From Bacteroidota bacterium (GTDB lineage Bacteria; Bacteroidota; Ignavibacteria; Ignavibacteriales; Melioribacteraceae), in assembly GCA_018818165.1 (NCBI GenBank), contig JAHISP010000048.1:1-64000 (forward strand): a DNA stretch of 64,000 bases, read 5' to 3'. The stretch's first letter is position 1. Every line of letters starts with the position of its first letter. A program made the position numbers and the translations under genes. Under the pieces are notes generated by a model. It saw only the letters and a program-made list of their open reading frames with translations. It did not search any database and was not told the DNA's origin. Below are positions 1 through 64,000 of the stretch, in pieces.

Positions 1-836
1 AGATGATAAACTGCATCCCAACTTCCAACATCACTCCAATCAAATTTACCTTTTATCAAGCGCACATTTTTGGAATTTTCCATAATTCCATAATCGATGG
101 AAATGCTCTTAAGTTGGCCATAAACAGTATTTAAAACTTCCTCATAATCACTAGTGCCAATTGATTGTTTAACTGTTTGCAGCCCTTCGTACAAATCCAA
201 CATGTAATTTTCAATCTCACTTAAAATTACATCTGTTCTCCAAATAAACATGCCAGAGTTCCAAAAGAAATCGCCAGCTTCCAAAAATCTTTTTGCGGTA
301 TCTAAATTAGGTTTTTCGGCAAATCTTAATACTTTGTGCAAAGTATCAATTTCATTATCATCAATCTGAATATAACCATAACCAGTATCTGGGCGTGTTG
401 GATTTATTCCAATTGTAACAAGTGTTTTTTCGTTGTATGCAAATTCTGAAGCTTCTTTAATAACATTTTGAAATTCTTCTTTGTCATTGATAAGATGATC
501 GGCTGGTAGCACAACTGTAACAGCATCCTTATGTTTGCTTTCAATAATAATGGAAGCCAAACCTATTGCTGCAGCTGTATTCTTTCCAAATGGCTCCTCA
601 ATTATATTTTCACTTGGTAATTGAGAAAGTTGTTTAATTATTAATTCTTTTTGAACTTTATTTGTAACAATATAAATATTTTCATTTTTAACCAAGCCAT
701 TCATTCTTTCAACAGTATTCTGAATCATTGAATTTTCACTAAAAATATTCAATAATTGCTTAGGTTCTTTTGCTCTACTTTTAGGCCAAAATCTTGAACC
801 GACGCCTCCAGCCATTATTACTGTTACTAATTCCAT
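1..836 (-). CDS. Mannose-1-phosphate guanylyltransferase (partial, C-terminus off the window)
   Basis: Translating back from the ATG at 836 gives a nucleotidyltransferase beginning MELVTVIMAGGVGSRFWP, followed by EPKQLL and later FAEKPN. These are the nucleotide-binding and sugar-binding signatures of GDP-mannose pyrophosphorylases, which make GDP-mannose from GTP and mannose-1-phosphate in the cytoplasm for surface glycans. About 278 codons are visible of a usual ~350, so the C-terminal beta-helix is missing only because the window ends. It starts 2 nt after the stop of the upstream unknown gene, so the two are probably co-transcribed. Other hexose-1-phosphate nucleotidyltransferases are possible, but FWPxSR with EPKQ favours the mannose type. 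Confidence 0.9.
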   Translation of the reverse strand, partial: MELVTVIMAGGVGSRFWPKSRAKEPKQLLNIFSENSMIQNTVERMNGLVKNENIYIVTNKVQKELIIKQLSQLPSENIIEEPFGKNTAAAIGLASIIIESKHKDAVTVVLPADHLINDKEEFQNVIKEASEFAYNEKTLVTIGINPTRPDTGYGYIQIDDNEIDTLHKVLRFAEKPNLDTAKRFLEAGDFFWNSGMFIWRTDVILSEIENYMLDLYEGLQTVKQSIGTSDYEEVLNTVYGQLKSISIDYGIMENSKNVRLIKGKFDWSDVGSWDAVYH

Positions 837-838
837 TG

Positions 839-1723
839 CTATCCTTTATTTATTTTTAAAAATCTACCTAAATTTTCTGACTTATTTAGATAATTAGTAA
901 TATTAACATCTTTGCCACGTACTACTGCAACAATAACTATTAGGCACGCTCGTAATGATTCAATTAAATTTCTATCAATTACTATCTTTTTATCTCGGAT
1001 TTTTATTAACGCAGTATAGAAAATTGTATGCATTTCGGTAAGTACTTCAAAGCCAATTTCTTCTGAAAATTCTGCATTTTTTTGCATCTCAACAATAAAT
1101 GGTATAAGTTCCTCATCTTCAACTTTACGTTCTGCAAGAACTTTTAACAAGTTCTCTAATTTACTAATAGGTTTTAAAATTACTTCTTCAAAATCGTCGA
1201 AATTAAATTTGCTTGTACCCTTAACTTCTCCTAAAATCAAATCTTCTTTTAATTCATCTCTTTCAACATCTTCTTTTGTTTGATTTTCCTCAATATATTC
1301 CATTTTGCTTGCAATAAAATTTGAAGGTAATTCAGTTTTAATTGCTCCATAGCCCAAACTAACAGATATTTCCTCGCGAACATTCATCGAGTTGAAAATC
1401 TCGCGTAATTTTTCTGGGGTAACTACATCTAATAAATTACTCAATTCCATAACTAGAATATGCGAATGTTCTTTGAACAAATCACTAAGTCTTAAAAAAT
1501 CAATTGAAGCTGATTTTGTAAACTGAAATGCTTCCCAAAGTTTAATGGCAAATTTAGATAATTCAGTTTTTGATTTCATCTTGCGAATACTTTCTTCCAA
1601 ATTATCACAAAGCATTATTTGCTCGCGTAATATAGCAACAGCTTCAATTTTGTCCGAACTTAATCTTAGATTATTTGAAGCAACTGAAATTGCTTGAATT
1701 ATAAATTGTTTACTAAAATCCAT
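839..1723 (-). CDS. Conserved-looking hypothetical protein, 294 aa
   Basis: I do not recognise this family. The protein is soluble, acidic and predicted mostly helical, with no signal peptide, no membrane segment and no cysteine-rich motif. The middle (about residues 150-185) is very rich in Glu, Asp and Lys and looks like a linker between two helical halves. Its ATG overlaps the alanine racemase stop by one base (TAATG), and its own stop lies 2 nt before the guanylyltransferase start. It is therefore translationally coupled inside an envelope-precursor operon, and a role there is only guilt by association. Confidence 0.75.
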   Translation of the reverse strand: MDFSKQFIIQAISVASNNLRLSSDKIEAVAILREQIMLCDNLEESIRKMKSKTELSKFAIKLWEAFQFTKSASIDFLRLSDLFKEHSHILVMELSNLLDVVTPEKLREIFNSMNVREEISVSLGYGAIKTELPSNFIASKMEYIEENQTKEDVERDELKEDLILGEVKGTSKFNFDDFEEVILKPISKLENLLKVLAERKVEDEELIPFIVEMQKNAEFSEEIGFEVLTEMHTIFYTALIKIRDKKIVIDRNLIESLRACLIVIVAVVRGKDVNITNYLNKSENLGRFLKINKG

Positions 1724-2832
1724 TAAATATATACTCTCGGTACTCTTTTACTAATTCCACAAGTTATTTCGTATGGAATTGTTTTTAAAATATTGCACCA
1801 ATCAATTGCTGTTATTTTTTCATTTTTGGATGTACCAACTAGAATTACTTTATCTCCATATTTTACCGAAGCATTTCCAACATCAAACATAATTCTATCC
1901 ATTGTTACTGTTCCAACTTGAGGATATTTTTTATCCCTAATTATACAAAACATTTTGTTAGTTAATCCACGATTAATTCCATCAGCATAGCCAATCGGAA
2001 CTGAAATTATTTGCGTATCCTCCTTTGTTTTATATCTTCTTCCATAACTTATGGGTGTTCCCTTTGGAAAATTATTTATGGTTGCAACCTCAGAAATTAA
2101 AGACATAACTGGCTTTAATTTTATAGATTCACTTGTTTCACTCGAAGGATAATATCCATACAAAGAAATACCAACTCTAACCATATCAAAATACGATTCT
2201 GGAATGTCAAGTATTGCTGCGCTATTAGCTGAATGAATAATACCAGTATTAATATTTTTCTCTTTTATTAATTTAATTGCATTATTAAATCTGAGCAATT
2301 GAAGCTGTGCAAACATTTTATCTTTCTCGTCCGAGGTAGCAAAATGTGTATAAATTCCATCAATTTGGATCATTTTGTTTTTGCATAACTCAGCAATTAA
2401 ATCAGCAGCTTTTAAGGCTGGAATTCCTACGCGACCCATTCCAGTATCAATATTTATTTGAATTCTAAATTTCTTATTAAATTTATACTTCTTGAGTTTA
2501 TTAATTTCGTTTATACTTGCAACAGTTGGAATTATTTTATTTTTCTGATAATCAATAATTTCATCTATTTTTAATGGTGCAAAAACCAATATTGGAGATG
2601 ATGTAATTTTTTCTTTTCTTAATTCTAAAGCCTCTTCTAATAAAGCTACGCCATAATATACGGGCTTTTTCTCAGATAATGTTTCTAATTGAGTTACTAC
2701 TTTTATCATTCCGTGCCCATAAGCATCAGCTTTCACAACAGCTAAAATCGGTAAATTTCCAACCTTTTTTCTTATATTCAAGTAATTATATTTCAAATTC
2801 AAAAGACTTATTTCAGCCCGTGTTAAGCGCAT
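1723..2832 (-). CDS. alr: Alanine racemase
   Basis: PLP-dependent racemase making D-alanine for peptidoglycan. The N-terminal barrel carries the PLP lysine in AVVKADAYGHG (K34), and the C-terminal domain supplies the second catalytic base in SYGRRY (Y263), matching the Lys/Tyr pair of known enzymes. At 369 aa it has the usual full length, and the GRVG stretch near residue 130 is also typical. It is first in a three-gene minus-strand operon with the unknown protein and the mannose-1-P guanylyltransferase. The start at 2832 is chosen because RLTRAEISL is the normal N-terminus of the family. Confidence 0.96.
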   Translation of the reverse strand: MRLTRAEISLLNLKYNYLNIRKKVGNLPILAVVKADAYGHGMIKVVTQLETLSEKKPVYYGVALLEEALELRKEKITSSPILVFAPLKIDEIIDYQKNKIIPTVASINEINKLKKYKFNKKFRIQINIDTGMGRVGIPALKAADLIAELCKNKMIQIDGIYTHFATSDEKDKMFAQLQLLRFNNAIKLIKEKNINTGIIHSANSAAILDIPESYFDMVRVGISLYGYYPSSETSESIKLKPVMSLISEVATINNFPKGTPISYGRRYKTKEDTQIISVPIGYADGINRGLTNKMFCIIRDKKYPQVGTVTMDRIMFDVGNASVKYGDKVILVGTSKNEKITAIDWCNILKTIPYEITCGISKRVPRVYI

Positions 2833-2991
2833 TATTTTTACATTCCTTTTATTCTAACAAGTTCAAAAATAACATTTTTTTGAGCATAAATGAAAGATGT
2901 GAACAAAAGTTGATTATTTATTTCAATTATTGATTTCATGTATGTATTTTTATATTTTCAATTTAAGTATAACTAAATAATAGGAAGCAAT

Positions 2992-3312
2992 ATGTTAATG
3001 ACAACAACTAATAATATTGAAGGAAAGAGAATTATTAAATATCATGGCTTGGTTTCTGGCGAAGCAATTCTTGGTGCAAATATTTTTAAGGATTTTCTTG
3101 CCGGTATAAGAGATATTGTAGGCGGTAGATCATCAGCTTACGAAAAAGAACTAAGGGCAGCAAAAGACATTGCTATTGAAGAGATGAAAACAGAAGCTAT
3201 TAATTTAGGTGGAAATGCAGTAATAGCTATTGATCTAGATTATGAAACTCTTGGGCAAGGCAGCATGCTTATGGTTACAGCATCTGGAACAGCTGTAACA
3301 ATTGAGGAATAA
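2992..3312 (+). CDS. YbjQ/UPF0145 family heavy-metal-binding-like protein
   Basis: Small 106-aa cytoplasmic protein of the YbjQ (UPF0145) family. Seen are the family hallmarks [25 protein letters not shown] and the G-G-NAV-ID-DYE block near the C-terminus. These proteins form compact pentameric or decameric assemblies, and their function is not settled despite the heavy-metal-binding label. AGGAAG lies 5 nt before the ATG at 2992; an in-frame ATG at 2998 is an alternative start. The gene stands alone and converges on the next minus-strand gene across a shared terminator. Confidence 0.9.
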
Positions 3313-3321
3313 TTAATAACT

Positions 3322-3367
3322 TTAAAAGAGATAAAATATTTTATTCCAAATATTTTATCTCTTTTAA
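3322..3367. terminator. Bidirectional intrinsic terminator
   Basis: A perfect 20-bp inverted repeat (3322-3341 and 3348-3367, 6-nt loop) with A-rich left and T-rich right ends lies between two convergent genes. The right arm includes the last codons of the minus-strand gene, so one hairpin can end transcription from both sides. Confidence 0.75.
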
Positions 3368-4015
3368 CTCATAATTTATTTCGTCATAACCCAATATGGA
3401 CATAGCAAATTGTATTATTCCACTACCTTCTATAGTAGCGTGAAGTTTAACAATACCAATATTTGGAGCTAACCATTGTTGAACTGTGCTAAACTCTCCT
3501 CCACTATCTTTAATAAACATTTCCACTTTTAAGGTTTTATATTTTCCTGCTGGAACTATTATTTCTTCTTCAGCTACAACTTTTCCTTTAATAACAATTG
3601 TAGTAGTGTCTCCATTTTTTATTTGCAAGCCTTCCCACTTCCATTCATTTCCCAAAATTAATGGATTTGGTAACTGTAAAGCAGGCGTGGAATATGTGAT
3701 ATTTACTCGAGATGAAAATAGAAATAAAACGTCGACATTTTGTTCAGTTCTTAATAAATAAACTCCATTTTTTAGTTTAGCAAAAGTCTGTATATATTGA
3801 AATTTATCAGCCAAATTAAAAACTTTAAAAGAATCGTTTTCTATTCTAAATTGTTTTGTTGTTTCGCCAATATTGGAATCAAAAACTAATTCCATTTTTT
3901 CATCGAATGGAAAATATTCTGAACCGTACTCTGTTTTGATTATATCATTTGGTAATTGTTGCGAGCAAACAACTGATGATACTAGCAACATGGATATAAG
4001 AAGTTTAATTTTCAA
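3341..4015 (-). CDS. Secreted hypothetical protein, 224 aa
   Basis: The N-terminus is a clear signal peptide (MKIKLLISMLLVSSVVCSQQ): basic start, hydrophobic core, likely cleavage just before QQ. The cysteine lacks a good lipobox, so a lipoprotein is less likely. The rest is beta-rich and carries no motif I recognise; the PAGKYKTLKVE segment resembles beta-sandwich proteins of unknown function common in Bacteroidota and Ignavibacteria. It probably acts in the periplasm or outside the cell. It converges with the YbjQ gene. Confidence 0.7.
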   Translation of the reverse strand: MKIKLLISMLLVSSVVCSQQLPNDIIKTEYGSEYFPFDEKMELVFDSNIGETTKQFRIENDSFKVFNLADKFQYIQTFAKLKNGVYLLRTEQNVDVLFLFSSRVNITYSTPALQLPNPLILGNEWKWEGLQIKNGDTTTIVIKGKVVAEEEIIVPAGKYKTLKVEMFIKDSGGEFSTVQQWLAPNIGIVKLHATIEGSGIIQFAMSILGYDEINYELKEIKYLE

Positions 4016-4083
4016 TTATACTACTCCAAAATTTTACTTATAAATAACAGGTACATATAAATAGTTTATTAAATTGATATTTA

Positions 4084-4116
4084 CAAAAAAAACGAGTTCC
4101 TAAATTTGGAACCCGC
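4084..4116 (-). terminator. Intrinsic terminator of the CotH-family gene
   Basis: On the minus strand GGGTTCC and GGAACTC form a stem around AAATTTA, followed by a run of eight T. It lies about 35 nt after the stop of the CotH-type gene at 4151. Confidence 0.75.
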
Positions 4117-4150
4117 TTTATAAAATAGATAAAGCTAATAAAATTTGACA

Positions 4151-7100
4151 CTATTTTAGCAATATCATTTTCATCGATTTGATAAAATCACCACTTTGTA
4201 ATCTATAAAAATAAATTCCGCTCGACAAGTTCTCTCCACTAATGTTCAAGCTGTAAGTTCCAGCTTTCTGCACATTATTTATTAGCGTTGCAATTTCACG
4301 TCCAAGAATATCAAATATTTTTAATTCAACTTTTCTTTCAACAGGTAAAGAGTATTTAATATATGTAGTTGGATTAAAAGGATTTGGATAATTTTGATAT
4401 AACATAAAATCACTTGGAATATTTCCATCCGTTCCAATTATATTTGAGATTAAATCATCTACTCCAGGTGAGCCGTTTATCGATTCCGACTTTACCCAAT
4501 AAGATGCATTGTTTGGATCACCAGTTGGATTTCTTGTTTCAGAGACTAATGAATATCCATCCCCATCGGCTTCTTCAGGCCATGGCAATTTGTCGTTAAA
4601 GGAAAAATTTAGCACAGTATCGTTTGCGGCATTTATGAACACAATTTTTTCACCGCTATTATCCAATTGCCCAATGAACTCACCATCTGGTAAAAATCCA
4701 TATCTATTATTGAATTCCACGCTGTTGGAGGCAATAATAGTAAATCCTTTTGAAGCTAAGATTGAGCCTTGTGGAAAAATGAATGAGATTCCATTAATGA
4801 AACTACTTTCTGTTAAATTTAATTCTGTAGCTCCAATGTTTTTTAATTCAATAAATTCAAATTCTTTTCCATCAACAGTATCTTGACCTGTAATTTGATC
4901 TAAAGGATGATAATGAAGCTCTGTAATTTTTAAGTTTGATAAGTTTTCATTAATAATAAATTTACTTTCACCTAAAGCACTCCATTTGCTATTTATTAAC
5001 GAACGAGCTTTTATTGTGGTGGTCTCTTCTATTTTTATTGGATTGGTATATAGCTTTGCAGTTGGTGAAACCGAACCGCCCATTGAAGAATTTCCAATTG
5101 TTAAAATCGGAAGAATTAAAAAATCTGAGCTTTGCGGAGAAACGTTAAGTCCATGGATGGATAATATATTTTCTCCATCGTTTAGAATATTTAAATATTG
5201 ATTAAGTTCAAACCGTTCAAAACTATTAGCTTCTAAGAAAGTTGAAGACGCAGAATTCCATGCTAGCGGAGTTGGCGAATTATATTCGGCAACTTTAACT
5301 CCATTTAAATATGCAACAAATCCATCATCAACCATTATATCAAGATTCATAAAATTCATTCTTATAAAATCTTCACTATCAATATTAAAAGGAATTCTTA
5401 TATAACACGAATTATTTGGATTACTACCTGTTTCAAACATATAAGATTTTACATCTAAAGAAATAAATTGATTATAAGTACCATCATTATCATACCCAAC
5501 ACCGCCATTGCTGCCATTGCAAATTAACCAATTGGAATCATTATAATCTAAATCAGTTTTCCAAGCATTACTTTGCTCAGAAGTTGGAACCAAAACTCTT
5601 TTTGTTGATGAAGCAGAAATAACAGATTTACTAAAACTTGTACTACTGCTTGCTGGTGAGTAAGGATCACTTTCATCGGTTGTATAATAAATTTCTCCAT
5701 TTGGAGTGCTAATGGATATTTCGGTTCCTTTGCTTATAATTCCAGCTTGTGCGCTAAATTGAGGTGGAGTTAAATCTGAATATAATTGTTTGTTTTTTAA
5801 TTGGTTTATTACAACATTGTTTCTAGTTGGTAAATAGTCATTTAGAATAAAATTAATTGCGTTATTCCAATCGGTTTTTGTCCTTGGAGTGTATGATTTT
5901 GAATCACCCCAACGAGCAGATTCTGCTACAATTGCAGTTTCAATTTGAGCTTTTCTATCCAAAATTCTCTTTCTATTGTTTTCCTGAGTTAAAGCTCCAT
6001 TATTGAAAAAATGTTTGTATGCGCGGTCTGCAAATCGCAAACGGTAATTATTGTTTTCGGATAATTTTTGGTGAATCCATTGTGGATTTGAATCTTGAAA
6101 ATATTGCCCAGCTGTATAAGGTCCAGTTCTATCCAAACCCATATTATTAAAGAATAGAGTATGTTCAGCATCATGCCTAAAAAATTTAAATCCATCTGGA
6201 TTAACTCTGTTGTAAATTGCATAAAAATTATTTGGGCTATTATTATTTCTAAATCCAGAAATTGGACCGTCAAAATCACCAGTGAAGAATGTAATAATCA
6301 TATAATCTATTAAATTATCCACATCCAATAATTTTTCATATTGCGAGTTTGGCGATAAATCAGTGTTTAGTCCCTGTATTTTAAAATAGGATTCATCATC
6401 AGAAAAACCTTTTTGTCCAGCATCCCAAAGCTCTTTCCATTTATCCAATGTTCCATCAGTTGCTTCAACATGGTATAAATCAAAATCTTCACCCACATCA
6501 ACTTTAATTACATCATAATCTTCCTCATTTCCACCAAAATATGATTTTGCAAAGGAAGCTTCTGATCTTTCTTGAGTTTGATATAATCCCCAATAAGTAC
6601 CATTAATAAAAAGATGATAAAACCTACTTCGAGTATATGGCTGGTTCATGTCCCGCTGTGTATCACGAGAAAATATTTCTCTAAGAAATGTATTACTTTG
6701 GTCACCATAGTAAGACCAAGAATAATTTTGAGCTGTTCTTAAATCAATCTTATCAAATTCATCAGTACCTTCATTTCCAAATAATGGGTATTTAAGTTCA
6801 TTTTCTCCATATTCTTCATCAAAGAAAAATCGAAAAGCGTGTTTCGGATTGTCGAAATGTCTACTCCATCCTCCACGTATTCTTATTCCACAATTTATCT
6901 GAAACCCTTCTGAACCATCTGGATTAAGTAATTCAAGCGAAGCATGTCTTTCCCATTCCTTGCCATGGAATAGAGAATTTACATAAATACCGCTATCAGG
7001 ATCAAATAAACTTTTCAAATCGGTTATAAGAGATAAGGTTGGAATAGATTGGAATCCATCCTTTATTTGAGCACTATATGCAATATTGTTATAAATATCA

Positions 7101-7576
7101 GGGTCCATACCATAATTAATGTAATGAGCCATTCCATGCGGAAGCCAACCAGCTCCTGGCAAAACATTATCGCGTGATAAAGAATTTATTTTATCAGGAA
7201 ATAAATATGTTTGAGTAACAATATCTGTAACTAAAGTATCAAGAAATGTTGCACATGCGGTTATAATAAATCCAGGCGCATAATCCCTATTTGATGTATT
7301 TGCTGGATTAATTAAAATTGAAGCGGGGGAGTTTTGAACAATTGCTGTTTTAGAAATAGCTGGATTTGTGCCATCTAAAGTATATTTAATTTTTGCATCG
7401 GTAATTTCGCATCTAATTTCTAATACAAATTCCTCATAATAGAAGCCTCTTTCATTAGAAAAAACTAATGCCGATTTTTTTGTAGGATTGGCAAAAATTG
7501 TAATATTAACTAATAATATAATTATTAATGGAATATTTACTAAAACGTTATTAAAATTGAAATGCTTGTTCTTCAT
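4151..7576 (-). CDS. CotH-kinase-family secreted protein with lamin-tail and type IX sorting domains
   Basis: Very large secreted protein (1141 aa from the ATG at 7576, chosen because it directly precedes a signal peptide, MKNKHFNF then a long hydrophobic run). Order of parts: a chitobiase/FN3-like stretch near residues 35-110, a CotH region with NGTYWGLYQTQER (about 330) and HDAEHTLFF (about 468), a second chitobiase-like repeat (EIYYTTDESDP), an LTD-like beta domain (about 930-1010), and a C-terminal sorting domain with NYPNPFNPTT. CotH proteins are atypical kinases of spore coats and also occur as secreted proteins. The sorting domain implies type IX export and surface anchoring. Substrate unknown. 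Confidence 0.87.
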   Translation of the reverse strand: MKNKHFNFNNVLVNIPLIIILLVNITIFANPTKKSALVFSNERGFYYEEFVLEIRCEITDAKIKYTLDGTNPAISKTAIVQNSPASILINPANTSNRDYAPGFIITACATFLDTLVTDIVTQTYLFPDKINSLSRDNVLPGAGWLPHGMAHYINYGMDPDIYNNIAYSAQIKDGFQSIPTLSLITDLKSLFDPDSGIYVNSLFHGKEWERHASLELLNPDGSEGFQINCGIRIRGGWSRHFDNPKHAFRFFFDEEYGENELKYPLFGNEGTDEFDKIDLRTAQNYSWSYYGDQSNTFLREIFSRDTQRDMNQPYTRSRFYHLFINGTYWGLYQTQERSEASFAKSYFGGNEEDYDVIKVDVGEDFDLYHVEATDGTLDKWKELWDAGQKGFSDDESYFKIQGLNTDLSPNSQYEKLLDVDNLIDYMIITFFTGDFDGPISGFRNNNSPNNFYAIYNRVNPDGFKFFRHDAEHTLFFNNMGLDRTGPYTAGQYFQDSNPQWIHQKLSENNNYRLRFADRAYKHFFNNGALTQENNRKRILDRKAQIETAIVAESARWGDSKSYTPRTKTDWNNAINFILNDYLPTRNNVVINQLKNKQLYSDLTPPQFSAQAGIISKGTEISISTPNGEIYYTTDESDPYSPASSSTSFSKSVISASSTKRVLVPTSEQSNAWKTDLDYNDSNWLICNGSNGGVGYDNDGTYNQFISLDVKSYMFETGSNPNNSCYIRIPFNIDSEDFIRMNFMNLDIMVDDGFVAYLNGVKVAEYNSPTPLAWNSASSTFLEANSFERFELNQYLNILNDGENILSIHGLNVSPQSSDFLILPILTIGNSSMGGSVSPTAKLYTNPIKIEETTTIKARSLINSKWSALGESKFIINENLSNLKITELHYHPLDQITGQDTVDGKEFEFIELKNIGATELNLTESSFINGISFIFPQGSILASKGFTIIASNSVEFNNRYGFLPDGEFIGQLDNSGEKIVFINAANDTVLNFSFNDKLPWPEEADGDGYSLVSETRNPTGDPNNASYWVKSESINGSPGVDDLISNIIGTDGNIPSDFMLYQNYPNPFNPTTYIKYSLPVERKVELKIFDILGREIATLINNVQKAGTYSLNISGENLSSGIYFYRLQSGDFIKSMKMILLK

Positions 7577-7737
7577 TTTCAAATTGTTCATTTTTGAATA
7601 AAACACAAAAAGCAATCATTATTAAATCAAACACTTAAAATGAAATAAATTTGAGTAAGCTTTTGTAAAACAAAAATAACCAATTATTAACTTAGTAAGT
7701 ATATTAATGTAAAAAGCAGGGCATAATATTCTATATA

Positions 7738-7770
7738 ACAAAAAACCCCAATCATTTATGAAAGGGGTTT
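7738..7770 (-). terminator. Intrinsic terminator of rpmB
   Basis: AAACCCC (7743-7749) pairs with GGGGTTT (7764-7770). Read on the minus strand, the stem is followed by a T-run, 29 nt after the rpmB stop. Confidence 0.75.
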
Positions 7771-7798
7771 CAAATTTTAAGACAAAATTTTTATTAAA

Positions 7799-8038
7799 TT
7801 ATGCTGCTTTAATTTTACCTTCTCTACAAAGTTTTGCTAGTTGAGCAGTACCATTTTTAGAAATAGTTCTTAATGCACTTGTAGTTAATTTTACAGTAAC
7901 AAATTTATTTAATTCTTGAACCCAAATTCTCTTTTTTTGCAAATTTGGTAAAAATCTTCTTTTTGTCTTATTATGAGCATGTGAAATGCTGCTCCCAGAT
8001 ATTGGTCCAACTCCTGTAACTTCACACTTTCTTGACAT
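7799..8038 (-). CDS. rpmB: 50S ribosomal protein L28
   Basis: 79-aa L28 starting MSRKCEVTG at 8038. A TTG 12 nt further upstream gives an implausible N-terminal extension. The conserved blocks SHAHNKTKRRFLPNLQKKR and VTVKLTTSALRTI are present. Most L28 proteins have this core, and the four-cysteine zinc form is absent here (one Cys near the N-terminus, one near the C-terminus). It is a single gene with its own terminator. Confidence 0.95.
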   Translation of the reverse strand: MSRKCEVTGVGPISGSSISHAHNKTKRRFLPNLQKKRIWVQELNKFVTVKLTTSALRTISKNGTAQLAKLCREGKIKAA

Positions 8039-8125
8039 ATCTCTCTCCAAAATTCATTCTAATCTAATACGAATTCCAAATATAATAAAAAAATATATCA
8101 GTTGTAAAATGAATTAATAATTATT

Positions 8126-8638
8126 TTATTTTGCAACCGTAACAGGGGATGCAATTCTTGCACCTAATTCCTGATCAAGCATATAAAGTCCACTTTTGCT
8201 ATCATCAATTAAATTAAATTTTTGTACTATTTCATTTGCAACAGCCTCTTCTTCAACTTGTTCATCAACATACCATTGTAAAAATGTTCTGGTTGAATGG
8301 TCTCTTTCTTCAATAGCCAAATCTGTAAGTTCGTTTATATTTTTTGTTATATATTCTTCGTGTGCCAGAGCTTCTTGAAATGCTTTTTTAGGAGATTCCC
8401 AGTCAAGCTGTGGCTTATTAATTTGCTCTAATACTACTCTTCCACCAATTTTATGAATAAAATCGAACAACTTCATTGAATGAATATGCTCCTCTTCTGC
8501 TTGTATTCTCATCCATTTTGACATTCCAACTAGATTTATATTTTCAAAATAAGTTGCCATTGATAAATAGAGATATGATGAATATAATTCTCTGTTTAGC
8601 TGTTGGTTTAACGAATTTTCCATTTTTTTTGAAATCAT
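8126..8638 (-). CDS. ftnA: Non-heme ferritin
   Basis: 170-aa four-helix-bundle ferritin. Visible are the first ferroxidase glutamate region (LNRELYSSYLYLSMATYFE), the EEEHIHSMKLFDFI helix with Glu and His ligands, and the C-terminal EEAVANEIV helix. Such proteins oxidise Fe2+ and store it as a mineral in a 24-mer cage in the cytoplasm. The length matches bacterial FtnA, and the absence of a heme-type methionine context argues against bacterioferritin. It is monocistronic, divergent from the GH18 gene, with about 100 nt of AT-rich promoter region between them. Confidence 0.94.
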   Translation of the reverse strand: MISKKMENSLNQQLNRELYSSYLYLSMATYFENINLVGMSKWMRIQAEEEHIHSMKLFDFIHKIGGRVVLEQINKPQLDWESPKKAFQEALAHEEYITKNINELTDLAIEERDHSTRTFLQWYVDEQVEEEAVANEIVQKFNLIDDSKSGLYMLDQELGARIASPVTVAK

Positions 8639-8744
8639 TATTTACCTCAATTTATTAATTTAAATTTGATTAATTTCATTATCTAAAATATTGATTTATT
8701 ATACCATTCTCAATTTACTTAATTGAGACTATAAAAGGACAAAA

Positions 8745-11201
8745 ATGATTAAAATATATTTTTATTTACTTGTATTATTTTCCTTTACAAGTTCTTTTTC
8801 ACAAGATTTAAAAGAATATTCAGTTCATGAATCTCAGTATAAAGAATTCAAAAAAAACAATTCACAGCTAAATAAATTTTCTTTTGATGGAAGTGAAATA
8901 ATTCCTTTGCAAGTTAATTCTAAAAAGGAATTATCGAAAATAGTGTTTGGCTATTTGCCAGATTGGGAATATAACAATGGTTCACACGCAAATCAGCATT
9001 ATGATCTTTTAACACATATTGCAACTTTTGATTTTATGGTTTCAAGTAATGGAACTGTAGGATTTCCTTCAAATTGGCCTTGGACTGATGTTATTAATGC
9101 TGCTCATACTGCAGGAACTAAAGTAATAATGACTGCGGTAAATTTTGATGCTCTTGATATAAGAAATATTATTTCAAATGAAACAGCAAAACAAAAATTC
9201 TTTTTGGATACCAAAAATATTATTCAAACTTATCAGTTAGATGGTGTAAATGTCGATTTTGAGGATTTGTACAATGCAGATAAGGGAAGTTTGATAAACA
9301 ACTTTATGACGGAATTAACTACATACATTCATACTAATTTACCTGGAAAAGAAGTCTCTTTTGCGGGACCCGCAGTCAATTGGAGCAATCTTTGGGATTT
9401 AGATGGTTTAGTTCAAAGCTGTGACTATGTTTTTATAATGGGTTATTCTTTTTGGGGAGGTTGGAGTACAACGGCTGGTCCGTGTGCACCACTTTCTGGT
9501 TTTTCTAATGACATTACATCTGTAGTAACAGAAGATTATGGAGTGCCTTTATCAAAATATCCTGAAAAATTGATACTTGGTGTTCCATATTATGGACACC
9601 AATGGCGAACTGTTACTGGTAATGCTTATTCAAAAATTGATACATTACACGGCGGGTATCAAGGTTCAACAAGATTTTATAATGATATTGATAAAGCTGA
9701 TATTTATGGATTGCTTTGGGATAACATTTCACAAACTTCATGGTTTCGCTGGCAAGAAGGAACGCAGTGGAATCAGATTTGGTTTGATGATGTAAAATCA
9801 ATTGAAAAAAAATATGATCTTGCTTTATCTCAAAATTTGGGTGGAGTTGGAATGTGGGCTCTTGGTTATGATGGAGATAAGCAAGATTTGTGGAATTTAA
9901 TTGATTATAAATTTGGCTCTGCATCATTACCAGTTCCTAACAAACCAAAATCATTTAGAGTAATTCAAAATAATGAAAACACATTAGTCCTCAGTTTTGA
10001 AGCTGTTAACTATGCTGAAAAATATGGTGTTTATTTAAGTTATGATGGATTAAATTTTGAAAAAATTACTGAATCTGTTTCCAACACAATTTCAATAACT
10101 AATTTGGAAACGGATTCTATTTACTATTTTAAAGTTGATGCAATTAATTCTTCTGGTAATTCAACAATTACAGAAGTGCTTGCTGGAATACCAAGTTATA
10201 CCAATACAAAAATTTTAATTGTTAATGGATTTGATAGAACTTCCGATACAGAAAATACATTTGATTTTATACGCATGTACGAAGCGCCAATGAAAAATCT
10301 TCAATTAACTTTTTCTTCCACTAGCAATGAAGCCGTATTTAAGAATTTTGTAAATCTTAAAGATTACCAAATTGTTATCTGGATGTTGATGGATGAAAGT
10401 TCAACAGATGATACATTTAATTCATTAGAACAAAACGCAGTAATGAATTTTATTGATAGTGGTGGTGTTTTAGTTGTTTCTGGTTCAGAAATTGGCTGGG
10501 ATTTAGTTGCAAAAGGCTCTGAGGCAGATATGGATTTTTATCATAATTATTTAATGGCAAATTATATTGACGATGCTCCAAATGGGGAACAGTCAACTTA
10601 TTATAGCACTTATAATCTTAATAATACCGATAGTCAATTTAATTTTGATGATGGAACTCACGGTACAATTAATGTAGATTGGCCAGATGCAATTGAAGCT
10701 TTTGGTTCAATTGCAGTAAATAGTTATGCTTTTAAAAATGTTCCAACTTCCAAAGGATTTGCTGGAATTAGTTATTTGAATAGAGCAAATGGAGCTGCAG
10801 TTGAATATCTTTCATTTCCAATTGAAGCAGTTTATAACGATTTTGAAAGAACTAGACTAATAAGCGAATTGTTAGAACCACATATCATAAGACCATCAGT
10901 TGAAGAAGATAATTTAACTCCAAATGAATTTGTTTTACATCAAAATTATCCAAATCCGTTTAACCCAACAACGACAATTAAATATTCTATTCCAGAAGAG
11001 CTGGCATTGAATGCGACACATGTAAAGTTAATTGTTTATGACATACTTGGAAGAGAAGTCGCAACAATTGTAAACCAAGTTCAACAAGCTGGAAATTATG
11101 AAGTTGTTTTTGATGCAAGCAAGCTTAGTTCTGGAACTTATTTGTATAGAATTTTAAGCGGGAAATTTTCTGATTCAAAAAAGATGATTTTATTACGATA
11201 A
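8745..11201 (+). CDS. Secreted GH18 glycoside hydrolase (SleL/YaaH-like) with FN3 and type IX sorting domains
   Basis: 818 aa. A signal peptide (residues 1-19, ending in SFSQ) leads into a GH18 barrel with catalytic motif DGVNVDFE (D166 to E173, E173 the acid). The usual DxDxE motif reads N-V-D-F-E, the form I associate with SleL/YaaH peptidoglycan glucosaminidases rather than classic chitinases. A fibronectin III domain (about 395-480), an unrecognised alpha/beta domain and the NYPNPFNPTT sorting domain (about 730-818) follow. It is secreted through the type IX route by inference. A peptidoglycan substrate is favoured by the amidase and serine hydrolase nearby, but chitin cannot be excluded. 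Confidence 0.88.
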   Translation: MIKIYFYLLVLFSFTSSFSQDLKEYSVHESQYKEFKKNNSQLNKFSFDGSEIIPLQVNSKKELSKIVFGYLPDWEYNNGSHANQHYDLLTHIATFDFMVSSNGTVGFPSNWPWTDVINAAHTAGTKVIMTAVNFDALDIRNIISNETAKQKFFLDTKNIIQTYQLDGVNVDFEDLYNADKGSLINNFMTELTTYIHTNLPGKEVSFAGPAVNWSNLWDLDGLVQSCDYVFIMGYSFWGGWSTTAGPCAPLSGFSNDITSVVTEDYGVPLSKYPEKLILGVPYYGHQWRTVTGNAYSKIDTLHGGYQGSTRFYNDIDKADIYGLLWDNISQTSWFRWQEGTQWNQIWFDDVKSIEKKYDLALSQNLGGVGMWALGYDGDKQDLWNLIDYKFGSASLPVPNKPKSFRVIQNNENTLVLSFEAVNYAEKYGVYLSYDGLNFEKITESVSNTISITNLETDSIYYFKVDAINSSGNSTITEVLAGIPSYTNTKILIVNGFDRTSDTENTFDFIRMYEAPMKNLQLTFSSTSNEAVFKNFVNLKDYQIVIWMLMDESSTDDTFNSLEQNAVMNFIDSGGVLVVSGSEIGWDLVAKGSEADMDFYHNYLMANYIDDAPNGEQSTYYSTYNLNNTDSQFNFDDGTHGTINVDWPDAIEAFGSIAVNSYAFKNVPTSKGFAGISYLNRANGAAVEYLSFPIEAVYNDFERTRLISELLEPHIIRPSVEEDNLTPNEFVLHQNYPNPFNPTTTIKYSIPEELALNATHVKLIVYDILGREVATIVNQVQQAGNYEVVFDASKLSSGTYLYRILSGKFSDSKKMILLR

Positions 11202-11208
11202 AAAATTT

Positions 11209-11234
11209 TAGTGATGAGAAATTTCTCATCACTA
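11209..11234. terminator. Bidirectional terminator: 26-bp perfect palindrome
   Basis: An uninterrupted palindrome (arm TAGTGATGAGAAA) sits in the 41-bp gap between two convergent genes. It has an A-run on the left and T-rich sequence on the right, as expected for a shared terminator. Confidence 0.7.
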
Positions 11235-11242
11235 TTCAAATT

Positions 11243-12334
11243 CTATTTACCTTCCAAAGATAAAATTACAGCATCATAAACTTTTGGTCGCGTGTTTCTA
11301 ATGGATGCCTCATCATCTGGATAAACTCTATTTGTTAAAAAGATCGCGTATATTTTGCGAACTGGATCAATCCAGATTGAGGTTCCAGTATATCCCAAAT
11401 GACCAAATGTGCCATTAGAAAAATATTTACCAGATGAAGCAGTACTATCATCTGAACGAGTATCAAAACCAATGGCTCTTGTACTTTTGTCCGAATATCT
11501 TTTTGTGAATTTTGAAACAACTTCTTCACTCAAATACCTTTTATCATTGAAAACTCCTTTGTTTAAAAGAAGCTGGCAGAGTTTTGATAAATCTTCAGTT
11601 GTTGAAAATAAACCAGCGTTGCCACTCAATCCTTTAAGGGCACGAGCTAGCGGATCGTGAACTACGCCTTGCAAATCTGGAGTAGCTGGTACACACAACT
11701 TTTTATATTCATCATTAGGAGTGAACATTGTTCTTTCCATTTTGAGAGGAATTGTGAAATTTTCTGCGTAAAATTTATACATTGGCTCATTAGCTATTGA
11801 TTCAACTAACATCATTGTAGAAACAAAATTTAAGCAACTATAAACCATTTTTGATCCAGTTTCGTAGTTTAGATTAAGTGCTTTTATTGTATCTAAAATA
11901 TGTGCTTTTGCTTCATCTTTATTTGGTGTGTAGTATGGTTGTAATCCACTTTCGTGAATTAATAAGTCAATAACTTTTACATTCTCTTTTCCGCTTGCTG
12001 CAAATTCTGGAAGGTAAAATGAAACAGGCATATTAATATCAAGTTTTCCTTCATCAACTAATTTCATCACGCAAAAATTGGTTCCAAATGCTTTTGTTAC
12101 AGAGGCTAAATCAAAAATGGAATTATTTTCAACTTTGGGTGAATTTGAATCATAGGTGAAATGCCCATATGCTTTTTCATAAAGAATGGAATTTTCATTT
12201 CCAACTAGGATTGTTGCACCCGGAAAAATAGAGTTCTCAATTGCAGTATTTATTGCATCATCAACTTTTGTAAAGCTCTGGCAATTAATTGAAATAGATA
12301 TAAAAAACAATAAAATAAAAAATTTAGCTTTCAT
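11243..12334 (-). CDS. Secreted serine hydrolase, beta-lactamase/PBP class C family
   Basis: 363 aa with a signal peptide (residues 1-18). The active-site SxxK is SVTK (S78, K81), and a tyrosine motif follows in MVYSCLNF. GHLGYTGT near the C-terminus is the third motif, in the HxG form common in esterase-like members. The family includes D-aminopeptidases, penicillin-binding proteins and esterases. Lack of a KTG triad makes true beta-lactamase activity unlikely. It sits between a glucosaminidase-like GH18 and an amidase, which suggests a cell-wall or muropeptide substrate, but this is inference. Confidence 0.88.
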   Translation of the reverse strand: MKAKFFILLFFISISINCQSFTKVDDAINTAIENSIFPGATILVGNENSILYEKAYGHFTYDSNSPKVENNSIFDLASVTKAFGTNFCVMKLVDEGKLDINMPVSFYLPEFAASGKENVKVIDLLIHESGLQPYYTPNKDEAKAHILDTIKALNLNYETGSKMVYSCLNFVSTMMLVESIANEPMYKFYAENFTIPLKMERTMFTPNDEYKKLCVPATPDLQGVVHDPLARALKGLSGNAGLFSTTEDLSKLCQLLLNKGVFNDKRYLSEEVVSKFTKRYSDKSTRAIGFDTRSDDSTASSGKYFSNGTFGHLGYTGTSIWIDPVRKIYAIFLTNRVYPDDEASIRNTRPKVYDAVILSLEGK

Positions 12335-12436
12335 GACACTTCCATATTCTAGTGTATAAATAAATCAGTTTTAATTATGAATCTAATAACCTATATTTTA
12401 ATAATAAAATTTAAAGAATATTATTTGAGGATGCTA

Positions 12437-13357
12437 ATGAAAATGTCATTTTTATTTATGCTATTATTATTAAGCATAAATTTTGCTCAAGAGTTCTCCG
12501 TAACTTCTGTTGAGCAATTAACAACCTTGAAACAGGGAAAGTTTTACTATCCAATTGGCAACAATGACGATTCCAAAATTATGTTTTCTAGTGAAGAATA
12601 TAAAGGATTGTGGATTTTGGATAATAACAACGGCAAAATAAATCAAATTAATGATTATTTATCCGCAGGCTATGAACCAAATTTTACAAATGATAATAAA
12701 ATTGTTTACCGAAAAGATGATTTTAGAAATAATCTGAGATTTTTATCAATCTACAAATATGATTTTTCAAAAATGACAGAATCAATAATCGCAGAAAATC
12801 TAAGAGATATTGCTCAAATAAAAGTTATTAATGGAATAGATATAAATTATTCCAGAAATGAAAACTTACTTGAAATTAAATCGAATAATAAGTTGAATAA
12901 AGCAGCAATAAATAATATGCCTGTAGTTATGATAGAAAATTCCGATTTAGTTTTATATAAAAACGGTAAAAGAATAATTCTAAATCCAAATGGTGATGGA
13001 AATTATTTGTGGGCTTCTGTATCGCCAGATGGTGATAAACTTCTTTATACGTTTGCTGAGCAAGGCACTTTTGTAACAGATTTAAATGGCAAAATTGTTG
13101 GAAATATTGGTTATGCGCATTATCCACAATGGTCAAATTCTGGCGAATGGATTGTTTATATGAAAGATTATGATGATGGCGAAAAAGTTATTGATTCTGA
13201 CTTATATATTTCATCCATAGATGGTACAAAAGAATTAAATATTACCAACACAAAGAACATTCACGAAATGTATCCAGTTTGGTCAAAGTCGAAAAATAGA
13301 ATTTATTTTAATTCCTCAGATGGAATTATTTACAAAATTGAATTAAAGCTTAATTAG
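12437..13357 (+). CDS. Secreted TolB-like (PD40) beta-propeller protein
   Basis: 306 aa from the ATG at 12437, 6 nt after a GAGG site and directly ahead of the signal peptide MKMSFLFMLLLLSINFAQ. The ORF is open upstream to 12377, but that extension is poorly signal-like. Repeats with WASVSPDGDKLLYTF, YPQWSNSGEWIVYM and YPVWSKSKNRIYF are PD40 blades of a periplasmic propeller. Such proteins often bind peptides or peptidoglycan-associated partners. It ends 10 nt before the amidase gene, so it is probably in one operon with it and may assist amidase function. Confidence 0.82.
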   Translation: MKMSFLFMLLLLSINFAQEFSVTSVEQLTTLKQGKFYYPIGNNDDSKIMFSSEEYKGLWILDNNNGKINQINDYLSAGYEPNFTNDNKIVYRKDDFRNNLRFLSIYKYDFSKMTESIIAENLRDIAQIKVINGIDINYSRNENLLEIKSNNKLNKAAINNMPVVMIENSDLVLYKNGKRIILNPNGDGNYLWASVSPDGDKLLYTFAEQGTFVTDLNGKIVGNIGYAHYPQWSNSGEWIVYMKDYDDGEKVIDSDLYISSIDGTKELNITNTKNIHEMYPVWSKSKNRIYFNSSDGIIYKIELKLN

Positions 13358-13367
13358 GAATTGTTTT

Positions 13368-15773
13368 ATGAATATATTTAGAAGTATTACAATATTATTG
13401 TTTTTTAGCACTTTTTTGTTCTCACAGTCTTTAGACAGTATAAAAATTTGTATTGATCCAGGTCATGGTGGACACGACGCAGCAAATGACAGGCATATTA
13501 TTATTCCCGATTTTTGGGAATCCGAAGGTAACTATACAAAAGCTTTACACGCCGAAGAAATTTTAACCTCTCTTGGTGCAACAGTAATTGTTACTCGTTC
13601 AGGAAATAATGATAGTGATGATTTAGGACTTTCTGTTCGTTCGGGTATTGCAAACGCAAATAATGTTGATTTGTTTCATTCAATACATTCAAACGCAACT
13701 GGAACTGCAAATAGGGTTAATTTTCCTTTAATGCTTTACAGAGGCTACACAGATGCACCTGTTTTTCCTGCTGCTAAAACTTATGCAATAAAAGCATTTA
13801 GAAATTTTGAAAAAGTAAATCATGTTCAAAATAAAAGTTATGATGTAATATATGGCGATTGGACTTTTTATGATTGGGGTACATCGGGTCTTGGCGTACT
13901 TCGTAATTTAACAATGCCTGGAGTTCTTTCAGAAGGTTCATTTCATGATTATATACCAGAAGCATTTAGGCTAAAGAACTGTTCATATTTGCGACATGAA
14001 GCATGGGCAATTACACGTTCAATATTAGAACATTTTAATGCTGGAACATTGCCTAATGGAAATCTTGGTGGAATTTTACGTGATCCGTTAATAAGTGTTC
14101 CTAGCAGTTATCAGCCAATAGCAGAACTAGGTGATACAAAAAAACCATTAAATAGTGTTAAGGCTACTTTGCAGCCTGGCAACTTGGTTTATAATGGTGA
14201 CGATCAAAATAATGGATACTATTTTTTTGAAAATCTAATTCCTGGTCAGTATAAACTTTATGTTGAGGCAGAGGATTATTCTGTAGATTCAGCAGACGTA
14301 ACAATAAGTGCAAATACTTCTATATTTGTGAATAAAAACCTCACATTAGTTCCAAATGAAAATTTTCCAAATGTTGTTGAAAGTTATCCTCTAAACAATG
14401 CTGAAAACTTTAGCAATATGTCAAATATTGAAATACAATTTGATATTCAGATGGATAATGCAACGACAGAATCAGCCTTTTCAATTACTCCAAATGTTGC
14501 TGGCACATTTTCTTGGGAAGATAACAACAAAAGATTAGTGTTCGATCCCACATTAAACTTAACTGCTGGGCAAACTTATCAAGTTTCAATTTCTAATCTT
14601 GCCAAAACTATTTTTGACAAAAATTTAACTTGGGGATATGATTTTCAATTTACAACTAGATTAAAGCTAAATCTTCTAAGCTATTATCCAGCAGATGGTT
14701 CTTCTGATATTAGCCAAAGTGTTGAAGTAAGATTCCAATTTGACCAAGCAATTAATGCTGGTACTCTTGGTGGAAATATAAGTTTTCAAGATTCGGACGG
14801 TAAATCCGTTACTCCTTCAGTTGATTTTACAGCTTATTCTAAAGGTATAATTTCATTTACTCCAGTTTCTGATTTAAAAATAGGTGGAAGTTATAAAGTT
14901 TTAATTGGAGAAAAAATTGGTGATATAGAAGGAGTTACTTTCCAAGAAAATTTAGAAATTAATTTTACTGTGGAAGATCAAGAATACAACAGCGGTGAAA
15001 TTATTGACGATTTTGAAACTGCTGGAAATTGGAAAACTCCTCAAAATTCTGGTTCGGTTGGTATTTCTGAAGAAACAAATTTTGAAATTAATAGCTCAAA
15101 AAAATATAGTGGAACTTATTCTGGAGCATTAAATTATGGATTCAATGATAATAATGGTCAATTTAAAGTGAGCCGTGTAAATCCAGTTTCAGTTGGTAAT
15201 AATAGCGAATCAATGTTTGGTTTATGGGTTTACGGAGAATTAAGTAACAATATTCTTGAATATTGGTTTAGTGATGCTTCAAGTAATCTTTATTCTATTG
15301 AAGTTGATACTCTTAATTTCACTGGATGGAAAATGAAATCAATAAAACATGGCGATGTTTTTTCAGGAGATTTGAATTTTGAAGGAGTTGGAGTAAAACA
15401 AACCGACTCTGGAATTTCATATGGCAAAATTTATATTGACGATGCACAATACAATTTTACAACTCCAGTTGAAAATAAAATTAGTGATGTTCCAAACAAA
15501 TATTCACTTACACAAAATTATCCAAATCCGTTTAATCCAAGTACTATTATTAAATATAGTATTCCTGCAACTACTAAAGATAAAATGTTAAATACAAAAT
15601 TGGTGGTTTTCGATATTTTGGGAAGAGAAATTGCAACTCTCGTAAACCAAAATCAAAAAGCTGGAAATTACGAAGTTAAGTTTGATGCATCTAAATTTAG
15701 TTCAGGTATTTATTTTTATAAATTAAGTAGTGGAAATTTTGTTAATACAAAAAAAATGATGCTCATTAAATAG
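13368..15773 (+). CDS. Secreted N-acetylmuramoyl-L-alanine amidase with Ig-like and type IX sorting domains
   Basis: 801 aa. After the signal peptide (residues 1-19) comes an Amidase_3 domain: zinc ligands in DPGHGGHD, WESEGNY and HSIHSN, and the catalytic Glu in GVLSEGSFHD near residue 190. It cleaves the lactyl-amide bond between MurNAc and the stem peptide. Then follow a carboxypeptidase-regulatory-like beta domain (about 245-325), two Big_5-type Ig domains (about 335-540), a jelly-roll-like module and the NYPNPFNPST sorting domain. The sorting domain implies export to the surface, so the target may be foreign or shed peptidoglycan as much as the cell's own wall. Confidence 0.92.
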   Translation: MNIFRSITILLFFSTFLFSQSLDSIKICIDPGHGGHDAANDRHIIIPDFWESEGNYTKALHAEEILTSLGATVIVTRSGNNDSDDLGLSVRSGIANANNVDLFHSIHSNATGTANRVNFPLMLYRGYTDAPVFPAAKTYAIKAFRNFEKVNHVQNKSYDVIYGDWTFYDWGTSGLGVLRNLTMPGVLSEGSFHDYIPEAFRLKNCSYLRHEAWAITRSILEHFNAGTLPNGNLGGILRDPLISVPSSYQPIAELGDTKKPLNSVKATLQPGNLVYNGDDQNNGYYFFENLIPGQYKLYVEAEDYSVDSADVTISANTSIFVNKNLTLVPNENFPNVVESYPLNNAENFSNMSNIEIQFDIQMDNATTESAFSITPNVAGTFSWEDNNKRLVFDPTLNLTAGQTYQVSISNLAKTIFDKNLTWGYDFQFTTRLKLNLLSYYPADGSSDISQSVEVRFQFDQAINAGTLGGNISFQDSDGKSVTPSVDFTAYSKGIISFTPVSDLKIGGSYKVLIGEKIGDIEGVTFQENLEINFTVEDQEYNSGEIIDDFETAGNWKTPQNSGSVGISEETNFEINSSKKYSGTYSGALNYGFNDNNGQFKVSRVNPVSVGNNSESMFGLWVYGELSNNILEYWFSDASSNLYSIEVDTLNFTGWKMKSIKHGDVFSGDLNFEGVGVKQTDSGISYGKIYIDDAQYNFTTPVENKISDVPNKYSLTQNYPNPFNPSTIIKYSIPATTKDKMLNTKLVVFDILGREIATLVNQNQKAGNYEVKFDASKFSSGIYFYKLSSGNFVNTKKMMLIK

Positions 15774-15780
15774 TGTAAAG

Positions 15781-16539
15781 TTATAATACAATATTATTGG
15801 CTTTATTTGCTTTCGACAACAAATAAACTCGATGGGTACAATCGTTAACACCACATCTGTCACAAATATATTGTGAGAATTTAACTTTTGTGCCAATCCC
15901 AATTATTCCGCTAATTGATTTTATCGGCTTCATTAACGATGAATCAGAAAGACTAATATTGCAAAAATTATTAGGCAGCAATGAAAATAGTTTTTGTTGT
16001 TCTGCAACCGACCAGTTGCAATATCCTGGGCTATATCTATTTGTTACATTCAATCCTAATTTGCTTGCAGCTTGGTTAATGCGATTATGCAAAATATCAG
16101 CAATGCTTTCAACAGCCGAAGAAGCTACAATATCGACCAAATATGCAAGAACGGAATCCCCTTTTTGCGAAAGGTCTTTTGCCCATAATTCCATTTCATT
16201 ACCAATTGTACATAAGAATAAAGCGGCTTTATTAGCTTTTTTTAATTGACTTGTTACAATTTTGTCCATTTGGAAAAATTTGTTACCAATTAAAAGTCCA
16301 TCTTTTCTATCTGTGGAATGCTGCAAATTTAACAATCTGTAGCCAGCGTTTATATTACATTTTTTAGGAAACCGTGTAATTATTTGATCAATCATTTCTT
16401 CAAAATGAGGCGGTAATTTTCCATCAGAATAGCCAATTGTGTTACCAATATCATTTTTATCAAATTTTATATCGGAATAATTAATTGTCACTTCAAAAGT
16501 ATTTTCATCTATTTCAAATTGTGATAGTTCTATATGCAT
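15781..16539 (-). CDS. Stand-alone methionine-synthase reactivation (activation) domain protein
   Basis: 252 aa. NRYSPGYCNW contains the RxxPGY AdoMet-binding motif of the MetH activation domain, followed by SVAEQQKLFSLLP and a conserved SxLMxPxKSxSGxxGIG block. In MetH this domain supplies AdoMet for reductive remethylation of oxidised cob(II)alamin. Here it is a separate protein, and the C-terminus adds a cysteine cluster (CDRCGVNDC), possibly a metal or Fe-S site. It begins 1 nt after the homocysteine methyltransferase stop, strongly suggesting it repairs the B12 protein of this operon. Confidence 0.85.
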   Translation of the reverse strand: MHIELSQFEIDENTFEVTINYSDIKFDKNDIGNTIGYSDGKLPPHFEEMIDQIITRFPKKCNINAGYRLLNLQHSTDRKDGLLIGNKFFQMDKIVTSQLKKANKAALFLCTIGNEMELWAKDLSQKGDSVLAYLVDIVASSAVESIADILHNRINQAASKLGLNVTNRYSPGYCNWSVAEQQKLFSLLPNNFCNISLSDSSLMKPIKSISGIIGIGTKVKFSQYICDRCGVNDCTHRVYLLSKANKANNIVL

Positions 16540-16540
16540 T

Positions 16541-17422
16541 CTAGTTTCTAATTTTTTCTACTAAGGCTTTTATATGATTTGGAGTTGTTCCACAACATCC
16601 TCCAATTATATTTGCACCGCAATTAATTAATTCATCAACTTTATTAACCATCATTTCTGGTGTTTCTGGAAATACAGTTATTCCATTTTCTAAAATTGGT
16701 TTGCCAGCATTTGCATGAATTAATATTGGAGTTGTTTTATCAATGGTCCTAATTTCTCTAACAATTTCAATCATATTGTTAAATCCATTGCCACAGTTGG
16801 CTCCAATTATGGAAGCACCAGCTTCCTTAACTGCAACAACCATTTCAGAAGGTGAAACTCCCATCATAGTTTTGTAGCTGCCATTAAGCATTCTATCAAA
16901 AGTGAATGTGCAAACAATTTCTAAATCGCACACAGATTTTACTGCCCTTATAGCAATACAAGCTTCATCAATTGCAGTCATTGTTTCAATACAAATAGCA
17001 TCTACTCCACCTTTCTCAAGTGCATTTGCTTGAATTTGAAATCCATTAAATAATGATTCCTCAGAAACTTCGCCCAACATTAAAATAACTCCAGTTGGAC
17101 CAATTGAGCCTAAAACTAATTTATATTCACCAGCAGCTTCTCTGGAAATTTTGGCGGCAGCTTCATTTAATTCATGTGCCCGATCTTCCAATCCATAATG
17201 CTTAAGCTTAATAGGACTTCCACCAAAACTATTAGTGAGTATTAAATCTGCTCCAGCATCAATATAACTTTTAGCAATTTCAAATACATCATTTTTGTGA
17301 GTTACATTCCAAAGTTCAGGACATTCTCCAGGAAGTAATCCACGTTTGTGTAAAAAAGTGCCCCAAGCTCCATCAGAGATCAAAACATTTTTTGTTATAA
17401 GCATTTCAGTTATTGAGCGCAT
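16541..17422 (-). CDS. Homocysteine S-methyltransferase (MetH N-module/BHMT family)
   Basis: 293-aa barrel enzyme with SDGAWGTFLHKRGLLPGECPE at the N-terminus and the three zinc cysteines C210 (GANCGNGF) and C276/C277 (GGCCGTTP), which bind the homocysteine thiolate. Equivalent to the first domain of MetH, it transfers a methyl group to homocysteine, giving methionine. Its neighbours are a separate corrinoid protein and activation protein, so methylcobalamin on the corrinoid protein is the likely immediate donor. No methyl-THF-binding module is present in the operon. Confidence 0.88.
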   Translation of the reverse strand: MRSITEMLITKNVLISDGAWGTFLHKRGLLPGECPELWNVTHKNDVFEIAKSYIDAGADLILTNSFGGSPIKLKHYGLEDRAHELNEAAAKISREAAGEYKLVLGSIGPTGVILMLGEVSEESLFNGFQIQANALEKGGVDAICIETMTAIDEACIAIRAVKSVCDLEIVCTFTFDRMLNGSYKTMMGVSPSEMVVAVKEAGASIIGANCGNGFNNMIEIVREIRTIDKTTPILIHANAGKPILENGITVFPETPEMMVNKVDELINCGANIIGGCCGTTPNHIKALVEKIRN

Positions 17423-17488
17423 AAATAATATTTAATCCAAATTTTTAACAATAATTATTTTTATAAAATATTTATAATAACATTTCAA

Positions 17489-18154
17489 TTATGCAATTTT
17501 TCTATTAAGAAATAAAACTGCGCTTTGTGGATCAGCAGCATATCCATCTGCGCCCATAATCTTAGCACTTTCTTCTGATAATGGAGCTCCCCCAACAATT
17601 ACAGTAGTTTTAGGATACTCCATTTTAATTTCTTTAACAGTGCTTGCCATATTTGCCATTGTTGTAGTAAGCAAAGCACTTAAACCAACAAAACTGTTTG
17701 GATTATCACTAATTGCCTTCAAAAATTTGGCGGTTTTTACATCAACTCCCAGGTCAATTACTTCCCATCCATTACCTTCTACCACCATAGATACTAGATT
17801 TTTTCCAATGTCGTGTAAATCTCCAGAAACGGTACCAATTATAAATTTGCCTTTTGTTTTTATACTTCCAGCCTGAAAAAATGGTTTTAAATGCACCATT
17901 ACTGTATTCATTGCTTTAGCAGCCATTAACAATTCGGGAACAAAAACTTCATTTCTTCCAAATTTATCACCAATTCTCTGCATTGCATCATTACATGTTT
18001 TTAATATTTCATCTGGTGCTATATTTTGGGTTAAAGCCTGTAAGGTGAGTTCATCTGCGCCATCTTGCCCTTGCAAATCAATTGGATATGATGATGATTT
18101 GTTAACTTTCCCTTTTTCAATACAAACCCCAATGGCATCAACAGTTTCATTCAT
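17489..18154 (-). CDS. Corrinoid (B12-binding) methyl carrier protein
   Basis: 221 aa. An N-terminal helical cap domain (about 10-95) is followed by a Rossmann-like B12 domain with DLHDIGKNL (D112-x-H114-x-x-G117, H114 the cobalt ligand), the SALLTTTM block and GGAPLSEE. This is the MtaC/MtbC/MetH-module layout of methyl-carrying corrinoid proteins. It sits between the Zn methyltransferase (upstream) and the homocysteine methyltransferase (downstream), the order expected of a shuttle passing methyl groups between the two. Confidence 0.9.
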   Translation of the reverse strand: MNETVDAIGVCIEKGKVNKSSSYPIDLQGQDGADELTLQALTQNIAPDEILKTCNDAMQRIGDKFGRNEVFVPELLMAAKAMNTVMVHLKPFFQAGSIKTKGKFIIGTVSGDLHDIGKNLVSMVVEGNGWEVIDLGVDVKTAKFLKAISDNPNSFVGLSALLTTTMANMASTVKEIKMEYPKTTVIVGGAPLSEESAKIMGADGYAADPQSAVLFLNRKIA

Positions 18155-18215
18155 TCTAAGATTTCCGATTTAATTAGTAATAGAAATATATATTAAATGA
18201 TATTCCAAAAAGGAA

Positions 18216-19343
18216 TTATATTTTATTATCAACAATTTTTCTTAATAGTTGAATTTTTTCTCTTTTAACTTCTGGAGCAATTGAGCAAGCGGTGCTAAGA
18301 ATAAATCCACCATCCTTGCTTCCAATCTTAATTCTATTTTGAACATCTTTTATAATATCATCTTCAGAACCATTTAGTAATGTATTTACAGAATCAATAT
18401 TTCCTTTTATAAATCCCCTTTTGCCAATTCGTTCTTTAGCATTTTCAAGTAAAACATTTCCAAGTGGTGGAGGGTCCAAACACTCAATTCCGCTAATTCC
18501 ACTATCAAAAAGTGATTCTAGTCGGTCCCCTATCGCGCCACAAGTATGAGTATAAATGTGAACACCTTTTTGCCTAACTGATTTTGCAATTTCGCTTTCA
18601 AAAGGCAATACAAACTTTTTGTAATCATGAGGTGAGATAAATCCAGAACCAGCAAAAGGCGATGAAATTTTAATTGCATCAACACCCGTTTCACACATTT
18701 CTAGACTAAGTTTAGTAATTAATTTTGTGAAGTGCGATAACACATATTCACATTTTTCTGGCTCCATCATAAGCGCCATTAAACCATCTTGATAACCAAA
18801 TAAATCTAAAAAATAATCAAACGGGGATGTAATTTCGCCATGAATTGAATATTTTGAGCCAACTGAACTGATTAAATCTGTAATTGCATCAAACTTAAAA
18901 TTTTGATTAATCTTAAAATGAAGGTTATTAGATACAGGAATGTAATCTAGCGCTTTAGGTAAATCTGAAAAATCCATTTCAGAAATACTAAATTTTTCCT
19001 TTACGAAGTAATAATCATAATAAGGAAGATCGTTTTTAGGAAAAATAATTTTATCGCCATTAACTAACTCAACTTCTATTATTTCTTTAATTTTATTACT
19101 GGATACAACATCATTTTTCCAATTTGGGTCATGCCCATGTAAACTAATTAAAATACCATCAAAATCGTAAATATCCCTTAATTCAATTAAGCTATTCGTA
19201 AAAGCATCTTTATCAAACCACAATTCCACCGGTGGAACATCAACTTGCATAAGCATGTGCCCGATGCTAAACTGACACATAAGAGGAATTTTGTCTGTCT
19301 TTTCAAGATTCATTGCAGCTTTAACTCTTTCTTTTGGTGTCAT
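18216..19343 (-). CDS. URO-D-fold zinc methyltransferase (MtaA/CmuA-like)
   Basis: 375 aa of the uroporphyrinogen decarboxylase superfamily, but not a heme enzyme. It has the H-x-C...C zinc motif of corrinoid methyltransferases: H266-x-C268 in THTCG and C353 in STACSIAPE, where true HemE lacks it. Members such as MtaA, MtbA and CmuA move methyl groups between a thiol or methyl donor and a corrinoid protein. The corrinoid protein gene follows 61 nt downstream. The methyl donor (methyl-thiol, methylated amine, methoxy compound, halide) cannot be told from sequence. Confidence 0.85.
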   Translation of the reverse strand: MTPKERVKAAMNLEKTDKIPLMCQFSIGHMLMQVDVPPVELWFDKDAFTNSLIELRDIYDFDGILISLHGHDPNWKNDVVSSNKIKEIIEVELVNGDKIIFPKNDLPYYDYYFVKEKFSISEMDFSDLPKALDYIPVSNNLHFKINQNFKFDAITDLISSVGSKYSIHGEITSPFDYFLDLFGYQDGLMALMMEPEKCEYVLSHFTKLITKLSLEMCETGVDAIKISSPFAGSGFISPHDYKKFVLPFESEIAKSVRQKGVHIYTHTCGAIGDRLESLFDSGISGIECLDPPPLGNVLLENAKERIGKRGFIKGNIDSVNTLLNGSEDDIIKDVQNRIKIGSKDGGFILSTACSIAPEVKREKIQLLRKIVDNKI

Positions 19344-19358
19344 GTTAGTACCTTTAGT

Positions 19359-20780
19359 TTATTCAAACTTATCTTTAATTTTCATCAAGTATTTTAGGGC
19401 TTCTTCATAATTATTACCAATTTCACCATCAAGAATTGCTTCCTCAATTGCAGTTTTTATTTCACCAACTTTTCTTGATGGAGGAATATTAAATATTGCC
19501 ATTATCTCATCACCATGAACTGGTGATTGGAACTCGCGCAATTTATCGCGTTCTTTAACATCTCGAACTTTTTCCATTACTTTATCGTAATTTGACAAAT
19601 AGCGTGTAACTTTTGATTGATTTTTGCTTGTTATGTCCGCGCGACAAAGTGTAATCATATCTTCTAAATCTTCACCAATTGTAACAATAAATCTTCTAAT
19701 TGCCGAATCTGTAACAGTATCCGAAATTAGGGCAATTGGACGAAGATGCAACCTAACTAAATTACGAACGTAATTCAATTTAGAAAGCGGCAATTTCATA
19801 CGATTAAAGATATATTTCATCCAACGCGAACCTTTTTCTTCGTGTCCGTGAAAAGTCCATCCAACTTTTGGATCAAACTTTTTAGTTGGAGGTTTTGCAA
19901 TATCGTGCATTAAACCAGCAAAACGAAGCCAAACATTATCCGAAACCTTAGCAATATTATCAACAACTTGGCAAGTATGTAAAAATACATCTTTATGATG
20001 GAAATCATTTCGCTGTTCAACTCCACCTAAATCGGCAACTTCAGGAAATACTACTTTCATTACCTGAGAATCATACAGCAATTTGAGTCCAACCGAAGGC
20101 TTTGGTGAAGCTAAAATTTTGAAAAACTCATCCGTAATTCTCTCTTGAGATATTATTTCTAGACGATTTGCTAACTTGCTCGCAGCTTCCATTATTGAAT
20201 TATCAAGAATAAAATTCAACTGTGAAGCAAACCTGAATGCACGCATAATTCGAAGAGGATCATCATTAAAAGTAATATTTGCATCCAAAGGAGTTTTAAT
20301 TAATTTGGATTCAATATCTTTAAGTCCATCAAATTTATCAACTAATTTACCAAAATTTTCTTTATTCAAGGAAATTGCTAATGTATTAATTGTAAAATCA
20401 CGCCTATTTATATCATCATCAAAAGTGCCAACTGCAACTTCTGGATTTCTGCTTTCGTGCGAATACGATTCTTTTCTAGCACCAACAAATTCCAAATCAA
20501 TATTATTATAGAGAAAATGCGCGGTTCCAAATGTCTTGAAGAATGAAACATCTTTCACTTTTAATTTTTTAGCTAGTTTATTTGCAAAATCGAGCCCAAT
20601 ATCAATTTGGTTTTTTTCTTTTGGAACAACAAGTATATCAACATCATATAGTTTTCTATCTAAAATTAAATCGCGAACATATCCACCAACAACAAATATA
20701 TTCACTTTCATTTCATCGGCTATTTCTGAAGCGACAATGAAGTAATCCTTTTCACTAATATATTTTTTGAAATCTATCAT
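19359..20780 (-). CDS. cca: CCA tRNA nucleotidyltransferase / poly(A) polymerase family with HD domain
   Basis: 473 aa. The nucleotidyltransferase head shows GGYVRDLILDRKLYDVDI (G-G-x-VRD and the D-x-D metal ligands), RRDFTINTLA and the flexible-loop ERITDEF region. The C-terminal half has an HD phosphohydrolase motif (MHDIAKPPTKKF with an upstream His). It adds or repairs the tRNA 3' CCA end, which fits the tRNA genes here, none of which encodes CCA. It is the first gene of the transcript leading into the corrinoid cluster (16-nt gap), though a functional tie is not obvious. Confidence 0.92.
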   Translation of the reverse strand: MIDFKKYISEKDYFIVASEIADEMKVNIFVVGGYVRDLILDRKLYDVDILVVPKEKNQIDIGLDFANKLAKKLKVKDVSFFKTFGTAHFLYNNIDLEFVGARKESYSHESRNPEVAVGTFDDDINRRDFTINTLAISLNKENFGKLVDKFDGLKDIESKLIKTPLDANITFNDDPLRIMRAFRFASQLNFILDNSIMEAASKLANRLEIISQERITDEFFKILASPKPSVGLKLLYDSQVMKVVFPEVADLGGVEQRNDFHHKDVFLHTCQVVDNIAKVSDNVWLRFAGLMHDIAKPPTKKFDPKVGWTFHGHEEKGSRWMKYIFNRMKLPLSKLNYVRNLVRLHLRPIALISDTVTDSAIRRFIVTIGEDLEDMITLCRADITSKNQSKVTRYLSNYDKVMEKVRDVKERDKLREFQSPVHGDEIMAIFNIPPSRKVGEIKTAIEEAILDGEIGNNYEEALKYLMKIKDKFE

Positions 20781-20876
20781 AAATCCAATTTTCTAAAATT
20801 TTACTTACTAAATTTACAAAAAAGCTAATTTTATATGCATTTATTAAATTTGTAATGTAAATCTAAAATATTTATA

Positions 20877-23057
20877 CTACTTAAATACTGTGTTAGATAG
20901 CCATTCTACCTTTTTTTGATGTGATTTATAAATTGGTAATTCATACTTTTGAACACATTTTTCAACTGCAATTTCGGCAAATTTTAATGATTCGCGATAG
21001 TGATTATTTTTCATAAGATATTTTGAAATTTCAAAGGCGGTATTGCTTGAGACATTCTCCAAATTAAGACCAGTTAAAAATGATAAGATTCCATCAATAT
21101 TTTCATCCAACCTTTCTGAAAGCTCAATTAAAACTGGAATTGAACTGTCAAATAACTTATCAGTATTTATTGATTTTAGAATCACATATTTATCAAAGTC
21201 GCTTCCTTGCAGATATTCAAAAATCAAATTTTTTGCAATTAATTCTGTTCTAATTTCAGCAAGATTTTTATATCTCAAAGTTGGCTCATATTCTTGAAGT
21301 AATTTATAAACAGAATCAGCTTCACTAAATTTTTGATTATAAGCATATTGATCGCTTAAATTTAAAAGTGCTGAATAATATGACGATGTACCTTCAAATT
21401 CGGAAATTTTATTTGCTAATAATTTTAATGATTCAGCATAAAATTCAAGTTTTGAATTAGAATAAACTAATCCAAGCAATGCAGAATATGAATTTGAATA
21501 ATTATATATTTTAGTGAAAGATACTTTTGCAGTATAATAATTTTGCTCATTATATATTTTCCAAGCAAAGCTTAAATCATTTGCAACTGTTCTTGGACAA
21601 ACTTTTTTTGTGATAGGATTACGTCCAAAAAATAGATTTGCACGATGTTTATTAATTGGATAATTCAAAGCTTGTAAAAACTCCATATAGTCAGATTCCA
21701 AAACTTCTATTTGTTTATCAAAATTCTTAACAAAATCTAAATCTTGGTAAACAAGATTAACTTTATCAATTCCATATCGTTCAATTAAAAATTTAATAAA
21801 CGAGCCAGCAGTTATGTATGAAAGTGAAGAAGTTTGTCCGAAAAAATTAAACTTTGAAAACAGCTCTGGGATGTTAAAATTGTAACCACTTTCTTTTGCT
21901 AACAATGCCATATAATGGATATCATATCCAGAATAATTATCCTCAATTGCCATTGCATAACCTTCCAACATTGCCATATTAAAACCACCTGCAATTTTAA
22001 AAGGTGTGCTCCCAATTTGAGCTGCATAGATGTGAGTAAGCTCATGCTCCAAAGTATTTTCGGTTGAATTATAATCGAGAAATATTTGGTTCATCCATGG
22101 TTTTGCTACGTTTGCAGCTTTGCTCCCAAACAATGCTCCCTTTTGATTTGCATCTCTAAAAATAAATGAAATTAAATTCTTAGGTGTTGATAACTTAGTT
22201 TTATTTTCAATTTCACTCATGTAATAGAAATGCTCTAATCCAAGTAATTGTATGTTTTTTTGAGTTAAGTTATCTGTGTAACGTATTTCAAATGTTGTAC
22301 TTAATACACTCATAGTGAGATTATTATAGAGATTATTTTCTGATGTTGAAAAACCTAAAAATGGCTTTAATAGAAAGAACAAAATTGCTCCCAAAAATGT
22401 TGATAACATTAATAATATTCTATTCTTCTTAATCACAGTTCCAACTTTGAACATTGTAAAAAGCAAAATAGTTAGTAATAATATTTGGGATAATCTAAAC
22501 AATATTAGCTTGCCACTTATCAAAATTTCTTCGTCATAAATTGTTCCTGGAATAATTCCCACAATAATATTGTAAAAATAGACTTGTGGATAAATGTAAA
22601 ATTCCAACAACGGTATAAAAGCAAATAAGCAAAAAATAAGAACAAATATTATATAGGCAAATTGTTTATTGCTCCAAAATGCAAATGCTCCCAATACAAA
22701 TCCAATATAAAAAGCTGGCAAAACTATAATAAAATAATAGAGAATTCCATCACAAAACGGACATATTTGAAACATTAGATTTGAGAGAATAGATATAAGA
22801 AGTGGAAAAAAAAGAAGGAGCAAATAGCTTTTATACTTTATTCTAATAATTGCGGGGAGCACACCAAATGATTTGAATTTGCGCAAATAATGAATAGTTA
22901 AAATTCCAGAAGCTAAAAACAAAATGATACTGAATACAAAAGAAAATTCAAAATTAAGAACTTGAATTAAAGGTAATGTTTGAGCAAATACAGCCAATAT
23001 TAAAACTATTAAAAGTAAGATGTTTGGTGTATTTATATATGTTTTTTGTTTATTCAT
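20877..23057 (-). CDS. Polytopic membrane protein with HExxH zinc-peptidase domain and TPR-like tail
   Basis: 726 aa. Residues 10-240 hold about seven hydrophobic segments; one contains a CPFC motif. A soluble domain follows with HELTH (H338, E339, H342) and LEGYA (E365), which together form a gluzincin-type metallopeptidase site similar to peptidase MA-like proteins. The C-terminal ~230 residues look like TPR repeats. It is probably membrane-anchored with the peptidase outside the cytoplasm. Its ATG overlaps the stop of the upstream BRO-N gene by 8 nt, so translation is coupled. Substrate unknown. Confidence 0.8.
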   Translation of the reverse strand: MNKQKTYINTPNILLLIVLILAVFAQTLPLIQVLNFEFSFVFSIILFLASGILTIHYLRKFKSFGVLPAIIRIKYKSYLLLLFFPLLISILSNLMFQICPFCDGILYYFIIVLPAFYIGFVLGAFAFWSNKQFAYIIFVLIFCLFAFIPLLEFYIYPQVYFYNIIVGIIPGTIYDEEILISGKLILFRLSQILLLTILLFTMFKVGTVIKKNRILLMLSTFLGAILFFLLKPFLGFSTSENNLYNNLTMSVLSTTFEIRYTDNLTQKNIQLLGLEHFYYMSEIENKTKLSTPKNLISFIFRDANQKGALFGSKAANVAKPWMNQIFLDYNSTENTLEHELTHIYAAQIGSTPFKIAGGFNMAMLEGYAMAIEDNYSGYDIHYMALLAKESGYNFNIPELFSKFNFFGQTSSLSYITAGSFIKFLIERYGIDKVNLVYQDLDFVKNFDKQIEVLESDYMEFLQALNYPINKHRANLFFGRNPITKKVCPRTVANDLSFAWKIYNEQNYYTAKVSFTKIYNYSNSYSALLGLVYSNSKLEFYAESLKLLANKISEFEGTSSYYSALLNLSDQYAYNQKFSEADSVYKLLQEYEPTLRYKNLAEIRTELIAKNLIFEYLQGSDFDKYVILKSINTDKLFDSSIPVLIELSERLDENIDGILSFLTGLNLENVSSNTAFEISKYLMKNNHYRESLKFAEIAVEKCVQKYELPIYKSHQKKVEWLSNTVFK

Positions 23058-23886
23058 TGGGTTTATTTAGTATTTTTTTTAATGTTAGTTTTGTTACGAC
23101 TTTTTTTCCAGTTTTTTCCTCAATTTCTTTTCTTGTATTTCCGGCAATTGTTCCACCTTGGCTAGCTATTATTTTACTTTGTTCAAATGTTATTGGTTTT
23201 TTCTCTATACTTATTTCTTTGGTTGTTGCTTCAGCTAACATATTTAGTACAAGTTCTAAATTCGTCATGTTATCACGTAAGTTTTCTTTTTTAAGACTTT
23301 TGAACTTTTTATAATTTTTAATAGTTAAACCACTCCAGGCTTTTGTAATCTCATTGGTTAGAATTGCATACTCATTTCCTTTTTTTACACCTCTTTTATC
23401 CCATTCATCGGTTAATTCTTTCCTAATTTCAATACTTTTTAGCCTCTGATTTATCCATTCTTTGCTATAACCTTTTTTAAGATAAGTTTCCATAGCGCGT
23501 TCAAAAGTAAGTTCAGGATCTTCAATTTCGTCAATTCTTTCACGAGCTACTTTAGCAATCCAAAGTTTAAATGGTTCGGCTTTTGGGGATGGTATAGATT
23601 GTATTAATCGGAATAATTGTTCTGTATCAGTAACATCTGTAAGCCTCATTTTTCCATCTTGAGCAAGCATTTTCAAACGGTTACAATTTGTAACCGTTTC
23701 ATTTCCCTCTTTAAGGAGTCTATGTTTTAGCACTTTCCAATAATTTCTCGAACCTTGAAAATCTTTTTGCTCTGTAAGTATAGCAATAATGTCAATTATA
23801 GAAAAATACCATTTTGCGTCTTTGTCATCCCAATGTGTTCGTACTTGCTTTTGCTCAAATAGCTTAATGCTTGTTTTTTCTACCAT
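23050..23886 (-). CDS. BRO-N domain protein (phage antirepressor-like)
   Basis: 278 aa from the ATG at 23886, which has GGGAG 8 nt upstream; a TTG at 23901 is less likely. The N-terminal domain (KLFEQKQVRTHWDDKDAKW, DIIAILTEQKDF, YWKVLKHRLLKEG) is a BRO-N DNA-binding fold as in phage antirepressors. The rest is helical and ends in a basic tail with the FEQSKIIASQGGTIAGNTRKEIE block typical of chromosomal members. These are common in FCB genomes without a phage context, and no phage gene is nearby. Overlap with the membrane peptidase gene implies joint expression. Confidence 0.85.
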   Translation of the reverse strand: MVEKTSIKLFEQKQVRTHWDDKDAKWYFSIIDIIAILTEQKDFQGSRNYWKVLKHRLLKEGNETVTNCNRLKMLAQDGKMRLTDVTDTEQLFRLIQSIPSPKAEPFKLWIAKVARERIDEIEDPELTFERAMETYLKKGYSKEWINQRLKSIEIRKELTDEWDKRGVKKGNEYAILTNEITKAWSGLTIKNYKKFKSLKKENLRDNMTNLELVLNMLAEATTKEISIEKKPITFEQSKIIASQGGTIAGNTRKEIEEKTGKKVVTKLTLKKILNKPNE

Positions 23887-24017
23887 TTTTGCAACTCCCA
23901 AATATTAAAACTTAAGCTCATTCAGTCTTCTAATTACTAGTTATCAAAATTTACATATTTATAAATTCTTCCAATTTCCTTACTTTACTACTAATTCAAT
24001 TATACCAGCTTTTTAAA

Positions 24018-24063
24018 TAAAAAAGAGAGTTCTTACTTTAAAATTCAGTGGTTTTAACTCTCT
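24018..24063 (-). terminator. Intrinsic terminator at the end of murA
   Basis: GAGAGTT (24025-24031) pairs with AACTCTC (24056-24062). Read on the minus strand the stem overlaps the final murA codons and is followed by a T-run. Confidence 0.6.
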
Positions 24064-25303
24064 CAATTTGTGCTCCCAATTGAGATAATTTATGCTCTAT
24101 TTTTTCGTATCCTCTATCAATATGATAAATACGTAGCACTTCTGTTTTACCTTCTGCAACCAAACCAGCTAAGACTAATGAAGCACTTGCCCTTAAATCT
24201 GTTGACATTACTTTTGCTCCCTTAAGCCTTTTTACACCATGAATAATTGCCATATTGTTTACTTGTTCAATGCTTGCTCCTAATCTAATTAGTTCAGGAA
24301 CATGACTAAATCTGTCAGTATAAATATTATCCGTTACTTTTGAAGTTCCGCTTGCAAGTGCCATATAAGCAATCCATTGTGCTTGCATATCTGTAGGAAA
24401 GCCTGGATAAATCGCTGTAGCAACATGAACCGCATTAGCATCTATATTACATGAGTCAAGTTCCACTATGTTATTGTTTATACTAATCTTAGCTCCGCTA
24501 TCTTTAAGCTTTGATAAAACGGTTTCAATATGGTTTATATTATTGTATTCAATTTCAATTTTGCTCTTCGTTAATGCTCCAGCAATTAATAAAGTACCAG
24601 CTTCAATTCTATCTCCAATAATCTCACCGTTAGAAGCATGTAATTCATCAACGCCATCAACAGTAAGAGTACTTGTACCAACACCATCAATTCGTGCTCC
24701 CATTGAGATTAAGTATTCACACAGATTTATTATTTCTGGTTCAATAGCTGCATTCTGTATCTTACTTTCCCCTTTTGCAAGAACAGCTGCCATGATTGTA
24801 TTTCCAGTTGCTCCTACAGATGAAATATCGAAATTAATATTTGCTCCGTGTAACCTATCAGCTTTAGCAATTATATCTCCACCATCAAGAGTTATTTGTG
24901 CTCCCAGTTTTTCCAATGCCTCAAGATGCAGATTAATTGGACGCGGTCCCCAAGCACATCCTCCAGGCATTGAAACTTTTGAATATCCATATCTTGCTAA
25001 AAGCGGACCAAGAACATAAACAGAAGCACGCATCTTTTTAACATGTTCATATGGAGCATCTTGATTTGTTATATTTGTTGAATCTAGTTCTAAGCTATTA
25101 TTTTCAAAATTAGCCGAAACACCCAAATGTTTTAGCAATTTTATCATTGTGAAAATATCATTTACTTCAGGAATATTTTCAAATTTATTAATTCCATTAT
25201 TAAGTAAAACTGCTGGCATTAATGCCAAAGCTGAATTTTTAGCACCACTAATTTTAACTCTTCCTGAAAGTTTATGCCCACCTTCAATTACAAATTTATC
25301 CAA
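24038..25303 (-). CDS. murA: UDP-N-acetylglucosamine 1-carboxyvinyltransferase
   Basis: 421 aa. It catalyses the first committed step of peptidoglycan synthesis, PEP transfer to UDP-GlcNAc. The fosfomycin-target cysteine is present in GGCAWGPRP (C116), with the N-terminal ISGAKNSALALMPA block and RDxxRA-type stretch (STDLRASASLVLAG). The start codon is TTG at 25303, immediately after the stop of the kinase gene (TAATTG), with GGAGA just upstream; the product then begins MDKFVIEGG as in other MurA. Zero-gap coupling makes murA expression depend on the kinase transcript. Confidence 0.96.
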   Translation of the reverse strand: MDKFVIEGGHKLSGRVKISGAKNSALALMPAVLLNNGINKFENIPEVNDIFTMIKLLKHLGVSANFENNSLELDSTNITNQDAPYEHVKKMRASVYVLGPLLARYGYSKVSMPGGCAWGPRPINLHLEALEKLGAQITLDGGDIIAKADRLHGANINFDISSVGATGNTIMAAVLAKGESKIQNAAIEPEIINLCEYLISMGARIDGVGTSTLTVDGVDELHASNGEIIGDRIEAGTLLIAGALTKSKIEIEYNNINHIETVLSKLKDSGAKISINNNIVELDSCNIDANAVHVATAIYPGFPTDMQAQWIAYMALASGTSKVTDNIYTDRFSHVPELIRLGASIEQVNNMAIIHGVKRLKGAKVMSTDLRASASLVLAGLVAEGKTEVLRIYHIDRGYEKIEHKLSQLGAQIERVKTTEF

Positions 25304-27214
25304 TTACTCTTCTCCATTTTCCAATTCTATCATTGTTCCATTACTTCCAACAAGGTAAATTTTACCATTTGGTGTGATTGAAATATCGTTCCAATTGTGG
25401 AAATATTTTGATTCTACTGAGTTCCAATTTTTTCCGCTATCTGAGGAAAGCAAAATTGTTCCATTATTTCCAATTATTATTACATTCATTTTATCAATAA
25501 ACTTTACTTGATTCAACGCTCTAGTTGTGATGCCACTAATAGTTTCCCATTCATTTCCACCATTAGTTGTTCTAAGAATTGTTCCACTTCCACCAACACA
25601 GATTCCCAATTCCTCATCGAAAAAATCTATAGATTTTAAATATTTTTGAGTGTTTGAACTTAGATTTGTCCAAGTTTCGCAACCATCAATTGTTTTTAGA
25701 ATTATACCATTAAAACCTACAATATAACCAATTTCTTCATTCCTCAAATTTACACTAAGAAGAGATTCTTTGGTTAAAGCATTGCTTTTATCCCATCTTT
25801 TACCACCATTTTTTGTGATAAGTACTAATCCATTAGAACCAACAATAATTCCAAAAGTGTCAGAAATAAAACTAATATCACTCAAAAAATAGTTTTTATC
25901 AAGAATAGAATACCATTGCTTATTTCCATTTGTATTGTAGACAAATGAAGATCTATCGCCAATAAATATTTCATTTCCGCTTGGGAAAACCCAAAAGCTA
26001 TTTAAATTAATTTTTTCATCCAATTTCTGAACTTCCCAGTCAGAAGTTGCATTTTCTTTACTGATTATAATTCCAGAGTCACCAACAATTGTAAATTTTC
26101 TTCCGTCTGTTAAAATAGAATTAAGAGTAATTTTTGTTGGAAGACTAATATTTACGATTTTAGAAAGCCTAATTTTTTGTTCTGTTTCGAATAGAGTTGA
26201 AATACTATGCTCTTTGAATACTTCATATCCTTTAAATACCATAAAATCTCTAACTTGAAAAAAAACAAACACAACCAATGATATAAAAAGAAAAATGAAA
26301 ACAATAAAACTAAAAATTGATTTTTTCTTTGATAAAATTCGTCTTGCTTTTTTTTCATTAAAATAATTTGCATCTGCTGTTTTTAAAAGATTATCAAACT
26401 GCTGAATATCCTCCTTAACCTCACTACAAGTTTGATATCTTTCTTCTTGCTTTTTTTTAAGCAATTTTGATACAATTTCGTCTAACCCATGAGGAACTTG
26501 AGGCAAGTAATTTGTTAAGCTAATTGGATTTTCATTTAAATGCGCTTCCATTACCTCAAACTCGTTTTTGCTATCAAAAGGAGGCTGACCCGTAAGCATA
26601 TCGTAAATTGTGCATCCAATTGCATATATATCTGAAGCTTTATTTACATTTTTCCCTTTAATCTGTTCTGGACTCATGTAATAAATTGTGCCTATTCTTA
26701 CACTTGTTTGCGTTGGATCAAAATCACCTTCAATGGATTTAGAAATACCAAAATCCATTATTTTTACAACACCTTCGCTATTTACAATTATATTAGATGG
26801 TTTTATATCTCGGTGAATATATCCTTTTGAATGAGCATATCCAATTCCGTCAAGCAGTTGATTCATTATGAAAATTACATCAAAAATGTGCAAATGGTGA
26901 TTTTTAAAAATTACTTTCTCAAGACTTTCACCATCAACATATTCCATAACAATGCCAAATTGAGAGTCAAACTCAATGAATCCATAAACAGTTACAATGT
27001 TTTGATGAATTAATTGTGCATGATTTCGGGCTTCTGATTTAAAACGCTCAATCATTTTATTACTATTTTTTTCATTTGGGGCATTTAGAACTTTTATTGC
27101 TACATAACGGTTAAGTTTTTCGTCAAATGCTTTATATACAACACCCATTCCACCTTTACCCAAGAGTGAAATAATTGTGAAATTTTCAATTTTTCTGTTT
27201 ATTAAACTATCCAT
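25304..27214 (-). CDS. Transmembrane Ser/Thr protein kinase with extracytoplasmic Ycf48-like propeller
   Basis: 636 aa. The N-terminal Hanks-type kinase domain (1-270) has GKGGMGVVYK, the ATP lysine K41 (VAIK), HRDIKPSN (catalytic D136), DFGISKS and an APE-like MSPEQIKG. One transmembrane helix lies at about 300-320. The C-terminal half is a propeller with repeated GxVLxTxNGGxxW units, as in Ycf48/HCF136 and BNR proteins, in place of the PASTA domains of Gram-positive wall-sensing kinases. It is co-transcribed with murA, so a role in sensing the envelope and controlling MurA is an attractive inference. Confidence 0.88.
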   Translation of the reverse strand: MDSLINRKIENFTIISLLGKGGMGVVYKAFDEKLNRYVAIKVLNAPNEKNSNKMIERFKSEARNHAQLIHQNIVTVYGFIEFDSQFGIVMEYVDGESLEKVIFKNHHLHIFDVIFIMNQLLDGIGYAHSKGYIHRDIKPSNIIVNSEGVVKIMDFGISKSIEGDFDPTQTSVRIGTIYYMSPEQIKGKNVNKASDIYAIGCTIYDMLTGQPPFDSKNEFEVMEAHLNENPISLTNYLPQVPHGLDEIVSKLLKKKQEERYQTCSEVKEDIQQFDNLLKTADANYFNEKKARRILSKKKSIFSFIVFIFLFISLVVFVFFQVRDFMVFKGYEVFKEHSISTLFETEQKIRLSKIVNISLPTKITLNSILTDGRKFTIVGDSGIIISKENATSDWEVQKLDEKINLNSFWVFPSGNEIFIGDRSSFVYNTNGNKQWYSILDKNYFLSDISFISDTFGIIVGSNGLVLITKNGGKRWDKSNALTKESLLSVNLRNEEIGYIVGFNGIILKTIDGCETWTNLSSNTQKYLKSIDFFDEELGICVGGSGTILRTTNGGNEWETISGITTRALNQVKFIDKMNVIIIGNNGTILLSSDSGKNWNSVESKYFHNWNDISITPNGKIYLVGSNGTMIELENGEE

Positions 27215-27328
27215 AAACTCAATATGTTTTTTGCTATTAAAGTTTGAAATATAATGAATTTAATTTTTATAAACTCTTTTGGAAATTTTACAAAACTTAA
27301 TTTTTTAATAAAAAATGAAATTCAATCC

Positions 27329-27359
27329 TTTGCTAAAATTATATTTTTATTTATATTTG
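27329..27359 (+). promoter_or_regulatory. Candidate Bacteroidota-type promoter for tRNA-Leu
   Basis: TTTG at 27329-27332 and TATATTTG at 27352-27359, 19 nt apart, fit the TTTG / TAnnTTTG housekeeping promoter of the group, about 20 nt upstream of the tRNA. The assignment is by motif only, in very AT-rich DNA. Confidence 0.4.
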
Positions 27360-27380
27360 TTAGCTAAAATATTGTTACTT

Positions 27381-27462
27381 GCGAGGGTGGCGGAATTGGT
27401 AGACGCGCTAGACTTAGGATCTAGTATCGAAAGGTGTGGGGGTTCGAGTCCCCCCTCTCGTA
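27381..27462 (+). tRNA. tRNA-Leu (anticodon TAG)
   Basis: Class II tRNA of 82 nt. The acceptor GCGAGGG pairs with CTCTCGT (two G-U), the D-loop has GGTAGACGC, the anticodon stem CTAGA/TCTAG encloses CTTAGGA with anticodon TAG at 27415-27417, a long variable arm follows, and the T-loop is TTCGAGT. CCA is not encoded. It reads CUA and related leucine codons. Confidence 0.96.
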
Positions 27463-27476
27463 CATTATTATGGTAT

Positions 27477-27516
27477 AGCCCAATCCCGATAAATCGGGAT
27501 TGGGCTTTTTGATTTT
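27477..27516 (+). terminator. Strong intrinsic terminator after tRNA-Leu
   Basis: A perfect 14-bp stem (AGCCCAATCCCGAT, 2-nt loop, then its complement at 27493-27506) is followed by TTTTGATTTT. It lies 14 nt after the tRNA. Confidence 0.88.
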
Positions 27517-27545
27517 GTTAAATCTCCTAAAGGAATGAGGTTAGT

Positions 27546-28880
27546 TTGGAAAAGAAAGTAAATGAAATCGCAAAACATGAGCACGAGTTAGAAGTAACTT
27601 TGACTTATGATGAAATTAAACCAGAAATTGAAGAAGCTTATAATAAGGAAAGAAAAAAGATTTCGATAGATGGTTTTAGAAAAGGGAAAGCCCCACTTCA
27701 CGTTATAAAAAAAATGTATGGTGAATCCATAGAATTTCAAGCTGCTGAATCTATTTCAAATAAAAAATTCTGGGATATTGCTGATTCTGATGGCTTAAAA
27801 CCAATATCTACTCCAAAACTTGTGGATATTGATTTTGTTCAAGGTGAAAAACTCTCGTTCAAAGTTTTGTACGAAGTTAAACCAGAATTGGAATTAAAAG
27901 ATTACAAGGACTTAGAAATTGAGAAACCAATTCTCAAAGTTCGCGATGAAGATGTTGAAAGCGAAATAACAAGAACTCTTAAAGCTCATGTAACTTATGT
28001 TGATGCAGATGTAATTGAAGATAATAAATTTAGATTTGTTGCAAATCTTCAAAGAGTTAATGATGATGGAACTCCTTTTGAAGGGAGCAGAACTGAAAAT
28101 TTAACTGTCGATTTATCTGAGCCATCAGTAAATATCGACCTTCAAACTAATTCAAAAGGCAAAAAAGTTGGTGAAAAGTTTGATTTTACTTTTGTTGATG
28201 AGCACAAACACGGCGAAGAAACTCATAAGGAAGAATACAAATATGTGATTGAAGTTGTTAAAATTGAAAAAATTATATATCCAGAGTTGGACGAGGAACT
28301 AGTTCAAAAAATATCCAATAAAAAAGCTAAAACTATTGATGAGTTTAAAGGTCAGATAAAAGATAGTTACGAAAAATATTACGAAAGTCAATCAGAGCAA
28401 ATTTTTGAAAGTACTTTGTTACATGAAGTAGTTAAAAATAATGACTTTACTCCTCCAGCTGGTTATGTTAGTTTTATGCTTGAAAGATTAATTGAAGTTG
28501 AAAAAGAAAATGCAAAAAGATCAAAACAACGTTTACCCGATGACGCAACACTTAAAAATAGTTTAGCCCAAAGAGCTGAGTGGACTGCAAAATGGCAAAT
28601 TGTTCTTGAAAACTTAGCCCGTATTGAAAACATTAGTGTTGATGATGCTGAATTAGAGAAATTAGCAGAAGAAGAAGCTAGTAAAACTGGTATTTCTGTT
28701 CAAAAACTTGTTAAGTATTATAAAGATACAAATAGAAAAGAATCACTTTTAGAAGATAAGGTTATTAAATTCCTTATTGAAAATACAAAAGTAAAAGAAG
28801 TTGATGCTAATAAAGAAAAAGATTCTTCAGAAAAAAAGGCCTCAAAAAAATCTACTAAAAAAGAAGACAAAAAGGATTAA
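27546..28880 (+). CDS. tig: Trigger factor
   Basis: 444 aa. Ribosome-bound chaperone and prolyl isomerase for nascent chains. The ribosome-docking signature GFRKGKAP is at about residues 43-50, a FKBP-like domain follows (about 150-240), then the helical arm domain and a Lys/Glu-rich tail ([18 protein letters not shown]). The start is TTG at 27546 with GAGG 6-9 nt upstream; there is no in-frame ATG nearby that would keep the docking domain. It is followed 2 nt later by clpP, the common tig-clp arrangement. Confidence 0.95.
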
Positions 28881-28882
28881 TT

Positions 28883-29512
28883 ATGAAAACTGAAATATAT
28901 AACCAACTTGTTCCGTACGTTATTGAGCAAACTGGAAAAGGCGAACGTGGGATGGATATTTATTCCAGATTGTTAAGAGAAAGAATTATTTTTCTTGGTT
29001 CCGGTATTGATGATCATGTTGCAAGTGTAGTTATTGCGCAACTTCTGTTTCTTGAAGCTGAGGATTCTGACAAAGATATATTCTTATATGTAAATTCTCC
29101 AGGTGGTTCCGTTTCTGCTGGTTTAGCAATTTACGATACTATGCAATATATAAAACCAGATGTTTCTACAATCTGCGTTGGACTTGCAGCAAGCATGGGA
29201 GCTGTTCTTCTTGCTGGTGGTGCTGCTGGAAAACGTTCCGCGCTTCCGCATTCAAAAATTATGATTCATCAACCATGGATTGGTGGATTGCAAGGGCAAA
29301 CTTCTGATATTGAAATTCATGCTAAAGAAATGGTTAAAACTCGCGATGCACTTTATGAAATTTTGGCAAAACATTCTGGCAAATCTATGCAACAAATTCA
29401 TACAGATTGCGATAGGGACTATTATTTATCCGCAATTGAGGCTAAAGATTATAAACTGATTGACAATGTTTTAGAAAAACGAAAAATGACTACAGATAAA
29501 AAAGAAAAATAG
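28883..29512 (+). CDS. clpP: ATP-dependent Clp protease proteolytic subunit
   Basis: 209 aa. The serine protease triad is visible: S104 in [12 protein letters not shown]129 in MIHQPW and D179 in DRDYYLSA. The N-terminus with [13 protein letters not shown] and the [10 protein letters not shown] oxyanion strand are canonical. It forms the tetradecameric chamber that works with ClpX or ClpA. It lies 2 nt after tig in one operon; the usual third gene clpX is absent here, the operon ending in a terminator. Confidence 0.97.
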
Positions 29513-29519
29513 ATTTATT

Positions 29520-29547
29520 AGGGAACCAATTCGGTTCCCTTTTTTTA
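29520..29547 (+). terminator. Intrinsic terminator of tig-clpP
   Basis: GGGAACC (29521-29527) and GGTTCCC (29533-29539) with a 5-nt loop are followed by eight T. Confidence 0.88.
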
Positions 29548-29630
29548 TGACCCTCTTATTTTTAATTGCACTTACCTATCAAAGAGATTAATTTAATATA
29601 TTATTTTATTGAAATTTTTTTGGAGATTTA

Positions 29631-31793
29631 ATGAAAAATTTAATTCGCATTCTTTTTGTACTTTTGTCTTTAAACATGGTTATAACAGCGCAAGAACAAA
29701 AATTTACAATTGAAGATGTTGTTGTAAATTCCTTCACTACTTTAGCTCCTACAACATTAAAACAACTACAATGGCTTCCAACTGAGTATTCTTACAGTTA
29801 TGTTGAAAAAGACGATAATGGAGCAATGCTTGTAAAAGGATTTGCAACTTCTGGTAAAAAAGCCCAATTAGTTTCGCTTATAACACTTAACGATAAATTG
29901 GAAGACTTCTCAGTTAAAAAACAGAAATCATTTCCAAAAATTAAATGGATTGATGATTTAGCTTTTCATTTTCAAGTAGATAATGAAATTTTCTGCTACA
30001 CTGTAGATGATAAAGATTTGGAATTACTTGCAACACTACCAGAGAAATATGAGGCAGTTACTTTTTCTTCTGATAATAAGAATATTGCTTTTGTTAAAGA
30101 AAACAATTTGAATTTGGTAATCAATTCGGAAGAAAATATCCAAATTACAACTGATGGAAAGTATGGAATTACGAATGGTTTATCTGTTTCTCGTAACGAA
30201 TTTGGAATTGAAGGTGGAATTTTTTGGTCGCCTAAAAGTAATTACTTAGCATTTTATCACGAAGATTTATCAAATGTTACCGATTATCCATTAGTTGATA
30301 TTTCAACAACTCCAGCAAGTTTGGAAAATATAAAATATCCAATGGCTGGCGGAACTTCACCAGTGGTTTCACTCGGAATTTATAATCTTAACAAAAAAGA
30401 AGTAATTTGGCTAAAAACTGATGGCGAAAAAGACCAATATTTAACTAATATTACTTGGGACCCAACCGAAAAATATATTTATGTTGGTCAACTTAACCGC
30501 GACCAAAATCATTTGCGATTAGTAAAATATGACGCAAATACTGGCGAAAAAATTAAAATGCTCTTCGAAGAAAAAGATAATGAATATGTTGAACCGCAAT
30601 TTCAACTTGAGTTTTTGCCTAACGAGCCAAATAAATTTGTATGGTTTTCGCAAAGAGATGGATTTAATCATCTTTATTTGTACAATACCGAAGGTGAATT
30701 TTTAAAACAATTAACTGTTGGAAATTGGGTTGTTACACAATTCTTGGGTTTTGATTCAAAACGTGAAAGTTTTTATGTTGTTGGAACAAAAGATTCCCCT
30801 CTTGAACGACATCTGTATAAAATTGATTTCAAAGATGAGAAAATTGTTAAAAAACTTACTTCAAATGTTGGAACTCATAAAATATTGGCACACAATAGTT
30901 TACGTTATTTTATTGATGATTTTTCCAATATTACAATTCCAAAAGAAATTAGCATTTTAAATGAAAAAGGCGAAGTTTTTGGAGTTATTCACAAAGCGAG
31001 CAATCCAATTAAAAAATATGATGTTGGTGAAATTAAGCTATTTTCAATTAAAGCTGATGACGATTCAACTGAGTTATATTGCCGTATGATTTACCCTCCA
31101 AATTTTGATGAATCAAAAAAATATCCTGTGATTGTTTATGTTTACGGCGGTCCACATGCCCAACTTGTTAATAATGCTTGGGGAAATGGTCGTTATGCAT
31201 TTTGGTTTAATTATATGGCTCAACAAGGCTTTATAGTTTTTACACTCGATAACAGAGGTTCTTATAATCGTGGATTGGAATTTGAACAAGCAATTCACCG
31301 TAATTTGGGAACTGTGGAAATACAAGATCAACTGACTGGATTAAAACATTTATCCTCACTTCCATACATCGATTCTGAGCGCATTGGAGTATTTGGGTGG
31401 AGTTACGGTGGATTTATGACTACTTCGCTAATGACACGAACTAAAGGCGCTTATAAAGTTGGTGTTGCTGGTGGTGCTGTTATTGATTGGAATTATTACG
31501 AAGTTATGTACACTGAACGTTACATGGATACTCCGCAACAAAATCCAGATGGTTACGAAACTGCAAATTTGCTAAACCATATTAAAAATTTGAATGGAAA
31601 ATTGCTCGAAGTTCATGGAACTGTTGACCCAACTGTAGTTTGGCAAAATACTCTACAATTAGCAAAAAAAGCTGCCGAATTGAATATTCCACTCGATTAT
31701 TTCCCATATCCAGGTCATCCTCACGGAATTGGTGGCAAAGACGCTCTTCATCTCTACAACAAAATTTCAAATTATTTTTTGGATAATTTATAA
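29631..31793 (+). CDS. Secreted S9 family dipeptidyl peptidase (DPP IV type)
   Basis: 720 aa with a signal peptide (residues 1-21). The N-terminal eight-bladed propeller (DPPIV_N, about 60-440) includes EEGIF-type FGIEGGIFWSPKSNYLAFY, where the GluGlu anchor of classic DPP IV is less clear. The alpha/beta-hydrolase domain has S591 in GWSYGG, D666 in GTVDPT and H698 in GHPHG. It trims X-Pro or similar dipeptides from peptides in the periplasm, aiding peptide scavenging. It stands alone between two terminators. Confidence 0.93.
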   Translation: MKNLIRILFVLLSLNMVITAQEQKFTIEDVVVNSFTTLAPTTLKQLQWLPTEYSYSYVEKDDNGAMLVKGFATSGKKAQLVSLITLNDKLEDFSVKKQKSFPKIKWIDDLAFHFQVDNEIFCYTVDDKDLELLATLPEKYEAVTFSSDNKNIAFVKENNLNLVINSEENIQITTDGKYGITNGLSVSRNEFGIEGGIFWSPKSNYLAFYHEDLSNVTDYPLVDISTTPASLENIKYPMAGGTSPVVSLGIYNLNKKEVIWLKTDGEKDQYLTNITWDPTEKYIYVGQLNRDQNHLRLVKYDANTGEKIKMLFEEKDNEYVEPQFQLEFLPNEPNKFVWFSQRDGFNHLYLYNTEGEFLKQLTVGNWVVTQFLGFDSKRESFYVVGTKDSPLERHLYKIDFKDEKIVKKLTSNVGTHKILAHNSLRYFIDDFSNITIPKEISILNEKGEVFGVIHKASNPIKKYDVGEIKLFSIKADDDSTELYCRMIYPPNFDESKKYPVIVYVYGGPHAQLVNNAWGNGRYAFWFNYMAQQGFIVFTLDNRGSYNRGLEFEQAIHRNLGTVEIQDQLTGLKHLSSLPYIDSERIGVFGWSYGGFMTTSLMTRTKGAYKVGVAGGAVIDWNYYEVMYTERYMDTPQQNPDGYETANLLNHIKNLNGKLLEVHGTVDPTVVWQNTLQLAKKAAELNIPLDYFPYPGHPHGIGGKDALHLYNKISNYFLDNL

Positions 31794-31806
31794 TACAATT
31801 CTTTAA

Positions 31807-31839
31807 GAAATTGCGATTTAACATCCAAATCGCAATTTC
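31807..31839 (+). terminator. Terminator hairpin after the S9 peptidase
   Basis: A 13-bp perfect stem (GAAATTGCGATTT at 31807-31819 with its complement at 31827-31839) begins 14 nt after the stop. The following T content is only moderate. The remaining ~190 nt to 32028 show no gene I can support. Confidence 0.6.
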
Positions 31840-32028
31840 CTTACTTATTTTCATTTATCAAGCGGAATTTATTTTTATAAAATAATAAGTGGTAATTATT
31901 CTGAAATAAAGAAAATGATATTGTTGAGGTAAAGTTGCCATTTTTACCAACAAATTAGACAGCGTTATTGGGGGGGAAATATTTCTTCCATTTACACAAA
32001 ATATTTTACATTCCTCAGTTAATATATT

Positions 32029-33717
32029 CTATTTATTAGAAATCACAATTCCTTCATCGTCTGAAGAAACTGAAAATACTTTTGACTTCATTATTTCTTT
32101 TACATCAATATGATGCCCAGCAATATTTATCTTAACACCAGGGTAAATTGTACCATTAACAATAATTTTTGATGTGGAATTTGACTTCAAACTAGTTTGT
32201 AAATTATTTCTAATATTTACAAGTTTATCAAGAATAGTTTTCTTTTCCTGATATTTTTGAATAAAAGCTTTTGAAGTATTTTCGGCAAATTGGGATTTCA
32301 AAAACTCAAGTTCTTTTCTTAACTCTTCCAGTGTATTATTAATTTTTTTAATCTGAATTATCACATCAAAATCATATCCAGCTTCAACAATGGTGGTCAT
32401 TTCATATTCGTGCCCTAAGTTATAGATAACAATATCTCCGCCAGCAATTAAATGCCCACCAATTACAGTGGCTTCGTTATTTTTGGATTTTATATCATAT
32501 TTTGCGAAAAGCTGAGCGTCAACAATTTCCTTGTCAACAGTAATACTTCCTCGTGAATGGATAGTTTGATTTCTAATAAATCTTACACAAACATTTCCAC
32601 CAGCATCTATAATTCCTTTCCCGGTACCAGTAAAACCGCCAAGAATAGCAACATCACCCTTGGTTATTATTTCTGAATCGTTAACAAATCCATTAATTTT
32701 AATATCTTCGCTCATATTAAGATTAAAGCCGTTTATTACATTTCCTGATACATTCAAAGAACCCTTACAATTTATATGCCCCGTATGAAAATCAACGTCA
32801 CCTCTTATATTATAAATATTAGTAATAACCATTTCGCTGCCAACGAGAGAAATATATCCATCAATTTTTGATAAAATATTAGTTGGTTCTTCTTCGGAAT
32901 AATAATAGTTTTGTCCCTTAGGTGGTCTTAAATCCTTGGGTTTTGGTGCCAATATTTTTTCACCAAAAATGTTAAAGCCGTCCTCGCCTTCAACCATTGG
33001 ATGAAATATTGCTATTTTTTGATCTTTAGATACTGATTCAATTAAATTAAGGTTATAAAAATCAGTATGTCCAATTTTGTCAATCTCTATTCCATTTTTG
33101 TGTTCAAAATTAAACAAGTATTCAACCCAAGCATCAATGCCAGGTTTTGGCGGTCTTCCTTTAGCAATAATTACATTATTTAAGGATTCGTTATTTAAAT
33201 TAACCCAATCAAGTGCTTCTTTAATTGAAATAAGCTCAACATGCACGGAAATATTTTTTTCCCTAATTGATCGAATGATATCACTTTCAGTTAATTTTTT
33301 ACCATCACCAAATGCTGGATGTATATTAGCTGTTGCACTAGTTTTATCATCGCTTACTTCAATTTCACAAAAACCATCATAATTAATTTGAATATATTTT
33401 ACAAGTTGATTACTTAAAATTAATATCCCATCTTTTTTTGCAAAATATTTATCTTTTTCAATTCTAAATAAACCACTATTTTCAATTGTATATATTATTG
33501 ATCCATCTGGAATATCTTCTAGATTTTCAAGATTTTCTAATGGTGATTTGTAATTAAAAAGATGAGTACCTTCTTTAATAATAAATGAGGATAAATTTTC
33601 AGTTGTTAACTTCAGATAGTATATAATTCCTCCGTTAACTGCACTCATTATTTTGTCAGCTAAATCATTACAAAGCGGTGAAACAATAAAAGTAAAATAT
33701 GGAATATTATTTATCAC
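32029..33717 (-). CDS. FapA/DUF342 family polymer-forming protein
   Basis: 562 aa. The middle carries the DUF342 signature (GRPPKPGIDAW, then VEGEDGFNIFGEKILAPKPKD), followed by a right-handed beta-helix with repeated short strands (GSLNVSGNVINGFN, GDVAILGGFTGTGKG) and a coiled coil at about 450-510. FapA proteins occur near flagellar or envelope genes and may bind membrane-associated regulators. No flagellar gene is near here, so the name is only by homology. The N-terminal ~120 residues are unassigned. Confidence 0.82.
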   Translation of the reverse strand: MINNIPYFTFIVSPLCNDLADKIMSAVNGGIIYYLKLTTENLSSFIIKEGTHLFNYKSPLENLENLEDIPDGSIIYTIENSGLFRIEKDKYFAKKDGILILSNQLVKYIQINYDGFCEIEVSDDKTSATANIHPAFGDGKKLTESDIIRSIREKNISVHVELISIKEALDWVNLNNESLNNVIIAKGRPPKPGIDAWVEYLFNFEHKNGIEIDKIGHTDFYNLNLIESVSKDQKIAIFHPMVEGEDGFNIFGEKILAPKPKDLRPPKGQNYYYSEEEPTNILSKIDGYISLVGSEMVITNIYNIRGDVDFHTGHINCKGSLNVSGNVINGFNLNMSEDIKINGFVNDSEIITKGDVAILGGFTGTGKGIIDAGGNVCVRFIRNQTIHSRGSITVDKEIVDAQLFAKYDIKSKNNEATVIGGHLIAGGDIVIYNLGHEYEMTTIVEAGYDFDVIIQIKKINNTLEELRKELEFLKSQFAENTSKAFIQKYQEKKTILDKLVNIRNNLQTSLKSNSTSKIIVNGTIYPGVKINIAGHHIDVKEIMKSKVFSVSSDDEGIVISNK

Positions 33718-33850
33718 AGATTCCTTTTTTCAAAATAGATGTACGTAAATTATTATTTGAATTCTAGTAATTTAACTATGTATCCAAAGTTAAATATCGA
33801 AATAAAATTATTAAAGTTTAGCTATTCAGTTAATAATGTGATAAAGATAT

Positions 33851-33888
33851 ATTCTGAATCATACTCATTTTCAAGTATGATTCAGAAT
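33851..33888 (-). terminator. Hairpin at the end of rny
   Basis: A perfect 15-bp stem (ATTCTGAATCATACT at 33851-33865, complement at 33874-33888) lies 15 nt after the rny stop. The T-run is weak, so termination is likely but not certain. Confidence 0.6.
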
Positions 33889-33902
33889 TATATTTGAAAT
33901 TA

Positions 33903-35474
33903 CTATTTTGCATAAGCAATTTTACGAACTTCGCGGATTACTGTAACTTTAATTTGACCAGGATATTCCATTTCTTCTTCAATTTTTTTAGCAATATCAA
34001 AAGCTAATCTGCTTGAAAAATCATCATCGGCTTTTTCTGGTTCAACTACTACACGAATTTCTCTACCAGCTTGAATTGCGTATGTTTTTTCTACACCTTC
34101 AAAACTTGTTGCAAGGCTTTCAAGATTTTCTAAACGTTTAACATAGCTTTCAAGTGGTTCTCTTCTTGCACCAGGACGAGCACCACTAATAGCATCAGCA
34201 GCCTGAACTAACGCAGATATTGGATGTTCCATTTCAATATCTTCGTGGTGAGAACCAATTGCATTTATTACTATTGGATGTTCTTTGTAACGTTTTGCCA
34301 CATCGTATCCAAGTAATGCGTGAGGTCCTTCAATTGATTTATCAACTGTCTTACCAATATCGTGCAATAAACCAGCACGTTTTGCTATTGCTTGGTCAAA
34401 TCCAAGTTCGGCAGCCATAAATCCAGTAATGTGTGCAACTTCTATTGAATGCTGCAATAAGTTTTGTCCGTAACTTGAACGGAATTTCATTCTTCCAATT
34501 AACTTGATAATTTCTCTATGAACACCATGAATACCAAGTTGAATAAGAGTATTTTCACCTTCTTTGTAAATTTCCTCTTCAAGTTCTGCTTGAACTTTTT
34601 TAACAACTTCCTCAATTCTGGCTGGATGAATTCTGCCATCGGCAATTAGTTTTTCTAACGATATTCTTGCAACTTCCCTTCTAAATTGATCAAATGCAGA
34701 AAGAATAACTGCTTCTGGAGTATCATCAACTATAACATCAACGCCAGTAGCTGCTTCAAAAGCACGAATATTTCTACCTTCGCGCCCAATAATTCTTCCT
34801 TTCATCTCATCATTTTGAATTTGTACAACAGAAACAGTACTTTCAACAGAATGATCTACGGCTGTTCTTTGAATTGATTGCACAATAATTTTTTGTGCAT
34901 TCTTTTTAGCTTCAACCATTGCTTCATCTCTAATCTGTTGAATTTGCTGAATTGCTTCTGATTTAGCCTTGTTAATCATATTATCCATTAACATTTTTTT
35001 AGCTTCTTCGGCAGTAAGCGAAGCAATTTTTTCAAGTTTAATATTTTGCTCAAAAACTAGTTGTTCAACCTCTTTCTCTTTTGTTTTAAGTTGTTCTAGT
35101 TTTCGTTCAATTTGAGATTCAATACTTTTTATTTCTTTTTCCTTGGCTAAAACAAGGTCATATTTTCTGTCTAGATTTTCTTCTCTTTTTTCTAATTTGC
35201 TTTCAATATTAGCAAATTTTTGCTTTTTAGTATTTGCTTCGGCATCAAATTCTTGTTTCTTTTTATACCATTCATCTTTTACTTCAAGAATTTTTTCCCT
35301 TTTAAGATTTTTAGCATCTTTATCAGCATCTTCTAAGATTTTTTTTGATTTCTCTTCTGCAATAATAATATTGTTTTTGCCTATTTTCGAATTGATTACC
35401 CAGCCCAAAACAAATGCCAAAACAATCAACACTACTGAAATAGACAAAATAATAACGGGGTCCAGCATATTCAT
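33903..35474 (-). CDS. rny: Ribonuclease Y
   Basis: 523 aa. N-terminal membrane anchor (residues 5-25), long coiled coil (30-200), KH RNA-binding domain with [15 protein letters not shown], and an HD hydrolase domain ([11 protein letters not shown], then GSHHED). This is the full RNase Y layout of an endonuclease that starts mRNA decay at the membrane. It lies directly downstream of the 6S RNA and zapA, the arrangement I know from Bacteroidota. Confidence 0.96.
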
Positions 35475-35500
35475 TATTCCTCCATATAAGTATATATAAT

Positions 35501-35711
35501 CCGCACTAACCAGAAACTAGCACATCAAGAACCTTTAAATGCATAGTGGGTAATTGCCCAACGCTTTTTACTTCCACGAGGTCATCGTATGACAACATCC
35601 AAATTAACAAACAAGTTGTTAATGTGAATTGAGGCCTGTAATACACGTCGCAAGTCAAGAACCCTATTCTAAGTTAACTATAGTTCTTAGTTAATAGTTC
35701 TGGTAGTGCGG
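35501..35711 (-). ncRNA. ssrS: Probable 6S RNA
   Basis: A 211-nt gene-free interval between zapA and rny. On the minus strand its ends, CCGCACTACCAGAA and TTCTGGTTAGTGCGG, form a strong closing stem. Inside, paired blocks (two copies of GGTTCTTGA near opposite ends, and the arms AACAAC.. and GTTGT..) allow one long rod with internal bulges. Length, rod shape and position next to zapA fit 6S RNA, which binds the housekeeping RNA polymerase and mimics an open promoter. I cannot run a covariance model, so the call rests on context and hand folding. Confidence 0.7.
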
Positions 35712-35715
35712 TAAA

Positions 35716-36015
35716 TTAGGATGGTAAAGACATAATTTTTGATTCGTTAAGTAGAAGTTTAATTTTTTTGACTTTGTCTGTAGCTTGAATACTAAATTCT
35801 CTAAATTTATTTTTTTCTATAAACAGATCGTATGCTATATTTAATGCTGCTATGATAGCAACCGTTTCAGTTGGTTGATTAGGCATTTCATCTTTTGTTT
35901 CATTCATCATATTATTAACATAATTTGCAAGTTCTGTAGCTAAATCTTCATTTTCTACTAATAGAGAATAGTCTTTATCAAAAATATTTACTTTAAGCTT
36001 CTTTTTTTCTGTCAT
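35716..36015 (-). CDS. zapA: Cell division protein ZapA
   Basis: 99 aa from the ATG at 36015 (MTEKKKLKVNIFDKDYSLLV). An in-frame start 24 nt upstream is disfavoured because the ZapA domain begins at the second Met. ETVAIIAALNIAYDLF and a C-terminal helix follow. ZapA crosslinks FtsZ filaments. Upstream is a small coiled-coil gene and pheT, downstream the 6S RNA, a conserved order. Confidence 0.88.
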   Translation of the reverse strand: MTEKKKLKVNIFDKDYSLLVENEDLATELANYVNNMMNETKDEMPNQPTETVAIIAALNIAYDLFIEKNKFREFSIQATDKVKKIKLLLNESKIMSLPS

Positions 36016-36045
36016 TTTTATATCTTTGCCATCATTCACAATAAA

Positions 36046-36348
36046 TTAAGAACGTAAATGATTATCTATTTTATTTATCAATTCATCAATTCTTTCTTTG
36101 GTAACTTTTTTATCCTTTGAATCAAAAAGGGATCCGTTTGATTGATCACCTAAATTATCGGCTTTTCTTTCAACTTCTTCCAATTTTATTTTCAAAATTT
36201 CATTTTCATCTTTAAGAAATTTAAGTTCTTTAAGAAGAGCTTGTCTCTCCTCAAAAATTTCATCTTCTTTTTGAACTAAACGATAAACACTCTTTTCAAG
36301 TTCAAGAAGTTCATCCATAAAAATATCATATTTTGTTAATTCCGACAA
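36046..36348 (-). CDS. Small coiled-coil protein, possible ZapA partner
   Basis: 100 aa, almost entirely heptad-patterned (about 10-70: ELLELEKSVYRLVQKEDEIF onward), then a polar linker and a short C-terminal helix (ERIDELINKIDNHL). No enzyme motif. It sits 4 nt from pheT and 30 nt from zapA. Size, coiled coil and location recall ZapB-type division proteins, but I cannot show homology. Confidence 0.7.
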   Translation of the reverse strand: MSELTKYDIFMDELLELEKSVYRLVQKEDEIFEERQALLKELKFLKDENEILKIKLEEVERKADNLGDQSNGSLFDSKDKKVTKERIDELINKIDNHLRS

Positions 36349-36352
36349 TTGT

Positions 36353-38755
36353 TTAGCCTCTTAATTCGGCATTTAATTTTGTTTTCACACTTTCAATTGC
36401 TTTCCAAAACTCTTTTTCAACTTCTTCTTCAGTAAGAGTTCTTTTATCATCAAAATAACTAAGTTCGAAAGCAAGACTTTTTTTGTTTACGCCTAAACTT
36501 TCACTTTCAAAGATATCGAATAACTTAACATTTTTCAACAAGTTAGTACTACTAGATATAATTATTTTTACGACTGCATTGTAATCAATATTTGAATCAA
36601 GAACAAATGCACAATCCTTTTTTATTTTAGGAAATTTCAATAATTCTTTGAAAATTGGTAACTCAACTTCATTCTTTTTTAATTCTGTTAGATTAATATC
36701 AAATGCAAATACATTTTGGGAAATTCCAAATTCTTTTAGAACTTCAGCTCTAATTTTACCACCCTCAGCAAATATGTTCTTTCCTATTATATTGGAAATA
36801 GAATATTCAAAAATTCCATCTTCTAAAGTTTGGTTATACTTTACTTTAACCTTACTATAATCAGTAACGGATTTGAAGAACGAATTTGCAAATCCCTTTA
36901 AATCATAAAAATCGGATTCCCGTTTTTTGGAATGCCATTCATCATCATTTGCCAATCCAGTTATTGCAAATAGCAGATGTTCAGTTTCTTCAAAATCTGA
37001 GAAATCTTTAATCTCATCATTAAACTTTGTTATTACATGACCTATTTCATAAAGTTTTAAATTTTTCTCATTCACTTTTACATTTCTGCTAATTGTGGCA
37101 AGCAGTCCAGGCACCAATGATGGACGAATATGCGACATTTCAAAACTTTGTGGATTAAGAACTCCAATTGGATTACCGTACTTTGAAGCTAGTTCTTTAT
37201 TCAAAAGTGAATTAGTTATAATCTCGTAGAAGCCAAGGCTAGAAAGCGTTTCACGTACTTTATCATTAAATCTTGAATTATCAACTCGGCGTTCAACCGA
37301 TACTCCAATTCTTGCAATTTCTGGAATATTATCATAACCATAAACACGAGCTATTTCTTCAATTAAATCTATTTCACGTTCAATGTCATGACGGAATGTT
37401 GGAATTGAATAAGTTAAAACCTCCTCTAATTCAGAAACAATCTCAAATTCCAACCCAATAAAAATTTCTTTAATTTTTTCAATTGCAACTTCAAAGCCAA
37501 GAATTTTCTTTACTCTGCTAACTCTAAGTGAAACTTCCTTTTTAGCAATTTCATTTGGATAAATATCAATTTCGCCTTTAGTAATTTCTCCATCGCCAAG
37601 TTCAGCAATAAGTTGAGCCGCTCTTTTTGCAGCAAATAAAGTTATATTTACATCGCAGCCACGTTCAAACCTTATTGATGCGTCAGTTTGCAATCCTAGT
37701 TTTTTTGATGTTTTACGCACTGAAGATGGACGGAAATATGCACTTTCAATTAGTATATTTTTTGTCTCATTAGTTACTTCAGAATTTTCGCCGCCCATAA
37801 CGCCAGCAATAGCAACAGCTTTTTCAGCATCGCATATTAATAAATCAGTTTCAAGTAATTTTCTTTCTTTGGAATCAAGAGTTATAAATTTTTCATCCTT
37901 GTCGGCACTGCGGACAATTATTTTATTTCCAGCCAACTTATCTAAATCAAAAGCGTGAAGCGGTTGACCAATTTCGTAAAGTATAAAGTTTGTTACATCA
38001 ACAACATTATTTATTGGACGTAAACCAATTGCCAAAAGTCTATCTTTTAACCATTTGGGAGATTCTTTAATGGTAACATTTTTTATAACTTTTGCAACGT
38101 AGCGAGGACAGTCAATAGCATTTTCTATTTCAATTGAAGCAATTGTTTTAACATCTTCATCAGTTTCTGAAAGCTTAATTTCAGGTAAGTTTAAATTGCG
38201 CCCAAACATAGCTGCTAAATCGCGTGCAGAGCCAACATGACTAAAAGCATCGGCGCGGTTAGGAGTAATGTCAATATCAATAATTACATCGTTAAAACCG
38301 AATAGCTCACAAAACTCAGTACCAGACTCAATATTTTCATCCAATACCATTATTCCCTCGTGATTATCACTAATACCAAGCTCGCGCTCTGAACAAATCA
38401 TTCCCATTGATTCTTCACCACGAATTTTTGCTTTGGATATTGTGAAATCGCTATTTGGAATTACAGCACCAACTTTAGCTAAAATAATTTTTTGTCCAGC
38501 TTTAACATTAGGAGCCCCGCACACAATTGGAAACTCTTCACCACCAACTTCTACTTTACATTTCGAAAGTTTATCAGCATTTGGGTGATCTTCTCTTTCC
38601 TTTACGTAGCCAACAACAAAATTATTGTAAAGCTTTTTTTGATCAATTACATCATCAACTTCCAATCCAGCAGTAGTTAGTTTTTCTACAACTTCATCAG
38701 TTGAAATTCCATCCAAATTTATATATTGTTTTAACCAGTTAAGTGATAGCTTCAC
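36353..38755 (-). CDS. pheT: Phenylalanyl-tRNA synthetase beta subunit
   Basis: 800 aa, the normal bacterial length. N-terminal tRNA-binding EMAP-like domain (about 40-150, ADKLSKCKVEVGGEEFPIVCGA), B3/4 editing domain, B5 domain, catalytic-like core (FRHDIEREIDLIEEIARVYGY) and the C-terminal anticodon-binding FDX-ACB domain. With PheS it forms the alpha2beta2 enzyme charging tRNA-Phe. It starts 13 nt after pheS. Confidence 0.97.
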   Translation of the reverse strand: MKLSLNWLKQYINLDGISTDEVVEKLTTAGLEVDDVIDQKKLYNNFVVGYVKEREDHPNADKLSKCKVEVGGEEFPIVCGAPNVKAGQKIILAKVGAVIPNSDFTISKAKIRGEESMGMICSERELGISDNHEGIMVLDENIESGTEFCELFGFNDVIIDIDITPNRADAFSHVGSARDLAAMFGRNLNLPEIKLSETDEDVKTIASIEIENAIDCPRYVAKVIKNVTIKESPKWLKDRLLAIGLRPINNVVDVTNFILYEIGQPLHAFDLDKLAGNKIIVRSADKDEKFITLDSKERKLLETDLLICDAEKAVAIAGVMGGENSEVTNETKNILIESAYFRPSSVRKTSKKLGLQTDASIRFERGCDVNITLFAAKRAAQLIAELGDGEITKGEIDIYPNEIAKKEVSLRVSRVKKILGFEVAIEKIKEIFIGLEFEIVSELEEVLTYSIPTFRHDIEREIDLIEEIARVYGYDNIPEIARIGVSVERRVDNSRFNDKVRETLSSLGFYEIITNSLLNKELASKYGNPIGVLNPQSFEMSHIRPSLVPGLLATISRNVKVNEKNLKLYEIGHVITKFNDEIKDFSDFEETEHLLFAITGLANDDEWHSKKRESDFYDLKGFANSFFKSVTDYSKVKVKYNQTLEDGIFEYSISNIIGKNIFAEGGKIRAEVLKEFGISQNVFAFDINLTELKKNEVELPIFKELLKFPKIKKDCAFVLDSNIDYNAVVKIIISSSTNLLKNVKLFDIFESESLGVNKKSLAFELSYFDDKRTLTEEEVEKEFWKAIESVKTKLNAELRG

Positions 38756-38768
38756 TTTTATACCTCAA

Positions 38769-39758
38769 TTAAAATTGCTTTAAAAATCTTTTATCATTAT
38801 CGAAAAACACTCTAATATCACCAACGCCATATTTAAGCATAGCAATACGTTCAACGCCCATACCAAAGGCATATCCAACATATTTTTCGTTATCTATTTT
38901 AACATTTTCAAGAACGTTAGGATCAACCATTCCACAACCCAGAATTTCCAACCATCGTCCTTCTTTTCCTTTTGGCTGCCACCAAACATCAACTTCCGCA
39001 CTTGGTTCTGTAAAAGGGAAGAAACTTGGACGGAATCTGTATTTTACATCTTCTCCAAAAAATTGTTTTAGGAATACAACTAAGGTTCCTTTCAATTCGG
39101 CAAATGTAACATCTTCATCAACGTATAAGCCTTCAACTTGATGGAATAAACAATAACTCTTAGCACTTATTGCTTCGTTACGATAAACTTTGCCAGGCAT
39201 TAATGCGCGAATTGGCGGTTGCTTATTTTCCATTAGTCTTACTTGCACAGGAGAGGTGTGTGTGCGTAATAAGAAATTATCGTTCACAAAAAATGTGTCT
39301 TGCATATCGCGTGCTGGATGATCTGCTGGGAAATTTAACATTTCAAAATTGTTATGATCTGATTCAAGTTCAGGCCCTTCGTAAATTGAAAATCCCAATC
39401 CTTTAAATATTTGTTTAATTTCGTCCAACGTTTGCGTAAGTATATGCTTGCTACCAAGCTCAACTTCACGTCCATCAAGGGTCAAATCAATATATACTTT
39501 TTTCTCAGACTCTGATTTTTCTAATTTACCCTTTAATTCATCAAACACTTTTTGAGCAGAAGATTTTGCTTTATTTAATACCTGTCCATATTTTGGCTTT
39601 TCATCACTTGGTAATTGTTTAAATTCCTCAAAAAGTTCTGTAAATATTCCCTTTCTGCCAAGAAATTTTATTCTTAATTCTTCTAAACTTTCTAAGCTTT
39701 TAACAGTTACAACTTCATTTTTGAAATTTTTCTCTGCTAACTCAATTTTATCGAGCAT
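38769..39758 (-). CDS. pheS: Phenylalanyl-tRNA synthetase alpha subunit
   Basis: 329 aa. Class II motifs: [15 protein letters not shown] with the [15 protein letters not shown] motif 2 region, and motif 3 [29 protein letters not shown] is the conserved substrate-binding stretch. The N-terminal coiled coil is typical. It lies downstream of rplT but a terminator intervenes, so pheST may have its own promoter in the 110-bp gap. Confidence 0.97.
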
Positions 39759-39778
39759 TTTAATAACCTTTATTAATT

Positions 39779-39821
39779 AAAAAAATACCCTCTTGAGTTC
39801 ATAAGCAGAAATTCAAGAGGG
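39779..39821 (-). terminator. Intrinsic terminator after rplT
   Basis: CCCTCTTGA (39788-39796) pairs with TCAAGAGGG (39813-39821), followed on the minus strand by TATTTTTTT. A second small hairpin (AGTCTG/CAGACT, 39841-39858) precedes it. Confidence 0.8.
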
Positions 39822-39868
39822 CATTAAATTTATCTACAAAAGTCTGGCATTTCAGACTAGCGCAGAGT

Positions 39869-40216
39869 TTACTCTGTTACAAATTTAACAATTTCAGAAA
39901 ATGCTTTTGGATTTTCTACTGCTAAACTTGCTAAGATTTTTCTATTTATATCAACACCTTTAATATTAAGTGCGTTAATAAGTTTAGAATATGTTGTTCC
40001 GTTAACTCTCGCTGCTGCGTTTATTCTAACTATCCAAAGACGACGAAAAGTTCTTTTTTTCGCTTTTCTATCTCTGTAAGCATATTGCAAACCTTTTTCA
40101 ACATGGTTTTTTGCAATAGTATAAACGTTGCTACGAGCGCCCCAATAGCCTTTGGCCATTTTGAGGACTTTTTTTCGGCGCTTGTGTGAAGCAACCTGGT
40201 GATTAGCTCTTGGCAT
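39869..40216 (-). CDS. rplT: 50S ribosomal protein L20
   Basis: 115 aa. The basic N-terminal arm ([20 protein letters not shown]) and globular [17 protein letters not shown] region are diagnostic. L20 assembles early on 23S rRNA and often represses its own operon. It is the last gene of the thrS-infC-rpmI-rplT unit. Confidence 0.97.
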
Positions 40217-40240
40217 ACCGCTTTCCTTTTGTGTTTTTTG

Positions 40241-40432
40241 TTACAAAATCATTCTTTTAACGCGTTTTACTTCAGATGCAGAAACTAAAGTAGAATGTCG
40301 TAAATTTCTCTTTCTCTTTGTACTTTTCTTTGTGAGAATATGAGATTTGTACGCTTTAAATCTTTTAATCTTTCCAGAGCCAGTTTTTTTAAATGTTTTA
40401 GCTGCTCCTCGATTACTTTTCATTTTTGGCAT
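40241..40432 (-). CDS. rpmI: 50S ribosomal protein L35
   Basis: 63 aa, full length. [20 protein letters not shown] and the [20 protein letters not shown] block are typical of L35. It lies between infC and rplT, the universal order. Confidence 0.97.
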
Positions 40433-40452
40433 ATTTTAACCTAATTTGTGAT

Positions 40453-41007
40453 TTATTTTTTATTGCCTTTAATGGAATTTAAAATAGTATGCATTGCTCT
40501 TCCTTCAAATTTGATAGGATATTCAATCTTGGCTACATCAGTTAATTTTTCAATAAATTTTTCAAGAAGCTTTTTGCCATGTTCTTTATAAGCCAATTCT
40601 CTTCCTTTAAAAATAACAGAAACTTTAACTTTATTTCCATCTTCTATAAAACCAATTGCATGTTTCGCTTTAAAGTCTAAATCGTGCGTATCTGTATTTG
40701 GATGCAAACGAATTTCTTTCAAAACAGTTACATGCTGTTTTTTCTTTTGTTCTTTATCTTTTTTTTGTTGTTCGTAAATGAACTTACCATAATCAATAAT
40801 CTTAACAACAGGTGGCTTTGCATTAGGAGAAATCTCAACTAAATCCAGTTCCCTTTCTTCAGCTTTTTGGAGAGCAACCTTGGTCATAAAAATACCAAGT
40901 GCAGTTCCATCTGAATCAAGTAATCTAACTTCTTTCAGATCTAACAGTTCTCTGTTAATTCTGTTTTTATTAGCACTCTTGTTGTTATCTTTAGGATTAA
41001 AACCGAT
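40453..41007 (-). CDS. infC: Translation initiation factor IF-3 (AUC start)
   Basis: 184 aa if translation begins at ATC (41007). The first ATG, at 40887, would remove the conserved N-terminal INRELLDLKEVRLLDSDGTA segment, which is plainly coding and homologous to other IF-3. Between the thrS stop (41020-41022) and that ATG there is no in-frame ATG, GTG or TTG. The ATC has AGAAGAGG 6 nt upstream. ISPNAKPPVVKIIDYGKF and the C-terminal VSVIFKGREL domain are typical. IF-3 rejects non-canonical starts, so such a codon gives negative autoregulation, as known for AUU in E. coli. Confidence 0.93.
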   Translation of the reverse strand: MGFNPKDNNKSANKNRINRELLDLKEVRLLDSDGTALGIFMTKVALQKAEERELDLVEISPNAKPPVVKIIDYGKFIYEQQKKDKEQKKKQHVTVLKEIRLHPNTDTHDLDFKAKHAIGFIEDGNKVKVSVIFKGRELAYKEHGKKLLEKFIEKLTDVAKIEYPIKFEGRAMHTILNSIKGNKK

Positions 41008-41019
41008 GGTAAACCTCTT

Positions 41020-42951
41020 CTAATTGTTATTGTAATTGTTTTTATTTTTCACTGACTCTTTTATTGCTGAAATAAAGTCTTCAATTTTCATTTCGCCTTG
41101 ATCACCAAACTTGTGTTTACGAAGTGAAACAGTTCCATTAGTTTCTTCTTTTTCCCCAACAATTAACATATAAGGAACTTTTTGAGTTTCCCAATCACGA
41201 ATTTTGTAACCAATTTTTTCATTTCGTTTATCAAATTGAACTCTTAAATTTTCATTAAGCAGTAAAGATACTATTTTTTGTGCATAATCAAAATAGTTTT
41301 GTGAAACTGGAATAACTGCAATTTGAACTGGAGCTAACCAATCTGGAAATGCACCAGCATAATGTTCTATTAAAACACCCATAAATCTTTCAATTGAACC
41401 AAGCAAAGCACGGTGAACCATAAATGGAACGTGCTCTTTTCCATCTTCACCAATATACTTCATATCAAAACGTTTTGGCAAGTTAAAATCAAATTGTATA
41501 GTACTCATTTGCCATTCACGATTTAATGCATCCTTAATTTTGATGTCAATCTTAGGTCCATAAAAAGCACCACCACCTTCATCAATTTCGTATGATAAAT
41601 TTTCTTTTTCAAGTGCAATTTCCAGAGAACGTGTTGCTTGTTCCCAAAGTTCATCATCACCAGCAACCTTATCGGGACGAGTAGAAACATAGTATTTCAA
41701 ATTCTCAAAACCAAACTGCTTCCACATAGCATTTGAAAAACGAATTACTTCAATAATTTCGTTTTCAATTTGTTCTTTTGAACAAAATATATGAGCATCA
41801 TCTTGAGTAAAGCCACGTACACGCAATAATCCATGAAGAACACCACTTTTCTCGAAACGATATACAGTTCCAAGCTCAGCCCAACGTAAAGGTAAATCGC
41901 GATAAGAATGTAAATTTGATTTATAAATTTCAATATGGAAAGGACAATTCATCGGTTTCACATAATAATCTTGCTCATCAATTTTCATTGGGGCAAACAT
42001 ATTTTCTTTGAAGTTAACTAAGTGACCGCTTGTTTCCCAAAGTTGACTTTTACCAATATGTGGCGAATAAAGCAAATCGTATCCGTTTTTAAGATGTTCT
42101 TTTTTCCAGAAATCTTCAATTTCGTTTCTTACTCGGGCACCTTTTGGATGCCAATAAATAAGGCCTGCACCCGCTTCTTCATGAATGCTAAATAAATCTA
42201 AATCTTTTCCTAATTTTCTATGGTCGCGTCTTTTTGCTTCTTCCAAAAACTCTAAATAATCATCCAACATTTTTTGTTTAGGAAAAGAAATGCCATAAAT
42301 ACGCTGCATTCTAGCACGTTTTTCATCACCACGCCAATATGAACCTGAAACACTTAAAAGTTTAAAAGCTTTTATATATTTAGTTGAAGGAAGATGTGGT
42401 CCAGTACATAAATCAGTAAAAATTCCCTCACCATATGTGCTTATTACTGTATTGTCCTCATCAAAAGCTTCAATTAATTCTATTTTATATTCATCACCGC
42501 TAAAGAATTTTAGAGCATCTGTTTTGCTTAATTCACTTCTTACAAAAGAATCATTTCTATCAATAATTGATTGCATTTTCTTTTCAATCTTTATTAAATC
42601 TTCTTCTGTCAATTGTGTGTTTATATCAATATCGTAATAGAATCCATTATCAATTGAAGGACCAACTCCAAATTTTGCTTCTGGATATAACTCTTTTATT
42701 GCGTGAGCCATTAAGTGAGAAGTTGAATGCCAATATGTATCTTTCCCATCAGAATCATTAAAAGTAAATATTTTAAGTTGTGAATCATCATTTATTTGAG
42801 TGCTCAATTCACGTCTTATTCCATTTATTTCGGCAACAATAGCCTCTTTTGCAAGATTATTTGATATAGCTTTAGCAATTTCAAAAGGTGTAATTCCCTT
42901 TTCAAATTCCTTTGCTGTCCCATCAGGGAATGTAACTTTTATTAGACTCAT
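41020..42951 (-). CDS. thrS: Threonyl-tRNA synthetase
   Basis: 643 aa, full length. N-terminal TGS domain (VTFPDGTAKEFEKG), editing domain (HSTSHLMAHA...CTGPHLP), class II core with motif 2 RFEKSGVLHGLLRVRGFTQDDAHIF, zinc ligands (MNCPFHIEIY; VHRALLGSIERF) and the anticodon domain. It is first in the thrS-infC-rpmI-rplT operon; no T-box leader is seen upstream, only tRNA genes and a terminator. Confidence 0.97.
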   Translation of the reverse strand: MSLIKVTFPDGTAKEFEKGITPFEIAKAISNNLAKEAIVAEINGIRRELSTQINDDSQLKIFTFNDSDGKDTYWHSTSHLMAHAIKELYPEAKFGVGPSIDNGFYYDIDINTQLTEEDLIKIEKKMQSIIDRNDSFVRSELSKTDALKFFSGDEYKIELIEAFDEDNTVISTYGEGIFTDLCTGPHLPSTKYIKAFKLLSVSGSYWRGDEKRARMQRIYGISFPKQKMLDDYLEFLEEAKRRDHRKLGKDLDLFSIHEEAGAGLIYWHPKGARVRNEIEDFWKKEHLKNGYDLLYSPHIGKSQLWETSGHLVNFKENMFAPMKIDEQDYYVKPMNCPFHIEIYKSNLHSYRDLPLRWAELGTVYRFEKSGVLHGLLRVRGFTQDDAHIFCSKEQIENEIIEVIRFSNAMWKQFGFENLKYYVSTRPDKVAGDDELWEQATRSLEIALEKENLSYEIDEGGGAFYGPKIDIKIKDALNREWQMSTIQFDFNLPKRFDMKYIGEDGKEHVPFMVHRALLGSIERFMGVLIEHYAGAFPDWLAPVQIAVIPVSQNYFDYAQKIVSLLLNENLRVQFDKRNEKIGYKIRDWETQKVPYMLIVGEKEETNGTVSLRKHKFGDQGEMKIEDFISAIKESVKNKNNYNNN

Positions 42952-42967
42952 TTGTTTTTCTAGTATT

Positions 42968-42991
42968 TAAAAAAAAACGGAGATGACTCCG
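42968..42991 (-). terminator. Terminator of the tRNA-Leu/tRNA-Val transcript
   Basis: CGGAG (42978-42982), ATGA loop, CTCCG (42987-42991), then nine T on the minus strand. It separates the two tRNA genes from thrS. Confidence 0.85.
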
Positions 42992-42999
42992 AATATTTG

Positions 43000-43073
43000 T
43001 GGGTTCTGGCAGATTCGAACTGCCGACCTTCTGCACGTCAAGCAGACACTCTAACCAACTGAGCTAAGAACCC
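43000..43073 (-). tRNA. tRNA-Val (anticodon GAC)
   Basis: Minus-strand sequence starts GGGTTCTTAGCTCAG. Acceptor GGGTTCT/AGAACCC, anticodon loop TTGACGT (GAC), T-loop TTCGAAT; discriminator A, no encoded CCA. Confidence 0.95.
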
Positions 43074-43141
43074 GAAAAATTTTTCAAGTTCGTCATTACT
43101 TTTTTATAAATCAATTATTTTTTGAGAATATTTAAATGTTG

Positions 43142-43227
43142 TACCGAGGGCCGGACTCGAACCGGCACGGGAGTTTCATCCCACTGGATTTTAAGTCCAG
43201 AGCGTCTACCGATTCCGCCACCCCGGC
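43142..43227 (-). tRNA. tRNA-Leu (anticodon TAA)
   Basis: Class II tRNA. Acceptor GCCGGGG/CCTCGGT, anticodon stem TGGA/TCCA with loop CTTAAAA (TAA), long variable arm, T-loop TTCGAGT. It is 68 nt upstream of tRNA-Val on the same strand. Confidence 0.95.
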
Positions 43228-43393
43228 AACATAAAATATATTCAAAACTGTAAGAACTTCAAAAAAAACGTATCTTCAAAAACGAATTCCAAATATATAG
43301 GTTTAAGATATTTTTTGCAAGAATAAATAGATTTTTTTTACTAAAAACTTGATTTACATGAAAAATAAAACTAAATTTTGTTTCCAAATTTTG

Positions 43394-43467
43394 GGGCCTA
43401 TAGCTCAGTTGGTTAGAGCATCTGACTCATAATCAGAGGGTCCGGGGTTCGAGTCCCTGTGGGCCCA
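43394..43467 (+). tRNA. tRNA with anticodon CAT (Met or Ile2)
   Basis: Acceptor GGGCCTA/TGGGCCC, D-arm AGCTCAGTTGGTTAGAGC, anticodon loop CTCATAA (CAT), T-loop TTCGAGT; no CCA encoded. CAT with this loop fits elongator Met or lysidine-modified Ile2; I cannot separate them by eye. It is not an initiator, because the anticodon stem lacks the GGG/CCC pairs. It forms the left edge of the accessory region. Confidence 0.93.
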
Positions 43468-43473
43468 CAAAAT

Positions 43474-43508
43474 AAAGCTCGTTTTCTGTCTGAATTCGAG
43501 CTTTTTTA
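43474..43508 (+). terminator. Terminator after the CAT tRNA
   Basis: AAAGCTCG (43474-43481) pairs with CGAGCTTT (43497-43504), followed by a T-run. Confidence 0.8.
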
Positions 43509-43549
43509 TTTTTAAACAGCCTTTACAAACCCGCTGATTATTTAATCTT

Positions 43550-43582
43550 TTTGTATGCACTTTGTATGTAGTTTGTATGCAC
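43550..43582 (+). repeat. Three tandem 11-bp repeats beside the tRNA
   Basis: TTTGTATGCAC, TTTGTATGTAG and TTTGTATGCAC occupy 43550-43560, 43561-43571 and 43572-43582 with exact 11-bp spacing. They lie 83 nt after the tRNA, where integrating elements keep their attachment region. They could be arm-type integrase sites or protein-binding iterons. Confidence 0.7.
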
Positions 43583-43686
43583 TTTTTTCTCTAAAAACAT
43601 TAAAATACATTTGTTAATAAAATAGTGTAATTGCAAATTAGCAATTATTACATATTAGAACAATATGTAAATCATATTACTTTGCC

Positions 43687-43890
43687 TCAATTCTTGGAAT
43701 TAAAATTTTTAATATGCTTTTCAATCTTTTCTTTTCCTTCTTTTACTGCTACATTGTAACATTTCGGACAAGTTATTTTTCCCGTTCCTTCGATCATCGT
43801 CCAGTCTGGTTCTTTTGAAGCTCCGATATAAAAAGAAAATTCTTCTTTTTCTGCTCCGCAATACTCACATTTTAATTTTTCTTGTATCAT
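43687..43890 (-). CDS. Small zinc-ribbon protein, 67 aa
   Basis: Two CxxC pairs (CEYC near residue 9, CPKC near 41) frame a compact beta region, the pattern of a treble-clef or ribbon zinc domain. A Lys/Glu-rich helix closes the protein. ATG at 43890 has GGAG upstream at a somewhat long 11 nt. It is the last gene of the minus-strand accessory set. The function is unknown; such small ribbons are common in phages and plasmids. Confidence 0.65.
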   Translation of the reverse strand: MIQEKLKCEYCGAEKEEFSFYIGASKEPDWTMIEGTGKITCPKCYNVAVKEGKEKIEKHIKNFNSKN

Positions 43891-43953
43891 TGTTTTATAT
43901 CTCCATAGAATAAAAAAAGCGAAGCAATTTTTTTACTTCGTATTATATAAATA

Positions 43954-44343
43954 TTAGTTCGATAATTCTTCCACTTCTTGGTGGATAAGTTCAGTTTGTG
44001 AAATATCGAAAACGGCTTTGAAAAAGAAAAATACTTCATCCGAGTTTTCAGATTCTTGATTTTCTTTCTTTGAAGGAATTGCAATATAAAAACCACTCTC
44101 CCCTTTTTTTACTTTTCTATTATGTTTTTGCCATTGCTGAAAACCACCAACAACAGAAAAAGAAATATTTGGATTATAAATTGCAGCTTGTCTCTCAAGT
44201 AAAATGCAATTTCTGCCTGATAAATAGTGACCTTCTGGATTTTTAATGTTTAATTGCATCATCAGCTGGTCTTTTTGATCTTGTGTTAAATCCTTAACAC
44301 TTTGATAAATTGCTTTAATTTTTTGTTTTTTTGCATTATCCAT
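43954..44343 (-). CDS. ArdC-like N-terminal domain protein (ssDNA-binding antirestriction type)
   Basis: 129 aa. LSGRNCILLERQ, VGGFQQWQKHNRKVKKGESGFYIAIP and VFDISQTE match the order of motifs in the ArdC N-terminal domain (N-x-xLL, FxxW/K, GxxVRKGEKG, VFNxxQT). In ArdC this domain binds single-stranded DNA and is followed by a metalloprotease; here the protease is missing and the protein ends after the domain. GAGG lies 7 nt before the ATG. It may protect incoming element DNA or act in replication. Confidence 0.75.
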   Translation of the reverse strand: MDNAKKQKIKAIYQSVKDLTQDQKDQLMMQLNIKNPEGHYLSGRNCILLERQAAIYNPNISFSVVGGFQQWQKHNRKVKKGESGFYIAIPSKKENQESENSDEVFFFFKAVFDISQTELIHQEVEELSN

Positions 44344-44361
44344 TAGATACCTCGTTTTAAA

Positions 44362-44580
44362 TTAGAAAAGTGAAAGTTGATTTTTAGTTACTTGATTTAT
44401 TTGTTTTTGAGGAACACCAAGAAAATGAGCAAACTTAAGAGCAACTGAGAGAGAAGAAAAAGACCAAGACAAGATTTGACCAGTAGCTAAAGTTTTGTTA
44501 ACCAGATAAGAAACAGAAGAAACCCCAACTTGATGAACACGGATAGAGTGAGCAGAACGAACACAATTTAAGATTACCAT
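44362..44580 (-). CDS. Hypothetical protein, 72 aa
   Basis: No recognised domain. The middle is Ser/Ala/Leu-rich and mildly hydrophobic, the C-terminus polar (VPQKQINQVTKNQLSLF). It lies 18 nt upstream of the ArdC-like gene in the same direction, with AAAGG ahead of the ATG. It is probably a small element gene, but the coding evidence is modest. Confidence 0.4.
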   Translation of the reverse strand: MVILNCVRSAHSIRVHQVGVSSVSYLVNKTLATGQILSWSFSSLSVALKFAHFLGVPQKQINQVTKNQLSLF

Positions 44581-45220
44581 TTTTTAAGCCTTTGTTTTTG
44601 CTTTTGAACTGGCTTTGCCTTGCCAAGCATTAAAAAAAGAAACAAACCGAAAAACCAACGCTGAACTGTTGGCAAAAAGTGAAAAAAAGAACAAAACGCT
44701 GTTAAAAAAAAGGAAGCCGATAAGCAAGGGCGGGAAGCTTTTCACCCGTTTATATACCCTTGATTAGCGGACTCTTTTTTTTAGTTTTGTGGGTTTCTTT
44801 TTTTTGCTTTCGTTTTGCTAACAGAAAGCGTGCTTTGGTTTTTTGCTTGGTTTGTTTATTTTTTTAATATTTGCTTTCCTAGAACGTGCAAATTATTTGC
44901 GTTCCTTGAGCAAATGTTTTGCACACCACTGTGTTTTAATAAAGGATTTATTTGTGAAGTGATGTTTTTTACTGAACAATTAAATTCCGATGGTTACAAA
45001 AATGATTTCTTTTGTAAATAACCGAAAATCCAAATGTTTGTTTCCTCAAAACTTTTGGCTACCATATTGTTTTAAATAAAACAACTTAAAAGACAAGAAT
45101 TAGAGTTTATTTGTGAAGTTTTGGAATGAAACGTGTGAGGACGGAACGCTGTTTGTTCAAGCGAACGCCGAATGAGTGGAAGTGGAGAAACGAACAATTG
45201 AACGGATAGAGAAGAAATAA
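44581..45220. other. 640-bp interval without a supported gene
   Basis: The plus strand here alternates T-rich and A-rich blocks and is richer in G+C words (for example AAGGGCGGGAAGC at 44728 onwards) than its surroundings. A 68-codon frame at 44815-45021 has poor composition and no clear start signal. I see no gene. The interval may contain a promoter or replication region of the element. Confidence 0.5.
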
Positions 45221-45436
45221 TTAATCATGAGGTGTTATATAGCTTCCCAAAATGTGTTTATTATAATATTCTAAAAGTTTATCTCGTTTCTTTTTGCAAT
45301 CAGGACATTGACATGCAAATTTTTTCATACCATCTATTTGAAAAAGCACCTCTGCTTTAACAATAGAATAGTACTCCTTTTCTGAAGAAAGGATTGGTCT
45401 GTCAAATAAATGTGAGTAAAATAATCTTTTAGGCAT
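45221..45436 (-). CDS. Small cysteine-rich hypothetical protein
   Basis: 71 aa from ATG 45436 (MPKRLFYSHLF); a TTG at 45445 is an alternative. CQCPDC near residue 46 could bind metal. Directly at its start lies a perfect palindrome and, further upstream, a four-copy repeat array, so it seems to be the regulated first gene of a short unit. No family recognised. Confidence 0.45.
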   Translation of the reverse strand: MPKRLFYSHLFDRPILSSEKEYYSIVKAEVLFQIDGMKKFACQCPDCKKKRDKLLEYYNKHILGSYITPHD

Positions 45437-45455
45437 AGTGTACAAACGTACACTA
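45436..45455. promoter_or_regulatory. Palindromic operator-like site at a start codon
   Basis: TAGTGTAC and GTACACTA around AAAC form a perfect 8-bp dyad. It touches the ATG at 45436, so a bound repressor would block initiation of the small Cys-rich gene. Confidence 0.5.
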
Positions 45456-45507
45456 ACTTGTAATGATTTTCAAGTGCAAATTATTACATTATATATATTA
45501 TCAGATG

Positions 45508-45570
45508 GACAAAGTTTGGACAAAGTAGGTTATAATTAGGACAAAGTTGATTGATATGTGGACAAAAGTG
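45508..45570 (+). repeat. Iteron-like array of GGACAAAGT
   Basis: Copies start at 45508, 45519, 45540 and 45561 (the last as GGACAAAAGT), giving spacings of 11, 21 and 21 bp, that is 1, 2 and 2 helical turns. An inverted TTTGTCC lies at 45669-45675, and an AT-only run is next to the array at 45490-45500. This layout suits a replication initiator or a multi-site regulator. Confidence 0.65.
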
Positions 45571-45710
45571 ATGATATTTTCATGTTTTTCAGTGATATAT
45601 TTATTAAAAGGTGTGATTATAGGCTATAAAAGCAATTATTAAAATATATGGGTGTAAATAGGTTTTGGTTTGTCCATCCGTCCAAATGAACATAACGCTT
45701 ACAAAATATA

Positions 45711-46190
45711 TTATATAAATAGATAAAATATTATTGATAGAATTAGTGGAATGAATCTTAAAAAAAGAGGTGGAATACCAACATGATTATTAAGCCAAAC
45801 GATGAAGCAATCCCACCAATCCCAAGAGCCTTGGCAAGTTGGAATAGTAAAATTAGAACGTTTCATTCCTAAATCATAAAATAAATCATGTGCAATTATT
45901 CTTATTGAAACAGAAATACAAATTAAACTAAGAGTTAGAAGTACAAAGTGAAAATCAAAAACGAATTGCGCACACGACATTGCGATAGCAAGGAGTGAAG
46001 CAATTACAGTATGTAAAATTGCGAACTGATAAGTATCCCAAGTATGCCATTTGCCTTTATAGAAGTTAGCAAGGGAAGCATTCTTTGCTGATGGATGCTC
46101 ATTAGTTTCTTTTGTTATATAAGCATCGTGAGTTCCTTCTATGTAGTAGATTAACACCCAAAATAATATAAAAACGATTAGGATGGCCAT
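45711..46190 (-). CDS. Small polytopic membrane protein of the phage-like element
   Basis: 159 aa with four hydrophobic segments (about 1-17, 58-78, 80-105, 140-159) and polar loops containing HDAY and a conserved-looking GSWDWWDCF. No recognised family. GAGG lies 10 nt before the ATG. It follows the beta-helix gene in the minus-strand head operon. Holins are usually smaller, so a lysis role is possible but unsupported. Confidence 0.6.
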   Translation of the reverse strand: MAILIVFILFWVLIYYIEGTHDAYITKETNEHPSAKNASLANFYKGKWHTWDTYQFAILHTVIASLLAIAMSCAQFVFDFHFVLLTLSLICISVSIRIIAHDLFYDLGMKRSNFTIPTCQGSWDWWDCFIVWLNNHVGIPPLFLRFIPLILSIIFYLFI

Positions 46191-46335
46191 TTTATTGACC
46201 TCAATATAAATAAGTTATTGTACCAAGCCCAAGTGACAAAGACATTATTATTGTAAGTGCTTTGACGATTTTTAGGATTGTACCATTACAAAAATTTGAT
46301 AAACAAGTTTTCAAAATAGACCTCAAAGAAATAAG

Positions 46336-46353
46336 CGGTGCGATTAAGCACCG
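46336..46353 (-). terminator. Hairpin after the beta-helix gene
   Basis: CGGTGC (46336-46341) pairs with GCACCG (46348-46353), 16 nt after the stop at 46369. The T-run on the minus strand is weak, so read-through into the membrane protein gene is plausible. Confidence 0.45.
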
Positions 46354-46368
46354 TTTTGAATTGTCTTA

Positions 46369-47673
46369 TTAACCAGCTGAAACTTTAACTGTTCCGCTAT
46401 CATTCCATAAAGCACCCGCAATAGTTGGGTCTGCAGAAGGCAAGGTAAAGATTGCGCCGCCTAAATATTTAAAGTTGCCATTATCATCAATTATTTTAGG
46501 ACTTAGATAAATTTTGGAACTTATTAAAGCATTCAAGTCATTATATTCTTTTACAGTATGCTGATTTGTAGCTGTGTCTGTGAAATTAAATATTGAGTTG
46601 TTGTATTCTACTTTTGACCCCGCTATTGTTGAATCGGTTAAGTATAGACCAGGTTTGACATCGCCAATTGCAGAATTATCTACTTGGATTTTGGAAGTAC
46701 TTAAGTGATCCATTATAATCCTACCGCCACCACCACTAGGAAAGACACTCATAAAATTCGATTTGAAATTTGTGAAATTATAGTGTTTGCCATTTTCTGG
46801 TTCATAGCCAGTAGCAAATGCAACGCTTACATTTTTAACATAAAAATCAGAGCCTTCACCTAAATGAATTATACTTCTCCAATAACTTGTGCTTGTTGAA
46901 GCCTCACCACTACCACCAATTACTTTCATATTACAGATGAAACCATTGACACGAGTAAAGACACAAGCAATCCTTGAGTCTCTAAGGTCTAAAGTGATTG
47001 GAGGATCTTGACCCCAACCAACGCCTTCAAAATATAGTAGCGCTGGATATGAAGTTGGAGTTCTACCTTCATATCCTTGAAAAACAAATTTATCCCAATA
47101 GGCAAAACCCACTTGATTAAAAGCGTAATTAAAATCACGTGCTTCAAAAGATATTCCTAAAGATTTAACACTCGTATCAAATGCATTTAGTAAAGACCAT
47201 GTATCAGTAGCATTGTCTGCAAATTTTATTATTACTTGATTATTATTTCTGACTGGATTATCCTTACCATTTCTAACCCAATTGTAATAACCATTTATAT
47301 CAGTTTTGCCTTCAGATTTGTTGATGAAGGTTCCAACCCAAACTAAACGAACAACACCATTTTTATTCTTGATAGTTGGAACTTCATCTTCATTGACTAG
47401 ATGTTCACCAGGATGCAAAAGAATTAAAGCGTGTCTGCCTTTCAAGTCTTCGGGTATTACATTTAGAGCTTTGTATATTGATTTGAATGCAGTATCCCAA
47501 GTTGTTCCATCATTGTTGTCGTTGCCATAAACTGGGTCGACCATTAGACGAACACCTTTAAGAATTGAGTTATCCCATATTATGCAATCACCAGGGAATT
47601 CACCATCAACAATATAATTTTTAGTAGCAATGTCACTACCTAATGATTTTAAGTAACTACGTAGTTTTCTCAT
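46369..47673 (-). CDS. Right-handed beta-helix (tailspike/pectate-lyase-like) phage protein
   Basis: 434 aa without a signal peptide. VDPVYGNDNNDGTTWDTAFKSI is the entry motif of parallel beta-helix proteins found in phage spikes and surface proteins, and many short strand repeats follow. The gene lies directly after the capsid cement gene, with GGAG ahead of its ATG. It is probably a receptor-binding or capsid-surface spike. No tail baseplate genes are nearby, so attachment to the capsid itself is a possibility. Confidence 0.65.
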   Translation of the reverse strand: MRKLRSYLKSLGSDIATKNYIVDGEFPGDCIIWDNSILKGVRLMVDPVYGNDNNDGTTWDTAFKSIYKALNVIPEDLKGRHALILLHPGEHLVNEDEVPTIKNKNGVVRLVWVGTFINKSEGKTDINGYYNWVRNGKDNPVRNNNQVIIKFADNATDTWSLLNAFDTSVKSLGISFEARDFNYAFNQVGFAYWDKFVFQGYEGRTPTSYPALLYFEGVGWGQDPPITLDLRDSRIACVFTRVNGFICNMKVIGGSGEASTSTSYWRSIIHLGEGSDFYVKNVSVAFATGYEPENGKHYNFTNFKSNFMSVFPSGGGGRIIMDHLSTSKIQVDNSAIGDVKPGLYLTDSTIAGSKVEYNNSIFNFTDTATNQHTVKEYNDLNALISSKIYLSPKIIDDNGNFKYLGGAIFTLPSADPTIAGALWNDSGTVKVSAG

Positions 47674-47685
47674 TCTGGTTTCTCC

Positions 47686-48102
47686 TTATTTTATAAGTAC
47701 GCGAATAAGTTCATCAGCCCCAGAAGCTACATCAAGAGCAAAACCATTTATTGCTTGTGGTAAAACAGAACCAGCAATATCCATTTCGGGTTGAGCAGAC
47801 GAAGAAGTTACAGCAGTTCCAGTACTTGGAACGGTTGCAGAAAGAACAGTTGAAGCAACGGCTTTTCCAGCTGAGTCGGATGAAACACTTGTACCAACAG
47901 TAACAGCACCACCAGAATAAACAAGTGCAATACCAGAAACAGAGATTGGCATTTGTTCACCGATTAAAGTGTCAGCATTACAGACACCTAGAGCTTTTGC
48001 ATCGGCTGAACACAAAGCACCATCAAAACCAACGAAAAGGTTTTTGGTTAAAGTTGCAGCTGCAGTGATTGAAGTGATTAAGGTTAATTGTTCAGTTTTC
48101 AT
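47686..48102 (-). CDS. Capsid cement/decoration protein (DUF2190-like)
   Basis: 138 aa, low in charged residues and rich in Ala, Val, Ser and Thr, with repeated GxAV and TVGTSVSSDSAGKAV strands typical of DUF2190 cement proteins that bind the outside of Mu-like and lambdoid capsids. It sits two genes after the capsid protein, in the usual order. AAGGA precedes the ATG. Confidence 0.65.
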   Translation of the reverse strand: MKTEQLTLITSITAAATLTKNLFVGFDGALCSADAKALGVCNADTLIGEQMPISVSGIALVYSGGAVTVGTSVSSDSAGKAVASTVLSATVPSTGTAVTSSSAQPEMDIAGSVLPQAINGFALDVASGADELIRVLIK

Positions 48103-48126
48103 TTTATATAATTCCTTAAATTATTT

Positions 48127-48408
48127 TTATTGTTTTTTACGTGATTTAGATTTAGGATTTTGAGCTTCAATTTTTGGCGTTTCAGTTTCAGAGTTTAATT
48201 CATCAACTTTTGGAGCTTCAAAAGTTTCTGTTTCTTTTGGAGCTTTTTCTTCGCTTCGGCTCCGCTCAGCGACCGTTGTACTATATGGCTCGGTGATCTC
48301 TGTAAGATTCCAAAGTAAATGTTTTTCGCTATCAGAGTAAGGGAACTTGTCCCCTACTTTGTAGAGCTTTTTGTTTGAAAAAATTGAAGTGTCTTTAACT
48401 AAATACAT
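48127..48408 (-). CDS. Small head-region protein with a repeat-derived insert
   Basis: 93 aa. The N-terminal half (YLVKDTSIFSNKKLYKVGDKF) resembles small head-completion or spacer proteins; the C-terminal half is a disordered Glu/Lys/Pro-rich tail. The peptide VAERSRSE in the middle is encoded by an interspersed repeat (48254-48281), so part of this protein arose by repeat insertion without breaking the frame. GAGG lies 6 nt before the ATG. Confidence 0.6.
   Translation of the reverse strand: MYLVKDTSIFSNKKLYKVGDKFPYSDSEKHLLWNLTEITEPYSTTVAERSRSEEKAPKETETFEAPKVDELNSETETPKIEAQNPKSKSRKKQ
48254..48281. repeat. Interspersed repeat R1, copy 1 (intragenic)
   Basis: CTTCGGCTCCGCTCAGCGAC, a member of the CTTCGaCTcCGCTCAG family, in frame within the 93-aa gene; it encodes AERSRSE on the minus strand. 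Confidence 0.75.
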
Positions 48409-48420
48409 ACATTACCTCAT

Positions 48421-49341
48421 TTAAGACAAACAATCGATTATTAAATAACCAGCATCAGCACCAACGATTTTAGGAACGAAAAGGTCTGTGTTTCTTACGA
48501 TTTTAACTTTTCCTTTTTCGTCGTATGTATCAACGATTGGAAAGTTTTTCATTTGCAAAGTGTAACCAAAACTAGGCTCATAAAAAGATCGTGATTGTTT
48601 AGCTTCGGGAACATAAGCAAGAACAACAGAGTCAGTCCAAACATCTTGTAGAACACCGCTTTCATCTTCATAAACAGCAGAAGCGACATAAAGCGCATCA
48701 AATTGCAAAAGTTGTTTTAGTAAATCGGCTGTGATTACTGCGTGTTGAGTATATTTCACTTTATCAGTAATAGCGGCGTGATTTTTAAGAGCAACGAAAA
48801 CAGCGTTAGACATTACAATAACATTCGGATTTTTAGCGATCTGTGAACGGACTGCTGAACGAGCTGTGTCTATTGTTGCAATTGGATCTGATGTTGAAGC
48901 ATTGAATTGATCTGCAGCTGCTAAAGTCACTTTATTGGTTGCTGCAAAAAGCGAAGCGTTTTGAGCCATGTTGGCACAAAGCTTTTCTTTACGTAGTGCG
49001 ATAGCATCGGTAACAACATTTGTTGCGTGCATTTTAAGATTTAGCATATCTTCGTTAATCTCCCGATAATCCATAGGATATTCTAAATCGTGTTCAGTAA
49101 GAACGAAATCGATTGTAGTGTTTACAGTTGGATTAATTCGATTAGAGTCTGCACGAATTGCTCTTTCTGTGTTGTAAATTTTGAAAGCTTCTTTTGTAAA
49201 CTGAGGAATTTTACCTCCCTCCTTATTTACAGAAACTAACGGAAATAAGTAGTTTGCTACTAAACCATTGTTTGAATAAACACGAGCTAACTGTGTTAAA
49301 ACGGGGTCAACTATACGGCGTGCATCTAAAGTACCAGGCAT
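48421..49341 (-). CDS. Phage major capsid protein
   Basis: 306 aa. RRIVDPVLTQLARVYSNNGLVANYLFPLV and FVLTEHDLEYPMDYREIN, followed by a central domain with VIVMSNAVFVALKNH and the C-terminal YGYTLQMKNFPIVDTYDE, are features of HK97-fold capsid proteins of Mu-like phages. It lies 2 nt downstream of the protease/scaffold gene. The size suits a capsid protein that needs no cleavage of a long delta domain. GAGGT precedes the ATG. Confidence 0.82.
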   Translation of the reverse strand: MPGTLDARRIVDPVLTQLARVYSNNGLVANYLFPLVSVNKEGGKIPQFTKEAFKIYNTERAIRADSNRINPTVNTTIDFVLTEHDLEYPMDYREINEDMLNLKMHATNVVTDAIALRKEKLCANMAQNASLFAATNKVTLAAADQFNASTSDPIATIDTARSAVRSQIAKNPNVIVMSNAVFVALKNHAAITDKVKYTQHAVITADLLKQLLQFDALYVASAVYEDESGVLQDVWTDSVVLAYVPEAKQSRSFYEPSFGYTLQMKNFPIVDTYDEKGKVKIVRNTDLFVPKIVGADAGYLIIDCLS

Positions 49342-49343
49342 GA

Positions 49344-50363
49344 TTATACCTCACCTTTTTTATTGATTAAAATATTTAAAGCTTCGTTGAAAGAAATTGC
49401 TTCTTCTTCTGAAAGTTGGGTTGCATCATTAAAAAGCTGTAAGGATTCTTCATCAACATTCATTTGAGAAAACTCATTTGAAGTTTTCTTTTTCTGTGTA
49501 AATTCAACTTTCTTAAGAACTTCATCTGTTTGGAATGGTTGAATTAAATCAGCAAGCTCTTGGAAATCAGAAACGATTTTTGTTTGTTCATCATTTGCAA
49601 AATCTAAAGACTGGAAATGACTAAGCAGAATAAGAAGCTTGTTTTTGATAGCTGGTGTAAGGCTATCGAAGTTTAGTTTATCGATCATATTCTTTTGGAA
49701 ATAAGCTGCATCAATTTTTACATTAAGCTCATTGATTTTAGATTGAAGTTCTGTTTCCAAAGTTGAATTATTTTGATTAGGAAAACTTTCCATAAACTCA
49801 ACAATTTTTGCAACGTCAGATTTTAGAGAATTGAATTGTTCTAATGAAAAAATGTTTGGTTCAGTTTCAGAACCCCCTTCAGTCCCCCTTGAAAATGGGG
49901 ATACCTTGTCTTGCTTTTCTGTTGGAGTTGTTTCTTCTGATTCATCAAGTTCAATTGCAGAAAATTCCATTTCGAAAGATCCAGATTCATCAGCATTAAG
50001 ATTTAATTCTGCTAAGCCTTTAACTGCTGGTAAGACTCCACCAAGAAAACCGACATGATTCAATGAAAGTGTTCCATCCTCATTTTGCGTAAGAGAAACA
50101 GAGCGGTTCTTATAAATCTTTTGCTTTATTAATTCTAAGAATTCTGGAACGAGATCTGAGGCTTCGGCAAAAAGTGATTCGCCTTTGATAAACAAATTTT
50201 TAATCCAACCGAAAGCTGGAGAATTAGTTTTTGGATGCCCTACGACAATTGGAGTTGGCTCTTTGTGATTAAGAATGATTGAGTTTAGGTCGTCTAAGGT
50301 ATAATCCTTAGTAACTCCGCTAGAGGAAGTGTGTTTTCCGACCTTAAAGATTTCGAGTTTCAT
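49344..50363 (-). CDS. Mu I-like phage protease/scaffold protein
   Basis: 339 aa. The N-terminal protease-like part has VTKDYTLDDLNSII, PIVVGHPKTNSPAFGWIKNL and YKNRSVSLT, as in Mu protein I. The long acidic, helical C-terminal region (about 160-339) is the scaffold. At about 155-170 the peptide VSPFSRGTEGG comes from a C-rich interspersed repeat inserted in frame. It is the first gene of the minus-strand head operon, facing terS across the control region. Confidence 0.75.
   Translation of the reverse strand: MKLEIFKVGKHTSSSGVTKDYTLDDLNSIILNHKEPTPIVVGHPKTNSPAFGWIKNLFIKGESLFAEASDLVPEFLELIKQKIYKNRSVSLTQNEDGTLSLNHVGFLGGVLPAVKGLAELNLNADESGSFEMEFSAIELDESEETTPTEKQDKVSPFSRGTEGGSETEPNIFSLEQFNSLKSDVAKIVEFMESFPNQNNSTLETELQSKINELNVKIDAAYFQKNMIDKLNFDSLTPAIKNKLLILLSHFQSLDFANDEQTKIVSDFQELADLIQPFQTDEVLKKVEFTQKKKTSNEFSQMNVDEESLQLFNDATQLSEEEAISFNEALNILINKKGEV
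49873..49905. repeat. Interspersed C-rich palindromic repeat R2, copy 1 (intragenic)
   Basis: CCCCCTT, then TCCCCCTTGAAAATGGGGA, within the protease/scaffold gene. The arms CCCC and GGGG can pair. The same core recurs at 51377-51410 in terL. Confidence 0.75.
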
Positions 50364-50411
50364 ATTAACCTCATTGTTTGTAAAAATATCTTATTAAGAT
50401 TAAATCTAAAT

Positions 50412-50437
50412 AATAGTTGATTTTAAAATAAACTATT
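50412..50437. promoter_or_regulatory. Inverted repeat in the divergent control region
   Basis: AATAGTT (50412-50418) and AACTATT (50431-50437) flank an AT-rich centre in the 130-bp gap between the protease and terminase genes. It could be an operator governing both head transcripts; no other site is evident there. Confidence 0.45.
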
Positions 50438-50493
50438 TGTATTATAATGTCAAGTAAATTATAAACTAATTGCTTTATTATTTGGAGTTAGAA

Positions 50494-50844
50494 ATGGCAA
50501 GACCAAAGAAAGAAATAGATGGTAGTAAAGTGCAGCAATTAGCTGAATACGGACTAAATAATACAGAAATTGCGGAATATTTTAATGTGTCTGAAGGAAC
50601 TATTAGGAATAGTTTTTACGAATTTCTTGCAAAAGGGAGATTAAACGTAAAAACTAAGTTAAGAAGGAAACAAATTCAAGTAGCATTGAAAGGAAATCCA
50701 GCTTTACTAATTTGGTTGGGTAAAATAATGTTAGGGCAAAAAGAAAAGATTGAGACTGAGGGAAAATCTGAATTAACTATTATTAGAAAGATTGTGGAAC
50801 TGGGTGAAAAGAAATTAAAAACTGAGAGCAAGAAAAATGAGTGA
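50494..50844 (+). CDS. Terminase small subunit-like HTH protein
   Basis: 116 aa from ATG 50494 with GGAG 7 nt upstream. QQLAEYGLNNTEIAEYFNVSEGTIRNSFYEF is a helix-turn-helix as in terminase small subunits, and the C-terminal part is helical and basic. It overlaps the terL start by 8 nt. It would recognise packaging DNA and load the large subunit. Confidence 0.75.
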   Translation: MARPKKEIDGSKVQQLAEYGLNNTEIAEYFNVSEGTIRNSFYEFLAKGRLNVKTKLRRKQIQVALKGNPALLIWLGKIMLGQKEKIETEGKSELTIIRKIVELGEKKLKTESKKNE

Positions 50845-52216
50845 TAAATTAGTTGAAATAGAATATCACGAAAAACAAGATGAGATATTCTTTCGTGATG
50901 ATGTTAGGTTCAAAGTTATTGCTAAAGGTCGGCGTTTTGGTTTGACTAAGGGAATGATAAATTATGCTGTTGAGCGTGCATTGAATGGCAAGGGGGAAAA
51001 GATACTTTGGGTTGATACTACTTACCCAAACATTCAAAGATACATTGAGCGTTACGCTATGCCTATTTTAAGGCACTTGCCTAAAGGATATATGGATTGG
51101 AATAAATCCAGAAATGAGATTAAACTGTTTACGGAGAAAGAAGCAATAATAGATTTTCGTTCTTCTGATAGACCAGAAAATATTGAGGGATTTGGATATA
51201 ATTTAATAATAATAAATGAAGCTGGAATAATATTAAAGAATGAAAATTTATGGTTGGAATCTATTCGTCCAATGATGTTGGATTATAAGGCTGATGCTAT
51301 TATTGGGGGAACTCCAAAGGGAAAGAAATATAGAGGGAAAGAGCATTTGTTTTATAAGCTATTTAAGAAAGGAAAACCCCCTCTAAATCTCCCCCTTGAA
51401 AATGGGGAGACTTTTGCGGATATGAAAGAATTGCAGAAAGCAAAGCAAGGTGATTTGTTTCCAGAGGAAGCCGAAAAAGTAAGTAATTGGAAGTCATATA
51501 ATTATTCGAGTTATGATAATCCCATGCTTGATAAAGCTGAGATTGATGAGCTTGCGAGTGAAATATCTCCAGCATTAAGGGACCAAGAGATTTATGGTTT
51601 GTTTGTGGATGCCAATACTGAAAGGATTATTAAACGTGAATGGTTTGGAGTAATAGATAGAATAAACACTGAAGAAAACCGCAAAGCCGGAAAGGCACTA
51701 AGGATTATACAGAGTTGGGATACTGCTTTTAAGAAGAATCAAGAGAATGATTTTTCTGTGTGCACTACTTGGGAGGTTTGGAATAATAGATATACTTTAA
51801 TAGACATTTTTAGAGAGAGGTTGGAGTTTCCAGAGTTAAAGAAAAAGGTAATTGAATTGAATGAATTGTTTAAGCCGAATGAAATAATTATCGAGGACAA
51901 AGCAAGCGGAATTAGTTTAATTCAAGAGTTGCAGAGAGAAACGGTATTACCGATAAAGGCTATAAAAGTTAGCAGCGATAAGATTAGTCGTGTGCATTCC
52001 ATTACACCAATAATCGAAGCTGGGAATGTAACGCTGTATGTATTAAGTGAGCATGTGAATAAGTTTTTAGATGAGTGTGAGGATTTTCCGAATGGGGAGT
52101 TTGATGATATGGTGGATAGTATGAGCCAAGCTCTGGAATATTTGAGGAATAGTGTTGTTAGGGTGGAGATTCCTAGACCGATTAGTAGGAAGTATAGAAG
52201 AAAGAAAATTTACTGA
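50837..52216 (+). CDS. Terminase large subunit
   Basis: 459 aa. The ATPase part has a degenerate Walker A around AKGRRFGLTKGM (29-40), Walker B LIIINEAG, and the coupling motif GGTPKGKKY. The nuclease part has QSWDTAFKK (first Asp), FKPNEIIIEDKASG (second) and EFDDMVDS (third). A Lys/Pro insert KPPLNLPLENGE (about 182-195) derives from interspersed repeat R2. The motor appears intact despite the insert. It is coupled to terS and followed 142 nt later by the portal gene. Confidence 0.88.
   Translation: MSDKLVEIEYHEKQDEIFFRDDVRFKVIAKGRRFGLTKGMINYAVERALNGKGEKILWVDTTYPNIQRYIERYAMPILRHLPKGYMDWNKSRNEIKLFTEKEAIIDFRSSDRPENIEGFGYNLIIINEAGIILKNENLWLESIRPMMLDYKADAIIGGTPKGKKYRGKEHLFYKLFKKGKPPLNLPLENGETFADMKELQKAKQGDLFPEEAEKVSNWKSYNYSSYDNPMLDKAEIDELASEISPALRDQEIYGLFVDANTERIIKREWFGVIDRINTEENRKAGKALRIIQSWDTAFKKNQENDFSVCTTWEVWNNRYTLIDIFRERLEFPELKKKVIELNELFKPNEIIIEDKASGISLIQELQRETVLPIKAIKVSSDKISRVHSITPIIEAGNVTLYVLSEHVNKFLDECEDFPNGEFDDMVDSMSQALEYLRNSVVRVEIPRPISRKYRRKKIY
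51377..51410. repeat. Interspersed C-rich palindromic repeat R2, copy 2 (intragenic)
   Basis: CCCCCTCTAAA, then TCTCCCCCTTGAAAATGGGG and AGA; TCTCCCC pairs with GGGGAGA. It lies in frame inside terL between ATPase and nuclease segments. Confidence 0.75.
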
Positions 52217-52225
52217 CAAGAATAG

Positions 52226-52265
52226 CACGCGGATTGAACGGATTAGACTGATAAGAACGGATAGA
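52226..52265 (+). repeat. Phased ACGGATT-type repeat
   Basis: Four units of about 10 bp (CACGCGGATT, GAACGGATTA, GACTGATAAG, AACGGATAGA) follow terL. Degenerate relatives occur at 45191-45214 and 53591-53631. Confidence 0.55.
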
Positions 52266-52272
52266 GCAGAAA

Positions 52273-52310
52273 CCCCGATGGAATAGGAAAAGAAAGAGCA
52301 TTCCACGGGG
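52273..52310 (+). repeat. Hairpin repeat R3, copy 1 (after terL)
   Basis: CCCCG and TGGAAT pair with ATTCCA and CGGGG around the 15-nt loop AGGAAAAGAAAGAGC. A second copy with compensatory arm changes lies at 53541-53580. Confidence 0.75.
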
Positions 52311-52358
52311 CAAGGATGGATTAAGAGTAAGATTAGGAATTAAGATTAAGAGGTTTTT

Positions 52359-53534
52359 ATGAGCAAGTTATATATGGAGTATTTGAAGAGGGAGAATACT
52401 TTTCTTGGGATGATTGGGAATATTCTTCCAGATCCAGATAAGATTCTTGAACAGAATGGGAATGACCTTTCTATTTATAGGGATTTGCTGATTGACCCTC
52501 ATTTGACTGCAACGATACTTCAAAGGAAAATGCAAGTGTTGCAAATGGGATGGGAAGTTGAGAGTGAAAGCGAGCAACTGCGTAATGAAGGAATTGAGAT
52601 AATGAGAAGATTTCCTATGCAGAATATCATGAGTCAAATGCTAGATTCAATTTTGTATGGGTTTAGTGTTTCTGAAATATTGTGGATGAAAAGTAATGGA
52701 AAAATTGTACCAACTGAAATTATCGCAAAGCCTCAAGAGTGGTTTGCCTTTGATAAAGACAATGAGTTGAAGATTGTTGAAGGGGCTTCGACTCCGCTCA
52801 GCCGCCGTGGATTAAATAAATTGGTGGAAGTGCCTAAGTATAAATTTATTTTGGCAAGGCATCAGCCAACGTTTAGTAATCCATACGGTGAAAAGATATT
52901 GAGTCGCTGTTATTGGCCAGTGAAGTTGAAGCAATCATCAATTGAAAGCTGGGTGCAGTTAATTGAAAAGTTTGGAATCCCATATTTGATTGGGGTTGTT
53001 TCTGATACTGCTACTCCTACAGAAAAAGAAGCTGTTATTGATGACTTATTGGAAATGATTGAAAACAATGTTGCTACTCGTGGAGTGTCGCAACAGATTG
53101 AGATTAAAGAGCAGACAACTTATGATGTTGGTCAAATGTTTGAAAAGATGGTGGAGTTTCAGAATAAGGAAATCTCTAAAGCTGTGTTGTCTGTTACTCT
53201 TACTATTGATGTTGGAAATAGTGGAAGTTACAAGGCTAGTGATGTTCATAGACAAATGCTTGAATATATCGGGATTAGTGATAAGAAGATTATTGAGGGT
53301 GCATTGAATCAGATGTTTGATTATTATACTGAGTTGAATTATGGTACTTCGACTTCGCTCAGTAACCGTGATAAGAAGATTCGTGTGAAGCTGACGAAGA
53401 AAGAGCGGATTACTGAGGAGACTGCTGGTAGAGATAAGATACTTAGTGATATTGGGATTAATTTTAGTAAAGATTACTTCAAGAAAAAATATAATTTAGG
53501 AGACGATGACTTTGAATTAGCCTCTATGAAATAG
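52359..53534 (+). CDS. Phage portal protein, DUF935 (Mu gp29-like)
   Basis: 391 aa. LTATILQRKMQVLQMGWEVE, ILYGFSVSEILW, GEKILSRCYWPVKLKQSSIESWVQLIEKFGIPYLIG and the late DVHRQMLEY match the DUF935 portal family. The dodecamer forms the DNA gate of the head. Two in-frame copies of repeat R1 (residues about 143-151 and 330-337) interrupt it. It is shorter than Mu gp29 (~510 aa), lacking a C-terminal part. No head-morphogenesis (gp30) gene follows. Confidence 0.82.
   Translation: MSKLYMEYLKRENTFLGMIGNILPDPDKILEQNGNDLSIYRDLLIDPHLTATILQRKMQVLQMGWEVESESEQLRNEGIEIMRRFPMQNIMSQMLDSILYGFSVSEILWMKSNGKIVPTEIIAKPQEWFAFDKDNELKIVEGASTPLSRRGLNKLVEVPKYKFILARHQPTFSNPYGEKILSRCYWPVKLKQSSIESWVQLIEKFGIPYLIGVVSDTATPTEKEAVIDDLLEMIENNVATRGVSQQIEIKEQTTYDVGQMFEKMVEFQNKEISKAVLSVTLTIDVGNSGSYKASDVHRQMLEYIGISDKKIIEGALNQMFDYYTELNYGTSTSLSNRDKKIRVKLTKKERITEETAGRDKILSDIGINFSKDYFKKKYNLGDDDFELASMK
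52786..52810. repeat. Interspersed repeat R1, copy 2 (intragenic)
   Basis: CTTCGACTCCGCTCAGCCGC within the portal gene, encoding STPLSRRG. Confidence 0.75.
53347..53370. repeat. Interspersed repeat R1, copy 3 (intragenic)
   Basis: CTTCGACTTCGCTCAGTAAC within the portal gene, encoding STSLSNR. Confidence 0.75.
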
Positions 53535-53540
53535 AAAAGA

Positions 53541-53580
53541 ATCCCAGTGGAATATTAAAAGAAAAAGCATTCCAAGGGAT
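53541..53580 (+). repeat. Hairpin repeat R3, copy 2 (after the portal gene)
   Basis: ATCCC and TGGAAT pair with ATTCCA and GGGAT around ATTAAAAGAAAAAGC, 6 nt after the portal stop. The outer arms differ from copy 1 yet still pair. Confidence 0.75.
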
Positions 53581-53781
53581 AAAGAAAAATAGAACACAGC
53601 TTGAACGAATTTGCACAGATGATAATTAGGATCATTTATTGTCGTTTGTAGTCATTAAAAATGATATAAGGTAATATTAAAATATTGAACAATAATTATT
53701 GCATATCTTGATTTTATAAAACAATTTATTTAAGTTAAAAACTAAGAAAGGCATAGTGTGGATGTTTGTGAGGAAAATGTG

Positions 53782-53875
53782 ATGGGATTTAATATGAGCG
53801 CTGGTTTACTTAAGAAAAAAAATTAGAAAAGCTATTGTTGCTATTAGACGAGTTATGCCGGTTAAAGAAAAATAA
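53782..53875 (+). pseudogene. Possible small frameshifted gene
   Basis: An ATG at 53782 opens MGFNMSAGLLKKK and stops at 53824. Moving one base at the 8-A run continues as IRKAIVAIRRVMPVKEK to a stop at 53873. This may be a decayed small gene or chance. The rest of the 443-bp gap (53535-53977) holds repeat R3 and a degenerate ACGGATT repeat. Confidence 0.25.
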
Positions 53876-53983
53876 GTTGACTATAGAAGTTTTTTGATAC
53901 ATAACGATTAATAAGGCATAATTGTTAGAACAGACAAAGTTAAAAAAGAAATCATATAAAGTAGTTTATAAAAGGGAGTGGTT

Positions 53984-55453
53984 ATGAAATTATTGAAAAG
54001 TATTTTTTTAGTTTTATTTATTTCAAACGCATGTAATGCTCAATGGCAAAAATCTACATTAGATATAGAGCATACATCTGGTGTGATGAATTTTAATGAC
54101 AAAGTAATAGTTGGAACAAGTGGAGATGGGATTTATTATTCTACTACTGATGAAGAAACTTGGGTAAAATATTCAAATGAGTTTGACTCAGTTGGTGATA
54201 AATTCAGTGTTTATAAATTTTATCAATTTGAAGATTTATATGCTTGTACGGATGTGGGATTGTTTAGATTATCTAAGGGTGAGGAAAATTGGGAATACTT
54301 AAACCAAGGAAAATTTAGAGCGTTTTACAAAGGCGATGGTTACTTGCTTTCAGTACCAATTGATGGCGAAAAATTATTACGTTCCACTGATGATGGACAT
54401 ACTTGGGAAGTAATAGATAGTGATTGGACATATGCATTTATGACTATCATTAATTATAAAAATAGTCTACTTGGTGCACATGATAAAGGTTTATACCAAT
54501 CTTTTGATAAAGGTTTGACCTGGATAAAAATAGATGATTACAGCAATACTTTTGAATTGAAAGTCAGTGATAATAAAATTTATAGAGCAACCAATAGCGG
54601 AATTCTTATATCTGAAGGAAACATAGACGAATGGACTAATATTGGTCCAAGTGCACAATTTATAAATGATTTTACAGTATTTGACGACCTACTAATAATT
54701 TCTGGATATAACAATGGATTGGTTTGCAAGAACAAAAATTCGAATGGATGGGTTAGGTCCGATTTAGGCTTAAAAGGAGATGGAGTTTACGAGGTTAAAG
54801 CCACCAATGTAATTGGGGATAAAGTTTTTACAACAAATAATTCTGGATTATGGATACGAGATTTGAACGATTTTTATATTCCTCAACTTGAAGTTACAAA
54901 ATTAGTTGAATTTAATGAAAAACCAGAGGTGGGCGATTCTTCATTTACTCACTTTTCGTTGAGCAACAATGGGTTTGATACATTATTTATAACCGATATT
55001 ATTAGTGACAACCCAAATTTTAGAGTATGGAGTAAAAATTTCGCATTGGCTCCCAATTCGGGATGGTCAAATGTAATTACATATAAACCCACAAATGCTG
55101 GGAAAGAAGATGCTACACTAAAGATTATAGCTAAAAACAATAAATATGGTAATAATAATACAGTTAAGGTCTATGCTGAAGCTTTGCCTACAAAATTTGC
55201 ACTCAATCAAAATTATCCAAATCCATTTAATCCTAGTACAGTGATAAGTTATGATTTACCAAATAATGGATTTGTGGAATTAAAGGTTTATGATATTTTA
55301 GGGAAAGAAGTTGCAAATTTAGTTAATGAAGAGCAACAAAGTGGTAATTACAAAGTAGAGTTTAATGCTTCTTCTTTTTCTAGTGGAATTTATTTTTATA
55401 GAGTTGTAAGTGGAAATAATTCAATGATTAGAAAGATGGTGTTGTTGAGATAG
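53984..55453 (+). CDS. Secreted BNR/Ycf48-like propeller with type IX sorting domain
   Basis: 489 aa from ATG 53984, 6 nt after AAGGGAG; the GTG at 53978 is less likely. Signal peptide MKLLKSIFLVLFISNACNAQ, then propeller repeats of the form STDDGHTWEVI and SFDKGLTWIKI, an Ig-like domain (about 310-405, FSLSNNGFDTLFI) and the NYPNPFNPST sorting domain. It would be exported by the type IX machinery. It separates the phage module from the defence genes and could be host sequence or cargo. Confidence 0.82.
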   Translation: MKLLKSIFLVLFISNACNAQWQKSTLDIEHTSGVMNFNDKVIVGTSGDGIYYSTTDEETWVKYSNEFDSVGDKFSVYKFYQFEDLYACTDVGLFRLSKGEENWEYLNQGKFRAFYKGDGYLLSVPIDGEKLLRSTDDGHTWEVIDSDWTYAFMTIINYKNSLLGAHDKGLYQSFDKGLTWIKIDDYSNTFELKVSDNKIYRATNSGILISEGNIDEWTNIGPSAQFINDFTVFDDLLIISGYNNGLVCKNKNSNGWVRSDLGLKGDGVYEVKATNVIGDKVFTTNNSGLWIRDLNDFYIPQLEVTKLVEFNEKPEVGDSSFTHFSLSNNGFDTLFITDIISDNPNFRVWSKNFALAPNSGWSNVITYKPTNAGKEDATLKIIAKNNKYGNNNTVKVYAEALPTKFALNQNYPNPFNPSTVISYDLPNNGFVELKVYDILGKEVANLVNEEQQSGNYKVEFNASSFSSGIYFYRVVSGNNSMIRKMVLLR

Positions 55454-55917
55454 AAGTAAAAGATTTAAATTCTTTTGGTTTTCTGGGCGAGGCAGGATAA
55501 ATGGAGCAAATGTTAGTTTCTTCATAACTTTTGCGGAATTTAGCGTTTACCCGAAGCCCATCTACGCAATTAAGTGGCATTGAATAACGGAACGAAAAAG
55601 GGAATTTCTTTCTGCCCTTTGTAGTGAAGTGGTAAAATCTTGATAGACTAATATGGCAAAGCTCCTAAATGTTGTTTTGATTTACTACCAAATTTGTTTT
55701 GTGCCGAGTTTATATAATTGAAGTTATGCGAAGCATTTCCACGCTATCGCATAACCAGCAATTATGTAATACTGGCTTTCTAATGTGATGTGACGGGGTG
55801 TTTTTTGTTTAATGATGTTAGTATTTAATGATTAGAATTGTTAGTTTTCTAAAAATAATTAAAGTAATTAGTAATTATACTATGTCATTCATTAGCTAAT
55901 ATATAAAAGAAATATTT
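55454..55917. other. 464-bp intergenic region with a long inverted repeat
   Basis: No gene is supported. The notable element is an imperfect dyad at 55714-55765: ATAATTG-AA-GTTATGCGA, a 15-nt loop, then TCGCATAAC-CAG-CAATTAT. The surrounding sequence is less AT-rich than the defence genes. The promoter for the DUF262 pair must lie here. Confidence 0.5.
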
Positions 55918-57702
55918 ATGGATAAACTAGAATTAATACCAATTGAAAATTTATTAAAAAAAGAATTTTTCATTCCTGCTTACCAAAGAGGCTATCGGTG
56001 GAACGAAAGACAAGTAATAGATTTATTGGAGGATATTCTTGAATTTCAAGAGAAAGAAGATAAAGAAAAAGGTGAATTTTATTGTCTTCAACCAATAGTC
56101 GTGACTAAAAAGATAAATGATGGATGGGAAGTTATTGATGGACAACAAAGGCTTACTACGCTATTCATTCTTTTATCCTATCTCGAAGAAGCAAGAAAAA
56201 TTATGTTTAACAGAGTTGAGAAATTTGTCATATCTTATGAAACAAGAGAAAAAGAAGATTACAGCAGCAAAGAATTTTTAGAAAAAATATTAGAAACAAA
56301 AGAGGTTAATACTAAAAACATTGACTTTTTTCACATTAGTAAAGCCTATATATCAATAAAAAAATGGTTTGAATACAATAACATTAATAAAGCTGATTAT
56401 TTAAATACTCTACTAAAAGTAGACTACAGAGATGCTAAAGACATTGCCAATAATGTGCGATTTATTTGGTACGAAGTGCAACCGAAAAGTGAGAATTTAT
56501 CAAAGAATATTTTCACAAGAATAAATATGGGCAAAATTTCACTTACAAACGCTGAACTTATTAAAGCTCTATTTTTTATAAATAGTAGCCAAACAGATAA
56601 GGAAAGAGAAAAATACCAACAGAAACTTGCTTACGAATGGGAAAATATAGAAAATACTTTACAAAATAAGAGTTTTTGGTTTTTCTTAAATAAAACTTAC
56701 AACTCAAAGCCTACAAAAATTGCATATATCTTTGATTTAATTGCAAATAAATATCGAAATGAGGTAACAATTAAGATAAACAAATCAATTGACAAGTACT
56801 ATACTTTCTATATATTCAATAACCTAATAAAGAACAACAAAAAAACAAAAAATGAATTATGGGAAGAAATAAAAACATATTTTAGAACTTTTGAAGAATG
56901 GTATAATAACAATGTATATTATCATTTAATTGGTTATTTAATTCATATAGGTGAAGATGTTGAACAAATTAAATTACTTTCTAATAATATCTCAAAATCA
57001 GATTTCAAAAAAGAACTAATTAAATTAATAAGTTTAGATATTAAGAGAAAATTTGAAAAAAAGAGAATTGAATCGATAATTGAATTGTCGTATGAAGAAA
57101 ACAGTGATCTCATTAGGGAAATATTGCTTTTGTTTAATGTTGTTTCAACAATGAATAGTAAATATTCAAAATTCCCTTTTGAAAGATTTATTGAAGAAAA
57201 GTGGAGTTTGGAGCATATTCACGCACAAAATTCAGAAGATTTAAAAACTGACAAACAAAGAAGGCTACTATTAGAAGAACAAAAAATATTTTTCAACAAT
57301 GTAAAAGAGGAAAATATCGAAGAAAAAATAACAAACCTTTTAAAAGTTAGTAATATTGAACTTGATTCATTTGTTAGTTTACAGGAAGAAATATTTCAAA
57401 AATATTCGGAAAATGAAAACGTAAATATACATTCCATTGATAACATGGCTTTACTTTCCACTGAAGATAATTCTGCATTAAACAATAACATTTTTCCGAT
57501 AAAAAGAGATAAGATAATTGAACTAGACGAAAAAGGTTCATTTATACCTATTTGCACAAAAAATGTATTTCTTAAATATTATAGTAAAGACGTTTCTCAA
57601 AATTCAGAGTGGACAAAAAAAGATAAGGAAGCATATCGGAATGAAATTGAAACAAAGTTAAATGAATTCTTACCTAATGAAGAAAAAACTGATGAAGACT
57701 AA
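55918..57702 (+). CDS. DUF262 protein with C-terminal HNH-like (DUF1524) region
   Basis: 594 aa. N-terminal DUF262 (ParB/Srx-like NTPase fold): IPAYQRGYRW (18-27) and DGQQRLTTLF (from D74). C-terminal EHIHAQ (E432-H435) followed by NMALLS and NSALNNNIF, the layout of DUF1524-type HNH nucleases. GmrSD and related type IV restriction and anti-phage enzymes combine these two domains, using nucleotide hydrolysis to gate cleavage of modified DNA. It overlaps the next DUF262 gene by 11 nt. It is probably a defence nuclease; target unknown. Confidence 0.85.
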   Translation: MDKLELIPIENLLKKEFFIPAYQRGYRWNERQVIDLLEDILEFQEKEDKEKGEFYCLQPIVVTKKINDGWEVIDGQQRLTTLFILLSYLEEARKIMFNRVEKFVISYETREKEDYSSKEFLEKILETKEVNTKNIDFFHISKAYISIKKWFEYNNINKADYLNTLLKVDYRDAKDIANNVRFIWYEVQPKSENLSKNIFTRINMGKISLTNAELIKALFFINSSQTDKEREKYQQKLAYEWENIENTLQNKSFWFFLNKTYNSKPTKIAYIFDLIANKYRNEVTIKINKSIDKYYTFYIFNNLIKNNKKTKNELWEEIKTYFRTFEEWYNNNVYYHLIGYLIHIGEDVEQIKLLSNNISKSDFKKELIKLISLDIKRKFEKKRIESIIELSYEENSDLIREILLLFNVVSTMNSKYSKFPFERFIEEKWSLEHIHAQNSEDLKTDKQRRLLLEEQKIFFNNVKEENIEEKITNLLKVSNIELDSFVSLQEEIFQKYSENENVNIHSIDNMALLSTEDNSALNNNIFPIKRDKIIELDEKGSFIPICTKNVFLKYYSKDVSQNSEWTKKDKEAYRNEIETKLNEFLPNEEKTDED

Positions 57703-59887
57703 ATATACTTTTTGGGAATTATTAAGAAATTATGGAGTTGAAATTCCAAAAATTCAACGTGATTATGCACAGGGTAGAAAAGACATTGCAATTGTAAAAA
57801 TTGTAGATAAATTCTTAGAGGATATAAAAGAGTCCATTAAAAAAAACGAGGAATTAAATCTTGATTTTGTTTATGGTAAAGTTGAAAATAATATACTAAT
57901 ACCACTTGATGGTCAACAACGCTTAACCACTTTGTTTTTAATTCACTGGTATATTGTATTAAAAGAAAACAAGCTAACTGATGAAATAAAATCAGTTCTA
58001 TTAAAATTTACGTATGAGACCAGAGTAAGTTCGGGTGATTTCTGCAAAAGTCTAATAAATGAAAATATAGATTACAATGCAATAAATGGGAAGATTAGTA
58101 ATACGATAAAAGATAGCAAATGGTATTATTTGTCTTGGGAACTTGATCCTACTGTATCAGCTATGTTGAATATGCTAGATACGATACACAGTAAGTTTAA
58201 AGATCTTGAACAACCTTTATTTGAGAAATTGGAAAAAGGAAATAATGTAACTTTTCAGTTTTTACCTCTTGAACAGTTCAAACTTACTGATGAACTTTAT
58301 ATAAAAATGAATGCAAGAGGTAAGCCACTTACTGAATTTGAAAATTTCAAAGCAAATTTCTCTCAATATTTAACATCAATAGAAGAAAAATCAAAATTAG
58401 ACAATGAATGGTTAGATGTGTTTTGGAATTTTGAAAAAAACGAGCACTCAGAAATAATCACTAAAAATGTTGATGAGAAATTCTTCAATTTTTTTAAAAA
58501 TATCACACTGAATTTTTATGCAGAATTAAAACCAGTTAATAAAGAAATAGTTGAAAATTTTAACCTTTTTGATAATTACCAAGAAGTATACCAAAGTGAG
58601 AATAATGTAAATCAGATTACTAAAATATTAGATGGACTAATTGATTATGAGGATATTAAAAAAATTTTCATAGACTTTTTATCATCATCAATAAATTATT
58701 GGCAAAGAATACGTTTTTATTCCCTTGGACTTTTTTTCATAAACTATGGGAAAATAACTGATGAAAATGAATATATCTTTAAAAGGTGGTTGAGAGTTTC
58801 AACTAATCTTATCAATAATACTTTAATTCAAAGTGCTGATAATTATCAAGATGCAATCCGTGCAATCAAAAAATTGAGTGAGAATATCGAAGATATTTAC
58901 ACATCAATAGGTCAATCTTCAGATACAATTGAATATTTCTTAGGTATTCAGAGAAAAGAAGAAAGTACTAAAGCAAAGTTAATAATTGAGAATTCAGAAT
59001 GGGAAGAATTGTTTTCTAATATTGAACAGCATCCATATTTTGATGGGCAAATTGGGTTTATTCTAGAGTACTCTAAAGATCAAAACAATAATTATGATAA
59101 AGATATTTTTAGAAGCAGCTCCCAAATACTTTCAAAACTATTTGGAAAGGAATTCAGGGAGAAGTATGACTATTTATTCCAAAGAGCATTATTAACAAAA
59201 GGTAATTATCTTGTTGATGTTGGTCAAAATAAAACATTTTGCATATTTGATGAAGCATTAAGAACAAAAATGGATAATTGGAGAAAGGTTTTTAATGATA
59301 ATCTCAAAACAAAATATTTAAAAGAATTATTGATGGATGTTGATGAATATAATATCAAAGATAGTTTAATTGCAATTGTAAGAAGACACAGCAAAACAAA
59401 TTGGATGAAGTATATTATAGAAAAACCTGATAATATTTCTTATTGCAATTATCGTCAAATAAGGTTCTATTCAGATAAAATTTATCTTTTATCAAAAGTT
59501 CAAATGAATGGAATGCATAGAGAATTAAATTCATGGGACTTGTATGAACATGTATTTCAAGACAAAATATTTATGCCTTTTCAACGAACACGTTATTATG
59601 AAAGCAAATCCACAGAAGAACCTCATATTTTTATTGGACCTTTTGATTATGATAAAAATAAATATTATTTAATTATAGAGTTTTTTGGAACCAACAAATT
59701 TCGACTAAAGTTGTGTGAAAAAATAACGGAAAATCATTATTGGCATTATTCTCCAAGAATCCCAGATAAATTTAGTAAATTATTAATAAGTTATGGTTTT
59801 GATAAAAATACAATAACACTTAAAAAAGATGAGATAGAACCGAAAATAGAAACAATCTGTGATGAATTACAAAAATTAAAAGATTAA
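57692..59887 (+). CDS. Second DUF262 protein, no visible HNH motif
   Basis: 731 aa from ATG 57692, which overlaps the previous stop (ATGAAGACTAA); in-frame ATGs at 57662 and 57677 are alternatives. DUF262 motifs: VEIPKIQRDYAQGR (13-26) and DGQQRLTTLF (from D73), then FKLTDELYIKMNARGKPLTEFENFKA. The ~450 C-terminal residues show no HNH, PD-D/ExK or helicase motif I can identify; a late beta-rich part (HIFIGPFDYDKNKYYLIIEF) may be a binding domain. The gene overlap implies stoichiometric synthesis with the first DUF262 protein. Confidence 0.82.
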   Translation: MKTKYTFWELLRNYGVEIPKIQRDYAQGRKDIAIVKIVDKFLEDIKESIKKNEELNLDFVYGKVENNILIPLDGQQRLTTLFLIHWYIVLKENKLTDEIKSVLLKFTYETRVSSGDFCKSLINENIDYNAINGKISNTIKDSKWYYLSWELDPTVSAMLNMLDTIHSKFKDLEQPLFEKLEKGNNVTFQFLPLEQFKLTDELYIKMNARGKPLTEFENFKANFSQYLTSIEEKSKLDNEWLDVFWNFEKNEHSEIITKNVDEKFFNFFKNITLNFYAELKPVNKEIVENFNLFDNYQEVYQSENNVNQITKILDGLIDYEDIKKIFIDFLSSSINYWQRIRFYSLGLFFINYGKITDENEYIFKRWLRVSTNLINNTLIQSADNYQDAIRAIKKLSENIEDIYTSIGQSSDTIEYFLGIQRKEESTKAKLIIENSEWEELFSNIEQHPYFDGQIGFILEYSKDQNNNYDKDIFRSSSQILSKLFGKEFREKYDYLFQRALLTKGNYLVDVGQNKTFCIFDEALRTKMDNWRKVFNDNLKTKYLKELLMDVDEYNIKDSLIAIVRRHSKTNWMKYIIEKPDNISYCNYRQIRFYSDKIYLLSKVQMNGMHRELNSWDLYEHVFQDKIFMPFQRTRYYESKSTEEPHIFIGPFDYDKNKYYLIIEFFGTNKFRLKLCEKITENHYWHYSPRIPDKFSKLLISYGFDKNTITLKKDEIEPKIETICDELQKLKD

Positions 59888-59976
59888 AGCTCCAAGAAAA
59901 TATTTGCAAAGGGGTGGTTGCATAATTGATAATAACCAAATCAACTAAAACAAACATATAATTATTAGTAAAATTG

Positions 59977-60074
59977 AAGTTTCAAGAAGAAAAAGGAAGG
60001 GCTACCAAGGTAGAGGGCACAACCTCAGTAGCCCTTTTGAGTCGTTGTATTGCTACAACTATCAGTTGAAACTT
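59977..60074 (+). other. Structured intergenic element (three-stem junction), includes terminator
   Basis: The outer stem AAGTTTCAA (59977-59985)/TTGAAACTT (60066-60074) encloses two hairpins: AAGGGCTAC (59997-60005)/GTAGCCCTT (60028-60036) and GTTGTA/TACAAC (60044-60059). The first hairpin is followed by TTTTG and may end the DUF262 transcript. The full fold suggests a small RNA or a cruciform. Confidence 0.55.
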
Positions 60075-60147
60075 AAAGAATAAAAATTGTGTTGTCAAGA
60101 GATTATTTTACTTGGCTGTGGATATTGTTAATAATTTTTGTAAAGAT

Positions 60148-60426
60148 TTATGATTTTGGATAGTCATCTATTGGACCAAATTCTTTAAGTCTATTTTCCA
60201 TTCTTTCTGTTAGAAGGGCAAGTGAACCTTGCACCAATGATAATAGAAAAAAGCTAAGTTTATTTTTATCAAAATAATTTGAACCTCCGAATATATCGAA
60301 ACGTGTTTCGAGATTATCATTAAATCTTAGATAACAGCCTTTGTCTGCAAGCTCTTTGAACATTTCGAATGATATATACAAATTGGTTGCTTCATTTGTG
60401 ATGGCTTTGTTTAACATTTCGTTCAT
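60148..60426 (-). CDS. Small hypothetical protein in the defence island, 92 aa
   Basis: No recognised family. It is helical, with an FDIFGGSNYF loop and a hydrophobic FFLLSLVQGSLALLTERM helix. AGAGG lies 8 nt before the ATG at 60426, good evidence that it is real. It runs opposite to its neighbours, between the DUF262 pair and the restriction-methylation genes, and could be a regulator or an antitoxin-like partner. Confidence 0.6.
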   Translation of the reverse strand: MNEMLNKAITNEATNLYISFEMFKELADKGCYLRFNDNLETRFDIFGGSNYFDKNKLSFFLLSLVQGSLALLTERMENRLKEFGPIDDYPKS

Positions 60427-60578
60427 GTTGTTGCCTCTTGGGTTTATAATAGTTGTAGCTAATATACGAATAAAAATGAAATGGATTAAAGAAGTTGGAA
60501 TAAGGTTATTTAATTGTTTTTATTTAGTATTTTGCACAATATTATTCTGAAACATAACTAGAGCAAAAGGCAACTAAG

Positions 60579-62831
60579 ATGAAGTGTGAAGTTCAAACTA
60601 AAGATAATAAAATATTTGCACCTCTTAAAAACAAGTGGTTAATGTCAAAGCCTGAAGAAATGGTAAGGCAGAAATATATTTGTCGTTTAATTAACCATTA
60701 TGGCTTTACGTTTGAGCAAATGTCACAAGAAGAGAAGGTAAACAATTCTCAAAGAGGCCAAGGGCGTGCAATGGCTGATATTGTTGTATGGAAATCGAAA
60801 GATGATAGAATAAAAGAGAACAGTCCAACAATAGTTATAGAGTGTAAAGCCGAGCATTTGACTATTAGAGAAGAAGATTTTTTTCAAGGGTACAACTACG
60901 CTTCATGGGCTGGGGCTGAATTCTTTGTTACAACAAATTTAAAAGAGACAAGAGTTTTCAAGGTACGTAAAGGTAAGATCCCTAAAAGACTTGATGAAAT
61001 TATTGATATGCCTGATGCTAAAATAATTAATGATAAGAAAAAAATTATTGAATTATTGCAGCAAACAAAAGCCTTTACTAGAGATGAGTTTTCTAAACTA
61101 CTTTTCAAATGTCACAATATTATTAGGAATAATGACAAACTATCACCTGAAGCTGCATTTGATGAAATTAGTAAAATTTTATTTATTAAAATTAGATATG
61201 AGAGAACTAATGATGGAACTCAAATTTTTTCATTAGATGAATTTGAAAAGGGTAGAAAAAACTACGAACAATTTAAATCAGATGATGCACCTGAGTTCTA
61301 TCAATTTTTATTTGAGCAAACAAAAAAAGATTTTAAAGATGATGATCTGTTTGAAAGTCATGAAAAAATAAATGTTAAGCAAGGTAGTTTTGAAGCAATA
61401 GTTAAAGAGCTGCAAAAATATAATCTTTCAACTACTTCAGATGATGTGAAAGGGATAGCATTTGAAAAATTCTTAGGAAGGACTTTTAGAGGTGAGTTAG
61501 GACAATTTTTTACACCTAGACCAGTAGTTGATTTTATGGTAGAAATACTTGATCCTCATGAGGGAGAGGTGGTTTGCGACCCCGCTTGTGGGAGTGGTGG
61601 CTTTTTGATTAAGACATTTGAATATGTAAGGTCGCAAATTGAAGAAGATATACAGAAAGCAAAAGAGAAGATAAAGGTAAAATACTATGATGCAAGTTTT
61701 GAAAAACTTTCAGAGAAAGAGAAAACATTAATTGACGAAATTGTAAATAATTTATTTAATAAACTTAACACAGAGTTGGACATAAATAATGAGAGAAGTC
61801 GCTTAAGAACACTTTCGTATGATTGTATTTTTGGAACTGATGCAAATTCTCGAATGAGTAGAACTGCAAAAATGAATATGATAATGCATGGCGATGGTCA
61901 TGGTGGAGTGCATCATAATGATGGTTTACTTAATGTAAATGGAATTTTTGAGAATCGATTTGATATAATATTAACAAATCCCCCATTTGGTTCGAGGGTA
62001 GAAAAGACGTTGAAAATAACGGAAGACGATAAATTTACTGATGAGACAAGAATTAAGAAATATCAAAATATATTTGGTCCCGCTTATAACGAAGCAATGA
62101 AACAGGTTACAGATAATATTGGGTCTCCAATTCTGAATTTGTATGAAACAGGAAAAATGAGTTCTTTAACAGAAGTTCTATTTATAGAGAGAAGTTTAAT
62201 GTTACTAAGGCCTGGAGGAAGAATGGGAATTGTTTTGCCTGAGGGTGTTTTAAATAATAGCAATTTACAGAAGATACGTGACTATGTTGAGAGCAAAGCA
62301 AAAATACTTTTAATAACTTCAATACCTCAAGATGTATTTATTGCTTCTGGTGCAACGGTAAAGCCAAGTTTACTATTCTTTAAAAAATTTACTGACGAAG
62401 AGAGCAAAACTTATTTAAAAATTGTATCTGAAGCGGAAAAGGAAGTAAACAAAAAATATGAGCAAGAAGTATTAGCTCTGAAAAAAATGTTGGAGCAAAA
62501 GGGAAAAATGGCTCTTAATAAGGATGAAAAGAAAGAAGCTAGAAAGCAGTTGAAAAATTATGAATTAAAGATTGAAATAGAAATAAAGTCTAAAGTAAAA
62601 GAAAAGTTTGATTATGAAATACCTATTGCAGAAGTTGAAAAAGCAGGGATCAGTACAACAGGAGCTGAAATAGATAACGAGCTTAATCCTTTAAGAGATG
62701 AGTATGTAAAATATAGAGAAAAGAAAAAGCTTTGGGAAAATGTTATAGATTCTGTTAGTTATGATATTGCTGATAATGAAAAAATCATAAGAATTTCTAA
62801 AGTTAGTGAACCGGTAGAAATTTATGGATAA
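60579..62831 (+). CDS. Restriction-modification fusion: HsdR-N nuclease domain plus N6-adenine methylase
   Basis: 750 aa. Residues 15-130 resemble the HsdR N-terminal nuclease domain: PEEMVRQKYICRLINHYGF, then D67 (MADIVV) and E88-x-K90 (IVIECKAE), a PD-(D/E)xK site. After a helical linker comes an HsdM-type methylase with GELGQFFTPRPVVDFM, AdoMet motif DPACGSGGFL and catalytic NPPFGSR. Coiled-coil arms (about 610-670) would meet the S subunit. This is the layout of type IIG/BcgI-like enzymes where one chain cuts and methylates and a separate S chain gives specificity. It overlaps the S gene by 8 nt. Confidence 0.85.
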   Translation: MKCEVQTKDNKIFAPLKNKWLMSKPEEMVRQKYICRLINHYGFTFEQMSQEEKVNNSQRGQGRAMADIVVWKSKDDRIKENSPTIVIECKAEHLTIREEDFFQGYNYASWAGAEFFVTTNLKETRVFKVRKGKIPKRLDEIIDMPDAKIINDKKKIIELLQQTKAFTRDEFSKLLFKCHNIIRNNDKLSPEAAFDEISKILFIKIRYERTNDGTQIFSLDEFEKGRKNYEQFKSDDAPEFYQFLFEQTKKDFKDDDLFESHEKINVKQGSFEAIVKELQKYNLSTTSDDVKGIAFEKFLGRTFRGELGQFFTPRPVVDFMVEILDPHEGEVVCDPACGSGGFLIKTFEYVRSQIEEDIQKAKEKIKVKYYDASFEKLSEKEKTLIDEIVNNLFNKLNTELDINNERSRLRTLSYDCIFGTDANSRMSRTAKMNMIMHGDGHGGVHHNDGLLNVNGIFENRFDIILTNPPFGSRVEKTLKITEDDKFTDETRIKKYQNIFGPAYNEAMKQVTDNIGSPILNLYETGKMSSLTEVLFIERSLMLLRPGGRMGIVLPEGVLNNSNLQKIRDYVESKAKILLITSIPQDVFIASGATVKPSLLFFKKFTDEESKTYLKIVSEAEKEVNKKYEQEVLALKKMLEQKGKMALNKDEKKEARKQLKNYELKIEIEIKSKVKEKFDYEIPIAEVEKAGISTTGAEIDNELNPLRDEYVKYREKKKLWENVIDSVSYDIADNEKIIRISKVSEPVEIYG

Positions 62832-64000
62832 GATGAACAGAAATAAAAAGGCGGTTCTTGAATTTATATCTTATTCTAGTTTTGAAAAATGGTACGTCAG
62901 TTATTATTTAAATCCTTATAGAATAACAAGTAAATACCCTTTAATATCTTTAGATAATTTAATTGAACCAATACAAATTAGAGTAAAAAAAGACGACTAT
63001 GATGGACTTTCCCCAATTGTTGGTAAAATTAGTTTCAAAGATGGAAAGATTCATTTAAGAGATGAGAATAAAACTGGTATGGATTTATACGTTTTGCCGA
63101 TTAATGAATTATTGGTTTCAAAAATAAATTTTCATCAAGGAGCAGTAGCAATTAATAATAATGGTAAATTAGTTTGTTCTACTCATTATCAACCATATAA
63201 AATTGACAATAATAAAATAAATAGGAACTATCTAATACTTGTTTTAAGGAGCAATGGATTTTTAAATTTTATTAAATACTTACGAGCTGATGGTATAAAA
63301 AACGAGGCTACATACGAATTTATTGGACAATTAAATATTCCTTTCCCAAAACTGGAAGAACAAACTAGAATAGTTAAATCTTATTATGACAGAGTCCAAC
63401 TTGCTGAGAGGCAAGAGATGAATGCAAATAAAATAGAGAAAAATATTGAGACATATCTTTTTGATGCTTTGGGAATAAAAAAACTACAAAAAGGAAAAAA
63501 TAAAAAAGGATTGCAAATTGTAAATTCTAGAAATGTTGAAAGGTGGGCCGTTGATTTTCTAAATAAAGTGGCTGTTATTTCAGAAATATTAAGAGGTAAA
63601 TATAAAATAGTAAAGCTTAGGGATTTTATAGACTCTTATCAATATGGGTTATCTGAAAAGTCATCAATAGATAAGATTGGACCACCCATGTTAAGAATGA
63701 ATAATATACTAAACTCTGAGCTTGACATTACTATATTGAAGTACATTTCTATTAACGATAATGTTAAGGATAAATACACATTGGATAAGGGAGATTTGTT
63801 ATTTAACAGAACCAATAGTAAAGAACTTGTTGGTAAAACGGCAATTTTTTATGAAGATGAGGAATATACTTTTGCTTCCTATTTAATAAGAGTTGTAGTT
63901 AATACAGAAAAAGCAAATGTAAATTATATTAATTACTTGTTTAATTCTAGTCTTCTTAAATATCAAAAAGATATGGTTAGTAGACAAATCACAGGCCAGG
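62824..64000 (+). CDS. hsdS: Restriction specificity subunit S (partial, runs off the window)
   Basis: At least 392 codons from ATG 62824. The first target-recognition half ends in LNIPFPKLEEQTRIVKSYYDRVQLAERQ, the conserved helix that spaces TRDs. The second half begins near NSRNVERWAVDFLN with YKIVKLRDFIDSYQYGLSEKS and continues to the window end. Two TRDs indicate a bipartite target sequence. ATGGATAA overlap with the methylase gene shows translational coupling. Confidence 0.9.
   Translation, partial: MDKMNRNKKAVLEFISYSSFEKWYVSYYLNPYRITSKYPLISLDNLIEPIQIRVKKDDYDGLSPIVGKISFKDGKIHLRDENKTGMDLYVLPINELLVSKINFHQGAVAINNNGKLVCSTHYQPYKIDNNKINRNYLILVLRSNGFLNFIKYLRADGIKNEATYEFIGQLNIPFPKLEEQTRIVKSYYDRVQLAERQEMNANKIEKNIETYLFDALGIKKLQKGKNKKGLQIVNSRNVERWAVDFLNKVAVISEILRGKYKIVKLRDFIDSYQYGLSEKSSIDKIGPPMLRMNNILNSELDITILKYISINDNVKDKYTLDKGDLLFNRTNSKELVGKTAIFYEDEEYTFASYLIRVVVNTEKANVNYINYLFNSSLLKYQKDMVSRQITGQ

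Follow-up and report, generated by a model that had tools for sequence, protein, structure and literature searches.

Mu-like and RcapMu-type phages are tailed. Among elements that form capsids of their own, cfPICIs encode head-tail connectors as well as an HNH endonuclease, according to the sections devoted to them in PMC10690885, PMC11389934 and PMC13230959, and the published cf-PICI capsids that are compared in the relevant section of PMC13230959 belong to PF05065. The tail of MulchRoom is thought to come from a helper, according to the passage on it in PMC10690885. No satellite paper for this phylum, the Bacteroidota, was among the literature matches listed. Here we describe a head gene block within a 64,000-nucleotide stretch of DNA from a member of the Bacteroidota of Ignavibacteria type (the window) that is probably the head-and-packaging module of an integrative, capsid-forming phage satellite that steals tails.

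The block consists of two divergent operons, and the families that a preliminary description had given to the protease/scaffold, capsid and cement genes on the minus strand and to the terminase and DUF935 portal genes on the plus strand were all recovered at the same places:

46369..47673, minus strand: spike-like protein, 434 aa, with a conserved start and a variable body
47686..48102, minus strand: cement/decoration protein (PF09956; phrog_673, PHROG name 'head scaffolding')
48127..48408, minus strand: 93-aa ORF between capsid and cement (families F6/F8)
48421..49341, minus strand: major capsid protein, MCP (phrog_1005, E=6e-100; PF03864)
49344..50363, minus strand: head maturation protease/scaffold (phrog_976, E=1.8e-47)
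50364..50493, no strand: divergent control region, 130 bp, read from gene positions
50494..50844, plus strand: terminase small subunit, TerS (phrog_309, E=4.5e-6)
50837..52216, plus strand: terminase large subunit, TerL (PF03237, PF17289)
52359..53534, plus strand: DUF935 portal (PF06074, E=1.2e-79)

The 130-bp length of the divergent gap holds if TerS begins at the ATG used by its homologues (50494) and not at the TTG of the ORF list (50470). Sigma-70-like sites in the region number 33, fewer than in shuffled sequence (mean 40.2), and so give no finer picture of the control region. TerL has ATPase- and nuclease-like motifs. The spike-like gene fared less clearly: it recurs with its start conserved, but its PHROG matches are marginal (E 0.0017 and 0.0046). 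A fold model built from five sequences has a mean pLDDT of 33.

The preliminary description had treated these genes as a compact 10-kb element. In fact the 10-kb block alone is not the unit: an island of 39.3 kb is inserted in tRNA-Met, and the head block makes up its tRNA end. The island lies partly beyond the window, on the same contig (C101), and its left boundary is formed by two features:

43394..43468, plus strand: tRNA-Met(CAT), the integration target (ARAGORN)
43423..43514, plus strand: attL, comprising the 3' part of tRNA-Met plus a hairpin; a 92-bp repeat with its second copy (96.7%) at C101:82788-82878

Within ~4.5 kb of the head block no second att copy was found, the longest repeats there being 13 bp; the 92-bp copy is 39 kb away. 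Taken together, the att repeat, two tyrosine recombinases (integrases) and a primase-polymerase homologue, which the island carries alongside defence genes, indicate that it extends to contig position 82878. The earlier statement that 43474-53900 contains neither tail nor integrase genes is borne out for the ORFs scanned there but, given these integrases, is untrue of the whole element. A 9-kb ABC-transporter stretch also lies inside the C101 repeats, and C101 may therefore hold two nested or tandem islands.

Related islands are bounded by exact repeats of 48 bp at tRNA-Thr (L068), 44 bp at tRNA-Asp (L066) and 49 bp at tRNA-Met (G064, whose genome is a single contig). With C101, these bounded islands span 22.5 to 39.3 kb, and in C101, L068 and L066 it is the end next to the tRNA that holds the head block. 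The islands use no fewer than three tRNA genes as targets, and the tRNA-Met site is without an island in two of four congeners (G002 and G001). The att repeats and the empty sites together argue that the island is mobile. In the clade's tail-less loci an int68-like recombinase is found in 9/15, a prim69-like primase in 7/15 and an int81-like end recombinase in 5/15, counts that include the near-copies G042/G048 and C7/L030 and so are not all independent. The L068 homologue of the primase has Prim-Pol/PriCT-2 domains. PF00589 gave no match on three block-bearing contigs that each run at least 20 kb past the portal (G000:C7, G001:C11 and G002:C165) or in the 17.1-kb record of L040, and int68 was not found in G007:C19 or L070.

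Between the tRNA and the spike-like gene, and again beyond the portal, the window carries smaller genes and cargo:

43687..43890, minus strand: zinc-ribbon-like small protein, 67 aa (weak PF13717, below cut-off)
43954..44343, minus strand: short form of ArdC (anti-restriction), N-terminal domain only (PF08401 over cut-off; phrog_7245)
45221..45445, minus strand: 74-aa protein (family F11, in 9 loci of the set including the window)
45711..46190, minus strand: 159-aa hydrophobic protein, membrane-like as judged by eye (family F13, in 6 loci including the window)
53978..55453, plus strand: secreted-type protein, island cargo, with what is presumably a T9SS-like C-terminal motif
55918..57702, plus strand: defence-like protein (PADLOC HEC-06/Orf5/SspE), presumably of DUF262 type
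57662..59887, plus strand: 741-aa protein overlapping the preceding gene, without PADLOC or PHROG match
60579..62831, plus strand: type I restriction methyltransferase (PADLOC)
62824-64179, after the methyltransferase gene: type I specificity subunit (PADLOC)

Outside the window, Septu PtuA/PtuB follow the specificity subunit (PADLOC), and across the islands the defence cargo comprises DUF262-type genes, type I M and S genes, Septu and MmeI. Matches that may bear on an HNH packaging endonuclease of the cfPICI kind are a PHROG 'endonuclease' match in G064 and the Septu PtuB of the C101 cargo. The 159-aa protein has no Pfam match; in C7 and L032 members of its family adjoin a GH108 endolysin. 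Relatives such as these thus have an endolysin; as the window copy yielded none, its lysis would rely on a helper.

The block recurs in other genomes without recognised tail genes. Eighteen tail, neck and late profiles were run against 52 sequences, some overlapping one another, from contigs on which the clade occurs, and there was no match; moreover, the head genes recur with silent tail profiles across 88 to 54% capsid identity. From three bounded islands 68 ORFs were considered, and no tail family was found for 40 of them (the other 28 being defence, transporter, primase and several unknown ORFs), for ten large or unknown ORFs among those 28 that were scanned singly (L066, L068 and C101), or among the 25 of 36 listed for G064. 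Likewise, no adaptor, gp37 or gpG profile matched the 52 sequences, and no connector was found among nine PHROG families of the 40 ORFs. These absences are judged by homology, in part among the families listed, and since profiles detect only relatives of the families used, a diverged connector would escape them. The head genes are under purifying selection, as dN/dS on capsid and TerL, and also on the portal, makes clear. Against close relatives dN/dS is 0.07-0.13 for MCP and portal (MCP 0.07-0.12, six relatives) and 0.11-0.16 for TerL, ranges that exclude saturated rows, the distant L066, L068 and L022, TerL of L004 (internal stop, split gene) and TerS of L021 (where a TTG start had been used and the stop precedes the true start). 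Against the more distant L066 and L068 the values are 0.19-0.20 for MCP and 0.12-0.23 for TerL.

The divergent strands had been read as a sign of an unusual head-only element. Divergent head operons are also found in L045, L049, L058 and L072, which have adaptor or tail genes; the layout is therefore inherited in common with tailed relatives and is ruled out as a satellite mark. The capsid clade has 34 rows with support 96/99, in a tree built without L075 (217 aa) and with bootstrap values not fully settled. Inside it, L046/L048 have a different, possibly non-contractile tail set and may be tailed. Related blocks accompanied by tails, named beforehand as the outcome that would count against a head-only element, thus occur in the more distant L045 and L072 and perhaps in L046/L048. 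As signs of a helper, the sheath family PF04984 matched 0/8 genomes (3/14 control genomes), and the tape-measure family PF10145 gave one match under the cut-off among the eight. Only 2/146 genomes of the order have a 230-aa late protein like that of L048, so that among the genomes sampled this candidate for a helper is rare. Points that speak against a satellite are that neither a helper nor a connector was found, that on some contigs no integrase was seen, that L046/L048 are perhaps tailed, that G064 is phage-like, that TerL is split in C7 and the blocks of L070 and G007:C35 are partial, and that C101 may be two islands.

Could the islands instead be degraded prophages, their tails lost after integration and their head genes slowly decaying remnants? 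The split TerL of C7, the short spike of L021, the ArdC N-terminal part in the window, the partial blocks of L070 and G007:C35 and the lack of an integrase on C7, G001:C11 and G002:C165 would all fit. We nevertheless consider this unlikely, as head genes that recur under purifying selection where tail profiles are silent do not look like remnants, and att repeats, empty sites and several tRNA targets point to mobility rather than decay. A prophage reduced to its head, as the preliminary description had it, agrees with the deep history of the block but not with private recent decay.

Purifying selection would equally be expected of a GTA-like, domesticated head module serving its host. GTAs have tails, whereas none is recognised here, and the capsid profile is patchy (12/146 genomes of the order, some with tailed loci). 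Integrases, att sites, insertion at more than one tRNA and a cargo that varies all weaken this reading, and we regard it as very improbable. G064 (34.3 kb) is the prime candidate for a further possibility, that of autonomous tail-less viruses with a portal-bearing HK97-type capsid, in some lineages with element-encoded spikes, that enter cells by themselves. It encodes an integrase, replication functions, a methyltransferase, ArdC and an endolysin, resembles an almost full temperate phage and has no ORF >400 aa besides TerL; the bounded elements have no recognised tail family, and the conserved start and variable body of the spike would suit such a role. After its cement gene, however, L068 has no ORF >82 aa and hence no spike, and in the G014 prophage, which is tailed, a homologue of the spike is located near tail genes. 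We know of no bacterial HK97-type virus that infects without a tail, and this possibility seems to us quite improbable.

Of the readings first proposed, the capsid-forming satellite is the best supported, by att repeats, empty sites, integrases, primase, tail-less recurrence and purifying selection, although the boundaries given for it were wrong. Since the island has its own head genes and no recognisable tail, it probably spreads by borrowing the tails of other phages. Upon induction, probably by infection with a tailed phage, the island would excise and its DNA would be replicated by its own primase. It would then build its own heads, into which its own terminase would package island DNA, and these would be joined to the helper's tails and probably also to the helper's connectors. 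Decoration of the head, or of the joint with the tail, is a possible role of the spike-like protein. If this is correct, tail-stealing by capsid-forming satellites also arose from a Mu-like head, and a head made from seven genes, with no connector recognised, would be unusually stripped, raising the question of how its portal could dock the tail of another phage. Restriction and Septu-type defence genes would travel with the islands as well.

Mu-like/RcapMu-type phages share PHROG 1005 and the DUF935 portal with the island (capsid identity 33.0% to RR1-B, 35.4% to phiSHP3 and 43.5% to AFS-2018a), but no tail, adaptor or neck genes were found in the latter. The Vibrio TG93 PISP, as portrayed in part of PMC13230959, has a PF03864 capsid, a head protease and a small terminase and no tail genes; unlike the present island, which is chromosomal and has a portal and TerL, it is an 11.1-kb plasmid without integrase and a proposed remodeller of helper heads. 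The Streptomyces satellites Mulch/Flayer have their own terminases, portal and capsid, yet in the sections of PMC10690885 on them they lack key replication genes and have a head-to-tail adapter and terminal repeats, whereas the present island has a primase-polymerase homologue, and no adapter was found in it. As far as the cited sections on cfPICIs go, the likeness to them extends to integration, own capsid, protease, portal and terminases, an integrase with att sites, and no tail genes (here by homology), with tails that the helper supplies in cfPICIs and would supply here. The island differs in its capsid, PF03864 only as against PF05065, in that no connector was found, in its defence cargo and in the size of the bounded islands (22-39 kb). 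Judged from sequence, it would belong to an already known kind in its cfPICI-like working, and what appears new would be the lack of a detected connector, the defence cargo and the Mu-like PF03864 head.

The compact phage-head element of about 10 kb recognised in the window contains all the head genes named in the preliminary description, five on the minus strand and three on the plus strand, beside a tRNA. We found, however, that these 10 kb are not the whole element, as had been supposed, but one end of a longer island on contig C101 bounded by a tRNA repeat. The features are as follows.

43394-43468, tRNA-Met, left neighbour of the head block
46369-47673, minus strand, spike-like gene
47686-48102, minus strand, cement
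48127-48408, minus strand, 93-aa ORF
48421-49341, minus strand, capsid
49344-50363, minus strand, protease/scaffold
50494 (likely start), plus strand, TerS
50837-52216, plus strand, TerL
52359-53534, plus strand, DUF935 portal
68299-69360, tyrosine recombinase (int68)
69385-71697, primase-polymerase homologue (prim69; domains named on the homologue in locus L068)
72-81 kb, ABC-transporter-like stretch
81687-82703, tyrosine recombinase (int81), adjoining the second repeat copy
82788-82878, second repeat copy

The TerS start most likely lies at 50494, the position used in its homologues, and with this start the divergent gap is the 130 bp originally reported. A 16-base repeat (at most one mismatch) has 23 sites genome-wide, 11 of them in the genome's two head elements: three on C101 (48254, 52786 and 53347) and eight on contig C7 (21495-34124), some of these sites falling within the reading frames of the portal and 93-aa ORF.

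The 92-bp boundary repeat (96.7% identity) comprises the 3' half of the tRNA-Met and its hairpin. The defence cargo between the repeat copies includes a DUF262-type gene and, in C101:60579-66187, genes for type I M and S followed directly by Septu PtuA/PtuB; a type I R gene was not identified. The 9-kb transporter stretch could be part of a nested or tandem island. Among four congeners, G002 has, about 100 bp past the tRNA-Met, 63 bp matching the start of a tRNA-Ser that in the window's genome lies beyond the second repeat copy, after which the contig departs and ends, and in G001 the tRNA-Met is followed by tRNA-Ser-like sequence, partly duplicated; the island is thus absent from this site in two of the four. 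In G004 this tRNA is occupied by a related island, represented by ardC- and orf72-like sequence, and in G003 similarity extends about 170 bp beyond the repeat and then stops.

A capsid alignment search returned 35 IMG/VR and 21 GTDB contigs, and the capsid profile was found in 12 of 146 sampled genomes of the order, two of which have tailed-type loci (G027, and G108 at one of its two loci). The window's capsid group contains 11 GTDB loci, eight with Ignavibacteriota names, two from BRH_c32 (G007, of the same family as the window's genome) and one in a Sulfuricurvum bin (L065), a possibly misbinned contig whose capsid does not differ from that of L040. Wherever contigs extend far enough, the relatives have in common the arrangement of portal-TerL-TerS against protease-capsid-ORF-cement, except L070, which lacks portal and TerL, and G007:C35, which has these two alone. 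G007 (L022/L023, L024, L070) has one very compact head locus, which includes Lin1244-like and DnaA/IstB-like ATPase genes, in addition to partial copies elsewhere. Three related islands are bounded by exact repeats at tRNA genes.

L068: tRNA-Thr, 48-bp repeat, 22.5 kb
L066: tRNA-Asp, 44-bp repeat, 31.2 kb
G064 (genome in one 3.74-Mb contig): tRNA-Met, 49-bp repeat, 34.3 kb, int68-like recombinase at the repeat

In L031 and G114 the capsid gene has a tRNA-Met and a tRNA-Asp at distances of about 3 and 4 kb, placed to the side where the window has its own tRNA, with no second repeat copy in the available sequence. Across 15 tail-less sequences int68 occurs in nine, prim69 in seven and int81 in five. 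Among those without int68, two contigs (L030 and L032) are shorter than 12 kb, yet C7, G007:C19 and L070 are longer, and a PF00589 search had no match on G000:C7, G001:C11, G002:C165 or the 17.1-kb L040 record; truncation, a different route of integration or decay may account for such copies. The second head element of the genome, on C7 (L004, G000:C7:21236-35700), encodes a GH108 endolysin and has a candidate Sak4-like gene, whose name follows from the analogy to G064; it ends in a tRNA-like fragment.

Eighteen tail, neck and late-gene profiles built from relatives gave no match at E 0.001 in 52 partly overlapping sequences (34 loci and 18 flanking pieces of their contigs); all 11 control loci matched, a circular control since these loci had supplied the profiles. 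PHROG searches found nine families, the complete list, and no tail family for 40 ORFs of three bounded islands, none among the best 25 of 66 families for the full 68-ORF set, and none for ten large or unknown ORFs scanned one by one. For the G064 island, where TerL is the only ORF above 400 aa, 48 of 63 called ORFs were scanned (the rest being head genes, the integrase, piece-edge ORFs and some short ones), with no tail family among the best 25 of 36. The cleanest tail-less case is L068: its 22 ORFs include no spike gene and comprise, among others, the head genes, recombinases, a helicase-like protein, a primase, an enzyme of MmeI type and some ORFs of unknown function.

The divergent operons are not a mark of a tail-less element: L072 and L045 combine the same head operons with late genes, among which PHROGs name a tape measure in both and, in L072, also a head-tail adaptor, a sheath, a tube and two hubs, so the strand layout is ancestral. 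Within the 34-row capsid clade (support 96/99), L046 and L048 have a different late region; L046, the one scanned, shows an endolysin, genes resembling fibres and a weak match of tape-measure type, and the G014 prophage has a relative of their 230-aa protein two genes away from a tape-measure gene. L046 and L048 may be tailed, in which case "tail-less" does not hold for every clade member, and loss or exchange of tails may have happened repeatedly.

Against six close relatives, dN/dS is 0.07-0.12 for the capsid, 0.08-0.13 for the portal and, over usable rows, 0.11-0.16 for TerL, values that are rough because dS is near or above 1. Single copies do decay, as the TerL of C7 is split into two ORFs.

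The spike-like protein has similar first residues among relatives and a variable body. Its first 33 codons in G002, near a contig end, are nearly identical to the window's (dS 0.05, against 0.86 for the capsid genes), which suggests recent exchange. The tailed G014 prophage, from the same host family, carries a remote homologue (29% over 351 aa) and, close to it, a GH108 endolysin that shares 54% identity with the C7 enzyme. Late genes thus seem to be shared between satellites and tailed phages in these hosts. In L035-L038, L040 and L065 the capsid genes are directly followed, after cement and at the window's spike position, by a recurring ORF pair (126 and 445-461 aa) whose starts look by eye like signal peptides.

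This anatomy is consistent with an integrative satellite, one that would make and fill its own heads and take tails from a helper. A search of eight genomes for a helper found none: the sheath family PF04984 was absent and PF10145 gave one match, below cut-off. PMC11389934 reports that phages foreign to its strain mobilised the capsid-forming PICI (cfPICI) EcCIEDL933 and that none of the strain's own 17 prophages did so; the lack of a resident helper therefore counts only weakly against the satellite reading. A literature search on satellite capsids in Ignavibacteria yielded no paper, and among the matches listed for prophages of Ignavibacteria and phages of Melioribacter no title or abstract opening described such elements, subscription papers lying mostly outside the search. 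Two differences argue against simple membership of the cfPICIs: their capsid is PF05065, whereas the window's is PF03864, and no connector was found. For the satellite, induction, replication, packaging and tail joining are inferred from the biology of cfPICIs set out in PMC10690885, PMC11389934 and PMC13230959.
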